A stretch of 64,000 nucleotides of DNA. It comes from Tribonema minus. Its lineage: Eukaryota > Sar > Xanthophyceae > Tribonematales > Tribonemataceae. This document shows positions 1 to 64,000 of the stretch, piece by piece. Made by a program: the position numbers and the translations under genes. How positions within the stretch are numbered: the stretch's first letter is position 1; every line of letters starts with the position of its first letter. The DNA lies in the NCBI GenBank assembly GCA_017506865.1, contig JAFCMP010000097.1, forward strand, positions 62,001 to 126,000, written 5' to 3'. The notes under the pieces are model-generated. The model was given only the letters and a program-made list of their open reading frames with translations, was not told the DNA's origin and searched no databases.

Positions 1-251
1 AGTAGTAGCACCACCAGCAGCAGGGTACGGTGGCCGCGACAGTTGGAGCAGCAGCAACAGCAAGAGTGCGATTGACCATTGTCAGTAAAACTCAAGTAGT
101 TAATGTGTGTAATGAACATACTGCATTAACTCACAAATTGCTTGATCTGGACATGGTGCCATCACACAGTTTCTGAAGCTGATACGTCAAGCAAGGTGGG
201 TGCTATTAGCAGCAGCACGGCAGCTGCAAGAATTTGCGTTACGCTCAAAAT
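1..251. other. Sequence 3' of the GT2 gene
   Basis: This is downstream of the proposed GT2 stop codon. It contains short CAG/CAC-rich simple sequence at 1-70. No gene recognised. If the real C-terminus of the glycosyltransferase differs from the model, further exons could lie here or beyond the window edge. Confidence 0.5.
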
Positions 252-3200
252 TTACGTGGCTGACGCGGATGCGCAATCAAGAAGCAGATTGCCCCTCCAC
301 CACGTGCGTTCTTGCGGGTAACCATGACCTGGAGGTTAGCATTAGCAGCAACGACCGCACGTGCGCACCGCCTTGTTGGTATGTCGAACTACCACAATGA
401 CCCTGCTGGAAAACTCTGCTAAAGCACTGCATGCAGCGTACATACTTCCTTCCGTGGACAACTGCAGCAGGTGTTCAACACTTACAGACGGACTCCGTCT
501 TGAGCACTGCGAAGGCGCCCATGGCAAACAGGACAGTCGGCTTGAGCAGGATGCACCGCAGGTTGAAGGTGCTTGAGTAGATGGCCCCACGTGCCTTGGC
601 GAAGTAGTGCTGGTAGAAAGCGCGGGAGCGTCTGCAACAGAACAAATGCAGTGCCAGGACGACGACGGCACAAGGTCAGCAGCAGCTGCGCGCTGCGGAT
701 TGCAGAGGGTCGCAAACTTCAACATGAAAGCCTCAAGAGCAGCGGCTTGAGGGACCTGCTCATTTTGTGTGAACGCAAGGCTCTGCAGCACACTCCTACA
801 TGCTCAGTACTTTGCGTGCGCTGAGAGCGCACCTGTGGTTATGGTCACCTCGGTAGCAGGCATCAAGTAACCATGACTGGGAAGCATACACAGTGCACGA
901 GTGACAGTCGTCACTAACGCTGCACAGTATTGGCACACTGGAGATCCCCCACATGCCATCAGTGACTCCGTATGCTGAACCTGCAAACGCCAAAATAGAT
1001 TGCAATCACAAGACGTGCCAACATAGCCACATGACCAATACAGCATTCCGATTGCTGTCTGAAAACACCAGGTTTCACTGTACCTGTAGGTGAAGAATGT
1101 GATGAGGTTGGCCAGGAGACCAAAGGTGAAGGGGTACAGGTACGTATGGACTTGTATTTATAAAGGCCCAAGGGAGGCCGGGTTGCCTATGCAATCGAAA
1201 AGCTTGCGTCAACGCAGCAGCCTAGTCTGCGCTGTGCCCTAGGAGTTTGGATACCGGCGCCGCAACACAGCCCAGCATTCGCGCTCCACGTGTGTATGCC
1301 ATGACGCGCTCCGCCAACTCCCGCGCCAGCGATATGCTCAGCTCAATGTGGATCTGACGCTTAGCTAACCCGGCCTTGCGTAACACATCTGCCTTCCCCC
1401 CCCCTGAGCACAGTGCTGAGTGCATTGCCAACTCCTTAACAAAAAGGCTTGTCTGCTTGCCCAGCCGTCCGTACGACTCCTGCACGAATGGCACAAAAGC
1501 CCAAGATGACGTCAAGGTGCCGGTGTGGTGCTTGACCTTCGCGTCCTCCCCCACCCCAGCAGCATAGCCGTCCGTGTTCGAGGCATTTGTTTTGCCTGTC
1601 AGGTACGAGCTCGCTGTGGGTGCGCGCACACTTGTGTCTAGCACTATTCCCTTGTTACGGTATGCACTGCTAAAGTGCAGACACCCTGGGTCAATGACTG
1701 TGTCCGCCCGATACCCCGGTACCTTGAAGACGCTAGCGTCCTCATTGCGGACAATAGAGACATGGTGCTGTCTCAAGATGCGCTGTAGGCACCGCTTTTG
1801 GGCAGTGTGTGTCGCGTTGTGCCCCCGTATGTGCTGGCTGGGGCAGCTGATCGCATGCGTGGAGGTGGGGCTCACGTCACTGCACCGCCATGGGCACACC
1901 TCGCCCTGTATGCCCCACCCGTCTATAAAGATCGCAACCATAATCATCGTGGCTGCTGCCATACTGGACATGGGCGCCGCACCCGGGCGGTCATTGGCAG
2001 CGGGTGGCACGCTCATCCACGCCATTGCCCCGGACGCACGCTGGCTGCGCAGCTGCGCCAGGACCCGCGCGCTAGCCTGTTGGCGGCGGCGGCTGGTGTC
2101 ACGCAAGTCACCAATAAGTGTAGCCTGCGTCGGCTTGCCCACGGCACCAGCCGAGGCAGCCTCTAGGTCCTCCACCAGGCAGTCCTCGTATTGACGTCGA
2201 AGAACATTTGAAAGGCCGGCTTGTAGTCCGTGCGTGAAGTGACCGCGCCGGCGGCGGGGCACTACCTTTCTGCAGATCTCGTCAGCATAGGCCTCCCAGT
2301 CGTCGTCGTCGTCCTCCTGCCCGCCGCTGCAGCTGCTTTCTTCCGCGCTAGTTTGTGTTTTAGCGGGCGTGGAAGAGGCAGCCGCGGCAGCGGCTTGAGG
2401 GCCAGGTACGGTCGCCGCCGCAGCGGCCGCCTCGGCGCCAGGCACAATGCCGTGGGTGTGTGGGGCTGGCTCAGTGGTCCCCGTCTCCGTGACGGCAGTT
2501 GCGGCGTAGATCGCTTGCACCGCAGTGGGGAGCGTCGACGCTGCGGCCGTTGTATCCGCTGCCCACCGTAGCAACGATGCTGGGAGCTGCTCGGCCACAG
2601 CTGTGCGTGATTTTTCGCCGCCATCAGCTGTCAGCGCTCGCGTAGAGCGTCGCACGGCCTCGATGATTGGCGGCAGTCCCTGGTCCTCGCGTATTGCGCA
2701 TGAGTGCTGCGCGAACCAGGTGACTGCGCCGTGTTCGTCAGTGCCGAGCCTCAGGGCCCCTGCTGCCACAGTGGCATGAATTATTGCAGGCCGCAGTGTT
2801 GTGCATGCCTGGGCCGTGTATGCGGCTGGTGCCAGTAGCCCCAAAAGCGGCATGCCCAGACCGCCTCGTCGCTCCGGCAACCGTGACGCCCGCAGTGGCA
2901 CTGCGATGTCCGTGAGTTCTGGCGGGCCCAAGCGCGGCAATACCAGCACGCTGCCACTGCTGGCTACCTCATTGTCACCAGCAGTGCAGGCGGCCAGCAG
3001 GTGTGACTTCATGACTGCCGCGGTAGCGCAGCCGTGCAGGTGCAGCATGCGTTCAAGCGTCCATGCACAGAACCCGTCAAATGCGTGCAGCCATGTCTCA
3101 CTCAAAGCCGTGTCAACGACCCGAGCTAAGAAGCCCATGCGCTTTGTCAGTGACCTGCGCAGAATGAATTGTGCTGCCTGTAGGTGATGCCGCGCCATCC

Positions 3201-6200
3201 CAGCTAGCTGCCACGACAATCGCCATGTCCCTGCGTCAACAAGATGCTTGCTCATGGCAGCATGCACATAGGCTGGGTGCCCTACCGGTACCCCGACCGA
3301 CGTAAAGCCCTGACTGGATTCTGGCATGGTGGCGTCCACAAACGGTATGTCAAGGGCGCGCAGGCGTGCTCTGGCCGCTTCATCAAACACTGTGCCGCGC
3401 ATGGCAATGGCCAGCGACTTGTCTGGTCGAACGCGTAGGCCCCCTGCCGCAAGCCGACGGATCACCTCTGCCACCCCAGCGGCCGCTGCATCGTCGAAGT
3501 AGGCAGCTTGCAGCACGTTGAGGTCATCCAGGAAAGCGCAGTGCGGGGCTGGCGGTTCCGCTGTGCTGTGGCCGTAGGCCGGCATACTGCCGGGCGTCGC
3601 ACTCACTCCATCAGGGTAGAAGAGTAGGAATGCCGCTGCCACTGCAAAGTACAGCGGCCCTAGAGGGTCCCCTTGCTGGCACCCTAGGTGGGAGCAGATA
3701 ATGCGAGCTTCACCGTTCACCTCCACTCGCATCTCTGGGGCAGTGTCACCACAGTATACGGACTCAAAGTGCGGGAGCAGCTCCGGACAGAAGAGCATAA
3801 GTCCCCGCACAATGGCGGCGCGATCCACACTGTTAAATGCGTTCTCACAGTCCAGCTGGATTGTGGTGCCATACAGCTCGTGCCACACGCGCGCGCGCGC
3901 TGCCACATGCTCGACGCCAGACCGGTATCCTACGCCAAACTGCGACATGGAGGCCAGCAGCCCCGATATTTTGCCCTTGACACCCCGTGCCGCTGTGGAC
4001 CCGAGGAGTCTGCGCCAGACACTGGAGCAGGCGATCGGACGCCGCTTCTGTCCTATGCCTGAGAGGGCCGCGGCGCGGAGAAGCCGTTGCGATTGCTCCG
4101 GCAGCAGTTCGGGCTCAACAAGCAGCGTCGTGAACACCTTGGCCAGGTGATGGGCGAATGCCGGTTCCATCACATCCGATTCTGAATCACCAGCTAGTCC
4201 TGGCGAGGCACTGCCCACGGGGCGGGTGGCTGCTTTCACTGGTGCACCAGGCCCAGCGGCCATCAAGAGGTGTTCATAGCGTAGGCCGTCCAGCCCTCCT
4301 GCCTTCCCCGCCCCTGCTGCGGACAAGGTCGACAGTATGTCTGTCGCCTCCACCTCGAGGCGCCGTCCGGCTGCGCTGGCAGCATCCTCAGGCCTATCGC
4401 TGCGATCATGCGCCTGACCCGATTCGAAGACGGGACTGCCGCTGCCAGCGGGCCCGGCGGTCGTTGCCACCCCTGCGCCGTGCAAGCAGTGCCGCCGGGC
4501 GTCGCGTACCAGGCCGCGCACTTGCTCCATTGGCGTATCGACTACCCCGGGCCGGGTGCCAGTTTCAGGGTGCTTTGCTGCCAGCACCTGTGCCGTGACC
4601 TCGTCTGCTGGGGCGCATGCTTCACGCGCCTCTAGTCGTGCGGCAGCCAGGCCTACCCCCCGTCGCTTGCCTGAGAGGGCAGCGCATGCTGTTTGCTGCC
4701 TGGAGTCAGCCTCCGTCCAGTCGGCATCGAAGTTCGTTTGTGCCGACGCCGTAGCTGCGTTGTTTGGTTTGGGGGCCCGCAGCGCCGCTGCTGCTGACAG
4801 CGTCTTTCTCAGTAGCTCCGCAAAGTCGCCAGACAGCAACGCTGCCAGCCGGGCCGCAGGCGGCATACCGGTTCCCTCCGGTTGCCTACCAAAGGCCATT
4901 GCTGCTAGCAGGTGCAGCAGCCTGTAGCCGCGCTGCACTAGAGTCTGAGAAACCTGATGAGCAAACGCCCCGGCACCATGGTGGAGGCGCACCCGTGCCG
5001 CCTCACGTGCACTGTCTGTGGCGTCCGCCAGTAGTCGTGTGGCGTGCTCCACTAGCCGTGCCCACTGGGTGCACTGCAGCTGAGTGCGGAAGGGGTTGGC
5101 AGTCGTGGTGAACCGTAGCAGCAGTAGATCCGCCTCATTGGTCTGGTCAAGTGCGTGGACGACCGAGGGCGTCGAGAGGTCCCAAGCCAGGGATGCTCGT
5201 GACTGGGGCTTTGAGGGCCTGCCACTGGTGGTGGTGGTCGGGGGGGGCGGTGACGCGGCATCGTCCGGCGGGTCCAAGTCCATGTCCGCCCATCCCACGG
5301 CCGTCCCGTGGGGGGGGCTGCTGTCCTGCAGCCTTAGGCTGTTAGACTGAGTGCGGCTGCCGGCGCTGCCAGGCGGTGCTGCAGCAGCTGCCGTTCGGCG
5401 CCGGCGTTGCGCGCCGGTTGCCGTGGCCGCCGGGCGTTTCTTGCTGGACTTTGAGTTGGCAGCGCCACTAGCCGGCACCGCCGGTGGCTTTGGAGGTGTC
5501 GCTGCGGCAGCCCCCGCCGCCGCGGCCGCGCCGTCGCTACCCGCACCCCCGCCCTCGGACTGGCCCGGGGGTACTGCCGGGCGTGCGCGCGTGGGGGCGC
5601 TTCCATTCCGTCGACACGTGTGGCATGGCGAGGTCAGCGCGCATTGCCTCTGCCCCGCGCTGGCTGACATATGGACCAGACCGCAGGCACCTGTGCATGC
5701 ACTCAGCTTCCTTACCGCCCGTAGGAAGTCTTCTGCCGTGCAACCATACATGGTGCTCATCTCCTGCACACGCTTGGCATGGTGTGCCCCAGTGTTGCAG
5801 GTACTGCTGCCTGAAGGGGCACGGTCACCGGATGGGTCGTGATCAACCTGCTGCCGGATGCCCTTGGCGTATGCTGCCGCCAGATTTTGCTGACAGTGTG
5901 ATGTGCTCGCCTCAGGGTTCAGCATCGACCTCGTGCAGCTACCACCGTTGAAGTGGGCCACTACCGGTGCCATGCGGCTCGCAGCTGACAGTTTGCCTCG
6001 CTGTTTGCTGTCCTCTTTCTGACCAAGCTGCCAAAATGCCAGTGTGCATAAAGGACACCTCAGTGGCTCAGGCTGCTGTGGCAACTGCAGCGCAGTACGG
6101 GGCTGTGTCCGACTCGGAGCCGTGATGTGGGTGCTGTTAGCTTGAGTGGTCGCCGACGCTGTCATAGTGGTTGGCAAGGGCGGAGCTGCCGCAGGGGCGA

Positions 6201-9200
6201 CAAGCAGTTCAAAGTGTCCCACATTTGTATATAGCCCAGGCGGCGTCCACAGCACATCCAGATGGCAGTCAGGCTGAGCTGGAGTTGCCGGTGCGAATAC
6301 CGCTGGCAGCCCCATCAGTTGTGCCAGCACCAGCCCTGTTGATTTTTGCGTGCTGCCAGTGGCCTGAGGCTCGGCCTGCCACACCGTCACCGAGACCGCG
6401 TAGACCGCTGCAACAATGGCCCACACAGACAAACCGAGGGGCCGTCCCCACACGCCCTCTTCCTGTAGGCGTTGCAGCAGGAGCGTGTGCCCGCTGTCCG
6501 CGCTGTCCGTTTCATTTGTGCCGTACTCGATTGCGAGGCAGCGAGCGCGTGTCCCGTACGTGTCGAATTGTTCACGTGTACACGCAGGTTGGGCTGCTGC
6601 ATGCGCGGTCAGTTGACGCATCGATGACATGCTGGCCCCTTGTTTGCCCGCCCCCTGCGTGACGTATGCCACCATCCCGTCCAGCAGTGCCTCTCGCATG
6701 GCAATCACCAGTGCTGGGGCCGGCAGTCCGTGCTCAACTGCGACGCTGTCTATGCCGTGTAGAGCTGTATGAATCAGGCAGTTGCCGTTGCCCACGTTGC
6801 TCACGGGGCGAAGCTCCCCACCACGTGCTAGCGTCGCTGTGTTTTCCCCAAGCGCCTGTTTGTGGAGTGCCTGCAGGCCCGTGTGCCAAGTGGAAAAACC
6901 ATAGTTGGTGGCTTTTGCCAGCGCGTCTTGCTGCTCCTCCACGGTGACTGTATGGCACACGGTTGAGGGTATCCGGGTCGCCACCGTCACGGTGGTGACC
7001 TTCGCCGGCCCGGATATTGGTGCTGAGGGGGCAGAGGCACCGCCCCTCGGCGGTGTGGTGGCTGGTGCCAGGGGTGCACGAGAATTGTCGCACTGGGCCT
7101 GTCGCTCCTGCGTCCGCCGTCTGTGTTTACCTCTGCGTCGACTGCGCTTTCCACTGGCAACCATAGCCGTGACAGGTGCTGTCTCGGTCATTGTTGCGTG
7201 GGTGCTGTTATCACCAGCCTGCGTTACGTCTGACTCACCACGTTTCCCGGCTGGCTGGCGAGGCGACCTGGCAACGACCGGTTCCCTAAGGGAGAGTTGG
7301 TCAAACACCGTTGCCAGGTCATTACCTTCTTCTCGGAGGGAGAGCAAGCTGAACGTGACCGTCAGGTCATGCATCTGACTCACCAGCGGTGCGCAGGAAG
7401 TCCGGCCCAGCAGGGTCTGTGTTGCTGGCGCGTCGCTGGGCGCCGGCCGCATATGCAGTCGGCGTGACGTGCGGCAGGGTCCAAGCTTGGTACCCGTCGG
7501 CCAAGCGCAAAGCACCGTGACGCGTGCCCGATTGGGGGCAAGGGCCAGTGCACGTACCCTGCGCGCGAGTGCGCCAGCCGCCCCCAGCAGGCCTTGCCAG
7601 TGTGATCCCGTCGGGTCCCTGGGGCATTCGCTAGACTGAGCGCCCGCTGCGACAGCAGCTGCGGCACTGCCAGGTGTGCTGGGCACACGATCGTTGCTTG
7701 ACATCGTTGCGCCGCTATCGCTAGCACGACTTTCGCCAGGCAGCACACCCATTGTGCTGCTCCGGGTCAGTCTCGGCAGCGGCGCATCTGCCACACCGTC
7801 CAACGTAGATGCATGGGCTTGCCTGGGGTCTACCCCCAGGTGCTCGCATCCGAGGAATTTGCGTATGGGACCACATTTGCTAGCGGCGGCGAGCAGCGCG
7901 GCTGTTGGCTTCAGGCTATTCCCCCCACCAACAGCTGCACCACCCGCTGCCGCCGCGCATGTCGTTGGTCGGGTGTGTATGTCAGCAATGTGATCATGGC
8001 CTGATGCACGGTCACAGCCTGACAGTGTGCATGCTGTCGCGGCGACCGGGCCTGCGAGGCAGTCGGCGCAGCGCCACACGTCGCACTGGTCCAGGGCCCC
8101 TAGATCACCAGATGGTGTCGTGGCGCTTGCTGCTGTGCGTCTGATGAAGAGGTTGCCGCACCCGTCGCAGACCTGCTCTAGGCCGCCGTATATTGGTCGG
8201 TGGTCTAGGAAAAGCTGAACATGCAGTTCTGCAAATTGCTTCCCTTTCCCTGTGTGGCGCGTGCGCTGGTGTGCACATGCGTGTGCCGCTGGGCAATTCT
8301 TTCCCGGGGCCCGAGGATTTGCTCGCACTATGAACTTGTCGCACATGCGGCAGTCCAGCCCCGGGATATTGACCTTCCGGTTGGCAGCGGGTGTCTTGGC
8401 GGGCGCCAAAACTGTCATAGCGGTGATGCCGGATATTGGGTGCCCGTTGCGACTGTTACCGTCAGAGGTGACGCTGCCGCCTGACAGAGAGGCGCCGCTG
8501 CCAGCTGGCTGCAAAGACCGGGACGTGATTCGTCTCTGGTGACCCGCCGGCCCAGGTTCGCCAACTTCCATCGGTACAGGCATGGTCACGGTGACCGGCT
8601 TTGCCAGCGCACCGCCAGACTGTGGCTCTGGACGGGTGACGCTGCCAGTGCTTTGGGCGCTGGCGCGGCGCCGACCCCGCCGGGGTGCAGCCGCCCCACG
8701 TTCGCCGCCCGGTGCAGCAGCCGCTGCGGCCGCTGGTGCTGTTGTCACCATGTCTGCAGTACATGGGGTTTCCGCTGCGGTGACCTCCATCGGCTGAGGA
8801 CCGGGATGCCACTGGGGAGAGGCGCCGCTGCTAGCTGGCTGCGAAGGCCGCGACGTGATCCGTCTCTGGTGACCCGCTGGCCCACTGGTAGGTTCGCCAA
8901 CTTCCATCGGTACGGGCACGGTCGTGGTGACCGCCTTTGCCAGCGCACTCAGTTTGCCAGACGGCGACTCTGGGCGGTTGATGCTGCCAATGCTTCCGAG
9001 GCGTCCCAGGGGCGGCCCGGCGCTGGCGCCGCGACGCCGACCCCGCCGGGATGCAGCTGCCCCGCGTTGGCCATCTGATGCGGCAGCGCCTGCCGGCGGT
9101 TTTGGCACCATGTCTGCCGCACGTGGCGTTGCCGCCGCCGTTAAGTCGGAGGTAACCTTGCGACCGCATGCAGCGGCGGCTGTGACAGTCGTCCGTGGCT

Positions 9201-12200
9201 GTGCAACCACCGGGTTGGCCGGTGCGGGCCCCGCCGCTGGTGCGGCAGTGGCAGCCGTCACTAAAGGCGTTTTCCGCCGCGAACGTCGTTTTGGCATTGG
9301 CGTTGTCGCTACTGGTGAATCCGGCGGCAGTGTCGCCCGACGGCGTTTATTTGCCGCTGGTGGCGGTAGTACCACCAAGCTCAGTACAATCATCGCTGCT
9401 GGCGGCAGTGCCTCCCGTAAACTCGCCGCTTGAGACTCCGAGTCACTGGCAGGCTGATGCCGCGGGCGCTTCGTCTGTGAGCATCCCCTGTCACAGTGAT
9501 TAGCGGCACCTGGGCTAGACAGATGGCGGCGGCGCTTCTTGACGTGCGCGTGGCTGCCACTGCCCTGAGGCTCGTCCGAGTCGGCTGACGACAAGTGTAG
9601 TCTGCGCATGCTTCTGCACAGCTCTGCAACCTGACTGCACACTGGCACCTCTGGCATCGGCCGCGGTCTAGAGCTCTGGGCCATCAGCTGAGGTGGTGGC
9701 GGGCCGGGTATCGGTGGCGGGTCCGGTATCGGCGGCGGGCCCGGTATCGGCGGTGGGCCCGGTATCGGCGGCGGGCCCGGTATCGGCGGGGGGCCCGGTA
9801 TCGGCGGCGGGCCCGGGATCGGCGGCGGGCCCGGGATCGGCGGCGGGCCCGGGATTGGCGGCGGGCCCGGGATCGGTGGCGGCGGCGGTATCACTAGGCG
9901 TACCCAACGGCCAACACCATGGCGGCGTCTGCGGCGTGTGTCAGATTGGCGTGCAGCTTTGACCTGCCACCACCACAAGCCAGTATTCAGCCCGTGGTTG
10001 CGCTGTTCCCGTTTGCGTTTCAGAGGTGACCCCTCCCCACGTGAGGCAGGGCTGGTAAGCCAGTGGAGAGCCATAGCTTTGAAAGGCGACTTTGAGGCGC
10101 GAGAAAAAAAAAAAAAAAAAAAAAAGAGCCCAGGCTCGGTCTCGAATGCGCGGCTGCCAACCGCGAATACTCCCCTGCACAACTATACCACTTTCAGTTC
10201 AAGATCCCGTCCTGCTCTGGTGTATCTGTTGAGGTGCTTCTCCCGCCGTCGTGAAACGAGCGGTGGTGGAACGAGTCGGTGTGCTCAAGCTCTCTGCCTC
10301 TGACCAACACAAGGCAGCTGGGCTGAATGCAATGCTGTGCAATTCGTGTCCTTGCCGCTGCAGTGTCGTGGTCCTGTCGTGTCTGTGCGTGTGCTGAATG
10401 CAGTCAGTCTCTGCCAGGCGAGGTCCCTTGTGCGGCTGCAAATCAAGCTGGTCAGCAAGCGTTCAAACCTTAATCTGGTGAACTGCTATCTACTGCCCTG
10501 CGATCCAGTGTGCCCTAGGTTCCCCCTTCCCGATCCGTCGACGGCGATATCGTCTGATGTTTTGTTTTTTTTGTTTGTTTTTTTTTAGTTTGCCCTTCTT
10601 GTGCTTCGGCCGATGTCGCTGTGTGCGTAGGTAGCTTTAGCAATATCAATGCGAGGCTTACTTGCTTACACCGGCGACCCACGCTGCGTGTCTGGCCTTG
10701 TTCGCCTCAGGCCCGCGGTGGAGCGAAAATCCGCTCTCTAGTCCTCGGCTGTAGCCAGGCCGACAGGTTGAGCGTGCGGTGCTGCTGTGCCCTCAGTGTC
10801 CCCTGTGCATCCTCGCCTTCCGCGCCGCCGCTCCGCCAGCGGCTCCTCCTTCGCTGCCTCCTCCTGCCGCTCGCCCGAGCAGCAGGGCGCTAAGCACGGT
10901 ACTGGGTACAGGTACTTGCCGATGATGAGGTCGCCAAGGTCTGCAACGGTAGCGAGCAGCCGCACTTGCAATGTGAGCGCCAGCACACTTGAGCCAGCAC
11001 CGGCAGCTCCAGCAGCATTGCAGTAACTGTAAGCTCATGGCACAATGCGGTCGGTTCGCATGCTCATGAGTGCGGCAGCCGTGCTACATAAGCCTGGGGC
11101 AATCAAGTGTGTCTAGAGTGGTGACTTGAAGGCATGTCAAAAGCAAGAAAGCATACTGACGAAATTCACAGGAGCGGCGTTGCATCGCAGCGATCCCAGG
11201 CGTCTGTGACCAACTTGAAAGCATGCGTCTGCATGCAGGTGCTTGCAGTTTTGTACTATTGCAGGGTCAACTTGAGTGCATGAAGTCTGCCAATGCCACG
11301 CTGTTTGTGATGCAAATAAGCGATTGATCTCACCCCAGCGGTTCTGGCGCAGGTGCCACTCGACGTGTGTGGTGGGGAACTCCTCGTACACTGTGATGTC
11401 GGGCACTGCACAGCAGCAGACACACGGACAGACACGCGAGCTTAGTGGCAAGCAAAATACCAGTATCATGTCACCAGGCCTCAGGAGGTGCAGTGCCATC
11501 ACCAGCGATGTGATGAGCGGCAGCCGATGCGATGCAGTCACTACACCACTTGAAAGTGGGCATGGCGATGGCTGACATGCCATCAGCGCGGCTTGCTGAA
11601 CGCACGATACGGTCTGGTCGGGCATTGCATATGGAAGCAGATAACATTGTGATTGCATCAGCAAGTTCAGACATCTGGTTGGTTAGTGTGTCTGCACCAG
11701 CAAGGGGGACATGATCGTTGCCAGCTTCAGCCAACTGAGACGTTGCATGTGCCACCTTCATATACTTCTATACTTCGAAGTATATACTTCTACTTGTACT
11801 TCAGAGCACCGTCTGCTGGCACACTGGATATATCACAACTGAGGTCTGCAGAGCATGTGCCACCTTCATATACTTCTATACTTCGAAGTATATACTTCTA
11901 CTTGTACTTCAGAGCACCGTCTGCTGGCACACTGGATATATCACAACTGAGGTCTGCAGAACTTAAAAGCAAGTGATGCTCAGCCTGTGTTAGGATCATT
12001 CATTAAAGTAGCATACAGTAGACCAAAGCAGTGCGCACTGCATCGCTCACCGAGCATGGTCTTCATGACGGACGACTCGATGATGTCGTGCGAGATGAGG
12101 TCACGCGGGATGTTGCGCTCCTCCTGCGTGCGCCCGGTCGCGGGGTCCCACCCGAGCAGGGTGATGTTGTACGCGGACCTGCACACGGACGACGCAATCG

Positions 12201-15200
12201 CAGCATGCGAGGTAAAGTAGTGCATTCAGTGTCACAATCGCAGAATGAGATGGTGAATTCAGTGACACCACTAGTGGACTCTAACCAATTTAGGAGCACT
12301 GCCACGGCCTGCCAGAGTGCTGTAAGGTTGCAGCAGTCAGTGCGCTGCTCAGGCGTGGAGGCTTTGACATTGCGCTAAGCAAGTTCTGCTGGTCCTAGTA
12401 CCCAGATTGCTAGGCAAGTAGCTATTTAGTAACATCAAGAGAAAAAAGTGCTACCTTGGGTGCGGCCCTGGCGGCTGCTGAGGGGCTGCTCAGCAGCAGC
12501 AGCAGCTGGGTCAAGCCACATCGAGCAAAGCACTCTCGAAGGTGGATGACTACTGCCAGTGAATCAAATTTTCTAAGATTCCATCCATGCTTCCTCCCCC
12601 CCCCTCATACCTTGCGGGCAGCACGTGGTTGAGTGCAACGCAACTTGCCATGCTTAGCGGTGGTAATATCAAGCCCACCATGGCATGTGGAAGAGATGTT
12701 CTGGGTGCACATCCACAAATGTTTCATTCAGTTTGGTTACCTGCGAATGATGCCTTTGCCGTAGAAGGCTGCACACGGGATGTACACGCGCTTCAGCTCA
12801 GCCAGCTCATTGCCGAAAACCTGCGCGCAGTCCAGTATGTAGCGCCGTCACGCACACAGTTGGTGGTCGAAGTGGAACATCGCAGTGAGGAGATTTGACA
12901 GTGTACAAGTTATTGCAGCAACTCGGCAGTGCGACTTTGGCAACACAAAATTGTACTTCTAGACCTTTGTGCAAGGTGTCACGCACTGTGGAGCTTTGGC
13001 AAGTTGAACTCTGATTGTCTCAGAGCCTGATTGTGATCTCACATTGACGCCTGTTCTGGATGTTGCAGCCATGGCACTGGCACTGACAGTAGGGGCTTTG
13101 CTTACCAACAGCCTACACATAGCCTACAGCTGCACCAAATGTGGCAGCACTCACCAATGGTGTGTTGATGAAAAGCACAGCTCAGTCACAGCAGTCATGC
13201 TTCACGCTATTGCCCTCCGACTCGGAGCCCAAGTCTGCAGCACATCCTCGTACTACGCACCTGGAACTTGGCACCAAGGGAGGTGTAGTATGACTCTCCG
13301 CCGTGGATGGCGCGCCTGAAGTGCTTGGGAAATGGGGTCACTGCAGGTTGAAGGATCTGCAGGTCTGGGTAGCGCAGGAAGTACTCGTTCGCCGTCATGA
13401 AGAAGTTGGTGCTCAGCCTGCCAGCACACGAGGACAAAATGAAATAATCCAGCAGGAAGAGGGTGAAAGGCTGCCATCTGATGCGGTCATTGGACCTGCT
13501 GTGAGCAGTGAGCACTCACTCTCAGAGGTGCAGCTGCTACTTCATCAGGCTCGGCAGCACGTTGTGCAATGTTGTTGTTCGAATACGAGGTGTTGATCCA
13601 TCATGGAACAAGGTCAGAGTCCCCATGCCATCACTCTTTCATGACACGGACATTGAAGGGATGGGGTATGGCATTGCCTGATACGGGCACTACACGTGAT
13701 GTTTTGCCAGGGTGCCAGGCATCATGGTAATCATCAGTGTTCTTTGATGTACTGACAGCAATATGATTTGGGTGTTGCAACGCATGCGTGCAGCACTGCA
13801 ACCGGTCATGTCATTGACAACCAGCAGGCCGCATGAGGGCCGCAGTGATGAGAAAGTGCTAGGGGTGCCGCCCTTGACTGCCAGTGCTAGCGCACAGGGG
13901 CAAACACTCAGACTGATTAGCACAAGCATATGTTGACAAGTTGAATGTTGAGACTTTTGTGACTCAAGTTGAATGTTGAGACTTTTGTGACTGATTAGCA
14001 TGAGCATATGTTGACAGTATTGAGACTTTTGTGCCCACGATTGATGTAGGAATGCATGCAATGACCAGCCTGAGCGGCACACGAGCTCTATCGCCCAATG
14101 GCAACCGCAGCCCCATCATGATTTCCTGCCTGACAGACTATTTCATGGTGCCCAGCAGTGATGGCTGCGATAACCGTTGGCATCAACTTGAAGTGGAAGC
14201 GTGAAAGCAATACTTCTAGAGTGGCAGCTTATTAATGACTCACATGTTGTCGCGGTCCATGATCGCCAGGAACTCGTAGTCGCTGCCGCAGAAGTGGTCG
14301 ATGTCACTGGTGGGGTCAAAGCATAGACCAGATGGATGCCTGGACTTGATATCCTGCAAATGTGGTAACACGAGCATGCCAGTCAGGCCACAATGACACC
14401 CGGACTGTGGTGAGGAGGCGTGCCTGTCATGCCTGCGACCACCGTACATTGTTGAGCTGTCTGCACAATGTGAACGTGTGGCCGTGCCCGCGGGGCCGAG
14501 CGTGACCATTGGCATGTGGCACCTGCAGAGTTCATTATACTGTTGCATAGCTGCCTGGCAACTCATGCAAATCGTCTAGTTATCACTTGAACATCAAGGC
14601 TAGCCTCAAGGCTGGTCCACCCGGAACCTGAGCACAACTTGCAGAGCATTGACAGGGTGTGCAGTTACTGGCACGCTCACTTGAAGTTTGGGGCAGCACA
14701 AGCAGCAGTGATTGTAGCACTGGCCAGGTCTACCCACCCCAGGGAAGCATACTGCTGCGGCTGTGAGGAAACTTGTGGTGTGGTATTGCTAAGCTGTACT
14801 CAGCACTCATGTCGCTTTTCCAGCAATCACATCACACAAAAAAAATGCTAAAAGGCCTCACCACTGTGACAGTCAATGCGACTAGATAATGATTATCTTA
14901 CCACACAGTGCACAAGCGTCATGCAGGGTGTTGTGTGAACATGGTGTCAACTTCAAACCCACCTTGTAAAGCATAGGCTCCTTGTAACCGTTGAGCAGCA
15001 TGATGAAGTCGAGGTACTGTTGCACGGCAAGAGCCACAAGGGCCGGCAGAGGGAAGCGTCAGGCTGAGTGTTATCGCTAGTACGGCATTGGATGAATGAC
15101 ATATAACACATATATCGTGATTGTGTGTATGCATTCAGCTTGCCATCACGTGCAATCATTGCGGACGTAGTACTGCAGTAACTCAGTTGACCATTGGCCC

Positions 15201-18200
15201 ACCAGGTAGCCAAACAGACGCTGGCGGCATGAGACTTCCGCTGAGGCTCAGCAACGCAGTTGGTGCAGTCAATCCACCGAGATGCTCTACAGCAGCTGCG
15301 GCACCCGCATCGCATCCGGTAATTCTGAGCATCACTCTGAGAGGCAGCCGCATTCTCAAAAACTGTGCCCACTGCACTAGAAGTGGCAACTGGTATTATC
15401 TGGGACTGCCATCATGCGCAAGTAATGTGACCATTTGACTTTTGCGCTACTCTAAGCACAGCTGCTGGTCGGAATCTAGTCAACAACATGCAATGCAGCA
15501 CGCAACACGAGGCTTGCCCATTGCCAACTTAAATGATAGCCATCCAATGTGTCAGAAGTCGGCAGGGCTGCCGCTGTGGCAGACGTCCAGGACGAGCTAT
15601 AAGTTCTAAGCTTACCTGGCCATACTTGAAGAGGATGGACCGCATCCGGCGAACATAGTACACTTTGCCCCCCTCTTCGGCATTGAGTATGTTCCAGTCG
15701 GCCACAGCTTTGGCCTCGATGGCCGCCAGTTGCTCGTCTGCCGTTCCACTGAATTGAGCAAAAACAGCATCAGCATATTTGTTTACTGAGTAAAGCAGAA
15801 GTATTCATAAGCATTGCCACTGGTAGGGGCGACGGTCATGAGCCATATATGTGTGCATCTACTGGCAGGCGGTGTCGACACATGTGCCATGCGCATGTCA
15901 TAGTGCCTGTGTTCAGGCTCTTGTTTGAGACGAGAGGCTTCAACTGATGCTGTAATTTGATGCTGGGTCCTGTTTTCAATGTTCAGATTCTCTTGGAAAA
16001 AAATTGCCATTCAAACTTTGTGTTGGACACTGCGTCAGGTCATCGCAAGTATACAGCTTGTAAGGGAAGCCACGGCATTGGGAAGCGGCTGCCAAAATGG
16101 CAATGACTCTCTCAGTATTGAGACTCACCTGAGAATGCAGAAGGTGGCGTTGCTGTAGGTTTGGTTCAACCGCCATGAAGCCTGCAGGATCATCAATGTT
16201 TCCTGGTAGTGTTGCAGCAGGCACATCACAGCACCAGCGGCAGCAGAGTTCAACTTCAAGTTAGTATGGCGCAGATCGATGACACATAGTCAATCAGTTG
16301 TCAGTCAATTTCAAATTGGTAGTAGTACTGAAGATGTGGCCCAGGGCAGGTTCTGAATCATTCTCAGAGTGCATATACCAATGGCATCATGAGGGCACAT
16401 GCAGCAACCGCTGGACTAGGCATGCCATTCAAGTTGTTACGGCAGTCACTGTGCGTCAGCCTGCCAGACTCGCGATGTGAACGAGCGGTAGAACCGTTTG
16501 CAGGCCCTGGGGTGTCACTCAGTGCAGCTATGACAGTTGCGGTGCCGTCGACTCCTGGACCACGCACGGATCCAGGCTGAGCATCAACTATTGATAGCAG
16601 CAACTTGTTGAGCGGTTACTGTTGCACACAGCTGCTCCTAGTACAGTTTAGTAGTGCGGCAGCAATGCCTGGCGCAAGCAATGATCACGATGATGATTGC
16701 AGACACCGCAAATGTCATTCCCGGTCACCGTCTCTGCGGTACTAGCAGCAGGCCTCAGTCTCAGGCTGGCACAGTGACACGCAGCAATACATACAGTCAC
16801 AGAACGAGTACAGCTGCTGCACTGCTGCAGCATCACCACGCTTCCGTGAGCATCAAGCGATGTTATTAGCTGCTGTAGCTTCAGGTTGAAGCAGTCTTAC
16901 TTCTTACTGTCAATATTGATTGCCATATGCAAGTGGGGCAGGTGATGCATTGGCGGCTGACATTTAATGGCAGTACAGACGCATGATGGTCACCACAAAG
17001 GTACACGGAGATTGCAGTTGTACAATCAGTGACATTGAATGCATTAATCACCTGTACTTGCACGGGGTTGTTGCTTTTCAGGCAGTAGATCACCAGAAAC
17101 TTGTTCATCTTGGAAGGCGTCAGCGGGCAGGTGAGGCGGCCCTGTCACAATGACATGATTTGCAAAAGCAACATGAACTTCGTTAGACATCATGATGATA
17201 TTGGCAGCCGAGTGATTCAACAGCACGCCAGCAGACGTCACAATCAATGACATGATGCCGCAGCACATTATGTCTTCAAGCTGTTCGGTGCTGTAATTGT
17301 TATAATCACAGTGACTGTGGCAGTACAACAAGTCTTCAAGGTACAGCTGCTATGAAAATCGGCCTTTACCAGCGTTTCAGTTGACCGTATTTGTACACGA
17401 TGACCGTCGCGGTGACAGCATTATACGTGACAATCGTTATGATTTGTTGCAAAGCAAGTCACCCAGGTGGGGCACTGCAGCTATAAAACCAGGACGCATA
17501 AGTGAAACGGCAAGAAAGTGTACAGTGCATGCAACGCCTTGGACACCTCCAAACCCGGACTTCGGAAAGCAACTTTGAAATCATGAAATTCCAACAGGTT
17601 TCTGCCATGGATGCTGCACAGTGGTCACCTCAAGGGGCAATGGTTTGGGAAGCTGAATCTGAACCAGAACTTCCAGTGGAGGACAAATTGCAGACAAATG
17701 CTCATGCTTGTTCAATATGAAAAACGAATCAAAAATATCGTTGAGCTGTATACTCGCTCTGAAATGCAAAGGCTACTACGTCCGAGCCGCTACGGCCGCC
17801 TCAGCTATTCAAGACTGATAGATGACCTGTTCTATTGCCGGTGCTTGCTTGCAATCTCAGTGACAACGCTCGCAGCTGTGTAAAGAGTTCGGCCCAACCC
17901 AAATTCAAAGAATTTATTCTCGAGGAGCTCGCGGAGCGTGCAAAAGCAGTAATGCAAGAACTAAGTCGTATCGCGAGTTCAAGGTAAGTTATCAGCTGTG
18001 GACCAGTACAGTTTCACTCATTACTTCACACACCAGTTTACGCGTACGAGTTCAGCGTCATTCCGCGGCCATGGGTATGAGTTCAAACGTGCATCATAAT
18101 ATCGTACTCATACGCGTGCCACGGGTGTACGCGCCATCTCTGACACAAATCATGATTACTGATTGGGGAATGATATTAGCTATGTTATCATCTAAATTAA

Positions 18201-20634
18201 AAGTGACAATCATAAATATATACTGCCATCGTCAAAGGTCAGCCGTATTGAGTGATTGACATGAGATTGTTGACAATTTGTGCTGATGCTGTAGCAGCTG
18301 CAGCAGCTGGACCAGGTACAGCTTTGCACGACAATGAGCATGACATCGTCTAGTTGTTGTAGTAGTACTTGGTGCAATGACACTAACTATAGTACTGCGT
18401 TATACTGCAGTATTGTGAATCTTTGACTCGCCGCGCCATCTGGAGCAAAACCACTCAAACCTGTCAGTGAAGGCCAAGAAAACCTTGGAAGGCTACAATA
18501 ACTATGATGTCAAGGCGATGACCACCGCAAGCCTCTTAAGTTAGGATGTTGACTTTCAAGTCTCGGGTTATCACTTGACAGCTGGCACAATGACTGTTTG
18601 GCCCTGCGGCCAGCGCCTGTTGCTGCACCTGGTGCAGCTTCCGCATGGCAATACATATTTGCAGTAAATTAATGAACTGCGTATTATTAATACGCACCTT
18701 GGACATTGCATGCCGTCTTGAACTGAACAGGGCCAAAAAAATGCATATGAAGTCGGAGGCAATGTCGGCCACAAGGATGTTGGTCAGCAGGGTCACCAGG
18801 ATCATCATCACCTGCAAACAGTGACAAGCGCAACAGCAATGCAAGAACAGCGAATCGTTAATTCACATTCCCACCTCAGGCTGTTAGTAATACTTTCTAA
18901 AGAGTCCGCTAAGACCAGTTGAAGTATTTGGATCTGCAACTGTTGCTGCCACCGTTCATGTTACAGTCACTGGAATAGTTAGGCTGTGAGGTGCACCGCA
19001 GTGTGTTGAATAACACTCATTGACTCATCGAATGCTGAACGCAATGTCATGCAGATCATGATGAATGTTTGTCATACTGGATTCTGTTGTCACTGTTACG
19101 GTGTTCACTCCACAAAAGTCGTACCTGTCAACAGACTGAGTTTTGTGGATTAAAATGCTGTGCCAACCGTGTGACACAGCACTCAGTTTGCCGATGCATA
19201 ACATTTTTGAAATTCAATCCCAAGTGGCACCAGGCTCAGAGTCAGCTACAGTAACTGCTTCCAGAAGTGATCTACTGTGACTGCAACTGCAATTGTTACA
19301 TCATGCTGCAATTAAACCTCATCACTCGGTTGGACATGCATCCATTATGATACAGTAACTGCCAGACTAACACATTGAGTTTCGCAGTGTCCGCTCAGAC
19401 TGAATGAGCAACAATGTGTTGAGACAAGCTCAACATGGGGGCATTTAAGATCCTGCCCACTTTTATAAACATGCATCGAATTTTCTGCTACATTGTTTTT
19501 TCTAGGCATGACTCAGCGTGTTTCATCCATACACTTGGTTACTATTAGTAATTACGATAATCATTGCCAAAGAAAATGAAGGTCTATCATACCTGTTGTA
19601 TCTTAGATGGTTTACAACTCACTGACAGGCAGTGGCACCGGGTCTTGCTTTGCTACTGATCAGGTCACCCTGTTTGCCGAAGTAATCAAAATTTCAACTT
19701 GGGACCCATCGACTGTCACTAACGGTCACAAACCGTTACCGTAACAATTAACATAAAGTTTACTGAGTTATTGCACATGGTGTGGCCACCTGCGCATGGT
19801 GCTGCACTATCAGCACTACTAGCTCGTGCCAGTCGCTATGGCCATCACCGTGACAGTTACAGTGACTGTGAGCAGGTAATTGACAAATTGAAGGATCCGC
19901 TCCGCTCATCCGCGACCCTGAAACTCAAAAAGCAACCGAGCACTTATGCTATAGTAAAGTCTCCAGGGCAGAACAGGTGTTGAAGTTGGGTAATGGCATG
20001 CTGTAGCCCTATGTCAGGGGCATCTGCTGACTACTCACTTGTTGAAGTTGATGTTGTTCCTGATGTGATATTGTACTTCAACGGTGATATTCATACTTCA
20101 ACTTCATGCCAACTTCAACTGTCATATCACTGCTCAGCGTGCAATAGCACGGCTCCACCCGTCTCAACTTCAACAACCAACAGCTCTTCTGGTGCGTCTA
20201 AGTGAGGCCAAGAATCTACCATTGTCAAACTTCAACAGTTTGAGTGTCTTGACTGACTTCACTATAGCATAAGTGCTCGGTTGCTTTTTGGGTTTCAGGG
20301 TCGCGGATGAGCAGAGCGACTCGTTTGAGTGTGACCAACAAAGTCTGACTGAGAGTGCGTGCCAAAATTGCGCCTCAAGGTGCAGCCACAAGACTGTGTG
20401 TACTTCTATTGTTCAAAAACCTTGGCACCAGTTGCACTTGACTTGATGTTTACTGGGCAATTACTGAGCTACGCACCACCAATTGTGCCACGCACTCACC
20501 AGCCTGCTGATCGGAGGGACCTCATAGTAGGGCGCCTGGAAGTGGAGCATGACGGCGCTGAATAACACCAGCACATTGATGAGGTAGGTATACCACCAGA
20601 CCACGCTGTACGTGGCGGTGACGCACCGCGCCAT
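252..20634 (-). CDS. GT2-family membrane glycosyltransferase (MdoH/NdvB-like), 14 exons, interrupted by a LINE
   Basis: Exons, 5' to 3' on the minus strand: 20634-20500, 18811-18698, 17141-17058, 16202-16129, 15748-15616, 15016-14963, 14353-14244, 13417-13261, 12820-12741, 12178-12051, 11405-11334, 10964-10904 joined to 1131-1084 across the LINE, 631-486, 328-252. Every junction keeps phase, giving about 490 aa. Visible family marks: hydrophobic N-terminal segments in exons 1-2; DxD-type motif MDRDN (exon 7); the stretch LRYPDLQILQPAV (exon 8); GKGIIRR (exon 9); LISHDIIE (exon 10), matching the LSHD..E region of MdoH; RQNRW (exon 11), an R/QxxRW-type motif; hydrophobic segments in exons 12-13. 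Inferred role: processive transfer of sugar from a nucleotide-sugar to a glucan at a membrane; the polysaccharide is unknown. The ATG in exon 1 is the first plausible start, but upstream exons cannot be excluded. The last exon, ending in TAA, is the least certain. The gene is broken here by the insertion in exon 12. Confidence 0.75.
1132..1143. repeat. Target-site duplication, LINE 3' side
   Basis: Twelve bases, GGGTACAGGTAC, identical to 10904-10915. They lie exactly where the exon 12 coding sequence of the GT2 gene breaks off (minus strand: coding for K-Y-L-Y-P). Confidence 0.93.
1222..10182 (-). CDS. LINE polyprotein: Pro-rich N-terminus, Cys/His fingers, OTU-like protease, RT, CCHC, RLE
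   Basis: The open frame is 2986 codons from 10182 to a TAG at 1222-1224. The first 36 codons cross a T22 run, so the ATG at 10072-10074 (product starting MALHWLTSPA) is a more natural start. Order of parts by genomic position: Pro-Ile-Pro-Gly minisatellite about 9690-9895; Arg/Ala/Pro-rich disordered stretch; Cys/His clusters about 8355-7975 (CRMCDKF, VCDGCG, CDVWRCADC); OTU-like protease about 6815-6195; a second low-complexity stretch; RT about 4330-3300 with IQLDCENAFNSVDR, QGDPLGP and FLDD; CCHC knuckle about 1880-1800; restriction-like endonuclease about 1725-1440 with VLDTSVRAP and FVPFVQESYG. No apurinic-endonuclease motifs were seen. Product: one protein for target cleavage and target-primed reverse transcription, with a protease domain whose target is unknown. 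Confidence 0.93.
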   Translation of the reverse strand: MCRGVFAVGSRAFETEPGLFFFFFFFSRASKSPFKAMALHWLTSPASRGEGSPLKRKREQRNHGLNTGLWWWQVKAARQSDTRRRRRHGVGRWVRLVIPPPPPIPGPPPIPGPPPIPGPPPIPGPPPIPGPPPIPGPPPIPGPPPIPGPPPIPDPPPIPGPPPPQLMAQSSRPRPMPEVPVCSQVAELCRSMRRLHLSSADSDEPQGSGSHAHVKKRRRHLSSPGAANHCDRGCSQTKRPRHQPASDSESQAASLREALPPAAMIVLSLVVLPPPAANKRRRATLPPDSPVATTPMPKRRSRRKTPLVTAATAAPAAGPAPANPVVAQPRTTVTAAAACGRKVTSDLTAAATPRAADMVPKPPAGAAASDGQRGAAASRRGRRRGASAGPPLGRLGSIGSINRPESPSGKLSALAKAVTTTVPVPMEVGEPTSGPAGHQRRITSRPSQPASSGASPQWHPGPQPMEVTAAETPCTADMVTTAPAAAAAAAPGGERGAAAPRRGRRRASAQSTGSVTRPEPQSGGALAKPVTVTMPVPMEVGEPGPAGHQRRITSRSLQPAGSGASLSGGSVTSDGNSRNGHPISGITAMTVLAPAKTPAANRKVNIPGLDCRMCDKFIVRANPRAPGKNCPAAHACAHQRTRHTGKGKQFAELHVQLFLDHRPIYGGLEQVCDGCGNLFIRRTAASATTPSGDLGALDQCDVWRCADCLAGPVAATACTLSGCDRASGHDHIADIHTRPTTCAAAAGGAAVGGGNSLKPTAALLAAASKCGPIRKFLGCEHLGVDPRQAHASTLDGVADAPLPRLTRSSTMGVLPGESRASDSGATMSSNDRVPSTPGSAAAAVAAGAQSSECPRDPTGSHWQGLLGAAGALARRVRALALAPNRARVTVLCAWPTGTKLGPCRTSRRLHMRPAPSDAPATQTLLGRTSCAPLVSQMHDLTVTFSLLSLREEGNDLATVFDQLSLREPVVARSPRQPAGKRGESDVTQAGDNSTHATMTETAPVTAMVASGKRSRRRGKHRRRTQERQAQCDNSRAPLAPATTPPRGGASAPSAPISGPAKVTTVTVATRIPSTVCHTVTVEEQQDALAKATNYGFSTWHTGLQALHKQALGENTATLARGGELRPVSNVGNGNCLIHTALHGIDSVAVEHGLPAPALVIAMREALLDGMVAYVTQGAGKQGASMSSMRQLTAHAAAQPACTREQFDTYGTRARCLAIEYGTNETDSADSGHTLLLQRLQEEGVWGRPLGLSVWAIVAAVYAVSVTVWQAEPQATGSTQKSTGLVLAQLMGLPAVFAPATPAQPDCHLDVLWTPPGLYTNVGHFELLVAPAAAPPLPTTMTASATTQANSTHITAPSRTQPRTALQLPQQPEPLRCPLCTLAFWQLGQKEDSKQRGKLSAASRMAPVVAHFNGGSCTRSMLNPEASTSHCQQNLAAAYAKGIRQQVDHDPSGDRAPSGSSTCNTGAHHAKRVQEMSTMYGCTAEDFLRAVRKLSACTGACGLVHMSASAGQRQCALTSPCHTCRRNGSAPTRARPAVPPGQSEGGGAGSDGAAAAAGAAAATPPKPPAVPASGAANSKSSKKRPAATATGAQRRRRTAAAAAPPGSAGSRTQSNSLRLQDSSPPHGTAVGWADMDLDPPDDAASPPPPTTTTSGRPSKPQSRASLAWDLSTPSVVHALDQTNEADLLLLRFTTTANPFRTQLQCTQWARLVEHATRLLADATDSAREAARVRLHHGAGAFAHQVSQTLVQRGYRLLHLLAAMAFGRQPEGTGMPPAARLAALLSGDFAELLRKTLSAAAALRAPKPNNAATASAQTNFDADWTEADSRQQTACAALSGKRRGVGLAAARLEAREACAPADEVTAQVLAAKHPETGTRPGVVDTPMEQVRGLVRDARRHCLHGAGVATTAGPAGSGSPVFESGQAHDRSDRPEDAASAAGRRLEVEATDILSTLSAAGAGKAGGLDGLRYEHLLMAAGPGAPVKAATRPVGSASPGLAGDSESDVMEPAFAHHLAKVFTTLLVEPELLPEQSQRLLRAAALSGIGQKRRPIACSSVWRRLLGSTAARGVKGKISGLLASMSQFGVGYRSGVEHVAARARVWHELYGTTIQLDCENAFNSVDRAAIVRGLMLFCPELLPHFESVYCGDTAPEMRVEVNGEARIICSHLGCQQGDPLGPLYFAVAAAFLLFYPDGVSATPGSMPAYGHSTAEPPAPHCAFLDDLNVLQAAYFDDAAAAGVAEVIRRLAAGGLRVRPDKSLAIAMRGTVFDEAARARLRALDIPFVDATMPESSQGFTSVGVPVGHPAYVHAAMSKHLVDAGTWRLSWQLAGMARHHLQAAQFILRRSLTKRMGFLARVVDTALSETWLHAFDGFCAWTLERMLHLHGCATAAVMKSHLLAACTAGDNEVASSGSVLVLPRLGPPELTDIAVPLRASRLPERRGGLGMPLLGLLAPAAYTAQACTTLRPAIIHATVAAGALRLGTDEHGAVTWFAQHSCAIREDQGLPPIIEAVRRSTRALTADGGEKSRTAVAEQLPASLLRWAADTTAAASTLPTAVQAIYAATAVTETGTTEPAPHTHGIVPGAEAAAAAATVPGPQAAAAAASSTPAKTQTSAEESSCSGGQEDDDDDWEAYADEICRKVVPRRRRGHFTHGLQAGLSNVLRRQYEDCLVEDLEAASAGAVGKPTQATLIGDLRDTSRRRQQASARVLAQLRSQRASGAMAWMSVPPAANDRPGAAPMSSMAAATMIMVAIFIDGWGIQGEVCPWRCSDVSPTSTHAISCPSQHIRGHNATHTAQKRCLQRILRQHHVSIVRNEDASVFKVPGYRADTVIDPGCLHFSSAYRNKGIVLDTSVRAPTASSYLTGKTNASNTDGYAAGVGEDAKVKHHTGTLTSSWAFVPFVQESYGRLGKQTSLFVKELAMHSALCSGGGKADVLRKAGLAKRQIHIELSISLARELAERVMAYTRGARMLGCVAAPVSKLLGHSAD
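1440..1880 (-). other. CCHC knuckle and restriction-like endonuclease domain of the LINE
   Basis: A Cys-x3-Cys...His-x4-Cys arrangement (CPWRC, then HAISC, then RGH) is followed by GYRADTVIDPG, VLDTSVRAP (Asp codon 1636-1638), a Lys-containing segment, and FVPFVQESYGRLG. This order, knuckle then PD-(D/E)xK-type nuclease at the C-terminus, is that of RLE-type LINEs, which nick the target before reverse transcription. Exact catalytic assignments are inferred from motif order. Confidence 0.8.
3300..4330 (-). other. Reverse transcriptase domain within the LINE ORF
   Basis: Conserved RT blocks are in order: GLDGLRYEHLL; GQKRRPIACSSVWRRLLG; motif A QLDCENAFNSVDR (Asp codon 3850-3852); motif B GCQQGDPLGPLYF; motif C FLDDL (Asp codons 3523-3528); then GLRVRPDKSLA. 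Motif C reads F-L-D-D rather than the usual F-A-D-D of LINEs. Catalytic aspartates are all present, so the enzyme looks functional. Confidence 0.95.
6195..6815 (-). other. OTU-like cysteine protease domain within the LINE ORF
   Basis: The motif NVGNGNCLIHTALHG has the Cys codon at 6778-6780 and matches the OTU signature DGNCLFRA. The His-containing end motif NVGHFELL has its His codon at 6214-6216. The spacing of about 190 residues fits an OTU fold. The Asp that normally precedes Gly-Asn-Cys is Asn here, so the active site may be altered or completed by a different residue. OTU enzymes remove ubiquitin in cells; in retroelements the role is not established. Confidence 0.75.
9690..9895 (-). 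repeat. 18-bp coding minisatellite (Pro-Gly-Pro-Pro-Pro-Ile repeats)
   Basis: About eleven tandem 18-bp units rich in GGC/GGG on the plus strand encode P-G-P-P-P-I repeats in the LINE protein. Most units differ at only one or two silent positions. One unit reads D instead of G. The stretch would be an extended, polyproline-type linker. Its position in the gag-like N-terminal third suggests structural or protein-binding use. Confidence 0.9.
10126..10200 (-). other. tRNA-like segment followed by a T22 run, in the LINE 5' region
   Basis: On the minus strand a D-arm/A-box-like GTGGTATAGTTGTGCAGG precedes a perfect 5-bp stem CGCGG/CCGCG around a 7-nt loop TTGGCAG, then a B-box-like CATTCGAGACC. 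The T-arm does not fold as in a real tRNA and the variable region seems missing. It is followed directly by 22 T (10125-10104), which would act as a Pol III terminator. It may be a degenerate tRNA or tRNA-derived SINE head captured in the LINE. Not called as a tRNA gene. Confidence 0.35.
10904..10915. repeat. Target-site duplication, LINE 5' side
   Basis: Second exact copy of GGGTACAGGTAC. With one copy kept, the host exon is 109 nt and joins its neighbours in phase. Confidence 0.93.
11745..11960. repeat. Exact 108-bp tandem duplication with a central palindrome
   Basis: Positions 11745-11852 and 11853-11960 are copies of one another, apparently without differences. Each contains the 16-bp palindrome TATACTTCGAAGTATA. 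The pair lies in the GT2 intron between exons 10 and 11. Near-identity points to a recent duplication. Confidence 0.92.
13915..14035. repeat. Short interleaved direct repeats in a GT2 intron
   Basis: A unit of about 28 bp with core AAGTTGAATGTTGAGACTTT occurs twice in tandem, then recurs in part. It is flanked by two copies of a GATTAGCA..GCATATGTTGACA segment. Located in the intron between exons 7 and 8. No coding signal. Confidence 0.75.
19899..20317. mobile_element. Candidate MITE: 63-bp terminal inverted repeats
   Basis: Left arm 19899-19961 and right arm 20255-20317 are inverted copies of about 63 bp with only a few mismatches (inner core TCATCCGCGACCCTGAAAC). About 290 bp lies between them, itself holding smaller self-complementary TTGAAGTTG / CAACTTCAA words. 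No ORF. It sits in GT2 intron 1. No clear target-site duplication was found, so a non-mobile hairpin is also possible. Confidence 0.65.
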
Positions 20635-23600
20635 GTTTCCCTTAAGGCAATGTCAAGACCTGGCGGGTTGGCTTCAGCAGCACTCCAACTGCAGCAGCAG
20701 CCAAGCAGTTGCTGTACTAGTAAGCAATAAAGCAAGTGACAAACATTTAACATAGAGGGCAGCAGACTAATGCATGACTGATAGAAAAACAGCTTTCACA
20801 TTGTATGCCCTTCACGTTGCGTGAGGCGCAGGCCTTGAGCGCAACGTCTTCAGTGACTGACGCGGCAATGGCAGGCGGCCGTGCTCACATTGCATCTTGG
20901 TCTTAGACTGTGGTAAACAGTACTATGATATTGAACGCTTCAAGTTGCCAAATGAGCTTCCGAATCGGAAGTTCCGCGCAATAATATCATCTTGACGCGC
21001 TTGAGCAAATCAATCTGAGACTCGCAGACCTATTACAGAATGAAGGCAGAGCAAGTTGCCTATGCACCAAGCGGAACGTTGTCACTGTCGTGCAGTAAAT
21101 ATGTTGTTGCTGCTCCGAGTCAATTTGAAATTTGAACAAGTTGATGTTGCGGGCCAAGTGACTTACGATCCCTGTGAAATTGATGCGGCGCGTTGCCACA
21201 CGGGCTGCTGGATTGGCGGTGGCGTAATCTTGTGGGGGGGGGACGTGATGCAAGCAGCCTGCTGCTTGCCGCGCGGTTGAAGGTTGAAGCGGCAGCTCGT
21301 GTGTCTGACTGGGTAAGTGGGTAAGTGTGAGAGAGCTGCGCGAGCTGCTGCAGTCCCGTTTCATAGCTTGTGAACGTTTCAGGTCGAGCTGCTCGTGGCG
21401 CCTTCTCGCAGCACACGCTCTCTGCACCCCAGCTCCGCGTTGCTGCAGCAGGTGCGGCTGCTGCATGATGCTGCGATAAGATCGCTAGTTTTTTTTGCAG
21501 CGCCAAAAAGACTTCGAAGTACACTGATCGTTCGTGCATGTTGACCACTGGCAGGTGGCCAGCCAGCATCACATGTTCACCTCCCTCACAGTCTCTTCCC
21601 TCGTTTTCTCCCCTCATGATCGGCTGCTTGCTTGGTTTCAGGTTTCAGGTAGGGGAAGACGAAGGATTCGCTTCGCGCTGACGTTTTGACGTTTGATCGG
21701 CATATCGGACACGGGAAGATGTAACGTTTTTTTTTTTTAATGATGTACCGAGGAATGTTTTGTTTTGTGTCCTTCTTGTGGACACCAGCAACTGCAGCAG
21801 GAACATCAATGTGTAGTCTATGCAGAACATCTGGTTGCTTGTTGTCGTTTGATCACACTCCAAGTCTTGCAATGTCTCAGGGTATGTCTCAGGGGGTATG
21901 TCTCAGGGGTAATTAATCGTTTCGGGATTTGCTGTGGTAACTGCCACGAGGAGTGCTGGGTGGAGCTGGATAGAGCTGTTCTGAAGCGTTTTCGGGGTAA
22001 CACTTGTTGACGAGTTCGGCAAACGCCTCCAAAGTGCTGCCCGGCTCATTACTGCAGCAGCACTGTCTTAAAATACCGTACATGACCGTTTTTGTTTCTC
22101 AACGTGCAACCTTTGGCAAGAGGATGGTCTGCAGCAGTTTTTGTGGCTTGAGTATCTGTGTCCAAGCTGTGTGTTTCATTGCAAGGCTCGACAGCAAGCG
22201 CCTCCACGCCAACGTCACTTTATCCTGCGTGACGCGCGGGAGGCAATGTGCCGCCTGCCGCAGCGCGCCGGTGGGCTCGGTTTTCAGCTGCTGCTACTGC
22301 TTTGGTCAAATCAGTCAAATGTTTCATGGGCGCATCCCGCGTGCGTGCACGACACCGCGACCAACATGCCTTCGCTTAGCAAGCAGCAGGCGCTGACGTG
22401 GTGAGTGCTGACGTGGCCGCCTGCATAGTGCACTCGAGAGCTGAGCTAGCTCTGCAGAATCCCTCAGACACAAATTCAGCGATAGAAACGAAAGAACGGG
22501 TAGCAAACGTCCTGCAGCGCTGGAACTGCAGCTGCTGCAGCGGCTCTATCATGATGTTTACATCAAGTTGATGGTCAAAGTTCTTGAGCAGTCACTGCAA
22601 TGCATTCGTACCTGACGACAAATACATGCAACGCATCTCGTACGTGTACCTACCTGTCCTGTACGATAATCGACAGGTACGGAAGCGTTGCCCTAGACCA
22701 CCTGGGCGCGCATTGATTGAGCATTCCAGGATTAGACTTCAAGTTGGCAAATCAATTTCTCTTTTTTGGCGTGCTATGCCACAGCTGACTCCATTCAATG
22801 ACATCTGGCAGCTTGAGATTTGAAGACATCTGTTACTTTAACATTATGATGATGATCACTCTGCAGAACTAACCACAGTGACTGTGGCACGAAGCTTTAA
22901 TTTAGTAAGTTCAAGTTACAACTACAACTTGTAGCCTAAGGCTACTTGCTGTACATATTGTCTGCCCGCCGGGCTCACTGTAACAGCAGCTGTGCCTGGG
23001 GCAGAAGCCCGGCCAGGCCCGCAGGGGCATGGTTGTGAACATGACAATCAAACAGGTTGTTTCAATAATCATTCAATTATGACGTAATACAGAGTCTGAC
23101 TTTGAGTCTGTATTATATTGAACATTGTGATACTATTAGTCATGCAATTATGAGTCACTCACTGACTTACTGACTCAGTCTGTATGACATTCAATTTGTC
23201 AGTAGCATTGCCCGCAGTGCCCCCACCTTCAGGTAACACGCCTTCCGACTTGAATGCCGGTGAGCAATAGTCAACAATAATTGTCAATTATTGCTGAGAT
23301 TTTGGTCACCATGATCTGATTCACATAATTACAGTGCTCAGGAATCCATCTGATGCTGACAGCAGCCTGCATGCAGCAGTCAGACTGCGTGTGCTTCAGC
23401 CTGACAGTCACGGTCACCATGGTCCTGCTCCAGGGCCGGCCCGGAAAATCAAACCACTGTAACTTAATCTGCCAGTAAATTCAACAAGACAAATTGACTC
23501 TCAGCCAACTTCAAGTTGAATCATCAGATGAAACAGTTGGTACTTTTTATTAAGTCTCGCTCAGGGCGCGAAAAAGCCCAGATGATTGGCATCTAGCTGT

Positions 23601-24409
23601 AAGGAATCTACATGTCGTATGACAGTCTGAAAGTGTCGCAACGACAACCACTCAAACGCCGCCGCAGCCAAATGGCATCTCGGGGTCCTCCCCTACGTCC
23701 TCCTCCATGTGCCCCAGTTGGTACTACTTAGACGCTGCCTCAGTCAGACTCTTGGGCTAGTAGTAGTGCTTACATCACAACGCCATCAATGGCCAACGCT
23801 GGTACTACTAAGAATGTAGCACTAGTAGTAGTATAGTTCTACTAGTAGTAGGTAGTACCTGCCGATAAATCATGATGCCAGCTAAAGCTGCCAGTGTTGC
23901 TTGCAATCACTCAACACGGTCATAATGACCGTGACGCCGTCGGACGGTTGTATTCATTACTAGAAGTTACGAAGTGGGTGGTCTGTAACTGTTGCTGGTG
24001 GCCGTGTACACATGACATTCTTATGTTGAACTTCACTACCACCGCGACGGTGCCAGATACACCCACATAGTCATATGATATTGCCAATGGTTTCTTATGT
24101 GCCCTCAAGCTGGACCCGGTCACGGTGGCCCCAGGGCCAGCCTGAGGGTACTGATTCGAGTACTAGGTGTCAGAGACTCTGACACATATTCTGACTCAGA
24201 TTCGACTTTGAGCTTGGAGCTTGGCCAAGGCTTGTACCTAGTATACTATAGTCTACTTGGTGTCACTGAGTGAACACAGTCTTGCTCCAGTAACTGTTGC
24301 TGCTCTTGAAGTTCTTGCTCTAAAATTGTGTTTTGCGCCCCGGTGCTGAGCTCAATTTGAAACCTGACTCAGGCTTGTGTCATAATTTGAATTATTGCCG
24401 CTGCTGCAG
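20635..24409. other. Divergent intergenic region between the GT2 and HHIP-like genes
   Basis: No exon could be supported here on either strand. It contains T-rich stretches, a triple GTATGTCTCAGGG direct repeat near 21876-21912, and AGT/ACT triplet clusters at about 23755-23860. Both flanking genes point outwards, so promoters for both should lie here, and unrecognised 5' exons of either gene may also. No promoter motif is distinct enough to call. Confidence 0.5.
23755..23865. repeat. AGT/ACT trinucleotide cluster with inverted halves
   Basis: Runs of AGTAGTAGT and their complement ACTACTAGT alternate over about 100 bp, so the stretch can fold on itself. Intergenic, with no other feature. 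Confidence 0.7.
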
Positions 24410-27400
24410 GTGCACGGAGATCAAGGCATTCAGCAACATTGATGGCAGCAAGTCAGCTTGCTGTGATGCAACAAGGGAACAGTACCTCAAGGACAACCTG
24501 TATACCCCAAGTCTCCCTCTGCCAGCTGATTGCGAGCCACTCCATAGACAGGCAAGCACCAAGTCCTTTTCGCAACTTAGACAATCAGCCAAACTTCAAG
24601 TTAATGGCGGTGTGTGTTTACTGACTGCAGCAACCACATGCCGCCTTGCTCAATGCTGCGCACTGCACATGAAGCACCAGGTCCTGTCACACCTGCGCAG
24701 ACTAGCGCACCGCAAATGTCATGGTCGCTGACTCAAAGCATGATGATTGATATTCGTGACGCGTCCTATGGCACGCCTTTGCGTCACTGTGGGAGCACAT
24801 GCAAAAGCTGCTGTTTGTGATCCTCACAAACTTTCGCAACACCGAGTCATACGCAGAGTCTCGAGCTCATGTTGTTCGCCGGTCTAAACGACTCCGAGTC
24901 AGTTACTGTATTGGCCGATGCATCCCGTCAGGTTGTTATTTAAGTATGGTTGGCTAAATCATGTATATGGACCCGGTACTCTGTGTCAGATAACTCAGAG
25001 CTCATGCAACTGCCATACGTGTCAATGACTATCACTGGCAGTCAGTACATTTCAGCATTGGCAAGGTTGTACATTCCATTTGGTAGTACTACTTGTACAT
25101 TCCATTTGCTACTACTTCAAGTCACTGACAGTGAGTGCACTTCCGCACTTTTGAACAATGACCATCCGCCAAGCCTCATGACCTGCGGCACTGCTGAGTG
25201 CTCATCGCACTCGACAGGTAATCACGCTGGCTGGTGTTCCGCTGACACATGTGACATAGACCCAGCACAGTCACTGTGACTGAGTGGCACCCGTTGACCA
25301 AATCTGAGAACCATTCTCATGAATCCTGCCTGCTTGCACGTGCGGCCCTTGCCAGGTGGTGTGTGGAGAGTGCCACCCTTGGAGCCTGCATCTTTATCCC
25401 CCTGACCTCTCTGGTGCCATGGCACTCAAGTCGGACTTCTGCGCGCAGTACTACAGCGCATGTGCTAAGGCCTTGAACCTGGCGGCCGACTATTGCGACC
25501 GCGTCGCAGCAGAAGACATGCAAGGGGATCCTGTATACGTGAATATGACGTACCCGTTTGTGGACGAGGTGAGCATATTTGAAGTTTTTGGTTGGACCAG
25601 TCAAGTTGACAACATTCCCAAGAGGTGCGGTGTGCATTGTTGCAAACCTTGCTAGCATACTAACTTCAGGACCCCGTGATCATGATGATGTTGGGCATTC
25701 AAGCACAGAGTTACATGTGCCCCAAGTGCCACTGCATTGGGTGAATTTTTTGCCTTGCACCTGGCTGCTAAGCTAAGTAGTTCAAGCCACTGCCAGTGGC
25801 AGCAAGATCAACCCAGGCTGCAAAGCTGGGTTTCGCTGCGTCAGCTGGTCATCTGGTCCACCAGCTTGGTACTCAGGCTGATGGGTCCTTTTCCAATCTG
25901 AGACCAACAATCACGACACAGCAGCAATACCTCACTGACAGCCTCACCTGGCTTGCCAATTTGAGGCCTGCAGTCAACGGTATGTCAGATTGATGATTGA
26001 GAGAGAGGCGCTGGCAGGCTGCCGTACAGCTTGCCCTCAGGCTCATGTCGACCTATTTAGTGCACTGCATACTGTGGCAGCAGCTGCTCTCCTCAATCTC
26101 AAAATGCAGCTGTTCACATGCACCACATCCTGCCAGTGCTACACCGGCAAGTGCACGTCCCCGCTACTTCTCCCTGATCTGCAGCCTGAGATTACCTTCT
26201 GTCAGTGGAAGGGCTTGAGGTTCTCTAAACTTCACAACCCCCCATCACGTTTATGTGGCTTGCCAAATAGAATGGCTAATCTCAAAGTTGAATGATGCAC
26301 ACGCACATCAACTGTGGCATGTCAAATATTCAACCCTACTCCCGTGTACCGCACCTGTTGCTGACTGGCTCAGCAACGCAGCTGCCACCTGTCGGTGAGG
26401 TCCTAACATGCAGCTGTCACACTGTCAGGCTCCCCAGCTCACCCCCTCTACTCATCCTTGGCCAGGCTACAGCGGCAGCTGAGCCATGGAGGCACAGGCC
26501 GGTGCCGTATGTCCGCAGCGGCGCGGCACTACACTTCACCCTCCGCTGCACTGTCGTGGCGTGTGAGTAGCCAATCTCTATTGGCTGCTTGCGCGTGTAA
26601 CACAGGATACCGTTACCTCTCAAACTGCTTGACATGTCATATGTCCTAAGCACTTGCTTCATTACGGTGCGCTCCCGTCGTGCAGGTGAAGAGCACCGGA
26701 ACGCTGACAAGGTTGTTTGATGCCACCATCAAGCTGCCAGGACCTGTTACTGGAATGTATATTCGTCCCGGCACCAACAAGTGGTGGGTGGTTGGGCGCC
26801 AGGGTGTCATCAAGGAGATTGCCAATGACCCAAAAGCGACAGCCTCCTCTATTGCTGACATCCTGGACATCACAGACAGGTCAGAAGGACCCCGGCTGAC
26901 ATAAGCATGAAACTTCACAGAGACACAGAAGATGCATGCTGTGCTCCAACATACTGCAAGAAGTATAACTTGCAACAAGTCATAAAAGCAAAACGCTTTG
27001 AAGTACCGTTTTTGCTGGCATTTGCAGACTCGGAATCATCAATACTTCTATAACACTCAATGCAGTGCTGTAGACTATGCTGCTGGTCACAGGTGGCAGT
27101 GCCCTTCTGCGCCTGAGTATCCTTTGAACTTCCATCAAAAACTCAACTTCTTGAGACTAGTCTTGGTGTGTAGAACGTGGTATTGGTGTGCATTAATATA
27201 GCCCTTGAAAAGAGTGGCTTGCGAGTGCATTCCACATTGGGTATTCTTCCGTGAACCGTAGCACAATCATACCGACCTCATTTTATGTGTTTGCCACTTC
27301 AGTGTCTGCATGAATTAATATACTTCTAGATAAAGATGGCAAAAGTTATTCGAGCATGCTGCATTATATACCTACAGAGAGGCGTATGTAGTTGATGTTG

Positions 27401-30400
27401 TTGAAACCAATGGCATCACAGCTACTGCAGCTGCAACCTTCAAGGCCACGCACACCATGCATGATCACTTGTAGTGCTGTGTAGAATCATGTGCGCAGGC
27501 TTTTGTCACAACTGCTGTATACTGCGTTGCGGTACCGATTCTACTACAGCAGTAGCATTTCGGAAGTACGCGCACTACACACTCTCAATAGAATGTGGTG
27601 AACAGGTTCTCATGATTATAGGAATATGTAGCACTGGTGTACGACACACCGAGGGGCTGACGTGGTGCTGCTGAAGTTTTTGTAGACATTTGAGGCAGTC
27701 GGTGCTTGTGGTCACCTGTGCGGGCACGTGGTTTCTCTAAGCGGATTGTGGTGGCACCCTCCACCCATCTCCCCATAGGTACTCACTGTGTCACTAGGTT
27801 TTACTGACAGTCCTGAGTGAGACACTGCTACCATGGCTACGCTCAGAGACTTAACTGTGTCAAAGCTCGCTGAAATCCGCCACGGCTCATGGCAGCTGGC
27901 AACTCACTATGGCCATGATCCCGCGGTCTGCATACTGGCGTTGTGCTAATGGCAGGGTCATACAAGATAATCAGACTTGGGCTGGAGGGCAGTGGGAGCA
28001 GGGGCTGCTGAGCATGGCATTCAGCCCTGACTTCCTGACTACTGGCTACTTTTACGTCTACTACCTCAAGCTGACAAATGCTGCAATCTATGAGCGCAAG
28101 GCACTTGTGTCACGCTTCACATGGACTGGCAGCTCTGCCACGACCAAGGATACGGAAGTGATCATGATGGGCATAGTGCAGGACACTGACTTCCACAAAG
28201 GTAAGCCTGGGAGTGCCTTGGTGCTTGCTGTAGCCAGTGCCTGCTGCCACATGATGGTGGTGATTATGATGAGACCGCAGCTCCAGCCCGCCGTATCGTG
28301 TCTGTGTACATGCTTGCTGTGTCACACTGGGTTGGCGCAATGCGTGTGCTACATTTTGATACAAGCACTACCTTGTCGTTGACTTTGTCACTCCACCGCT
28401 GCTGCCGGATCTGCTGTTAGCAATGCCAGCCTGGTCATGGCAAGCAAGATGCCCGTTCCAATCTTCTCATTGACATGCCCCGCTTCGTGTGTTTGCGATG
28501 GTACCATGCTTTGTTTTACAGCTGGCCAGCTCATGTTTGAGCCAGGCGATATTGCCAAGCCCGCCTCAAAGTCAGCCTACAACTTGTACCTGCCAACGGG
28601 CGAGAGCGGCAACAGTGAGTGATGACAGTGGCAAGCAACATGTTGCTCAGTTTGACGCTGTTTGCTAGCTTGCTGCATGCAACTGTTGCGTCGCAACAGT
28701 CATTGCAAAACTCAGGCTCCTCACCCACCTGACAAGTGGATTTGGCAGATGCAATCGTTTGGATACTATCAATGCTGCAGCATTGTCAGGCAGGGCGAGG
28801 AAGACGTCAAAATTGGGCAGATGGCACAGTAAGATCACGCCTGGGGCAGCATGTAGTGCGTGTCGAGTGGAAGCATGGTACAGCGCCAGCAGCAGTCACT
28901 GTGATCCTGGCGGTTTCACACAAGTGCAGACCTGGTGGGCAACAGGTGTAGGTGCTACTGCACGAACTGCTCTGCCTCATATTCTGCTGTGTTGGCAATC
29001 CGATCTGCTCAAGGTTACCGCATCCTCTGGGCAGGCCACTGCTATCTGTCAAATGGAATGCTGGATAGTGCATTCATGATATGCTGACCGCACTTTGGCC
29101 TTTGTTATGGCCCGTGGTGTACCGCACTGTAGTTGGCCACGTAATTGGCAGGTGTTACACACAGCGTGCCCGATGTCAATATCTGCCCTGCAGGTGCAAA
29201 CTCGCAGAATCTGCAGTCATTGAAGGGCAAAATGCTCCGCATTCAAGTGCCTGCGGGCGTGAATTCGGGCAACTATACTATTCCGCAAGGAAACATTCAG
29301 GGCGAGGTGTGGGCATATGGATTCCGCAACCCGTGGCGGTGCTCCATGAACAGAGCCAACCTGTTGCAGGCGGAGATTTGGTGCGGCGACGTGGGCGATG
29401 CCACTGTTGAAGAGGTACATAGGCAACCAATCATGATTGATGTAATGCCGCTTGGTGAGGCGCTGCGTTGCTGCTGAGTCGAAGGGGGCACATGACATCA
29501 TGCTGTGCTGCATGGCATTGCGTGCCTGTGCATGTGAGCATGTTGAGGGTGGCAGGTGCTGCAGTTTGAATGTGGTGCTGACGTATGCACTAAGGTCGTA
29601 GTTATACACGGCCATTCTGCGGGCGTAACACCATGTTCACCTGACGTATTGAATGGCACAGAATTTCTGCCACATGCTGTCAGGTGCTACATAGCATGGC
29701 ACCAACTGAGGACTGATCACAAGCTGCTGCTGCTGCACTGTGGCACATACACATGCAGGTGACACGAGTGGTGGCGAATGGCAATCACGGCTGGCCTTAC
29801 TATGAGGGCACCAGGTACTACTCCGATGCCCTATGACATGCTACATACAACTGCAGCATTCATTAGCTTCCTGCCCAGCTTGTGTTCGTAGGTGCCTTTG
29901 AGGCCTGCTGCAGATTTTTCTTGGGCTGCTGGGTTGCGTGCAGCGCTAGTGTATCCTCAAAGTCGCATTGGGGACCAAAGTGCCATGCGCACAACATCAG
30001 AAGCAACGCGTGCTGCACAACGGCTTGTTACCAGGAACCACACGAATGCACTAGGGTCGCAAGAGGAGACTTCTGCTGATACACCTAGAATGACTGCTGT
30101 CGTAGAGTGGCAGATGAGTCATGATCCGGTCAGCCAAGCAGCATCTCAAAAATTGGCATAATATGTCGCATAACACATGAGCAAAGGCAATTTTGGATTC
30201 ATGTGGCACGCCAGCTGAAGCCAGCAGTGGCAGTTTTGATTGCAATAACAGCGGGGGCGGCCCAACCTTGCACGTGTTGTACAAGCCCAGTGTCATTGAT
30301 GTGCAGGATGCACACGCACAGACCGGGTCCATGATGCCATACTCTCGAACACGTCTTCCAGTCATTGTGACATACGCACTGTCGCCTGTCTGCACCATGG

Positions 30401-33400
30401 GTGTATGCACGGCTGTGATGACGTTGCAGGGTAGCATCACCGCTTCCTGCCAATGGAATCACCAATGTGCCTCCGGTGTACCAGTACTGCCACATGGCAG
30501 GGTCCACGCTACTTCAATGTGACAAGCGACTTGTGGGAGCGTCCATCATCGGCGGGTGAGTGCGTAGGCAGCACAAACACTTTCATGGATGCACCACTGG
30601 CACCTTGTGGTGCACAAGTCAGCTCTAGCCTGCTGGCTGCATGTGTAGAGCTTTGCCAGCCTCCTGCGCCAGTGTATGCGAGTGCATGTGCATACCTTGT
30701 GACACTAAGAGTCGCTGCTACACCGCTGCAAGTGATGCATAAACATCTCAGCAGGGTCCCTGTCATCACCAACACCACCTCCAAGATATGGCAAAACCTC
30801 CCCGCAGTCCGATTTTGCAGTTTCTGCCCATCCAAATTTCAGATGTTTGAATTAGGAGTATGGGTAACCCGTACTGCGGTGTGCCGTTCCACACAGCGTC
30901 AACCATTGTACAAATTGCACGACAACCATCTTCACCTATTTGTCGGCCAAATGCCTGAAGTGTGCAGCACTCTATGTGCAGGCACTGCGGTAATGGCAAC
31001 CTGCTAGTGCGTGCAGTGCTACACAAGCGTGCTAAACGGCACATGGCACTGGCTGTTAACGTTTGTGGCAATGGCAGGTTCATTACTGTGCTCCAGGCCG
31101 CACCTGAGTACTGACATTGCTGACATGTCTGCTACGCAACGCAGGTTTGTCTACAGTGGCACTCGCCAGGCTGATCAGTACAAGGGCCACTACTTGTTTG
31201 CTGGTGAGTTTTGAATGACTGCCTTGCCGGGTGCATTCTGAATGACTGCCTTGCCTGGTGCATTCTGAGGGTGCATGCATGGTGACTGGTCAAGCGCCAG
31301 GGTGTGGCGCACGCTGCCGGCTGTAGCAGGTGTCACATAGCAGCACTGCCAGTGCACGTAATTGCTGTGCTGCACACGGCCATGGCTGACCTCGGCTGAT
31401 GAATTCTATGGCAAGCAGTCCGTGCTGGCCACTGACACTCTACGTGCTTCGCCAGTAGCAGTTGCTAGCACCTTTTGCATACTGTTGTGTGAGGTCGTTG
31501 AACTCACACTGAGCTGTATTGTACTTGTGTTCCTCTGCAGATTACGCAACGGGTGGCATTGTCCACTTGATCCCAGGCGCAAATGACACGTGGACTAGTG
31601 CACCAATCCTCACTGCTGGCTTTAACATCGCCACCTTGGCAGGTGAGTACTTTGCTCACAATGTGCTTAACAGCGTGTGTACCCTAGCCGTGGTCCAGGT
31701 GTAAGCAGTAGCCTACTAAGGACTCGGCATCACCCAGGACGGGCTGCTTCAATGTAACGTGCGTATACTGAGCCTGAGCCTCCACTACTGTACTATGCTA
31801 CCATTAGCGTTGCCGACCTGTTTCAATGCGAATGGCAACTGCGTTACGCTGGCTGCACGGTATGCACAGTGGCATAGAGTAGTAGCAAGTGGTGCTGTGT
31901 AACTTTGCAGTGCGTAATATTTATGTATGAGCACGAGCGATTGTAAGCCTGCGATTAAAAGTTCACTGCGCCCTACAGGCCATGTGCATGGCACCCAGCC
32001 CCACCACCGCAGTAGCTGGGCTATGCAACGCGAATGAGCCAGCTGTTTGAATACTGGTGCCTGGCAATTGGTACTGAGAGAGGGTACATTGATGCAGACA
32101 TCTGGTCCTCAGGCGCTTCACGGCAGCACACGTTAGAACGCCAAGCCAACCATCTCAGTAATTGATCCGCGTGTTGTGGCAGTATTCCCTCACTGCGTCG
32201 TCCCACCATCATGATTCTCGCCAACGCGGGGCAGCTCCATCCTGGTTGCGCATGGCAGACAAACGATGTGTTTGCACTGCTCATGCCGCCTACAGTGCAG
32301 TGCCTGTGGAGTGTGCATGTGCTGCTATTCGAACTCCAAGTCAGTGCCTTGCCGCAGCAATCATGCCCATGATATCCTCCATGGCTGGCACTTCAACTTC
32401 AACTGATGCACTGCGTCAACAGCTGCACGCATGAGCGACAAGCGGCTGCATGCATTGCTCGCTGACATCACACTTGCTGCACCACTGAACTGCGTGTCGC
32501 TATTACAGAGGACAGCAATGGTGAGGTGTACATTGTCAAATTTGACAATGTGGACCCGGGTGTGTACTACTTCCCAAACCTCAGCGACGGCATGACAGGC
32601 ACTTCCACCACAGTTGGGGGCTCTGTTGAGATACCATCTACGTTGGTGAGACCGACCCCAGTGACGACAGTCGCTCAGGGCCTCACGACATACCTGATTC
32701 ATCTGTGGGAGTACGACTACGAGCCTCTGCTGGGGGTAAGTGCGCGCGTTACGCGTTTGAGGGCCTTCTTGCACCTCTCTCCATTCCATGTTGTCAGCAC
32801 ATGGTCAGATCTTTAGCCATCGACCATCTGCTTTCGTGCTTGGGATCTGCTGTCCCACTGAGCAGCCCTCCCAGCTAATCTACTGTGCGCCTGAGTATGG
32901 TGGCATCAAGAGCATACGTACTGCATGCAACACTGCGCTATGACAACTAGGTTCTGTGGCCAATTGAAGTTTCAGTGCTCAAAGTGGATAAAGAGCACAG
33001 TATGGTGCATGTGCATGCGCGGTTCATGACTCGTATGCCAATCATCGTTGTTTGCCAGACATGACACTCCTGGTTAATTCACGCCCACTCTCAGCGCCGG
33101 TCAGAGTCTGAGTGTTATGCTGTGCGTGCTGCTGTTGCACTGCAGGCCGCAAACAACCATAAACATTACTCTGATTTGGACGATGTGAACGACGCAGGTG
33201 CAGGCTACCGCGGTGCTCAGGTAAGAGAACCAATTTTTTGTTGTGTTTTTTGAAGCAACACCTTGAAGGCTGGGTGTTGCGACCAACAGCTGCACTTGCA
33301 TCTGCGATATCTTCAAAAGATTCAGGCACCTTCATTTTTGATACGACGCAGCAGCAAGAAAGATGGGCTTTGTGCCTTCAACGCGACCGGCAAGTGCAAT

Positions 33401-36400
33401 AGGAAGGTTGTTTCTGTCCTGCGGCAAGCCTGAGCCATGCATATCATCACCTACTAGTAGCTCGCATTGCCTGCCCTCTGGCACATTTCAAGGCAGCGCA
33501 TCACCTGCACTTGCCACAATGCTGAATCTGCTGCATCGTCTAATACAGATGTCATGGATCACTATACATACACTCTTTGGCTACTTGGCAGTGCTGCAGC
33601 AAGTTTCAATAACCCAACCCAAACGACGAGCCACAGCCATTTGTCTTGCTCTACTGCCTCTTTAAAGTGTCACAAGGCACGCAGGCTTGCTAGCTCACTG
33701 TGCCTGTATGTGCAGCATCGCCACTGATGACGCACACCCTTGGACACTGTGCTGGTGCATGGCTTGTGGCACTTGGTCGCATAAGCAAAAGGAAGCACAG
33801 TGCCTGGCTGTAAGCGTGAGTGCCCTCATGTCTGCGGCTCACGTGCTGCTGTACGCAGGGGGTGGATACCGACGGCACTGCAGTGGGGTGGGTGCTCACC
33901 AACGAATGCCTCCAGTACACACTTACCACGTTCAGCGCCGGCAAATACATCGTCAAGCTGAATGCCGGGGGCCCCACGGAACTGGGTGGCGGCTCACTGC
34001 AGGTGCGGCACACCAGTGACTTCAAGATTGCAGTACCACCGGTACTACTGAACATTTTGGGCCTGTTACGCGTTTGCACACTTGATGAGCAGGCTTTGTC
34101 CGATTGCTGTTGCAGCCTGTTGAGAGGTTGACGGCTGCCATTACCGGTGTCAGGTTGACACTGATATTGCTGCCATGCATTCAGTGCAACGCAGATGATC
34201 CGTCTCAACTCATTGAAAGTTTGCAACAGATTCTACAGCAGTGAGGTCATACACACATCCTTCATCATTGCTAGCAATTCAAACATATTACGTACCTTAC
34301 CATGTAATGATGGCTATGTGATAGCATTGCTTCGTGCACTACGTACAACTTCAACAGTACATGTTGCATCTGACATGCCGGTACATGTTGCATACCAATA
34401 AAGCACTTGACCCGTTTGCAAACACGTTTACACTGACAATTTCTACGATCAAATACATGGGGCACATACCATAGACACACAATGGAAGTATACATGTATA
34501 TCATACCAAGCATAGGAGAACAAAGATAACAAGACTGTGAAGAGATGTCTCTGTCAACTGTTTCTGCATCAAAGGTCGGTTTGGAGCACGTGGATTTATC
34601 CCGCGTGCTTTGGCCTGGCGTTATATAATCAGTCAGTTTTTATATGTGCAAACAGGCGATGAGAGGTCATGTCGCAGGCGGACTCGAGTTGGCCACCGTT
34701 GACTGCATGATTTGCAATGAGTCTGCGACCGCACTCACAGTGTCCCTGTACTTGGTCGTCCAGTACATATTTATTCCAGTGCCAGCCTGGCAGAGCGATG
34801 TCCATGTGTCCTAAATGCTTTAGGCCCCACGTGTCCTGACGTATTTCGACCCCATTTGTGTTCGGACAGATGGACGTCTTTCCCGGCCCCGGCGCCAACG
34901 CTGGCGTCATTCCACTCCAAACCTACACCCTGGTGCACACCGCCACTGGCGGCTGGAACATCAAGCGCGACGACGTCGTCGCTACCGGCATCGACATGCC
35001 GGCAGCGCCGTTCACGATCCGCCTGACTGCGCTGAGCAGCGGCCTCAACCTGCAGGACATCACCTTTGTGCAGACTGCGCTCGCAACGGGCGGCACCGCA
35101 TCCGCCACCACCAGCAGCGGGGCGCTCACGTCTGGGTCGACTACTGGTGCAGTGGACGCAGGCACTGGCCTCCTCACGTACAAGATGCTGCTGGCCAACT
35201 ACGACTATGTGGTGCCGGGGGTGAGTGCTGGTGCACACTGCAGCATGTCAAGAACCGTAAGAAACAGTAGGTGCTTACTTCTTGATCAGACGCTGCAAGT
35301 CGGTTTGCCTCTGCGTGGCTGCCACCCTACATGCATACAACACTTTGGTGATTGTATTGGACAGAACTACAGCCCAAGTGGTAGAACAGAGATGGCGAGT
35401 GTCATTTACGGAGGCCATTGCCTTTGAGCATGTGTCAAAGTTCATGCTCTGTAGAGCACAATGGGATCTGCATTCAGCTGTCACGCCAACCAAGCACGCA
35501 GCAGTGACATTGCGGCAGCCATTGCACTTACAATGAAGGGCCTGTGGCAGCGCTCCGGGTGAGGTCATCGCACACAGCCTGCATGTGCTAGTACTTTCAG
35601 TAGTGCCAACTGGATGATGGCGGCATGAGTGAGAAGGCTCCGAGCGTGTTCAGGTGCACGTAAAACACTTGCTCCAAGAAGATTGTGACTTTCGATATTG
35701 CAGTGAAACTCGTCATATGGCAGTTTGAAGTGGTACGACGCGGTCCTGCTGTTTGCAGAGGAGGACAACATGGCCATATGATGTATCTTAGACCTTCCCT
35801 TGTGTGCATGCCAACAAGTTCGCGTGCTCTCCACTGCCAGCATCGTGACTGGGTTGCACTACATGTTGTGACCGCCCTTCGCAGGGCCTTGCCACAAATG
35901 AGGCTATCAACTACCACGACGCTGACCCGGTCAACAATGCTGGCAATGGATTCCGCGGTGGAGAGGTGAGTGCATGCCCATCAAACCCACTATGGCTGTC
36001 CGACAGTCCTGTGGACGTCACACAATTATTGAAATTAAACCTCTTTCGGAGTGTAGTGTGCGGCAGTAGACTTCTGGAAGGTCACCGTGCGTAAGCAGCG
36101 ATTGCAAATCGCTGGCCAAGTGCGCTTGACAGTGTTTCTTTTTTTGTGGTCCAGCAAAGCTGACATGGCTGCTGCTCACACGCCATCCCTCTCCTCTCTG
36201 CATGTTTGTGCATCAACCGGAGCAGCAGCGCTACTTCAAGAGCTGTGCTATAGTCCTCTCATACTCCCATGTGTTGCTGCACAGTTGCAGTGGTCGAACG
36301 GCACTGCAGCACTTGACTCTTGATGCCGCTTAATGCCCTGAACAGTCTTTATGGGTTGTTGAGCTCAATCACAATATGCAACATCCACCACCTGTACGAG

Positions 36401-39400
36401 AAGTGTACTTCAAGTTTGCATTGCGGCTCCTGTACTGGTACTGCGCGAGGTTATGCACCGTCTTACGTGATGACACTTGATTGAGCACCTTTTGGCCACT
36501 GTGAAAGTCACCACACAGCATCCGTGCTCACTTAGCAGCAAGTCAGAGCATTGCTGTGTGTGTGTAGCACTATCACACAGGCATTGATGCTGTCAGCGCA
36601 AGCACTCGCTAGCCTGGAAGTAATTGCAGAGAGCCTTGCCTGATGTGCCACGCACTTTCCAGCACATGTCACAAGCAAGCTGCAAAGACTGTCGGACGCA
36701 GTTGCTTACTGCAATCATCCACATCTAACCTGCTCTGAGCTGCGGCTGTGCCCGTCATCAAAACGGGTGTTGGAGGTGCTGCTGCTTTTCCCACATCAAC
36801 ACTGGCCTGACCTATTAGCTGCCGTTTGGCGCTTGCTGGTGTAATGCTCCAGGCGGTCGACGCAACCGCCGACGAAATCGGTTGGGCAAGGGTTGGAGAT
36901 TGGACGCAGTACACCGTTGCCGACTTCAAGAGTGGCCGCTACAAGTTAGAGCTGACCGCATGTGGCCCCAACGACATTGCAGTGCCAGGCGGCAGCATCA
37001 GAGTGAGTCACCGTCCAAATAACTACGCATGTTTGAAATCCATCCCCAGCCTGCTGGCTGGACATGCGGTTGTGTGATGGTTGCTGCCTACAGCTGCTGA
37101 CGCTGATGAAGTCGGAGTGCCTGTGTTTGAAATCACAAAGCCTGCCGGAGCTGCAGCTGTGGCAGTGGCGTGCAAACCATTGCCACTCACCAGTCCAGTA
37201 GCAGCACGTGCCTGCTTTTTGCTTCTCTTCAACTGCCTTCAGCAGCATTTGAATTGCGCTCTACTTGCACGGACCGCGCGCATGTTACAGCAATATCGAC
37301 CCTAAGTTGAGACTTTGCTGCTGCTTGTCTGTGTGGCCACTGTGGCATGTTCCCAGCTGGATTTCTTCCAAAATCCGGGCCCAAACATTGCCACCCAGCC
37401 CTTGGCTACCGTTAATATGGTGCACAGCTCCACTGGTGGCTGGGCCATCCCTGGCACACAAACGTCTGCCGGTGCGGAGGCGTTCGTTTTGCCGGCAGCG
37501 CCTTTCACCGTGCGTGTGACCACAACCAGGGAAGGCCTCAACCTGAGGTCCCTGACTTTTACGGAGGTACCCGCGCCAGCAACAGTGGAGGGCACCGTGG
37601 AGGCTGAGCAGTTTGACAGAGGGGGTGCAGGTGAGTCGGCAGTATCTCCAGCCCGCTCATCATTATACACTGTGCGCTCCCTGGCCGCAAAGGACGGCAA
37701 CCTGCGTGGTATTGCACTGTGCTGATGCACTGGCCTTCCGGGCAGAGGGGCTGCCATTGCAGGCTGTGGCGCACCAACTGTGGCAACGCGGGCGTTGTGC
37801 CCAGCCATGGAAGCACCTGGGGTTAGCAACCTCTGTAGAGCGTGTTGTATGTGTATGAACACTGCGTGCAGCAGCACCATTGTGAGATTTCCATGCTATC
37901 ACTGCCTTGAGCTGCTGTGTGGGAGCTTGAAGCGATTGTCAGATTTTGTATTTATGTTATTGTAGGCTTGGCTCATTTGTGGTTGTCCTACTCTTGCGTG
38001 CATGCGACAGGCTTTGGTTACCAGGACACCACCCCAGCCAACACAGGCGGCGCCACTTACCGCACCCTCGAGGGTGTGGATCTTGCAGCCTGCAAATCTG
38101 CATCTTGCAACGCTTACACTGTGGCCGCTGCTGCTGGAGAGTGGCTCAAGTACACCATTCAGGCACGCTTGCACTTGTGCGCAGTGCCACATGGGCATGA
38201 CCATATGCTTGACAGTTGGCTCCACTACTATAAACGCTAGTGGCGCTCCCTGCATCATGTTGGCAGGAAACAGGTGACCATGCTGGCCCTGGCAACTCTC
38301 GATGAGGCATGGGATGCGCCACTAGGTGCAGCAACTGCAGCAACGATCACTGTGACATCGCTATATTCTGGTCACGCTCAGGCACTTGCACGATGCCTCA
38401 CGGGATGTTGTGCAATCAGGGACAGGGCTGACTTGGGGCGAGAACAACAAATCGATTGTCATTTCGCGTGACGAGCACCATAGCCAAAGACAGTATATGT
38501 GGCAGAGCCCACGTGCTTGGGATCCAAGGCTATGATTTCTTGCGTGGGCAAGACACCAGGCACGATAGCCTTTAGAAGTGCGCCCAGCTGCTTGAATCAA
38601 ATGTCCCCGCTTGCCTGCAGATGACGGCAAGCAGTTGGAGGGGCTGCGCATCAAACTGTTGTGAACAAAGCGACAGGAGTGTAACAAGTGTCGCTGCACT
38701 GTGTTGTCGCTCGCCCGGCGCCAACAGGTCACCCAGGCTGGCACATACACTGCTTCTCTGAAGCTGGCCACAGGCGCCGCAGCAGCAACAAACCGCCTCA
38801 GGAGGACTGCTGTGGCCGAAACTTCTTCGGATGGGCAAGTCAACTTCAACAATGGCATTGAGTCAAAGACAGGCGGCAAGGCCGAGCAGGCGCGCAACTT
38901 GGCCCTCACTGACACACCGCCTACCCTCAACGGTGTCAACGTCTACGCCTTTGTGGTAGTGGTGCCTGGCAGGTGCAAGGACGTTGTGGACCCCGTGTGC
39001 ACCACTGGCGCACCCATACCATATGCGGTGAGTGCAATTGACACTGCCACTTCACGCAGTGCCGAGACATGGGCCATGTGAGCTGCTCTGTGGACTGATG
39101 CAGGCATGTGCTGTGGCCTCGGAACTCAGTAACCAATTGCATTCATCTTGGTCTGATGCGCTACCACCTGACGCAGAAGTTTTCCAGAGGTGCAAAGGAC
39201 ATCTTCAAACTGCTGTGAGTTTTCGTCTTGCATGTGTGCTGTGTGCACGTATTGCCACTGTCAATGAGCGAGGTCAACCTGGTGTGACGCAGCATGCCAG
39301 TGACCCATTAGCATTTTGAGCACTTTACCTTTTGGCGAGCAGGTGCCCTTGGTATCTGTAGTCCTACCTCACAACAGACTGACGGGACCGGGCATGGGCA

Positions 39401-42400
39401 CATATGGCCTTGAAATTGCCATGCCACAACTGTCGCATTGTCGGGCTTGTTTACTCGCCTGCTAGTGGCAGCGCGGGATACATGCATGTGTCCGAAGTGC
39501 AATTTTAGCCACAGATAACGTTGCTGCTGCCAAGTCTGACTCCCGTCTACCTTGCCTTGTTGGGGTTGCCTTTGCAGGGCTCTACGACCAATTTCGTCAG
39601 CGTGGCAGCGCCCGCAGCATACAACATGCAGCTCACCGAGGGCTTTGCCTGCTTGAAGCTGTGCACAGCACGCGACAACTTCTACATTGACAGCGTTGCG
39701 CTCATGAAGGTGCTACCCCCTACCCCGGCACCTACCGCAGCACCAATCACGCTGGCCCCTACCACAGCGCCGACCACCCCAGCCCCTACCGCAGCACCGA
39801 CCACGTTGGCCCGAACCGCAGCACCAACCACGCTAGCCCCTACCGCAGCACCGACCACGTTAGCCCCTACCTCAGCACCGACCACGTTGGCCCCTACTCC
39901 CGCACCAACCACGCTGCCCCCTACCCCCGCACCGACCACGCTGGCCCCTACCCCAGCACCGACCACGCTGGCCCCTACACCAGCACCAACCACGCGAGCC
40001 CCTACCGCAGCACCAACCGTCCCCGCTGTGCTGATCACGGGGCCGGTGGAGAGTGTGGTGGACAAGACCAGCGGCCTTCCAACGTACAAGATTACGCTCT
40101 CCAACTACGACTACGTGGACGGGGTAAGCGCTCATGCACGTTCAGGCCTGTGCACTTCAGCTGCATGTTTGGACCCACTGATTGCCCCCCTGCTCATTGA
40201 GGAGGGACATTGCTTCAAAAGCTCAGCCTGGCAGGCGCGCTTTTAACTTTCTTGCAGGTTGCCCTTGAGTTTTTGTTACACCGCTGACTTGTCGTGTTGT
40301 CTCTTGTGTGTGGTCCAGGGCATCAACACCAACGTCAACTACTTCGATAGGGATGCAGCAAACAAGGGCGATGCCACCTTCCGCGGCAACCAGGTGGGCT
40401 GCGTACACAGCATTACATTTAGAAAATTAACGCATAGCACATGCTGCACCACTTGCACAGCTGCCATCGCTGATTGTCTCCCTGGTAGGAGGTGCACGAT
40501 CACGCCACAGGGTTCATCACTTGAGTAGTATCGCACCCTTCTACGTCGAGGTACTGGCAACGTGAACATAGCACAAATACAGCCAGCGTATACAGGTCCG
40601 TACACAGGTTGCCTGTGTTTTTGATCCACACTACCTGAAACGTTTGGGGGTGGCCCAGGCTGCTAGCATCAGCCTTACGCTGTCACTATAATCCCGCTGT
40701 GTGGCTCAAGCCATGACCCTGCACAACACATCGTGCGCTGACAGCTAGGGAGAGTGGGAGGATTAGGGGTGAAGGTGGATTGGGATTAAGGTTAACATCG
40801 TATTAAGGTTCCAGACTATCGCAGGACATCTTCATCTGGGCGTTCAAGTTGCGAATGTACTACAGTAGGTACTGGTGTTGACCACTGGATTGCATTCTTC
40901 AGCAAATATGAGCCAGGCCACAGATGAAGAACAGGCCCAGCATGTCATGCACAACACTCTTGGCAGCGTATGCTACCTGGGTATAATGCTGCAGTTCTGT
41001 TTCGGTCCGAGATCGCACTGATGTGATGCGCACCGTACAGTTAGCAGACTGCACACCGTACAGTAGCAGACGTGGTACAGATGCTGAATTGCAGCACCGG
41101 GACATGGCACAAGCTAGCGTAACATTGCTGTAGGCAAAGCCGTGCCGCTGCTGCACAGTACGCACTGATACTGCAACCAATAACCCACTAAATCACTCTT
41201 GATCTCGTTTTGGCTTACTGCGCACGACACGGCACAAAGGGTCGATGCCACCGCAGGCATTGTCAGCTGGACGGAGGTTGGCGAGTGGACACAGTACACC
41301 GTTGCGAACTTCAAGGCTGGTACTTACAAGATTGAGCTGGCTGCATGCGGACCAACGGAGCTCGGCGGCGGTGCAGTAACGGTGGGTGCCATCTCATACA
41401 AGTCCGGCCATCAGACGTTTGAATGCATGTGACAGGAATTTCGTTCACTGCACTCATTTTGAGGCATTGTGCAGCGGCTTAATCCGACATGCCCCGATTT
41501 CGGGTATGAACCAAGGTCATGAAAACATGCCTGAACATGCTGCAACTCGAAGAGTTCGCTGGACTTGGGAATTGTCCTAGGTGCACTACCTGCAGACCTG
41601 GAGTTCAAGTTAAACTGAATGTAATTGCGTTGCAGAGCACACACCCTGTCACAGCTGCGAATCTCAGTTTTCATGCACTAAACGGCCTGACGCTGCAAAG
41701 CAGGGCTTTGCTTTGGCAGGGTCACATGCGCATTGGCGACTGCAGCACACTTCATTTGACGGAAGGGCACACCACTTCCTCTGATGCAAGGGCACTGGCA
41801 GAAGGCCGCAGCATGTTATCACGGCCATATGTTTGGGCTTTGAATGGGGGGTGCTCTTTCTGCACCAGCTTGAACTTCAACTCCCGCTGCACTTCGCCCC
41901 ACAGCTGGACTTCTTCTCACAGCCAGGCGCAAACGCGAACGCCGCGCCTCTCAAGACCGTCGTACTGAACCACGCCGCCACTGGCGGCTGGGATGCTCCG
42001 ACCGTCGAGAGCTCGCTCGGCGCCGCATCAGTGGTTCTGCCCGTGGGTCCGTTCACCGTGCGCATGACAGTCATCAAAGCGGGCCTGAACGTGTTCTACC
42101 TGGCGTTCACCCAGCTGCCGGCCGCCATTGTGCCAGCTTACCCCGGCCTGATGTCTCCCGTGGCGGGCGTGACTGTGGACAACGCCGGCATGAGCAAGTA
42201 CTTCATCCTGCTGGCGGAGTATGACTACGTTCCTGGGGTGAGTGCGCGCAGAAGGAGTGGTACCAGGAGGTGTGTTTTGCACAGTGGCCAGCGCATGCTT
42301 CAATCAGCTTTATGCTGAGGTGTACTTGATTAAGACACTCTGAGTGCGGTCTGGTGGTTGTCAGTAAACGTGCCAGGCAACCAAACATGTGTGCTGTCAA

Positions 42401-44027
42401 CTGCCAACACACAGGTAGTGTGCTGTCAACTGCCAATACACAGGTAGCCAGATAAGCTGCATTTGCAGGCACTATTATGGCAGCACATGGGCAATCGAAG
42501 CAGACTGCAAACCACTGTGCTTGTAGTGTTTGAAATTGGACGGATTGCATTGATTGGCCTGAAACTTCGGAAATCTTCAGAAGAAGAGAGTTCCGGAAGG
42601 CACCTCTTGTGTTGTAGTACTTCAAAGTAGATTACAAGGAATCACAACTCAACGTGCCGCTACGCCAACTCACCTATGCGCTGACATGCAAGCCCTGCCT
42701 CTAGCGCCGTGGCCGTGCACTAACAGCATGCCCATGTGTACTTCTGTCTGCCCATGTGTATCTCCGCCAGGCGGCCAACGATCCCACTCACTACCACGAC
42801 ACTGACGTCCAAAACAAGGCTAGCACCACTTACCGCCTTGGCGAGGTGAGAACGTGCACTGCATGACATTCAAATGATACTCCAAATATGTTCACGGCTC
42901 ACAAGGACTTGTGTAAATGCTTTTGCCTGCAGGGTAGCTAGTCGTGGACACTGGCCTGACCATGACAGTGCCGTGAATTTGCTGTGCCACTGTGAGACAC
43001 TTTGCCATGCACGCACACGCATCTCATGCAACATTGTGGATGCAGGAACCTAACACTCAACTCTTGCAATGCGCCTACTGGATGCTGTGCGTGCCGCATG
43101 CATCAGGGAGTGGATGCGGCTGGGAACATGTGGGGCAATGTTGGATTCATCGCTGCGGGAGAATACACACAGTACACGCTCGCCACCTTCAAGGCTGGCA
43201 AGTATGTGCCGTACCTCAGCGCGGCAGGCCCGCCGGTGCTTGGTGGCTGCACCATTCAGGTCGGTGCATAATCCGCTGTGTCTATGCAACCCTAATTAGA
43301 GTCTTGGTCTGATGCGGCAGACATGAGTGAGATGTGCGTGCAGGAACAGGGCGCTGTTGCAGTGTATGTGCTTGCTTTTGTGTGCATGAACGTGTACAGA
43401 GTCTACTGGCCACACGTTTCAGAAGCGTTCAAGAAGGTTCTCTGACTACATGGACATTTGAGTTTTCTGCACCTGATAGCGCGTCTGACTCCATCGTGAG
43501 CTTAATTTGACAGCAACTTGAGCATATGCAGAAACCAATGTACCGTAGTTGCGTGCTGCTTCCCTGGTCATACGTCGCAGCTTTGCACCGTGGTATATGC
43601 TACACAACTGCCTGCTGTGCAAATTGTATGTGCCCTGAGTGCGACCTACTGATACATCGCAACAGTATTCATGGAAACCTAAGCATGTACCGTAAAGCGC
43701 TGCCCAGTCGCACGTGGCTGTGAGCTTAGCACTTGTCTGAGACAGGTAGTAGCGGTACAAGCGTTGACGGTGGCTGCATGAGTAACGTGCTGTCCCTTCC
43801 TAATGCATGCGCAGCTGGACTTCTTCAAGAGCCCGGGGCCAAACACCAGCGTGCAGCCGTTCCTCACGATGACAGTGCAGCACGCTGCCACAATTGACTG
43901 GGGCGACTACAGCGACAGCCCTGCCATACCCGCTGCGGCGGTTCCAGCAGGTCCATGGACACTGCGTGTGAGCACAACCAAGGCGGGCTGCAACTACAGG
44001 AGCCTGTCCTTTGTGCAGACCAGCTAG
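24410..44027 (+). CDS. HHIP-like protein: folate-receptor-like region, glucose/sorbosone dehydrogenase domain, five CBM6-like modules
   Basis: Exons (plus strand): 24410-24499 (tentative), 25356-25568, 26686-26879, 27956-28200, 28522-28614, 29194-29414, 29759-29814, 30430-30555, 31145-31203, 31541-31642, 32509-32735, 33146-33220, 33859-34002, 34870-35220, 35885-35965, 36853-37002, 37357-37630, 38011-38162, 38728-39027, 39578-40123, 40319-40393, 41240-41381, 41905-42237, 42771-42845, 43107-43259, 43815-44027 (TAG). About 1,560 aa. Phases agree at all but two places: the join to exon 25356 and the exon at 41240. Domains: Cys-rich VCGECHPWSLHLY; propeller motifs EQGLLSMAFSPDF, FHKAGQL (probable catalytic His), LKGKMLRI, EVWAYGFRNPWR, GASIIGGFVYSG, EDSNGEVYIV; then CBM6 modules. 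Likely a secreted or cell-surface PQQ-type sugar dehydrogenase that binds polysaccharide. The true 5' end and signal peptide were not found. Confidence 0.85.
25356..25568 (+). other. Folate-receptor/HHIP-like Cys-rich exon
   Basis: This exon encodes 71 aa beginning VVCGECHPWSLHLY and running through DFCAQYYSACAKAL and ADYCDRV. The pattern C-x2-C-x-P-W/Y...L-Y...C-x2-Y-Y-x2-C matches the region of HHIP/HHIPL proteins that precedes their propeller. The candidate upstream exon 24410-24499 (SACCDATREQYL) supplies the Cys-Cys pair seen earlier in that domain. An exon between them is probably missing from the model; 24648 onwards (NHMPPCSMLRTAHEA) is a possible one. Confidence 0.65.
26686..32600 (+). 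other. Glucose/sorbosone dehydrogenase (PQQ) beta-propeller domain
   Basis: Nine exons join in phase from 26686 to 32509 to give a continuous GSDH domain. The blade landmarks occur in family order: KLPGPVTGMYIRPG, ILDITDRVI, EQGLLSMAFSPDFL, YFYVYY, DFHKAGQLMFEPG, LYLPTG, SLKGKMLRI, EVWAYGFRNPWR, CGDVG, NGNHGWPYYEG, PPVYQYCH, GASIIGGFVYSG, GHYLFADYATGGIVHL, EDSNGEVYIV. Soluble members oxidise sugars with PQQ; HHIP-type members have lost activity in animals. Whether this one is catalytic is inferred only from the retained His. Confidence 0.88.
31206..31268. repeat. 29-bp tandem pair in an HHIP-like gene intron
   Basis: TGAATGACTGCCTTGCCGGG and its near copy follow each other directly after the exon ending 31203, with GTGCATTC in both. 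Intronic. Confidence 0.75.
33146..35220 (+). repeat. CBM6-like module 1 (three exons)
   Basis: Exons 33146-33220 (HYSDLDDVNDAGAGYRG), 33859-34002 (GVDTDGTAVGW, QYTLTTFSAGKYIVKL) and 34870-35220 (DVFPGPGANAG, PFTIRLTALSSGLNLQDITF). The preceding exon supplies the opening TTYLIHLWEYDYEPLLG. All introns are phase 0. The fold is that of carbohydrate-binding beta-sandwiches of family 6/35; the ligand is unknown. Confidence 0.75.
35885..37630 (+). repeat. CBM6-like module 2 (three exons)
   Basis: Exons 35885-35965 (INYHDADPVNNAGNGFRGGE), 36853-37002 (AVDATADEIGW, GDWTQYTVADFKSGRYKLEL) and 37357-37630 (LDFFQNPGPN, PFTVRVTTTREGLNLRSLTF). Same three-exon plan and intron phases as module 1. The last exon runs on into the start of module 3 (VEAEQFDRGGAG) and ends in phase 1. 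Confidence 0.78.
38011..39700 (+). repeat. CBM6 module 3, the most canonical copy
   Basis: Exons 38011-38162 (GYQDTTPANTGGATYR, EGVDLAACKS, GEWLKYTIQ), 38728-39027 (VTQAGTYTASLKLATG) and the start of 39578 (STTNFVSVAAP, NFYIDSVALM). With the preceding EAEQFD this gives the textbook CBM6 pattern, including N.GG.YR..EGVD and GEWL.YT. It is clearly more distant from the other four modules than they are from each other. Confidence 0.85.
39705..40020 (+). repeat. Thr/Pro/Ala linker repeat, 9-residue unit
   Basis: Roughly eleven tandem 27-bp units encode variants of A-P-T-A-A-P-T-T-L. This is a flexible, probably O-glycosylated linker separating the third binding module from the last two. Unit-to-unit changes are mostly synonymous or Ala/Pro/Ser swaps. 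Confidence 0.92.
40319..42237 (+). repeat. CBM6-like module 4 (three exons)
   Basis: Exons 40319-40393 (NVNYFDRDAANKGDATFRG), about 41240-41381 (VDATAGIVSW, GEWTQYTVANFKAGTYKIEL) and 41905-42237 (LDFFSQPGAN, PFTVRMTVIKAGLNV). The middle exon is bounded upstream by the only AG available, which would need a phase-2 donor, whereas the preceding exon ends in phase 0. An unseen small exon or an unusual splice site is needed. Confidence 0.72.
42388..42446. repeat. 29-bp tandem pair in an HHIP-like gene intron
   Basis: GTGTGCTGTCAACTGCCAA plus ACACAGGTA occurs twice in succession. Intronic, near identical. Confidence 0.75.
42771..44027 (+). repeat. CBM6-like module 5 (three exons), C-terminus
   Basis: Exons 42771-42845 (AANDPTHYHDTDVQNKASTT), 43107-43259 (GVDAAGNMW, GEYTQYTLATFKAGKYVPYL) and 43815-44027 (LDFFKSPGPN, PWTLRVSTTKAGCNYRSLSF), ending in TAG directly after the last strand. 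No membrane anchor follows, consistent with secretion. Confidence 0.8.
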
Positions 44028-46054
44028 CATGCGCGCGAGTAGAGTCCAGTGCGGCCAGAGTGATGTTTGAAGTAGCTGTTGCACTGACAGTGCTGGCGTC
44101 GCCTCCTTACACACCGCGTGATGACTCCAGGATGTGGATTGGAGTCTTGTAGTATATAGTATCATGTGGTATATTGTCAAGACGTGTGCCGCATGTTTGG
44201 AGCTATGTGGTGCAGCTAGTGGAATGACTGTACGATTGTGTGCATGACGCGTAGCAAATGCCGACTTGGGTGCCTTAGCATCCTGAGCTACTATTTCGAA
44301 TTGTGTGTTGCCCATCATAACACATTGGAGTTCGCAGCCCCGTTACTTGTGTGGTGGCTTGTCCGGCATGGCAGTGAGACACGGTACCCATAATGGCCCT
44401 CAATGAGACACATTGTATCTGATCCTGCGCTTGATAACGTTTGCTGCCCACGTTGGTTTTTGACACTGTTTCAACCGCAAGCAGTCGCCACAGCAGCGGT
44501 GCTTGCCACAGCATCAACAGGGTATGTTAGGTTGCTTGAGTAGCAGAACATTGTCGTGCTTGGATTACTCATGCGTTGACAAAATAGTTGGATCCCTGCC
44601 ACGCTCATTCAACAGTGCATTAGCATAGAGGTTCATCTTGTATGGGACTCAGAGCAAGGTGCAATGTGGCAGCCTCGCACGGCTGGGACTACCCATCCTC
44701 ACACAGTCGCCATGCTGCCATGCCTTTCACCAGTGTACACGTACATATATCTACTTCGAAGTATGCAAAGCACTGCAAATACTGAAAAAGGCCTAGCGAT
44801 GTTTAATTTGCAAGGGATAATGATGGCAGAAAGTCCTTGCAACTGCATGCATCTTGCTCATTGTGCAGCTGTGTTGACGACACTTGAATGTACATACTCT
44901 TGAAGCATACGTTCCAGACAGCTGCCCTCCAGATACATCACACACAACAAGGCCATGAAACGCCAGCATCATCAGCTGCAAGTCGCAATAATGTACTTGA
45001 GCAACTGTGGAGCCAACATGTAACAGGCGCCGTCAAACAAACAGGAAGGTCTGCAAAGTGCAATGCACCATGTTGGGCAAGGAGGCATGTGGCAGAAATG
45101 CAGCATATGAACACAGGCCACTCTGCAGACGGAAGTGTAGTAAAACTTGTCATATTTACCCACGCTTCATGAGAAGAAATTGAGAAGCGAAGGGGTTCGT
45201 ACGGGGGCTGAAAACTCAAGCATTCACTTGAGTGATGCGGCAGGCAAGCCGCACATAGACACAGGCCACTCTACAGACGGAAGTGCTGGTAGAGGTTGTC
45301 AAACTTCTGAAGTATTCAACCTTGCTTCTTGGAAAAGAACTGAGAAGCAAGGGGCTTCATACGGGGGGGCTGGAAACTCAAGCATTCACTTTAGGGTTTC
45401 TGCTGCTCTTGTCTGCCAAAGAATCCGGCTAGCTCGCTACTTTGGGGAATGGGAGGCTCCTGCCATGAAACGGTGAAGCGCGCACATGCCTGCACGAACA
45501 CAAACAGCCAGCAGACCAGAGAGAGACCAAACGTCAGGACACGTATAGAAAATGAGCATATGGGAGCCAACAAGTGCTGTGTTGTTGTGATTGCATTTGG
45601 AGCTGTCAAGCATGTAAATAACTGCACATTGTCAAGCAAGTGAATAAGCCAAATGCGGGCGACTGGAACGCCCTCGCTGTGTACTGGCGAGATGTGCGCG
45701 CAAGCGTAAACATGCGATGCAGTGCCACTGGAATGATATTAGTGTGCTCCAGAACAAACACGGGTGTACTTCAGGTAAGTGTAAGAAAGCAAAGTATGCG
45801 CGTTGATCGCCAGGGATTTTGTTTCATGGTGACCACAGATAACACTTTGCCGAAATTGCGTGGACACCAAACACACAACTGCAATCGGTGACCAGCCCGC
45901 CTGTCATACACAAAACTTCTAGCGCCGTTCTGACAGCAGCATTGCTCACCTCGCGCACGAAGGTGCAGCTTGAAGTTACGTTAGTGCGGTGCCATGTCTG
46001 CCCGCCACTGGATCTTCACCGCTTGTCACCTTCAGCACCTCCGACACGCATCCC
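44028..46054. other. Intergenic stretch 3' of the HHIP-like gene
   Basis: No gene supported. It contains a direct duplication at 45111-45391 and leads into the tandem array. ATG-rich short frames are present but show no family resemblance. Confidence 0.5.
45111..45391. repeat. 148-bp imperfect tandem duplication
   Basis: The segment starting ACACAGGCCACTCT at 45111 recurs from 45259. Shared blocks include GACGGAAGTG, GAGAAG, CGGGGG and ACTCAAGCATTCACTT, with many substitutions between them. Noncoding as far as visible. Confidence 0.8.
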
Positions 46055-46075
46055 ACTCCCCAAATGTTGGGGGGT

Positions 46076-46099
46076 GGGGGGGGGGGGGGGGGGGGGGGG
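46076..46099 (+). repeat. G24 homopolymer in array unit 1
   Basis: Twenty-four consecutive G, preceded by a G-rich stretch. It stands where the other units carry a C-tract/G-tract hairpin, so the first unit has lost or truncated the C side. Confidence 0.9.
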
Positions 46100-46886
46100 C
46101 ACAAGAGGCGTACGCCACTGTCAGGCATTTTATGCAGCAAAAGCTCTGGTGGTGCAGACAAGTGTACTGGCGAGCCTACGAACGAGATGCACATAACCAA
46201 CTAGGTGAAGAATCAGACACCCGAGAACCGCCACACCGACTTACTGCGGGCGGTCCGCACGCTGGTGCATGCGGGGCCTGGCTTTGCCCAGAGAAGCAGA
46301 CTCTAGGCCAGGGGTTGCCTCTGAGATCCACAAACGCTCAAGCCGGGGGATTGGAAGTCCTGTGTGTAGACGCCCCTCATGGCTAGACTCCAACAGAAAA
46401 CCTTGGCCAAAGCTGGAGCCATAAGCGTTGATGTGGCATTTTCAACCGCGCTCGACGATAGAAATTGACGTAGCAGTCCTCGATTGCCACAATCCTTGAC
46501 CTCGTGGGGTTATTGTAGTGCGCATCTTGCCCGAGATTGAGTGGTTATTGTAGTGCGCATCTTGCCCGAGATTGAGTGCATTCTTGTAAAGGAAGGGGGG
46601 CCTCTGATGTGCACAGAGGAAGGGGACCTCTCACATGCCAGAAAAAGATGGCCTCCGATGCACTTCTGTAGAGGACGGAACCTCTGATGAGGAGCACAGA
46701 TTGCTGGCCTGTAACTACGTCAATGTTGAGAGTAAGTACAGTGTGGCACAAACTGCAGCATTCCTCAGCTTCTCGTTGCACCAATTCTCACCTTGCTCGT
46801 TATAGTTGTTGCGTATGAAAACTCCAGTTGATTCGTGTCATGTTTGCCAGCGCCACATGCGCCTGCAACGCACGCACACCCTGCAG

Positions 46887-46930
46887 CCCCCCCCCCCCCC
46901 CTCAGTCAAGAGGGGGGCGAGGGGCGGCGG
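46887..46930 (+). repeat. C15/G6 hairpin, array unit 2
   Basis: C15, then TCAGTCAAGA, then G6 and further G-rich sequence. The arms can pair around a short CAGTCAA loop. Confidence 0.88.
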
Positions 46931-47706
46931 GGGGCGCAAGATAGCATGCAAACATGAGCGAAGACCATTACCACACATGCCTGACAACAACAACAACAAG
47001 CGCCGGTGCTTCCAGCTACTTGTACTGGCAAGACCTACAAAAAAGATGCACATAACCAACCACGTGAAGGCCCCAGCCAATTGAAACCGCTAAATCAACT
47101 TACTGTCGGCGGTCCGCACGCTGGTGCATGCGGGACCTGCCTTTGCCCAGAGAAGTAAGCTCTGGGCCAGGGGTTGCCTGTGAGATCCACAAACGCTCAG
47201 GCCGGGGGATTTAAGGGTCCTGTTTGGACGCGCCTCGTGGCTAAGCTCCAACAGAGACGACGCCAATGATGGAGCCACACAAGCGTTGATGTGGCATTTT
47301 CAACCGCGCTCAACATTAGAAGTTGACGCAGCAGTTCTCAATTGCCATAGACCTTGACCTCTAAGGTTGATTATTGCGCATCCTGCATGGGATGGCGTGC
47401 ACTCTAGTAGAGAAAGGGGCGCCTCTAATGTGCACAGAGGAAGGGGACCTCTCACATGCCAGAAAATTGTGGCCTCTGATGTATTCCTGTAGAGGACGGA
47501 ACCTCTGATGAGAAGCACAAAGTTGCTGGCCTGTCACTAAGTCAATGTTGACAGCACAGTGTGGCACAAAGTGCAGCACTCCTCAGCTTCTCATTGCACC
47601 ATTTTCGCACGTTGCTCGTTACAGTTGTGGAGCTTCAACAGCCCAATTGATCCGTGCCATGTTCGCCAAGCGCAAAAAGCATCTGCAACACACACAAACC
47701 GTGCAG

Positions 47707-47750
47707 CCCCCCCCCCCCTCTCTCAGTCAAGGGGGGGCGAGGGGGCGGAA
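47707..47750 (+). repeat. C12/G7 hairpin, array unit 3
   Basis: C12, TCTCTCAGTCAA, then G7 with more G-rich sequence. Same arrangement as in units 2, 4 and 5. Confidence 0.88.
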
Positions 47751-48512
47751 GGGGGCACAGGAGAGCAAATCAACATTAGCGAAGGCCATTGTCGCGCATT
47801 CTTGGCAACGACAAGCGCTGATGTTTTCCCACTTGTACTGGTGAGGCCTGCAAACTAGATGCACGTAACCAGCTAGGTGAAGAACCAGACGCCCGAGAAC
47901 CGCTACACCAACTTACTGCGGGCGGTCCGCACGCTGGTGCATGCGGGGCCTGGCTTTGCCCAGAGAAGTAGACTCTAGGCCAGGGGTCGCCTCTGAGATC
48001 CACAAACACTCAAGTCGGGGGATTGGAAGTCCTGTGCTTGGACGCCCCTCATGGCTAGACTCCAACAGAAAACCTTGGCCAAAGCTGGAGCCATAAGCGT
48101 TGATGTGGCATTTTCAACCGCGCTCGACGATAGAAGTTGACGCAGCAGTCCTCAATTGCCATAATTCTTGACCTCGTGGGGTTTTTGTAGTGTGCATCTT
48201 GCCCGGGATTGCGTGCACTGTTGTAGAGGAAGGGGGGCCTCTGATGTGCACAGAGGAAGGGGACCTCTCATATGCCAGAATATCGTGGCCTCTGATGTAC
48301 TACTATAGAGGACCTTTGACAAGGAGCACAAGTTGCTGGCCTGTCACTAAGTCAACGTTCATACTACAGTTTCAGTGGGCACAGCATTCCTCAGCTTCTG
48401 ATTGCACCATTTCTCACCTTGCTCGTTACAGTTGTTGAGCATGGAAACTCCAGGTGATTCGTGTCATGTTCCCCAAGCGCCAAATGCACCTGCGGCGCAC
48501 GCACGCCCTGCA

Positions 48513-48560
48513 CCCCCCCCCCCCCCCCCTCTCAGTCAAGAGGGGGGCGAGGGGCGGCAG
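48513..48560 (+). repeat. C17/G6 hairpin, array unit 4
   Basis: C17, TCTCAGTCAAGA, then G6. CCTCT pairs with AGAGG on either side of the CAGTCA loop, the best-formed example of the set. Confidence 0.9.
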
Positions 48561-49333
48561 GGGATACAAGAGAGCAAATAAAAATTAGAGAAGGCCATTG
48601 TCGCCCGATACTGGAGACATCAAGACATGGTGTTTCCAGCCACTTGTACTGGTGAGGCCTGCAAATCAGATGCACATAACCAACTAGGTGAAGAACCAGA
48701 CTCCCGAGAACCGCCACACCGACTTACTGCGGGCGGTCCGCACGCTGGTGCATGCGGGGCCTGGCTTTGCCCAGAGAAGCAGACTCTAGGCCAGGGGTTG
48801 CCTCTGAGATCCACAAACGCTCAAGCCGGGGGATTGGGAGTCCTGTGTGTAGACGCCCCTCATGGCTAGACTCCAACAGAAAACCTTGGCCAAAGCTGGA
48901 GCCATAAGCGTTAATGTGGCATTTTCAACCGCGCTCGTCGATAGAAATTGACGTAGCAGTCCTCGATTGCCACAATCCTTGACCTCGTGGGGTTATTGTA
49001 GTGCGCATCTTGCCTGAGATTGAGTGCATTCTTGTAAAGGAAGGGGGGCCTCTGATGTGCACAGAGGAAGGGGACCTCTCACGTGCTAGAAAAAGATGGC
49101 CTCCGATGCACTTCTGTAGAGGACGGAACCTCTGATGAGGAGCACAGATTGCTGGCCTGTAACTAAGTCAATGTTGAGAGTGAGTACAGTGTGGCACAAA
49201 CTGCAGCATTCCTCAGCTTCTCGTTGCACCAATTCTCACCTTGCTCGTTACAATTGTGGAGCACCAATAGCCCAATTGATCCGCGCCATGTTCGCCAAGC
49301 AAAAAGCATCTGCAACACACACAAACCATGCAG

Positions 49334-49380
49334 CCCCCCCCCCCCCTCTCAGTCAAGGGGGGGGGGGAAGGGGGCAGAAG
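49334..49380 (+). repeat. C13/G11 hairpin, array unit 5
   Basis: C13, TCTCAGTCAA, then an uninterrupted G11. The loop sequence is again CAGTCAA. Confidence 0.88.
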
Positions 49381-49990
49381 GGGGCACAGGAGAGCAAATC
49401 CACATGAGCAAGGCCATTATTGCGCATTGTTGGCGACGACAAGCGCTGATGTTTTCCCACTTGTACTGGTGAGGCCTACAAACCAGATGCATATGACCAA
49501 CTAGGTGAAAGACCAGACACTTGAGAACCCGCCGAATCAGCTTACTGCCGGCGGTCCGCACGCTGGTGCATGCGGGACCTGGCTTTGCCCAGAGAAGTAG
49601 ACTCTGGGCCAGGGGATGCCTGCGAGATCCGCAAACGCTCAAGCCGGGGGATTTAAGGGTCCCGTTTGGACGCCCCTCATAGCTAGACTCCAACAGAGAC
49701 GACGCCAATGATGGAGCCACAAGCGTTGATGTGGCATTTTCCAACCGCGCTCGACAATAGAAGTTGACGCAACAGATCTCAATTGCCATAGTCCTTGACC
49801 TTTAAGGTTGGTTAATGTATCGTGCGCCTTGCCCGGGATTCATTCCGCGCACTCGCGTAGAGGAAGGGGGGCCTCTGATGTGCACGACGAAGGGACCTCT
49901 GGTGTACTTCGCGGACGTCACTTCCGCATTGCGTAGAAGGAGGAGTCTTCTGAGATGCAAAAGCGTCGCACCGCGGTACTTGACACATAG

Positions 49991-50557
49991 GTGAAAGCAC
50001 GCCAGACGGCGGCTGATCTAAAACGCTGTTGCACCGGCAGTGTAGACAGCAGTCTCTCATCTTGGAACAAAAGGCGACCAGAAGCTCGGCAGCTCCCAGT
50101 GAGGCAGGCTCACCCACCGACACCTTTCCCACATCTCTGCAAGAAAAGCAACCCCAACCAGCACCTCAGCATGCAACTCTCCCTAGTTTGCGTGTGACAA
50201 TGGGGCCTTGAAGGCGGCAAGCCAGTCGCGCAAGCGGCGCGCATCACCTCGCCAAGGGTGACGCCTCGTCACATTCAGCACGCAGCCGCACGCACGCCAC
50301 CGCACGGCCTATGCTTTCGCTTTGCTCTCAAATCGTGTACATACAGTAGTTATTTTACGCGAACCCGAACTCTATCCGGCCCCTTTCCTCGGGATGAATT
50401 CATGAACTGAATGAAGAACAGAAAATGAACCAATCCTTTCCTTGCTCTCTCTGCCCCGGTTGCACTTGAGCTTTGAATTTTTTTTTTTCAACTCACACGG
50501 AAAGCAAGCAACAAACACCACGCAAGGCAAGCCACTCGACGAGCAGTGGTCTGCGAC
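49991..50557. other. Spacer between tandem array and the next gene
   Basis: No repeat unit and no exon supported. It includes a short T-rich stretch near 50480-50490 some 70 bases before the proposed start codon of the next gene. It presumably holds that gene's promoter, but no motif is distinctive. Confidence 0.45.
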
Positions 50558-53500
50558 ATGAGACTGACCCCGCAATCGCTGAAGAATGGCGTGCGTGCGG
50601 CGCAAAAGTTAGACCAGGCCGAGAATCCAGATTTTTCAGGCCTGGCTGCGATGCTTGCGCCCTTCTCCGTAGACGAAGGGCGCTCACTGGAAGGCAGCGA
50701 CAGTCAGTTGGTGCTGGTGCGGCTGGATCAGCAATCGTCAGCAGCATTTGACCGGAACTCCACGCCCAAATTCACCTACTTCACCGTCGCACACACAAGA
50801 TTTCGGAACTGCACCATGCGCAACACGCTGGCGATGACCATCGTCGACGGTGACTTGAAGCAGAGGCAGACGGACCAGCGACTGCGCCGATCAGGAGCGC
50901 CAGAGGAGGTGTGCAACATACTGAAGATGAGCTTTGACCCTCGGCGCTTTTGGGCAAAGCTTGGCTTCGTGGCAGGCATCGACAAACAGGCAAGTCACCA
51001 CTTTTTCTTCCCGCACAGCTCCTGCACCTGGAGGGTTCACGAAGCAAGAGTTCTATCCATGAGCAGAAACTTGTGGCAGTTGAGTGAGTGAGATTTGGTA
51101 CTGATACATGACTGATGGCAATGAAGGCCGGTTACAAACCACGCACAGAGCGGCCCTTGAAGCTTCTATCGTTCAACTCGCCAGGACCAACACAAATACC
51201 ATGAGAACACGCACATCAATATCGTGCTCATTGTTGAGCAAACCTGCATGTGCCGCAGGCAAACCGGAGTAGATTCGAAATAATGTGTCATTTGGTGATC
51301 AAACTTGTTCATCGAGAAACATTTCTTTCTCAGTAGTCCATGTTTCGCACGTCATGTGAACCTCTTTTGCACTTCTTGAAAACCTATTTGCACTTCATGC
51401 AAAACTCTTTTGCTCATGCAGAACTCTCACAGCGTTCTGCTTCCTTTGTCTGCGCAGTTGGATCTCTGGAACGGCAGCATACAAGCTATATGGCTCGGGC
51501 GCGGATTCAAGACTGCGGATGCGCACAATGCGGGTGAGAGCGATGACCTGTTGGCAAGCCCAGGCGCGATTGGGCCCGCAGCTGCAATGAGTGGCACCGG
51601 CAACGTAGATGATGGCGGCAATGGCGATAGCACCAGCAGCATCAAGCTCAAGGGTGATGCGAGCAGCCAGGCGTCAAGTTCTCACCAGGGCGCTTCCGAG
51701 GACGAGGCGGTCATCAGAATCCACCAGCAGCAGCGGCAGCGCCAGCAGCAGCGCAGGCGAGTCTTAATTAATCACAGAACTTCCTGACTGAGGAAGTAAC
51801 TGATTGACATGAGTGTCCTCCACTTCTCACAACAACATGTGCGGTGCGTTGTAAGATGTGCTACTGTAGTACACACATCGCGCCTGAAGCAATGCCTGAG
51901 GCTTTTATGGTATGTTGAGAATTGCATGCGCCTATGCGACACTCTGCATATGCAGAACATGTTTTATTATGCCTCGCAAAGCAGAAAGTCATGCGTGTCA
52001 TGCACACCAAATCATGCTTGCTGATCTATCACTTGCGCGATGCAATCGTGTCCAATAGGGGGTCACAATGTAAGAGCGCTGCTTGGCGGGACATGGATCT
52101 CGTCTATCTCAGAGAGCGCTTGGTATTGCACCGACTATCAGCTTTGTCGTGATATCCACCAATTGCTCTCTGCTTCGACGTCATGCACGTACGACGGTCA
52201 TCTGTGAACATCATGAGATTGCAGTACATTCCTAGTTGATGTGTACATAGCACTGCAGCCGCAGCTGCAGTGCAGCATGCTTGAGCGTGCACACAAAGTA
52301 TACGCGTCGCTGACAGTAAGATAACCTTGACCGTGACGTTTGTCATGAATCAACGGCTGAGTGCTGAGTACGGCTAGCATCAACCTGTGTTTCACACAAA
52401 GCAGTGCCCACAGATGATGCGAGTGTCGTCGCAACATGGGAGTCGTGCAGCTGGCAATACACACCAGCAATTCAGCTGCGACGCCCTTGTCCTTGATTCA
52501 ACCACCGTCTCATTAAACATGGGTATGCTATCTGCGCAGCATGCCACATATTAATTACTTTGGCGCATGCAAGCTTACGGTAAGCTGCTTACCCTGCTAA
52601 TGAGAGCGGTCCCCGCTGTTTTTTGCCTGCGTTTTGTCCCCGACAGCAGCATGCCGCTGCCCGAACCCGGGGAAATCCTTGTGCCGCCTCCTCTTGGAAG
52701 GTCACTGGCAGCGACACAGGATCAGCCATCTTCTGAACGTGATGCCAGTGGCAAGATGCCTGCATCCCACCCGTCTGTTGACAACGATGAAGCTGATGAG
52801 GTACCCGCAGAGGTAAGTCAAGCCATTGAAACACAACTGGCAATGGTGGCACAAGTAGCAACAAGCAAGCATTATGCGTTGACTGCAGTTTTGTTTGTGA
52901 CAATCGTAAAGGACCACCTCGGTGGCTTACAGTAGCACATTTAGACCCGGTGCACAAAGGTGTGCTGGCATAGATGCCGCCCACATTCAGGGGTGCTGCC
53001 AGTTTTTGGTAAGTGCACCTCATGAAGTAAGGGCTGGCCGAGCGCGTTTGGATTGCATACTTCAATGTTGAGGTTCCTGTTTGCCAAAATGCACTTGTGC
53101 AGGTACTGTATTGACGGAATAATCATAGAAGTATGTGACTGACAGGAACCATGGTCCATGGGAGTTAACTACTTCAATCTCTGCGACCCAAAAGCGCTTT
53201 TGCAGACTGCTCAATGATCATGCTCAATGCAATATGCTGTGCTGAGGTCATTTTTATTGCAATGCCGGACGATTAAAGCTGATGACTTGACATACTGAAC
53301 AGTGATGTGCTATAAGAAGCAGACGCGTCGCTGCTGCAACAAGATCTGACTAGTACAGCAGGAGTTGTCACTCACCATCTCATGGCACGCATCTTGCTGA
53401 GCGTCATCAACTTCAGTGTTAGGATTAGGGCTAGGATTAGGGCTGACACATAAAGCACATTGGCTGACTTCTGAGTTGATGGGTCTGCAGAGAAAGCATT

Positions 53501-54636
53501 GTCCATTGCAGTGGTGCAATTTTGGCAAGCGCGCTACAAGCACTGCTGGTGCCAGCTGGGCCCGTTGTGCTTGCACGAGGCGCACACGCGAACAAAAACA
53601 GCTACGGTGCTGTTTGGAGTTTGCGTGTCAGCTGTGCCACAGTTTGGGGGATCGCAAAGCTTTAATTAGATATCTTTGTTTGTACACTTCACAAATAATT
53701 GCCATTGTTCGGCAGCAGCAATGGGCGTGTTTGCATCTCCTCTATGGCGCCGCTCTGACTACTATCACATGGATAAAACCATTGGTATTGATGCTGCATG
53801 TGCACTTGAAGGTACATTGCTGGCGAAGCAGCCATTGCAAATGCTGCGCCTCTGCATTGCTGATTTTTGGGCGCTTTATGCCCCACGCTTCCCCTCTTTA
53901 ACCACAGGATAGAATTGTGCAGCCGCCTTTGCCCCTCCTGTCTGTCGCCGCCGCCGCCGGCGCCGGGAATGGAGACGCATTCGACGCCGGTGCCCAGTGG
54001 GTCACCCCTGTTGGTGCAGGGGCCCCGAAACGTTCGGCATGGCTGGCCAGCTTTCCACTGCAGCCGCACGAGGGCCTGCTGGCACAGCCTACAACTCAAG
54101 ATGCAGATGCCCTGTCGGACTTCATGCCCAGCAGGGGGTCGGAGTCGCCGCTTGCTCGACCGCACGCTACGTCAGCACCTGAGCTACTTTGAGTCAACGC
54201 CTACGACAGCGATGATCGAAGCGAAGGCGCAGATGATGGCGCCCACGGCGGCACCGGCGACGACGATGTAGACGACGGCAACGGTCGCAGCAACAGCAGT
54301 AGCGGACCTGGCGCGCACGGAGACAATGCCAACACTGATGACGGCGGCAACGGCGACAGTGGCGGTGCCCACGCTGGCGGTGGCAACACTGCTTCTCATT
54401 CACGCGCAGAGGAGCTGCTGGCCATGCTTCGCCCTCCCGAAGCCGGCACCACCCCCGATCGGCGCGGCGCCATGAGGTTCATGTACGCGGAGCGCTACAG
54501 GCTGCGGCAGCAGCAGCTGCTGCAGCAGCTGCTGCAGCAGCAGGAGGAGGAGGACGCGGAGGATGCGGAGGAGCAGCAGGAGCAGCAGCAGCAGCAGGAG
54601 CAGCAGCAGGAAGAGGATGAAGCGCAAGGCAAATAG
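50558..54636 (+). CDS. Unrecognised four-exon gene, low-complexity product, one in-frame TGA
   Basis: Exons: 50558-50989 (ATG start, MRLTPQSLKNGV), 51458-51756, 52647-52812 and 53908 onward. All three junctions keep phase; the first two introns have GC donors (CAG/GCAAGT and CAG/GCGAGT). Exon 1 encodes 144 aa of ordinary composition (NILKMSFDPRRFWAKLGF). The rest is Ser/Gly/Asp/Gln-rich and probably disordered. In exon 4 the frame meets TGA at 54190-54192 after SAPELL, then stays open for 147 more codons, through an Asp/Gly/Asn-rich stretch and Gln/Glu repeats, to TAG at 54634-54636. No family is recognised and no function is proposed. The ATG was chosen as the first in the frame; an upstream exon is possible. 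Confidence 0.5.
54495..54630 (+). repeat. CAG/GAG trinucleotide tract encoding Gln/Glu
   Basis: Imperfect CAG and GAG repeats encode Gln- and Glu-rich sequence in the frame that follows the in-frame TGA. They may form a helical or coiled-coil tail if translated. Confidence 0.85.
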
Positions 54637-56579
54637 AAGCCAAGTTTTGATGGCAACGGAAACTTTTGGCACCGAAACGCCCTAGGAAAAAAGATAATTA
54701 GTCCTGTCCTTAGCTGTGCGATACTCACAGCAAGTCGGCGGTGGTGGATGTGTCCAAAGCAGAAAGGGGGGGGGGGGTATACACAAACTGGCGCAACCAC
54801 ATGTGTGGTGTCACAGCAAATCGACGGTGGTGGATGTGTCTGCAGCAGAAAGGGGGGGGCGGGGGGTATGCACAAACTGGAGCACTCACATTGGTATTCA
54901 AACACTGCTCAGCATTCAAGCCTAGTGCAAGTGCAGGGTGGATCTCTGATGTACACAGAAATGAATGACGAAGGGGCGTGGACGAGGAGTCCTCAACAAT
55001 TTTCTCTCAGATTTGAAGGCACGAGCCATGACTTCTTGTTTTTGCTGCCTGTTGGTCATTGGTGTCTCCTCTCGCTCATTGTGTAGTCAGCAGCCATGCC
55101 CCCAACAAATGAAGCTACGGCATGAAGTTACCCCTTCAGGCATGTTTTTTTTTGGCAGATCGATCGATTAAAGGAATTCACCGAAGGGATCGACTTGGGT
55201 GGGCACTGCATGCATCACAAATGAGGGTGCATTGGACTCTTACCCAATCAATTTCTCATTGCACCTTTTGTTGAAAAGCCATTGCAGCTGATTAATATAC
55301 GTGCGGAGTAGAAAAGCGCAAATGTTCAAATCAAATGCAGATGTATGTTATGTGCCCATGGTGTTCCGCACAAGGGGGCGCTATTGACGCATTCAAGCAT
55401 GCAAGAGACTTATGATGTCAATACCTGACAAGGTTGTGCATTGCAGATGCCGGTCAAAATTGGAAGCACAAGCCGTTGACACCACTCCTGTTGCAAGCTC
55501 TCTGTGTGCCTCAATTCGTCCATGAGCCAAAGCTTTCGGGCACAACGATTGCGCCTGGCAGCTGGTGCTAGTAATCGATCCCCGCGTGTCACTGAAAAAT
55601 GAGCGAGCTATGTATTTATTACAACACTTCAACACGCTCTCAGTTGTTTGCACATCTTAGTGGCCATGCACCATGAAGGCCAAATGCAGACAGCAATGGC
55701 ATGGCCTGTGCAAAAAGCAGGCGTGTAGCCTAGGTGCTGCCAGCCTTGAGCGAATCATCTACTTCTACTTACATGCTGCAGTTGGAGTTGGGGGCTTTGA
55801 GCTGGTGGTGGACGGTATTGTTAATTCTGAATGGTCAGTGTATGGAGCATAGACACACACAAATCAGCCAGCCGTTTTATATGTTGAGAGCCTTCAATCA
55901 ATCTCTGGCCAAGCGAGCTGCAACCACAAGTGAAGCAAATGCTCCACAATGCAATTTCACATGGCAGCCATACCAACAGTGCAGCATCGGTGCTGGCGAA
56001 TTCAGTGCAGTCTGTGATCAACAGGACGTGAGACCATGCAACACTTTAAGCATCCATTAGATCGGCACGTGTCATGGCTGTATTACACGCATGATTGCAC
56101 TGTGCGTGGTCGTTGTGATTGCGGCATATGGATGTCTCATGGCGCGCATCAGTGTCACCCCGTCTATCACATTACTGTACCTTCACATGGGCGCATGCCA
56201 CTTGCGTAAGACATCCGCATTTACACACACAAACCGAGCGAACATGCGAGCCCCAGTTGCCATCAAGATGCCACTGCCCTCAAGAAGCAGCTACCCGTCA
56301 GTCTGTGCAATATGCAGAGTACCAAATATGGTCACCTTGGCTACCGAAGGCATAGGTTGCCGCATATAAAACACCTGTCACTCCGCACCATTGCCACCCA
56401 GAAACCCGCCCTTGAACCCCCCCAGACCCTGCGGTCCCCCCTCAACCCCTTGGTCGAAACAAACAGCCATGTACATGCAAGCGTGCAAGTAGCCACGCCC
56501 CAACAGATGCACGATGGCGCATGCCGTCATTGCCGGTTAGGGCTGTTGCGCCGGACTCGCGCGCCAACTGAGGTCTCAA
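54637..56579. other. Convergent intergenic region
   Basis: Lies between the 3' ends of two convergent genes. It holds a G-tract tandem pair at 54726-54890 and otherwise nothing recognised. A frame at 55734-56060 is open but shows no family resemblance. Confidence 0.5.
54726..54890 (+). repeat. 86-bp tandem pair, each with a long G-tract
   Basis: Two copies start CACAGCAA at 54726 and 54812, share GGTGGTGGATGTGTC and end ACACAAACTGG or GCACAAACTGG. Each contains a G-run: G12 at 54766-54777 and G8-C-G6 at 54852-54866. The G-runs resemble those in the 46-50 kb array but the flanks do not. Confidence 0.85.
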
Positions 56580-59500
56580 TTACACGCGCCGCCGCCCCTT
56601 CCCTGCCCGTCTTGCCAGCGCATCCGCCCTGCGCAGGGCGGCCCTGCTGTCGGCGCTGTTGCTGTTGCGCAGCGCTCCGGCAGGTCCCGTGCCCCCCTTA
56701 CTGCCAGAACGGCTGCCGCTGACGCCAGTGCCGTCGCCGCCTTTGCGAATGGCGGGTTTTCGCGCGCTTGCAGCGTTGCCGGTGCTGGGCGCCCGGCTGT
56801 CACTGCCGCTGGCGTGCTTGCTTGCCCTGGTGCTGCCGCCCGCATTAGTAACGCTAGCGCCACGCGCGACAACGCTCCCTTTGCGTACAGGGCTGCCAGC
56901 GCTTGTGTTGCCAATTTTGGGCACTTTTGCTCTCGCGCTGCCGGCATCAGCGCCACTGCTGCTGCTGTTGCTGCTACCCTGCTCCGCAGCGCCGCCGCTG
57001 CCGCCTTTGCGCTTTCTGCTGCCACCACCGCCATCGCTGCTCTTATCGCCAGCGCCGCCACTGTCCCCATTACGCGATTTCTTGCTGGTGCCGCTGCTGC
57101 TGCCCGCGCCATTTGCACTGCTGCCAGTCATGTGTCGTGCAATGGAGGAGTCAACAGAACGCGGCGGCCGTGCCATCAGAGCCTTCTGGGCTTCCAGATT
57201 GCTGTTGCGGAGCAGCCGCGCAAAGCGCTGGTTCATCTGCACAGCATGGGCAAACAGCAAGAGGTGCATGCAGCGCAAAGAGATTCAGCAAGCTGGAGAT
57301 TCTTCTGACTGACTGGGCAGCGAATAAAATCAGCACGTGTCATTGGTGCCGCTCTGCCTTGACATTGCCACCGGTGGTGCTGACAAAGTAGCGTCAACAA
57401 GCATTTACACGTGTGTCGGCAACGTCAGACAATCAATCCCTGTTCGTACCCGTTCGATGCAGTCCCCGCCTGTACATGCATGTATGGCATGTGTGAGATT
57501 TGTATCAGCTCTCAATCCACAAACACTGGCTGTTTTGGGCAAGCAGCAGCATAGAATGCCAGACCTATCGCCTCCATCCGCCTTGGAAAGCAGGCAGCGC
57601 CCACAGCTTTCATCACATCCTGCTTTGCAATGGCAAATTGAACTTGCATCGTCAAATGGCGCATTGCAGGTTCTTCATACATCAAAGGCAATCAAAGTTG
57701 CGTACTCGGCGATGCGATTGCCTAGTCAAGAATGCAGCACAGGGGAACGCAGCACATGCATCATTTGGGATGTGAGATATCATGTTCATACACGCATGAG
57801 GTTTGCCATTCACCACCAGCACAATCTGCCTCCTTGTCCAAATCACCTAACCTGCAATTGATGTACCCCCGGCTGATCCTAAAACCAAAGTTTGACGCGC
57901 CATTTCCTGTGTCGCGTTGCATACCTGAGCACTGTTCCTCTGCAGGCCGGTGGACTCACGTACGTCCGCCCAGTGCCCATGGCCGTGCGCGGCAACACCA
58001 CGCAGCAGCAGAGCGTCCTCCTCCGGTGTCCACATGTTGAAGGCCTTCATGCTCACCGGAGCACGCCTGCAATCATTATGGCATGCGTGAGAAGGGCTAG
58101 TATATGAGATGAAGCATAAGTTAAGTGACTTTAAAAGTCAATCAGCACCTGAAATAGCAAAACATGCAGCACGCATGTGCACTTTTAAGGTCGAGTCAAG
58201 AAACAGGGGAGGAGTAGCATGACAGCCTACTCTGCGCGCATACATCGCGAGATACCTTGACCAACGGTCACCGTTCAGGGGGGAGCTCAGGCTAGCAGAT
58301 GCGTCAGATGATGGCATACAAGTGGTCACAAGCGCAATCCACACTTGGTTCAAATTTGGTGCCAAATGCAAGCAGCCTAATGTGCATGTGCTTATCTAAG
58401 TATACTTGATGATGGCAACTGGCAGTTGCCACAGTATAATCAGGGACATATCTTGAAGTTGTGCCCACTGCTGCACCCCTAAGCAATACAGCAGTAGCAT
58501 CGTAGATTGCCAAACCCACGCCTTTGCCACTACGCTGAGGATTGGAAAACGTGTCAGACAGCACCACCCACTGAAATCGTATCTGCAGTTCTTGATCAGC
58601 TCAGCTGCAACTGTCACTAGCGCTCGAAGAACGATCCAAGTTGATCATAGCTCATGGTGAGGCACCTCTTTGACGCCTGACTAACGCCCAATCAGACCAT
58701 TCCGCAGAAAAAAAGTATGGTGTTGTGACGTATAACATATGAAGCATACCTGTGATGCGTGGGCTGTGGCTGCACGGCCGCCGCGGGCGCGCTGTTCTTC
58801 CTCACTACCGCCATGTGACGCCCCCCTGACCCCCCCCTTCGCCATTCCACCTCCCAGTTTGTCCCCTTGAGCAGCTTCACCGCCTGCGCCTCTGTGCATC
58901 CCTCCGGGAGCTTTGGCGGAGGCTCACGCGGCAGGGGCGCGGCAGCGCGCTTACGCGACTGCTGCGGCGGCGGCGGCGCAGCGGGCGCGCGCTTGTGCGA
59001 CTGCTGCTGCGGCTGCGCATGCGCATGACACAATTAAGGGAGGGCCGCATGCTGTGAGTGCGTCATGCTCATAAATCTGCGGCAGTACACGTGACAGCAG
59101 ATGGCAAGGCACTGGGTGCGATGTGTGCAGCAGCTGCACGGTGGGGTGGTAGGTGAGCGTTCAGAGGCCATTCGAGCAACTGACAGCACACAGGGCACAT
59201 TTGAAACTTCTTGATGTAGCGCAACTGCACTACAAGATGCTACAGTAGACAATAAATCATGTTGCCGCCACATTACAAGCTGGCAGTCCACCATCCCTAC
59301 AATAGAAAACCATCACAATTATTCATACTTCCTCCGTTTCAATTTATTAGACAGTTGACATTGAAATGCAATTTCAAGGGCAAAGACGGCCGCGCACACC
59401 AAAAAAGTCCCTTCAGTAAAAGTGATCAGCATTCCAGAAATAGGGCAATACAGATGACAGTGAACTTACCATGAGCAGATATGAACAAGTCGCGCGCGCG

Positions 59501-62500
59501 CGCGTTTAGACCTCCAAAACGCTGTTGCACGCACAAATGTACGTTAGCGGACGCGTTTCACTGCAGTATGCCCGCGTATTGCCGGTTGTGCACCCCATCG
59601 TGGTACAGTTTGTGTTTGTGAACCCCACTGTGCTCCAAAATGAGGTTGTAGATGACCAGAATTACCATAGGGGGCTCTTTTTATGGCCTACCAGTTGAAG
59701 CCGTTTTAGAGCTGTTGTGTGCGTGCGCAGCCTGGAGCATGCAAGGCACACCAAATCACGACACTATTGTGGTGTATCGTGTTGCATTTGATGCTGGGGT
59801 GCCCATTGCCACCCAGTACAACTTCACAACACGGAATGTGGCCATTCTGGCCATTTTGACAACGAAACGCTACTTCATGTTGAAGTGCACGCTGCGGTGC
59901 TGTCATCGTCTCTACAGCTCTCACCCTGCTGGGGGTGCACACCACACCCTGTGGAGCATGTGCTGGTCAGAAAGCATGGCCTTTGTGCATCTGACCAAAT
60001 GACTGCGAGTATTGAGCTTGGCTCAGCGATACAAGGTGCTGCATTCGACGTAGACCGCGTGAGCCAAAACACGGCAGATTTAGCGCTGTTCACAGACACA
60101 CCCGACACCGCCTCCAGCGTGGTGCCAGCGATGGTTGGAGGCTTGCCAGCCTTGCAGCTGCATATGAAGGTGCAGCACAGCTCACCAGCACCGCCAGCTT
60201 GGCAGATAGCGCGCGCATCCTCTGTATTCTGGCACAGATCCTGGGAAACACATCGTGCTCGTTTGCCACCGCTGATCACGCACCACGAGGTGGCCTGTCG
60301 CCAGTGCGCTTCACAAACGCTAGCTGTACTGTTATAACGCATTTCTACTTAAGGCTGCCATCGCTCTAGTGGCCCATAGCGCGTGTGGCGCTGCATGTCG
60401 TCTGAGTTCAAACTCGCGCAAGTTCAAACTTGCAGTTTTGCCGTTTTTTTCCGCGAGCCGAAACCCTAACCCTCGTAGTGGGAAAGTGACAACATTTCGA
60501 GATGTGGACCGTTTTCAACACTGATTGGTGCATGTGAAAGGCCTTGGAGTTCTCTTCCATTCATATAACAGGAGTGTATGTCACTGTAGCTCTTTTTGAC
60601 CTCATATTTGCATTTGAAAGTCAACTGTCTAATAAATTGAAACGGAGGAAGTACAAAGGTCTCCCTCACGACCATACATGAAACCACAGCAGGCAATGCA
60701 TCGAGTGATTGTGCACTAGTATATGACAATGGTCGAGCAGTATGTTGCGCATACCTGAGGTTTAGTGACAGGGACGGGCTCAGCTTTTTCCTGCTTCGGC
60801 TGCCTTTGCTGCTGCTGTTGCTGCTGCAACGGCGCATTTGGCTCCACGCCGCCGCATGCAAACTGCCTGTCCGTTTGGGGCGCTGCTGCCACAATGCTAG
60901 CGATGCGGCGTAGCGTGTCCTGTCCACGCGAGTCCTGCAGTGCTCAGCGCATTGCATGACAATGAGCAATGTGCACGTCATGCATGTGAGCAAGGCTGCC
61001 TGTTACCGAATGCCATATGACCTGCCTGTTCTTCTCAGTGTGAGCACCGGGTCATTCACCGCAAAAGTACCAGTTTTCAACATCTGGATCCGGGATGTGT
61101 AGCCTTGATGGGGCGGATGACCTTGGCTTGATACTTGTTCTCTAGCAATTGCACAGGCTCAATTATTTCCACTTGCAAGTGCTCACGCGCACGGGTAAGA
61201 CATGCATGCTCCTGATCAGCAAGAACAGATGTATGCCTTTTCGCAACATCATGACTCCTGAGCAAGCTGTGCTGCATGTGCAATGTGGTGACTTGTGGTG
61301 AATGATGGTCCTATGGACATCTCCGCTGTCAGTATACATCTAACATTCATATTCGCTGGCTCTGACCAGCCACAGGGTAGCATCCAAAAGGCAACAGCTT
61401 ATCAAAGGCCACCTCTATTGAGTGTTTACAACAGCCCATGTATACCCAGAACAACGAACACCTTGCTATGAACTACAACTTCAGGGCGGTGCGCGCGCCC
61501 ACCTGAGCATCACACTCGCCCGCAGCAGTGATCAGCGCAGTCCACCAGGCGGCGCTGGTGCGGCACCTGTCGCGCTTCAGCTTCTCCCGCCGCCGCGCTA
61601 GGTCCGCCACCAACCGCACCCTGTCCAGCTCCTGGATAACATGCAGTCACATGCAGTTAAACGCATGTCTGTGAAATGGTCCTGTGCCGTGACTGAACCG
61701 CAGGCAATGCGGACATGATGATAGTTTGGGTGTGCAACATGCGGTGAGCATCACTGCCACACGAAGTGCACCACCACTCGCATCACATGCGGTGCCTGAC
61801 CCATCGCAAGGCTACTGTCAGCGGCTGGCGGCACAGTGTGTGAAAGTGGTAACGCGACAATGGCATGAGGCGCTGCTGCCCCAAAAAATCGTGCTCACCT
61901 GTCTGAGCCGCCGCATGTCGCGGTACACCCGCAGCCTCTCCTGCACCTCCGCAGTCAGCTCCTGCTGCTCCCCCCCTCCCCCCTCTTCGTTGCGCAGTAC
62001 CCTCTGCTCGCCCCCCCCTGCCTCTGTTCCCGCCACTGCAGCGGCTGCCGTTGTTTCATTGGCTGGCTCCGACACAGCTGGTCCAATGGCAGCCGCGGAC
62101 CAATTGCAAGGCGTAAAGGCGCTATGACCCACGCGTTGCCAGTTCTCGAGCAGTGGGAAGTGGTCGTAGCAGCGCAGAAGGGGCCCAAGGAGGGCGCGCC
62201 GCTTGGCTACCCAGTACTGGTAAACCTGCAAACAGCAGTCAGGGTCCGTAATGAGGTGTGTGGGCTCAGTAAAGCATTGAGGCCAGTTCGGCGTAAATGG
62301 GATTGGGGTCTGCACAGCCAGCATCGCTTCACCAAGCTGTCCATTCTGCTCATTTGAGGTAATGTAAGGTGTCGTTGTGTGTGCACGTAGAACAGGCTCA
62401 CTTGGACCAGTAACAATCATGTGCTTTGCAGCATACACGCATGGTGCATATTCACAACATGATCCATGTAGTTCCAGGACGCCGCAACGACCTCATCCTC

Positions 62501-64000
62501 CTCAAATCCCTCAATGTGCCTGGCTCAGTGAAAATTGTGGGCATGTGACAGGCAAATGGCATCAGGCAAAGTGCTGACTTTGCAACTTCAAATGTATCAT
62601 GAAGTTATGAACTTGAGCTTTGAAGCTGAACAGACGCGTCAAAACTTCAGCAGCAAGTTCTTTCTGCAGGATTTTATGTGATGGTAGCAAACACCATCCA
62701 GATTCTCCTCTGTGCTCTGGCAACTCATAGACATGCTTACTACAACCTTTACCTTTGGTTCCAGCAGATCGAAATGCATTCATCAGTGCTCAACGTTTGC
62801 CTCAAGTGTAAAGAGGGCCTCTCACCTGCGACACAAGCTCAGTCACAGCGCTGTTGCAGCTGCCGCCGCCGCCCTGACCGCTGTGGAAGGCACCGCTAAT
62901 GTGAGGCAGCAGCAGTTGCTGCGCCCGCTCCGGCGTAATGACATCAAGGTACAGCTGTTGCAAGAACAGTCGGGACAGCGTGCGAACCCGAAGTGATGAG
63001 ATGCGGGGGGCGGTGTGTGTGTATGGTGACTTGAAAGGCATCTCGTATGCAGATCAGCAATGCAGCCTAATAATGCAAAATAGAAGCTCTACCCCTGCCC
63101 CTGCTGTATCTTAATGAAACTACACTTGCACAACTGCTTTGACATGCATACAAAGGTCATAGCGCGCCCTTCAGCAGGCATTGCCAACCACACACACCGT
63201 CAGCACACAGGTGCTCGCGGCATATTGAGGCGTAAGCCTTTGACGATGGCAACACTAATAATCCTGCCTACAGTGATTCAAACTCCACATGTATGCAGAC
63301 CTCACCTGTCCAGCAGGGTCACGTTCGTCGTCGCTGTCGCTTCTCCTAGCGCCCGCTGCAGCATCGGCCACATGAACAACCCCTTGCAGCGGCTCAGCAG
63401 ATGCAGGACCCCCTCCATCCCCCTTCCCCTCATTGCCATCTCCGTCCACGCCACCACCCGCCACGTCCTTCACGACACTTGCACTGCCGCCGCTGCCACC
63501 ACCTCCACCGTTGCCTGCCGCAGCGCCGCCGCCGCCGCCGCTGCTGCTGTGGCCTGCGCCGCCGCTGCTGCCGCCGCCGCTGCGGCGCATGAGGCCCCGC
63601 GCCGCGCCATGCGCAATAGGCGTCGTCGCTCGTGAGCCCAGGGGCGCCGCGAGGCCCCTGCTGCTGCGCGTTGGTCGTCGCTCGGGGGAGGGGGAGTCTG
63701 CTGCTGCTGTAGGGGTATCGCGGCTGCTGCTGTGCGCGCGCGCAGTGCGGCTGTTGCGCATGGCCATGTGCGGCGGCGGCAGCGGCGCCGCTCTGCGAGA
63801 TCTGCTGCTGCTGCGGCCGCTCATGGCGCTGTTGCGATTGTTGTTGCTGCTGCTGATGGCGGCAGCGTTGGCGGACAGCGCCTGTGTGACGGTCGCGGTG
63901 GCGGCGGCGGCACTGGCACGAGCGTCTGCGAGGTGGTGCTGTACCTTGAGGCCCTCGGTGTACAGGTCCCAGTTCTGTAGCGCATCGAAAGGGCAGAAGA
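56580..64000 (-). CDS. Chromatin-type protein with EPL1-like region and SANT/Myb domain (5' end outside window)
   Basis: Exons on the minus strand: beyond 64000 to 63306, 62954-62826, 62225-61899, 61631-61503, 60934-60755, 59012-58750, 58066-57925, 57236-56580 (TAA). All junctions keep phase, giving more than 800 aa. The first visible exon is Ser/Gly/Arg-rich and begins at the edge with FCPFDALQNWDLY. VYQYWVAKRRALLGPLLR, RLRVYRDMRRLRQELDRVRL and ARRREKLKRD match in order the enhancer-of-polycomb-like segment of BRPF/JADE/EPL1 proteins. Then come a Gln-rich exon, a Pro/Arg exon, the SANT/Myb motif MWTPEEDALLLRGVAAHG..HW, and a basic Gly/Ser tail. Known families of this kind scaffold histone acetyltransferase complexes in the nucleus; that role is inferred here. 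Confidence 0.72.
57200..58066 (-). other. SANT/Myb DNA- or histone-binding domain (two exons)
   Basis: From MKAFNMWTPEEDALLLRG through HGHWADVRESTGLQRNSAQ, continuing over the intron to MNQRFARLLRNSN. The spaced Trp residues (W..., HW) and the final R-R-x-x-x-x-R pattern fit a single SANT repeat. The domain is split by an intron at the Ser-Ala-Gln/Met junction. Confidence 0.75.
59328..60651. mobile_element. Stowaway/Tc1-mariner-type element, non-autonomous
   Basis: The ends are inverted repeats: left 59328 onward, CTTCCTCCGTTTCAATTTAT, and the matching complement ending at 60651. The arms match over the first 33 bases and imperfectly beyond that, to about 47. Both ends abut TA (59326-59327 and 60652-60653), the duplication made by this superfamily. 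The TIR start closely resembles plant Stowaway and mariner-like ends. At 1,324 bp it is longer than most Stowaway MITEs, but no transposase motif is visible in its short frames. It sits in the intron between the Gln-rich and Pro/Arg exons of the EPL1-like gene. Confidence 0.85.
61503..62225 (-). other. EPL1-like region
   Basis: Two exons. The first carries VYQYWVAKRRALLGPLLRCY, like the YW..KR....PLL element of EPL1/BRPF. A low-complexity insert of about 60 residues follows (Ala, Gly, Glu). The second element, RLRVYRDMRRLRQ then ELDRVRLVADLARRREKLKRD, is the basic amphipathic helix that in BRPF/JADE ends in RREKLKRE. The insert is not typical. Confidence 0.65.

Follow-up and report, generated by a model that had tools for sequence, protein, structure and literature searches.

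The window analysed here, a 64,000-nucleotide stretch of the Tribonema minus genome, carries a family-2 glycosyltransferase gene and a complete LINE lying within one of its coding exons. In the window, no tRNA genes were found by ARAGORN and no Rfam matches at gathering score. The gene and the element are laid out as follows:

11334–20634, minus strand: host exons 11 to 1 (splice model; chosen start ATG at 20634)
10904–10964, minus strand: 5′ part of host exon 12 (splice model)
1084–1131, minus strand: 3′ part of host exon 12 (splice model)
486–631, minus strand: host exon 13 (splice model; the gene extends past it)
1144–10903, minus strand: complete LINE, a 9.7-kb repeat with its 5′ end on the right and its 3′ end on the left
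1132–1143, no strand: target-site duplication, copy at the LINE 3′ end, GGGTACAGGTAC, its last four bases being GTAC
10904–10915, no strand: target-site duplication, copy at the LINE 5′ end, GGGTACAGGTAC
1222–10074, minus strand: single LINE ORF of 2950 codons plus stop (ATG at 10074, stop 1222–1224)
10104–10125, plus strand: A22 run, reading as T22 along the element strand, shortly before the ATG; 21–30 long across 21 copies

The host gene is modelled with 13 exons. These have AG/GT borders, and their joins preserve a reading frame free of stops; the product matches Pfam Glyco_trans_2_3 (PF13632) at E 3.7e-7. When bases 1132–10903 are deleted, the flanks rejoin as a 109-nt exon 12 (10964–10904 plus 1131–1084) that is bordered by AG and GT and keeps the frame from exon 11 through to exon 13, which bears out the placement of the insertion within a coding exon by the initial annotation. 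It is improbable that the gene was dead before the insertion, which would then have had no consequence, since the stop-free model with its in-frame joins and AG/GT borders argues against such prior decay. With the insert in place, the host protein is predicted to comprise 396 native residues and 54 added ones, followed by a stop; a truncation after residue 396, as predicted from sequence, agrees with the loss or truncation of the glycosyltransferase that had been proposed. No empty allele was found when the assembly was searched with both flanks. The left flank (700 bases) matched in full only at the window, in addition to a 77-base match at 82%, while full matches of the right flank (801 bases) were confined to the window and contigs C382 and C166, with two short partial matches on C517. 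C382 and C166 are the contigs bearing what is likely a daughter copy of the element, as discussed below.

With regard to the element itself, the description of a full-length LINE at this locus stands. The two copies of GGGTACAGGTAC match exactly over the 12 bp first reported; the status of base 10904 is uncertain, since most of the remaining LINE copies read ...CACGGTACTG at this point, and the duplication is therefore 11–12 bp long. The reading frame, which had been described as intact, is open without interruption for 2986 codons from stop to stop; a single ORF is what an RLE-type LINE (R2 group) would have.

The LINE belongs to a large family. Its 3′ terminal 25-mer has 1288 matches with at most one mismatch in the 158-Mb genome (the reversed control has none), and matches to 3′-end probes number 1288 at 0–25 nt versus 954 at 117–141 nt. 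Among 23 sampled 3′ ends, 11 were 5′-truncated inside the fetched piece, and 5′-truncated copies with a common 3′ end are as expected of a LINE. A probe from the 5′ end gave 140 first-look candidates, of which 40 were scored, the matches listed being at 99–100%. Twenty further copies, one of which stops at 6968 bp where its contig ends, are 99.7–100% identical to the LINE in the window and differ mostly in the A-run; 17 of 21 copies retain an open frame of 2944 codons or more. The LINE is thus very young and high in copy number, with very low divergence among copies. These near-identical copies, together with the exact duplication, agree with the recent insertion that the initial annotation had claimed.

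Contigs C97 and C195, at least, terminate inside copies of the LINE, so that assembly errors are possible, and the right flank of the window also occurs on C382 beside a different left flank. Both points would fit an assembly chimera, in which a near-identical 9.7-kb repeat bridges unrelated flanks. Such a chimera is very improbable at this join, across which the duplication is exact and the exon continues in frame, and C382 can be accounted for as a daughter locus in its own right that continues the end of the same contig.

A strong preference for GTAC is observed at the 3′ junction of the LINE. This tetranucleotide directly precedes 829 of the 1024 exact 3′ ends in the genome, the other 195 being without it, whereas its background in the rest of the window is 200 in 53,000 positions (0.38%). 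The last four positions (−4 to −1) of 46 distinct flanks are occupied by G in 45, T in 41, A in 46 and C in 46. Target-site duplications are variable, as in other LINEs: of the 19 usable copies, which represent 18 distinct sites, 11 copies at 10 sites have duplications of at least 8 bp (8–13 bp). A clear duplication is absent in the remaining 8, which implies that some junctions result from target deletion, recombination or contig errors. When the left flank of one copy is paired at random with the right flank of another, the two match over at least 8 bases in 2.3% of pairings, a value inflated by two members of the 20-copy set, one with a flank clipped where its contig ends and one at a site that two contigs share. 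A special mode of insertion into both strands of one GTAC was also considered; it was dropped because the genome holds a single exact tail-to-tail site, which by a rough estimate is near chance.

The protein encoded by the LINE contains the following regions:

2833–4335, minus strand: reverse transcriptase (LDCENAF, QQGDPLGP, FLDD; Pfam RVT_1, E 1.4e-7, above cut-off)
1228–1926, minus strand: CCHC-like knuckle, then a presumed restriction-like endonuclease (R-x-D ... L-D), read from motifs and conservation with a relative on contig C192
5923–6885, minus strand: region that may encode an OTU-like cysteine protease, judged by motif (GNGNCL ... GHFELL)

A reverse transcriptase, as required of a LINE, is thus encoded. 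When the whole 2986-aa frame was searched, RVT_1 was found at E 2.4e-6 (27.8 bits against a cut-off of 29.6), and no other Pfam family appeared at E up to 1. The reverse transcriptase blocks are 43% and 51% identical to those of the second family on C192, while comparison with PDB sequences gave no match, or one chance match at E 0.25. Relatives were sought in viral contigs, where none was confirmed. The knuckle reads CX3CX8HX3C, with three extra residues before the His in the C192 relative, and the R-x-D and L-D of the C-terminal region are conserved in that relative. The knuckle and restriction-like endonuclease are presumed from these motifs; the C-terminal region has no Pfam endonuclease match, and the fold prediction of the presumed endonuclease has a pLDDT of 36. 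The GNGNCL ... GHFELL motif presumably resembles an OTU-like cysteine protease, but assignment of an OTU domain fails the profile test and is a motif-level guess: this region (321 aa) has no Pfam match at E up to 10 and no PDB sequence match, and its predicted fold has a pLDDT of 37. Upstream of the C192 relative, 4.7 kb of sequence contain no match to the first 1800 residues of the LINE, so that this relative is probably 5′-truncated. A stable fold of the 3′-UTR was also sought and was no better than in shuffles (z 0.57).

Taken together, it is highly probable that the young, high-copy LINE recently entered exon 12 of the family-2 glycosyltransferase gene by target-primed insertion. In this process, the LINE's own C-terminal restriction-like nuclease would nick directly after GTAC, and the freed GTAC-3′OH would prime cDNA synthesis. 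GTAC, being self-complementary, might here pair with a terminal GUAC of the element RNA. A cut of the second strand about 10–13 nt away would then yield the duplication.

An element identical to that in the window lies at a distance of about 210 kb and is accompanied by part of the interrupted gene:

10904–14918, minus strand: host gene stretch (4015 bp, introns included) also found upstream of the likely daughter copy on C382 and C166

The element on C382 equals that in the window over 9747 of 9747 bases, A22 included, and the adjoining 4015 bp of host flank are identical and end at base 14918 on both C382 and C166. It is likely, judging from these sequences, that this is a daughter of the LINE in the window; copy L015 elsewhere is equally identical over 9747 bases, so that descent is not proven by element identity alone. 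One reading, which we consider evenly poised, is a 5′ transduction, in which an unspliced RNA begun in or upstream of intron 6 would have run through the LINE and, by reverse transcription, been copied into a new GTAC target. The full identity of the element, the common endpoint of the host tract, the shared orientation of LINE and host gene and the canonical 3′ junction of the daughter (...gtgatGTAC|GTATGG) point in this direction, whereas the retained introns, the identity of L015 and the 5′ junction, where no target duplication was found, speak against it. The introns and the missing duplication would instead suit a DNA-level event, as would the location of both copies on one contig: an older element at the far end of C97 may have recombined with, or been copied from, the LINE in the window, dragging the 4015-bp flank along. 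This falls somewhat short of being probable, as it requires a prior insertion plus a second event and has to account for element identity over the whole length, variable A-run included.

If a 5′ transduction did occur, it would resemble that of human L1, in which the upstream flank moves to the new site along with the element; the differences are that the carried piece here consists of five exons with their introns, its RNA origin being putative, and that the LINE lies in sense within a host gene.

Among known elements, the RLE-type LINEs (R2, R4/Dong, NeSL, HERO, CRE and Utopia) are alike in having a single ORF with a reverse transcriptase and a target preference; the CCHC-like knuckle and then the PD-(D/E)XK-like region that come after the reverse transcriptase, putative here and read from motifs, would be further points in common. 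Their targets are rDNA, spliced-leader, U2 or microsatellite DNA, whereas the present LINE targets a 4-bp palindrome dispersed genome-wide and has an ORF of about 2950 codons. The Dualen/RandI LINEs of Chlamydomonas would have a restriction-like endonuclease in common with it (presumed here), but they carry an apurinic-type endonuclease as well, and neither such an endonuclease nor RNase H was detected in the LINE by Pfam at E up to 1. In PMC5678591, the knuckle after the reverse transcriptase of RLE-type LINEs is given as CX2-3CX7-8HX4C, from which the present knuckle differs in the last spacing. NeSL and nematode Utopia have an Ulp1-like protease upstream of the reverse transcriptase, according to PMC4640811, and the putative cysteine-protease-like region here would parallel it. 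However, the motif looks OTU-like rather than Ulp1-like, no Pfam protease family is found, and the target is dispersed GTAC, neither spliced leader nor U2. OTU is not among the accessory domains in the passages of PMC6338049 that deal with them. Among the literature matches listed, none named a GTAC-targeting LINE (the GTAC match concerned Tol2) or an OTU-bearing LINE; this is a weak test, with subscription literature mostly outside its scope.

The insertion itself is an ordinary event, the interesting parts being the GTAC preference and the daughter copy; the glycosyltransferase would be a concrete gene knocked out by the current LINE burst. We tentatively propose, as possible but rather doubtful, that an RLE-type LINE lineage with a palindromic GTAC target is in a current genome-wide burst, in which, at copies lying in sense within genes, host transcription would spread unspliced host DNA with several exons to other places. 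If true, this would open a 5′ route for the shuffling of exons, with mother copy and daughter in one genome. With its tetranucleotide target, a parent–daughter pair and near-identical copies that supply more than 1000 3′ ends, such a LINE would permit direct measurement of how targets are chosen, where cDNA synthesis stops and how host DNA is captured.

The LINE lies inside exon 12 of a glycosyltransferase gene, and the initial annotation had described it as an intact element bounded by an exact 12-bp target duplication, whose removal (1132-10903) leaves a 109-nt exon. All three points were borne out, the restored exon having AG/GT borders and an open frame. The features concerned are as follows:

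1132-1143 and 10904-10915: direct repeat GGGTACAGGTAC, 12 bp, identical in both copies
1144-10903, minus strand: the LINE, 5′ end on the right
10074 to 1222, minus strand: the element's single ORF, 2950 codons from ATG to stop, in a frame that is open over 2986 codons between stops
9695-9892: 18-bp tandem repeat within the ORF, encoding a PPPIPG array
8487-8775 and 8817-9135: diverged duplicates adjoining that repeat
11745-11960: a 108-bp stretch duplicated exactly in tandem within an intron of the host gene, together with an AT-rich palindrome

The host gene was modeled with 13 exons, placed by hand, in which every internal border is AG/GT and the frame is open throughout; the start ATG was chosen by us, and the model ends at exon 13, beyond which the gene continues. 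The joined product (460 aa) matches Pfam Glyco_trans_2_3 (E 3.7e-7, above the cut-off). When the insert is included, translation would give 396 native residues as far as KYLYP, then 54 further residues, and stop after residue 450, so that the enzyme is predicted to be truncated; the Pfam match, which reaches residue 411, would lose its last part, and everything downstream would be lost with it. The original finding is correct; insertions of this type are ordinary events.

With regard to coding capacity, Pfam found only reverse transcriptase (RT) on the whole element frame (E 2.4e-6, slightly below the cut-off), and the RT piece searched separately scored above it (E 1.4e-7). Judged by its motifs, the C-terminus would consist of a CCHC-like knuckle and, after it, the R-x-D and L-D of a putative restriction-like endonuclease (RLE); this reading drew no Pfam support, and single-sequence fold prediction of the region gave a pLDDT of 36. 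Two further motifs, a Cys motif at 6792 and a His motif that lies downstream of it, are similar to those of an OTU cysteine protease, for which profile and PDB searches, as well as fold prediction, were negative or uninformative. A second family on contig C192, whose sequence is split over several frames, shares 43% and 51% identity with this element in two blocks of the RT and 43% in the domain at the C-terminus; it also has R-x-D and L-D, with a different knuckle spacing. A further RT family (L055, C2:701200-705000) contains QQGDPLGP and is ~30% identical to this element in RT; the degenerate pattern has 207 genome matches, nearly all one sequence among the matches listed.

The architecture is similar to that of RLE LINEs as portrayed in PMC5678591, PMC3636483, and PMC4640811. 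Dualen was ruled out, the ORF having no apurinic-type endonuclease match in Pfam, and NeSL was ruled out by target and protease. OTU domains are reported from Ginger transposons and Helitrons (PMC2836005), and Zepp-like L1 and Dualen LINEs from green algae (PMC8226300). Literature searches on GTAC, on OTU-bearing LINEs, and on RLE LINEs with green algae turned up no such element among the papers listed.

In the assembly (158.18 Mb, 554 contigs), where the window spans C97:62001-126000, the terminal 25-mer of the element 3′ end has 1288 matches at ≤1 mismatch, 1024 of them exact, and its reversed control has none. A probe for the 5′ end picked up 140 first-look candidates; 40 of them were scored, at 99-100% among the matches listed. 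Twenty copies from this set were compared with the window copy, including L021 (6968 element bases, ended by a contig edge) and L018 (a gap of ~100 bp). Identity was 99.7-100%, two copies (L009 and L015) showing zero differences over 9747 bases; much of the variation comes from an A-run that is 21-30 long. Counting the window copy, 17 of the 21 copies keep an open frame of 2944 codons or more, and the frame is broken in L010, L018, L020, and L021. L013 and L024, on contigs C419 and C62, have identical near flanks and are probably one insertion site present on two contigs; some short contigs therefore seem to be redundant, which may slightly inflate the number of copies counted.

GTAC immediately precedes 829 of the 1024 exact 3′ ends, versus 200 of 53,000 positions elsewhere in the window. 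When 46 distinct flanks were read one base at a time, -4 to -1 were G in 45, T in 41, A in 46, and C in 46 (tetranucleotides: GTAC 40, GCAC 4, GAAC 1, TTAC 1), and -5 was T in 28. Twenty copies were tested for duplications, L021 being left out for want of a 3′ end, and 19 were usable after L010, whose flank was ended by a contig edge, was dropped. Duplications 8-13 bp long are present in 11 of these (at 10 of 18 distinct sites); because the test was anchored at the 3′ junction, their GTAC or GCAC endings follow from its design. The other 8 have no clear duplication. The target would be nicked directly after GTAC. Two opposite-strand copies lie 108 bases apart on C12, and two tail-to-tail copies flank a single GTAC on C26 (L033, L035); the genome has one exact tail-to-tail site.

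Eleven of 23 sampled 3′ ends stop inside the fetched piece, 8 of them at 85-98 nt from the element's 3′ end, a range recounted by hand and picked after the data were seen (the scripted bin, 74-97, held 7). This cluster, within L033-L052, is tight and near the ORF stop. The genome has 1288 matches to the stretch 0-25 nt from the 3′ end, a number that drops to 954 for 117-141 nt. The pattern points to a stop near the 3′-UTR/ORF border; the folding stability of the region was not above that of shuffles. At the 5′ end, L021 and L022, on different contigs, have ~19 extra bases in common beyond the element before they diverge; both may have inherited a short extension at this end.

To the left of the window insertion, the flank is single-copy except for one 77-base match at 82%. 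The flank to its right is found again on C382 and C166, at 100% over 801 bases, and has two short partial matches on C517. On C382 and on C166 alike, the match extends from the element past 10904 and ends exactly at 14918, giving 4015 bp of flank with zero mismatches; C166, read from base 6000 onward, shows 2 gap positions, both within 9403-13205. Past 14918 both continue into one other sequence found on those two contigs only. The left flank of the C382 element is C97:273763-274561, and C97, the contig of the window, terminates within an element copy (L067). Given these shared flanks and match ends, the end of C97, C382, and C166 were read as one locus, which on the assembled sequence would run left flank, element, 4015 bp of host gene, new flank. 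All four parts lie together on C382 alone, whose element is identical to the window copy across 9747 bases, A22 included. Against a single locus, the last 922 bases of C97 differ from the element by 11 gap positions (0 mismatches), and beyond the junction C382 and C166 are 98.7% identical across 1.95 kb, though 100% for the 800 bases nearest to it; these differences were taken as putative contig-end error.

The host piece in this likely daughter copy comprises part of intron 6, exons 7-11 with their introns, and the beginning of exon 12. The daughter's 3′ junction is canonical (gtgatGTAC|GTATGG), and no duplication was seen at the 5′ junction. The daughter may have arisen by 5′ transduction, in which unspliced read-through RNA was retrotransposed, or, at nearly even probability, by DNA-level copying between elements. 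What lifts an ordinary insertion to moderate interest is the preference for GTAC, along with the scale of the burst and the daughter copy.
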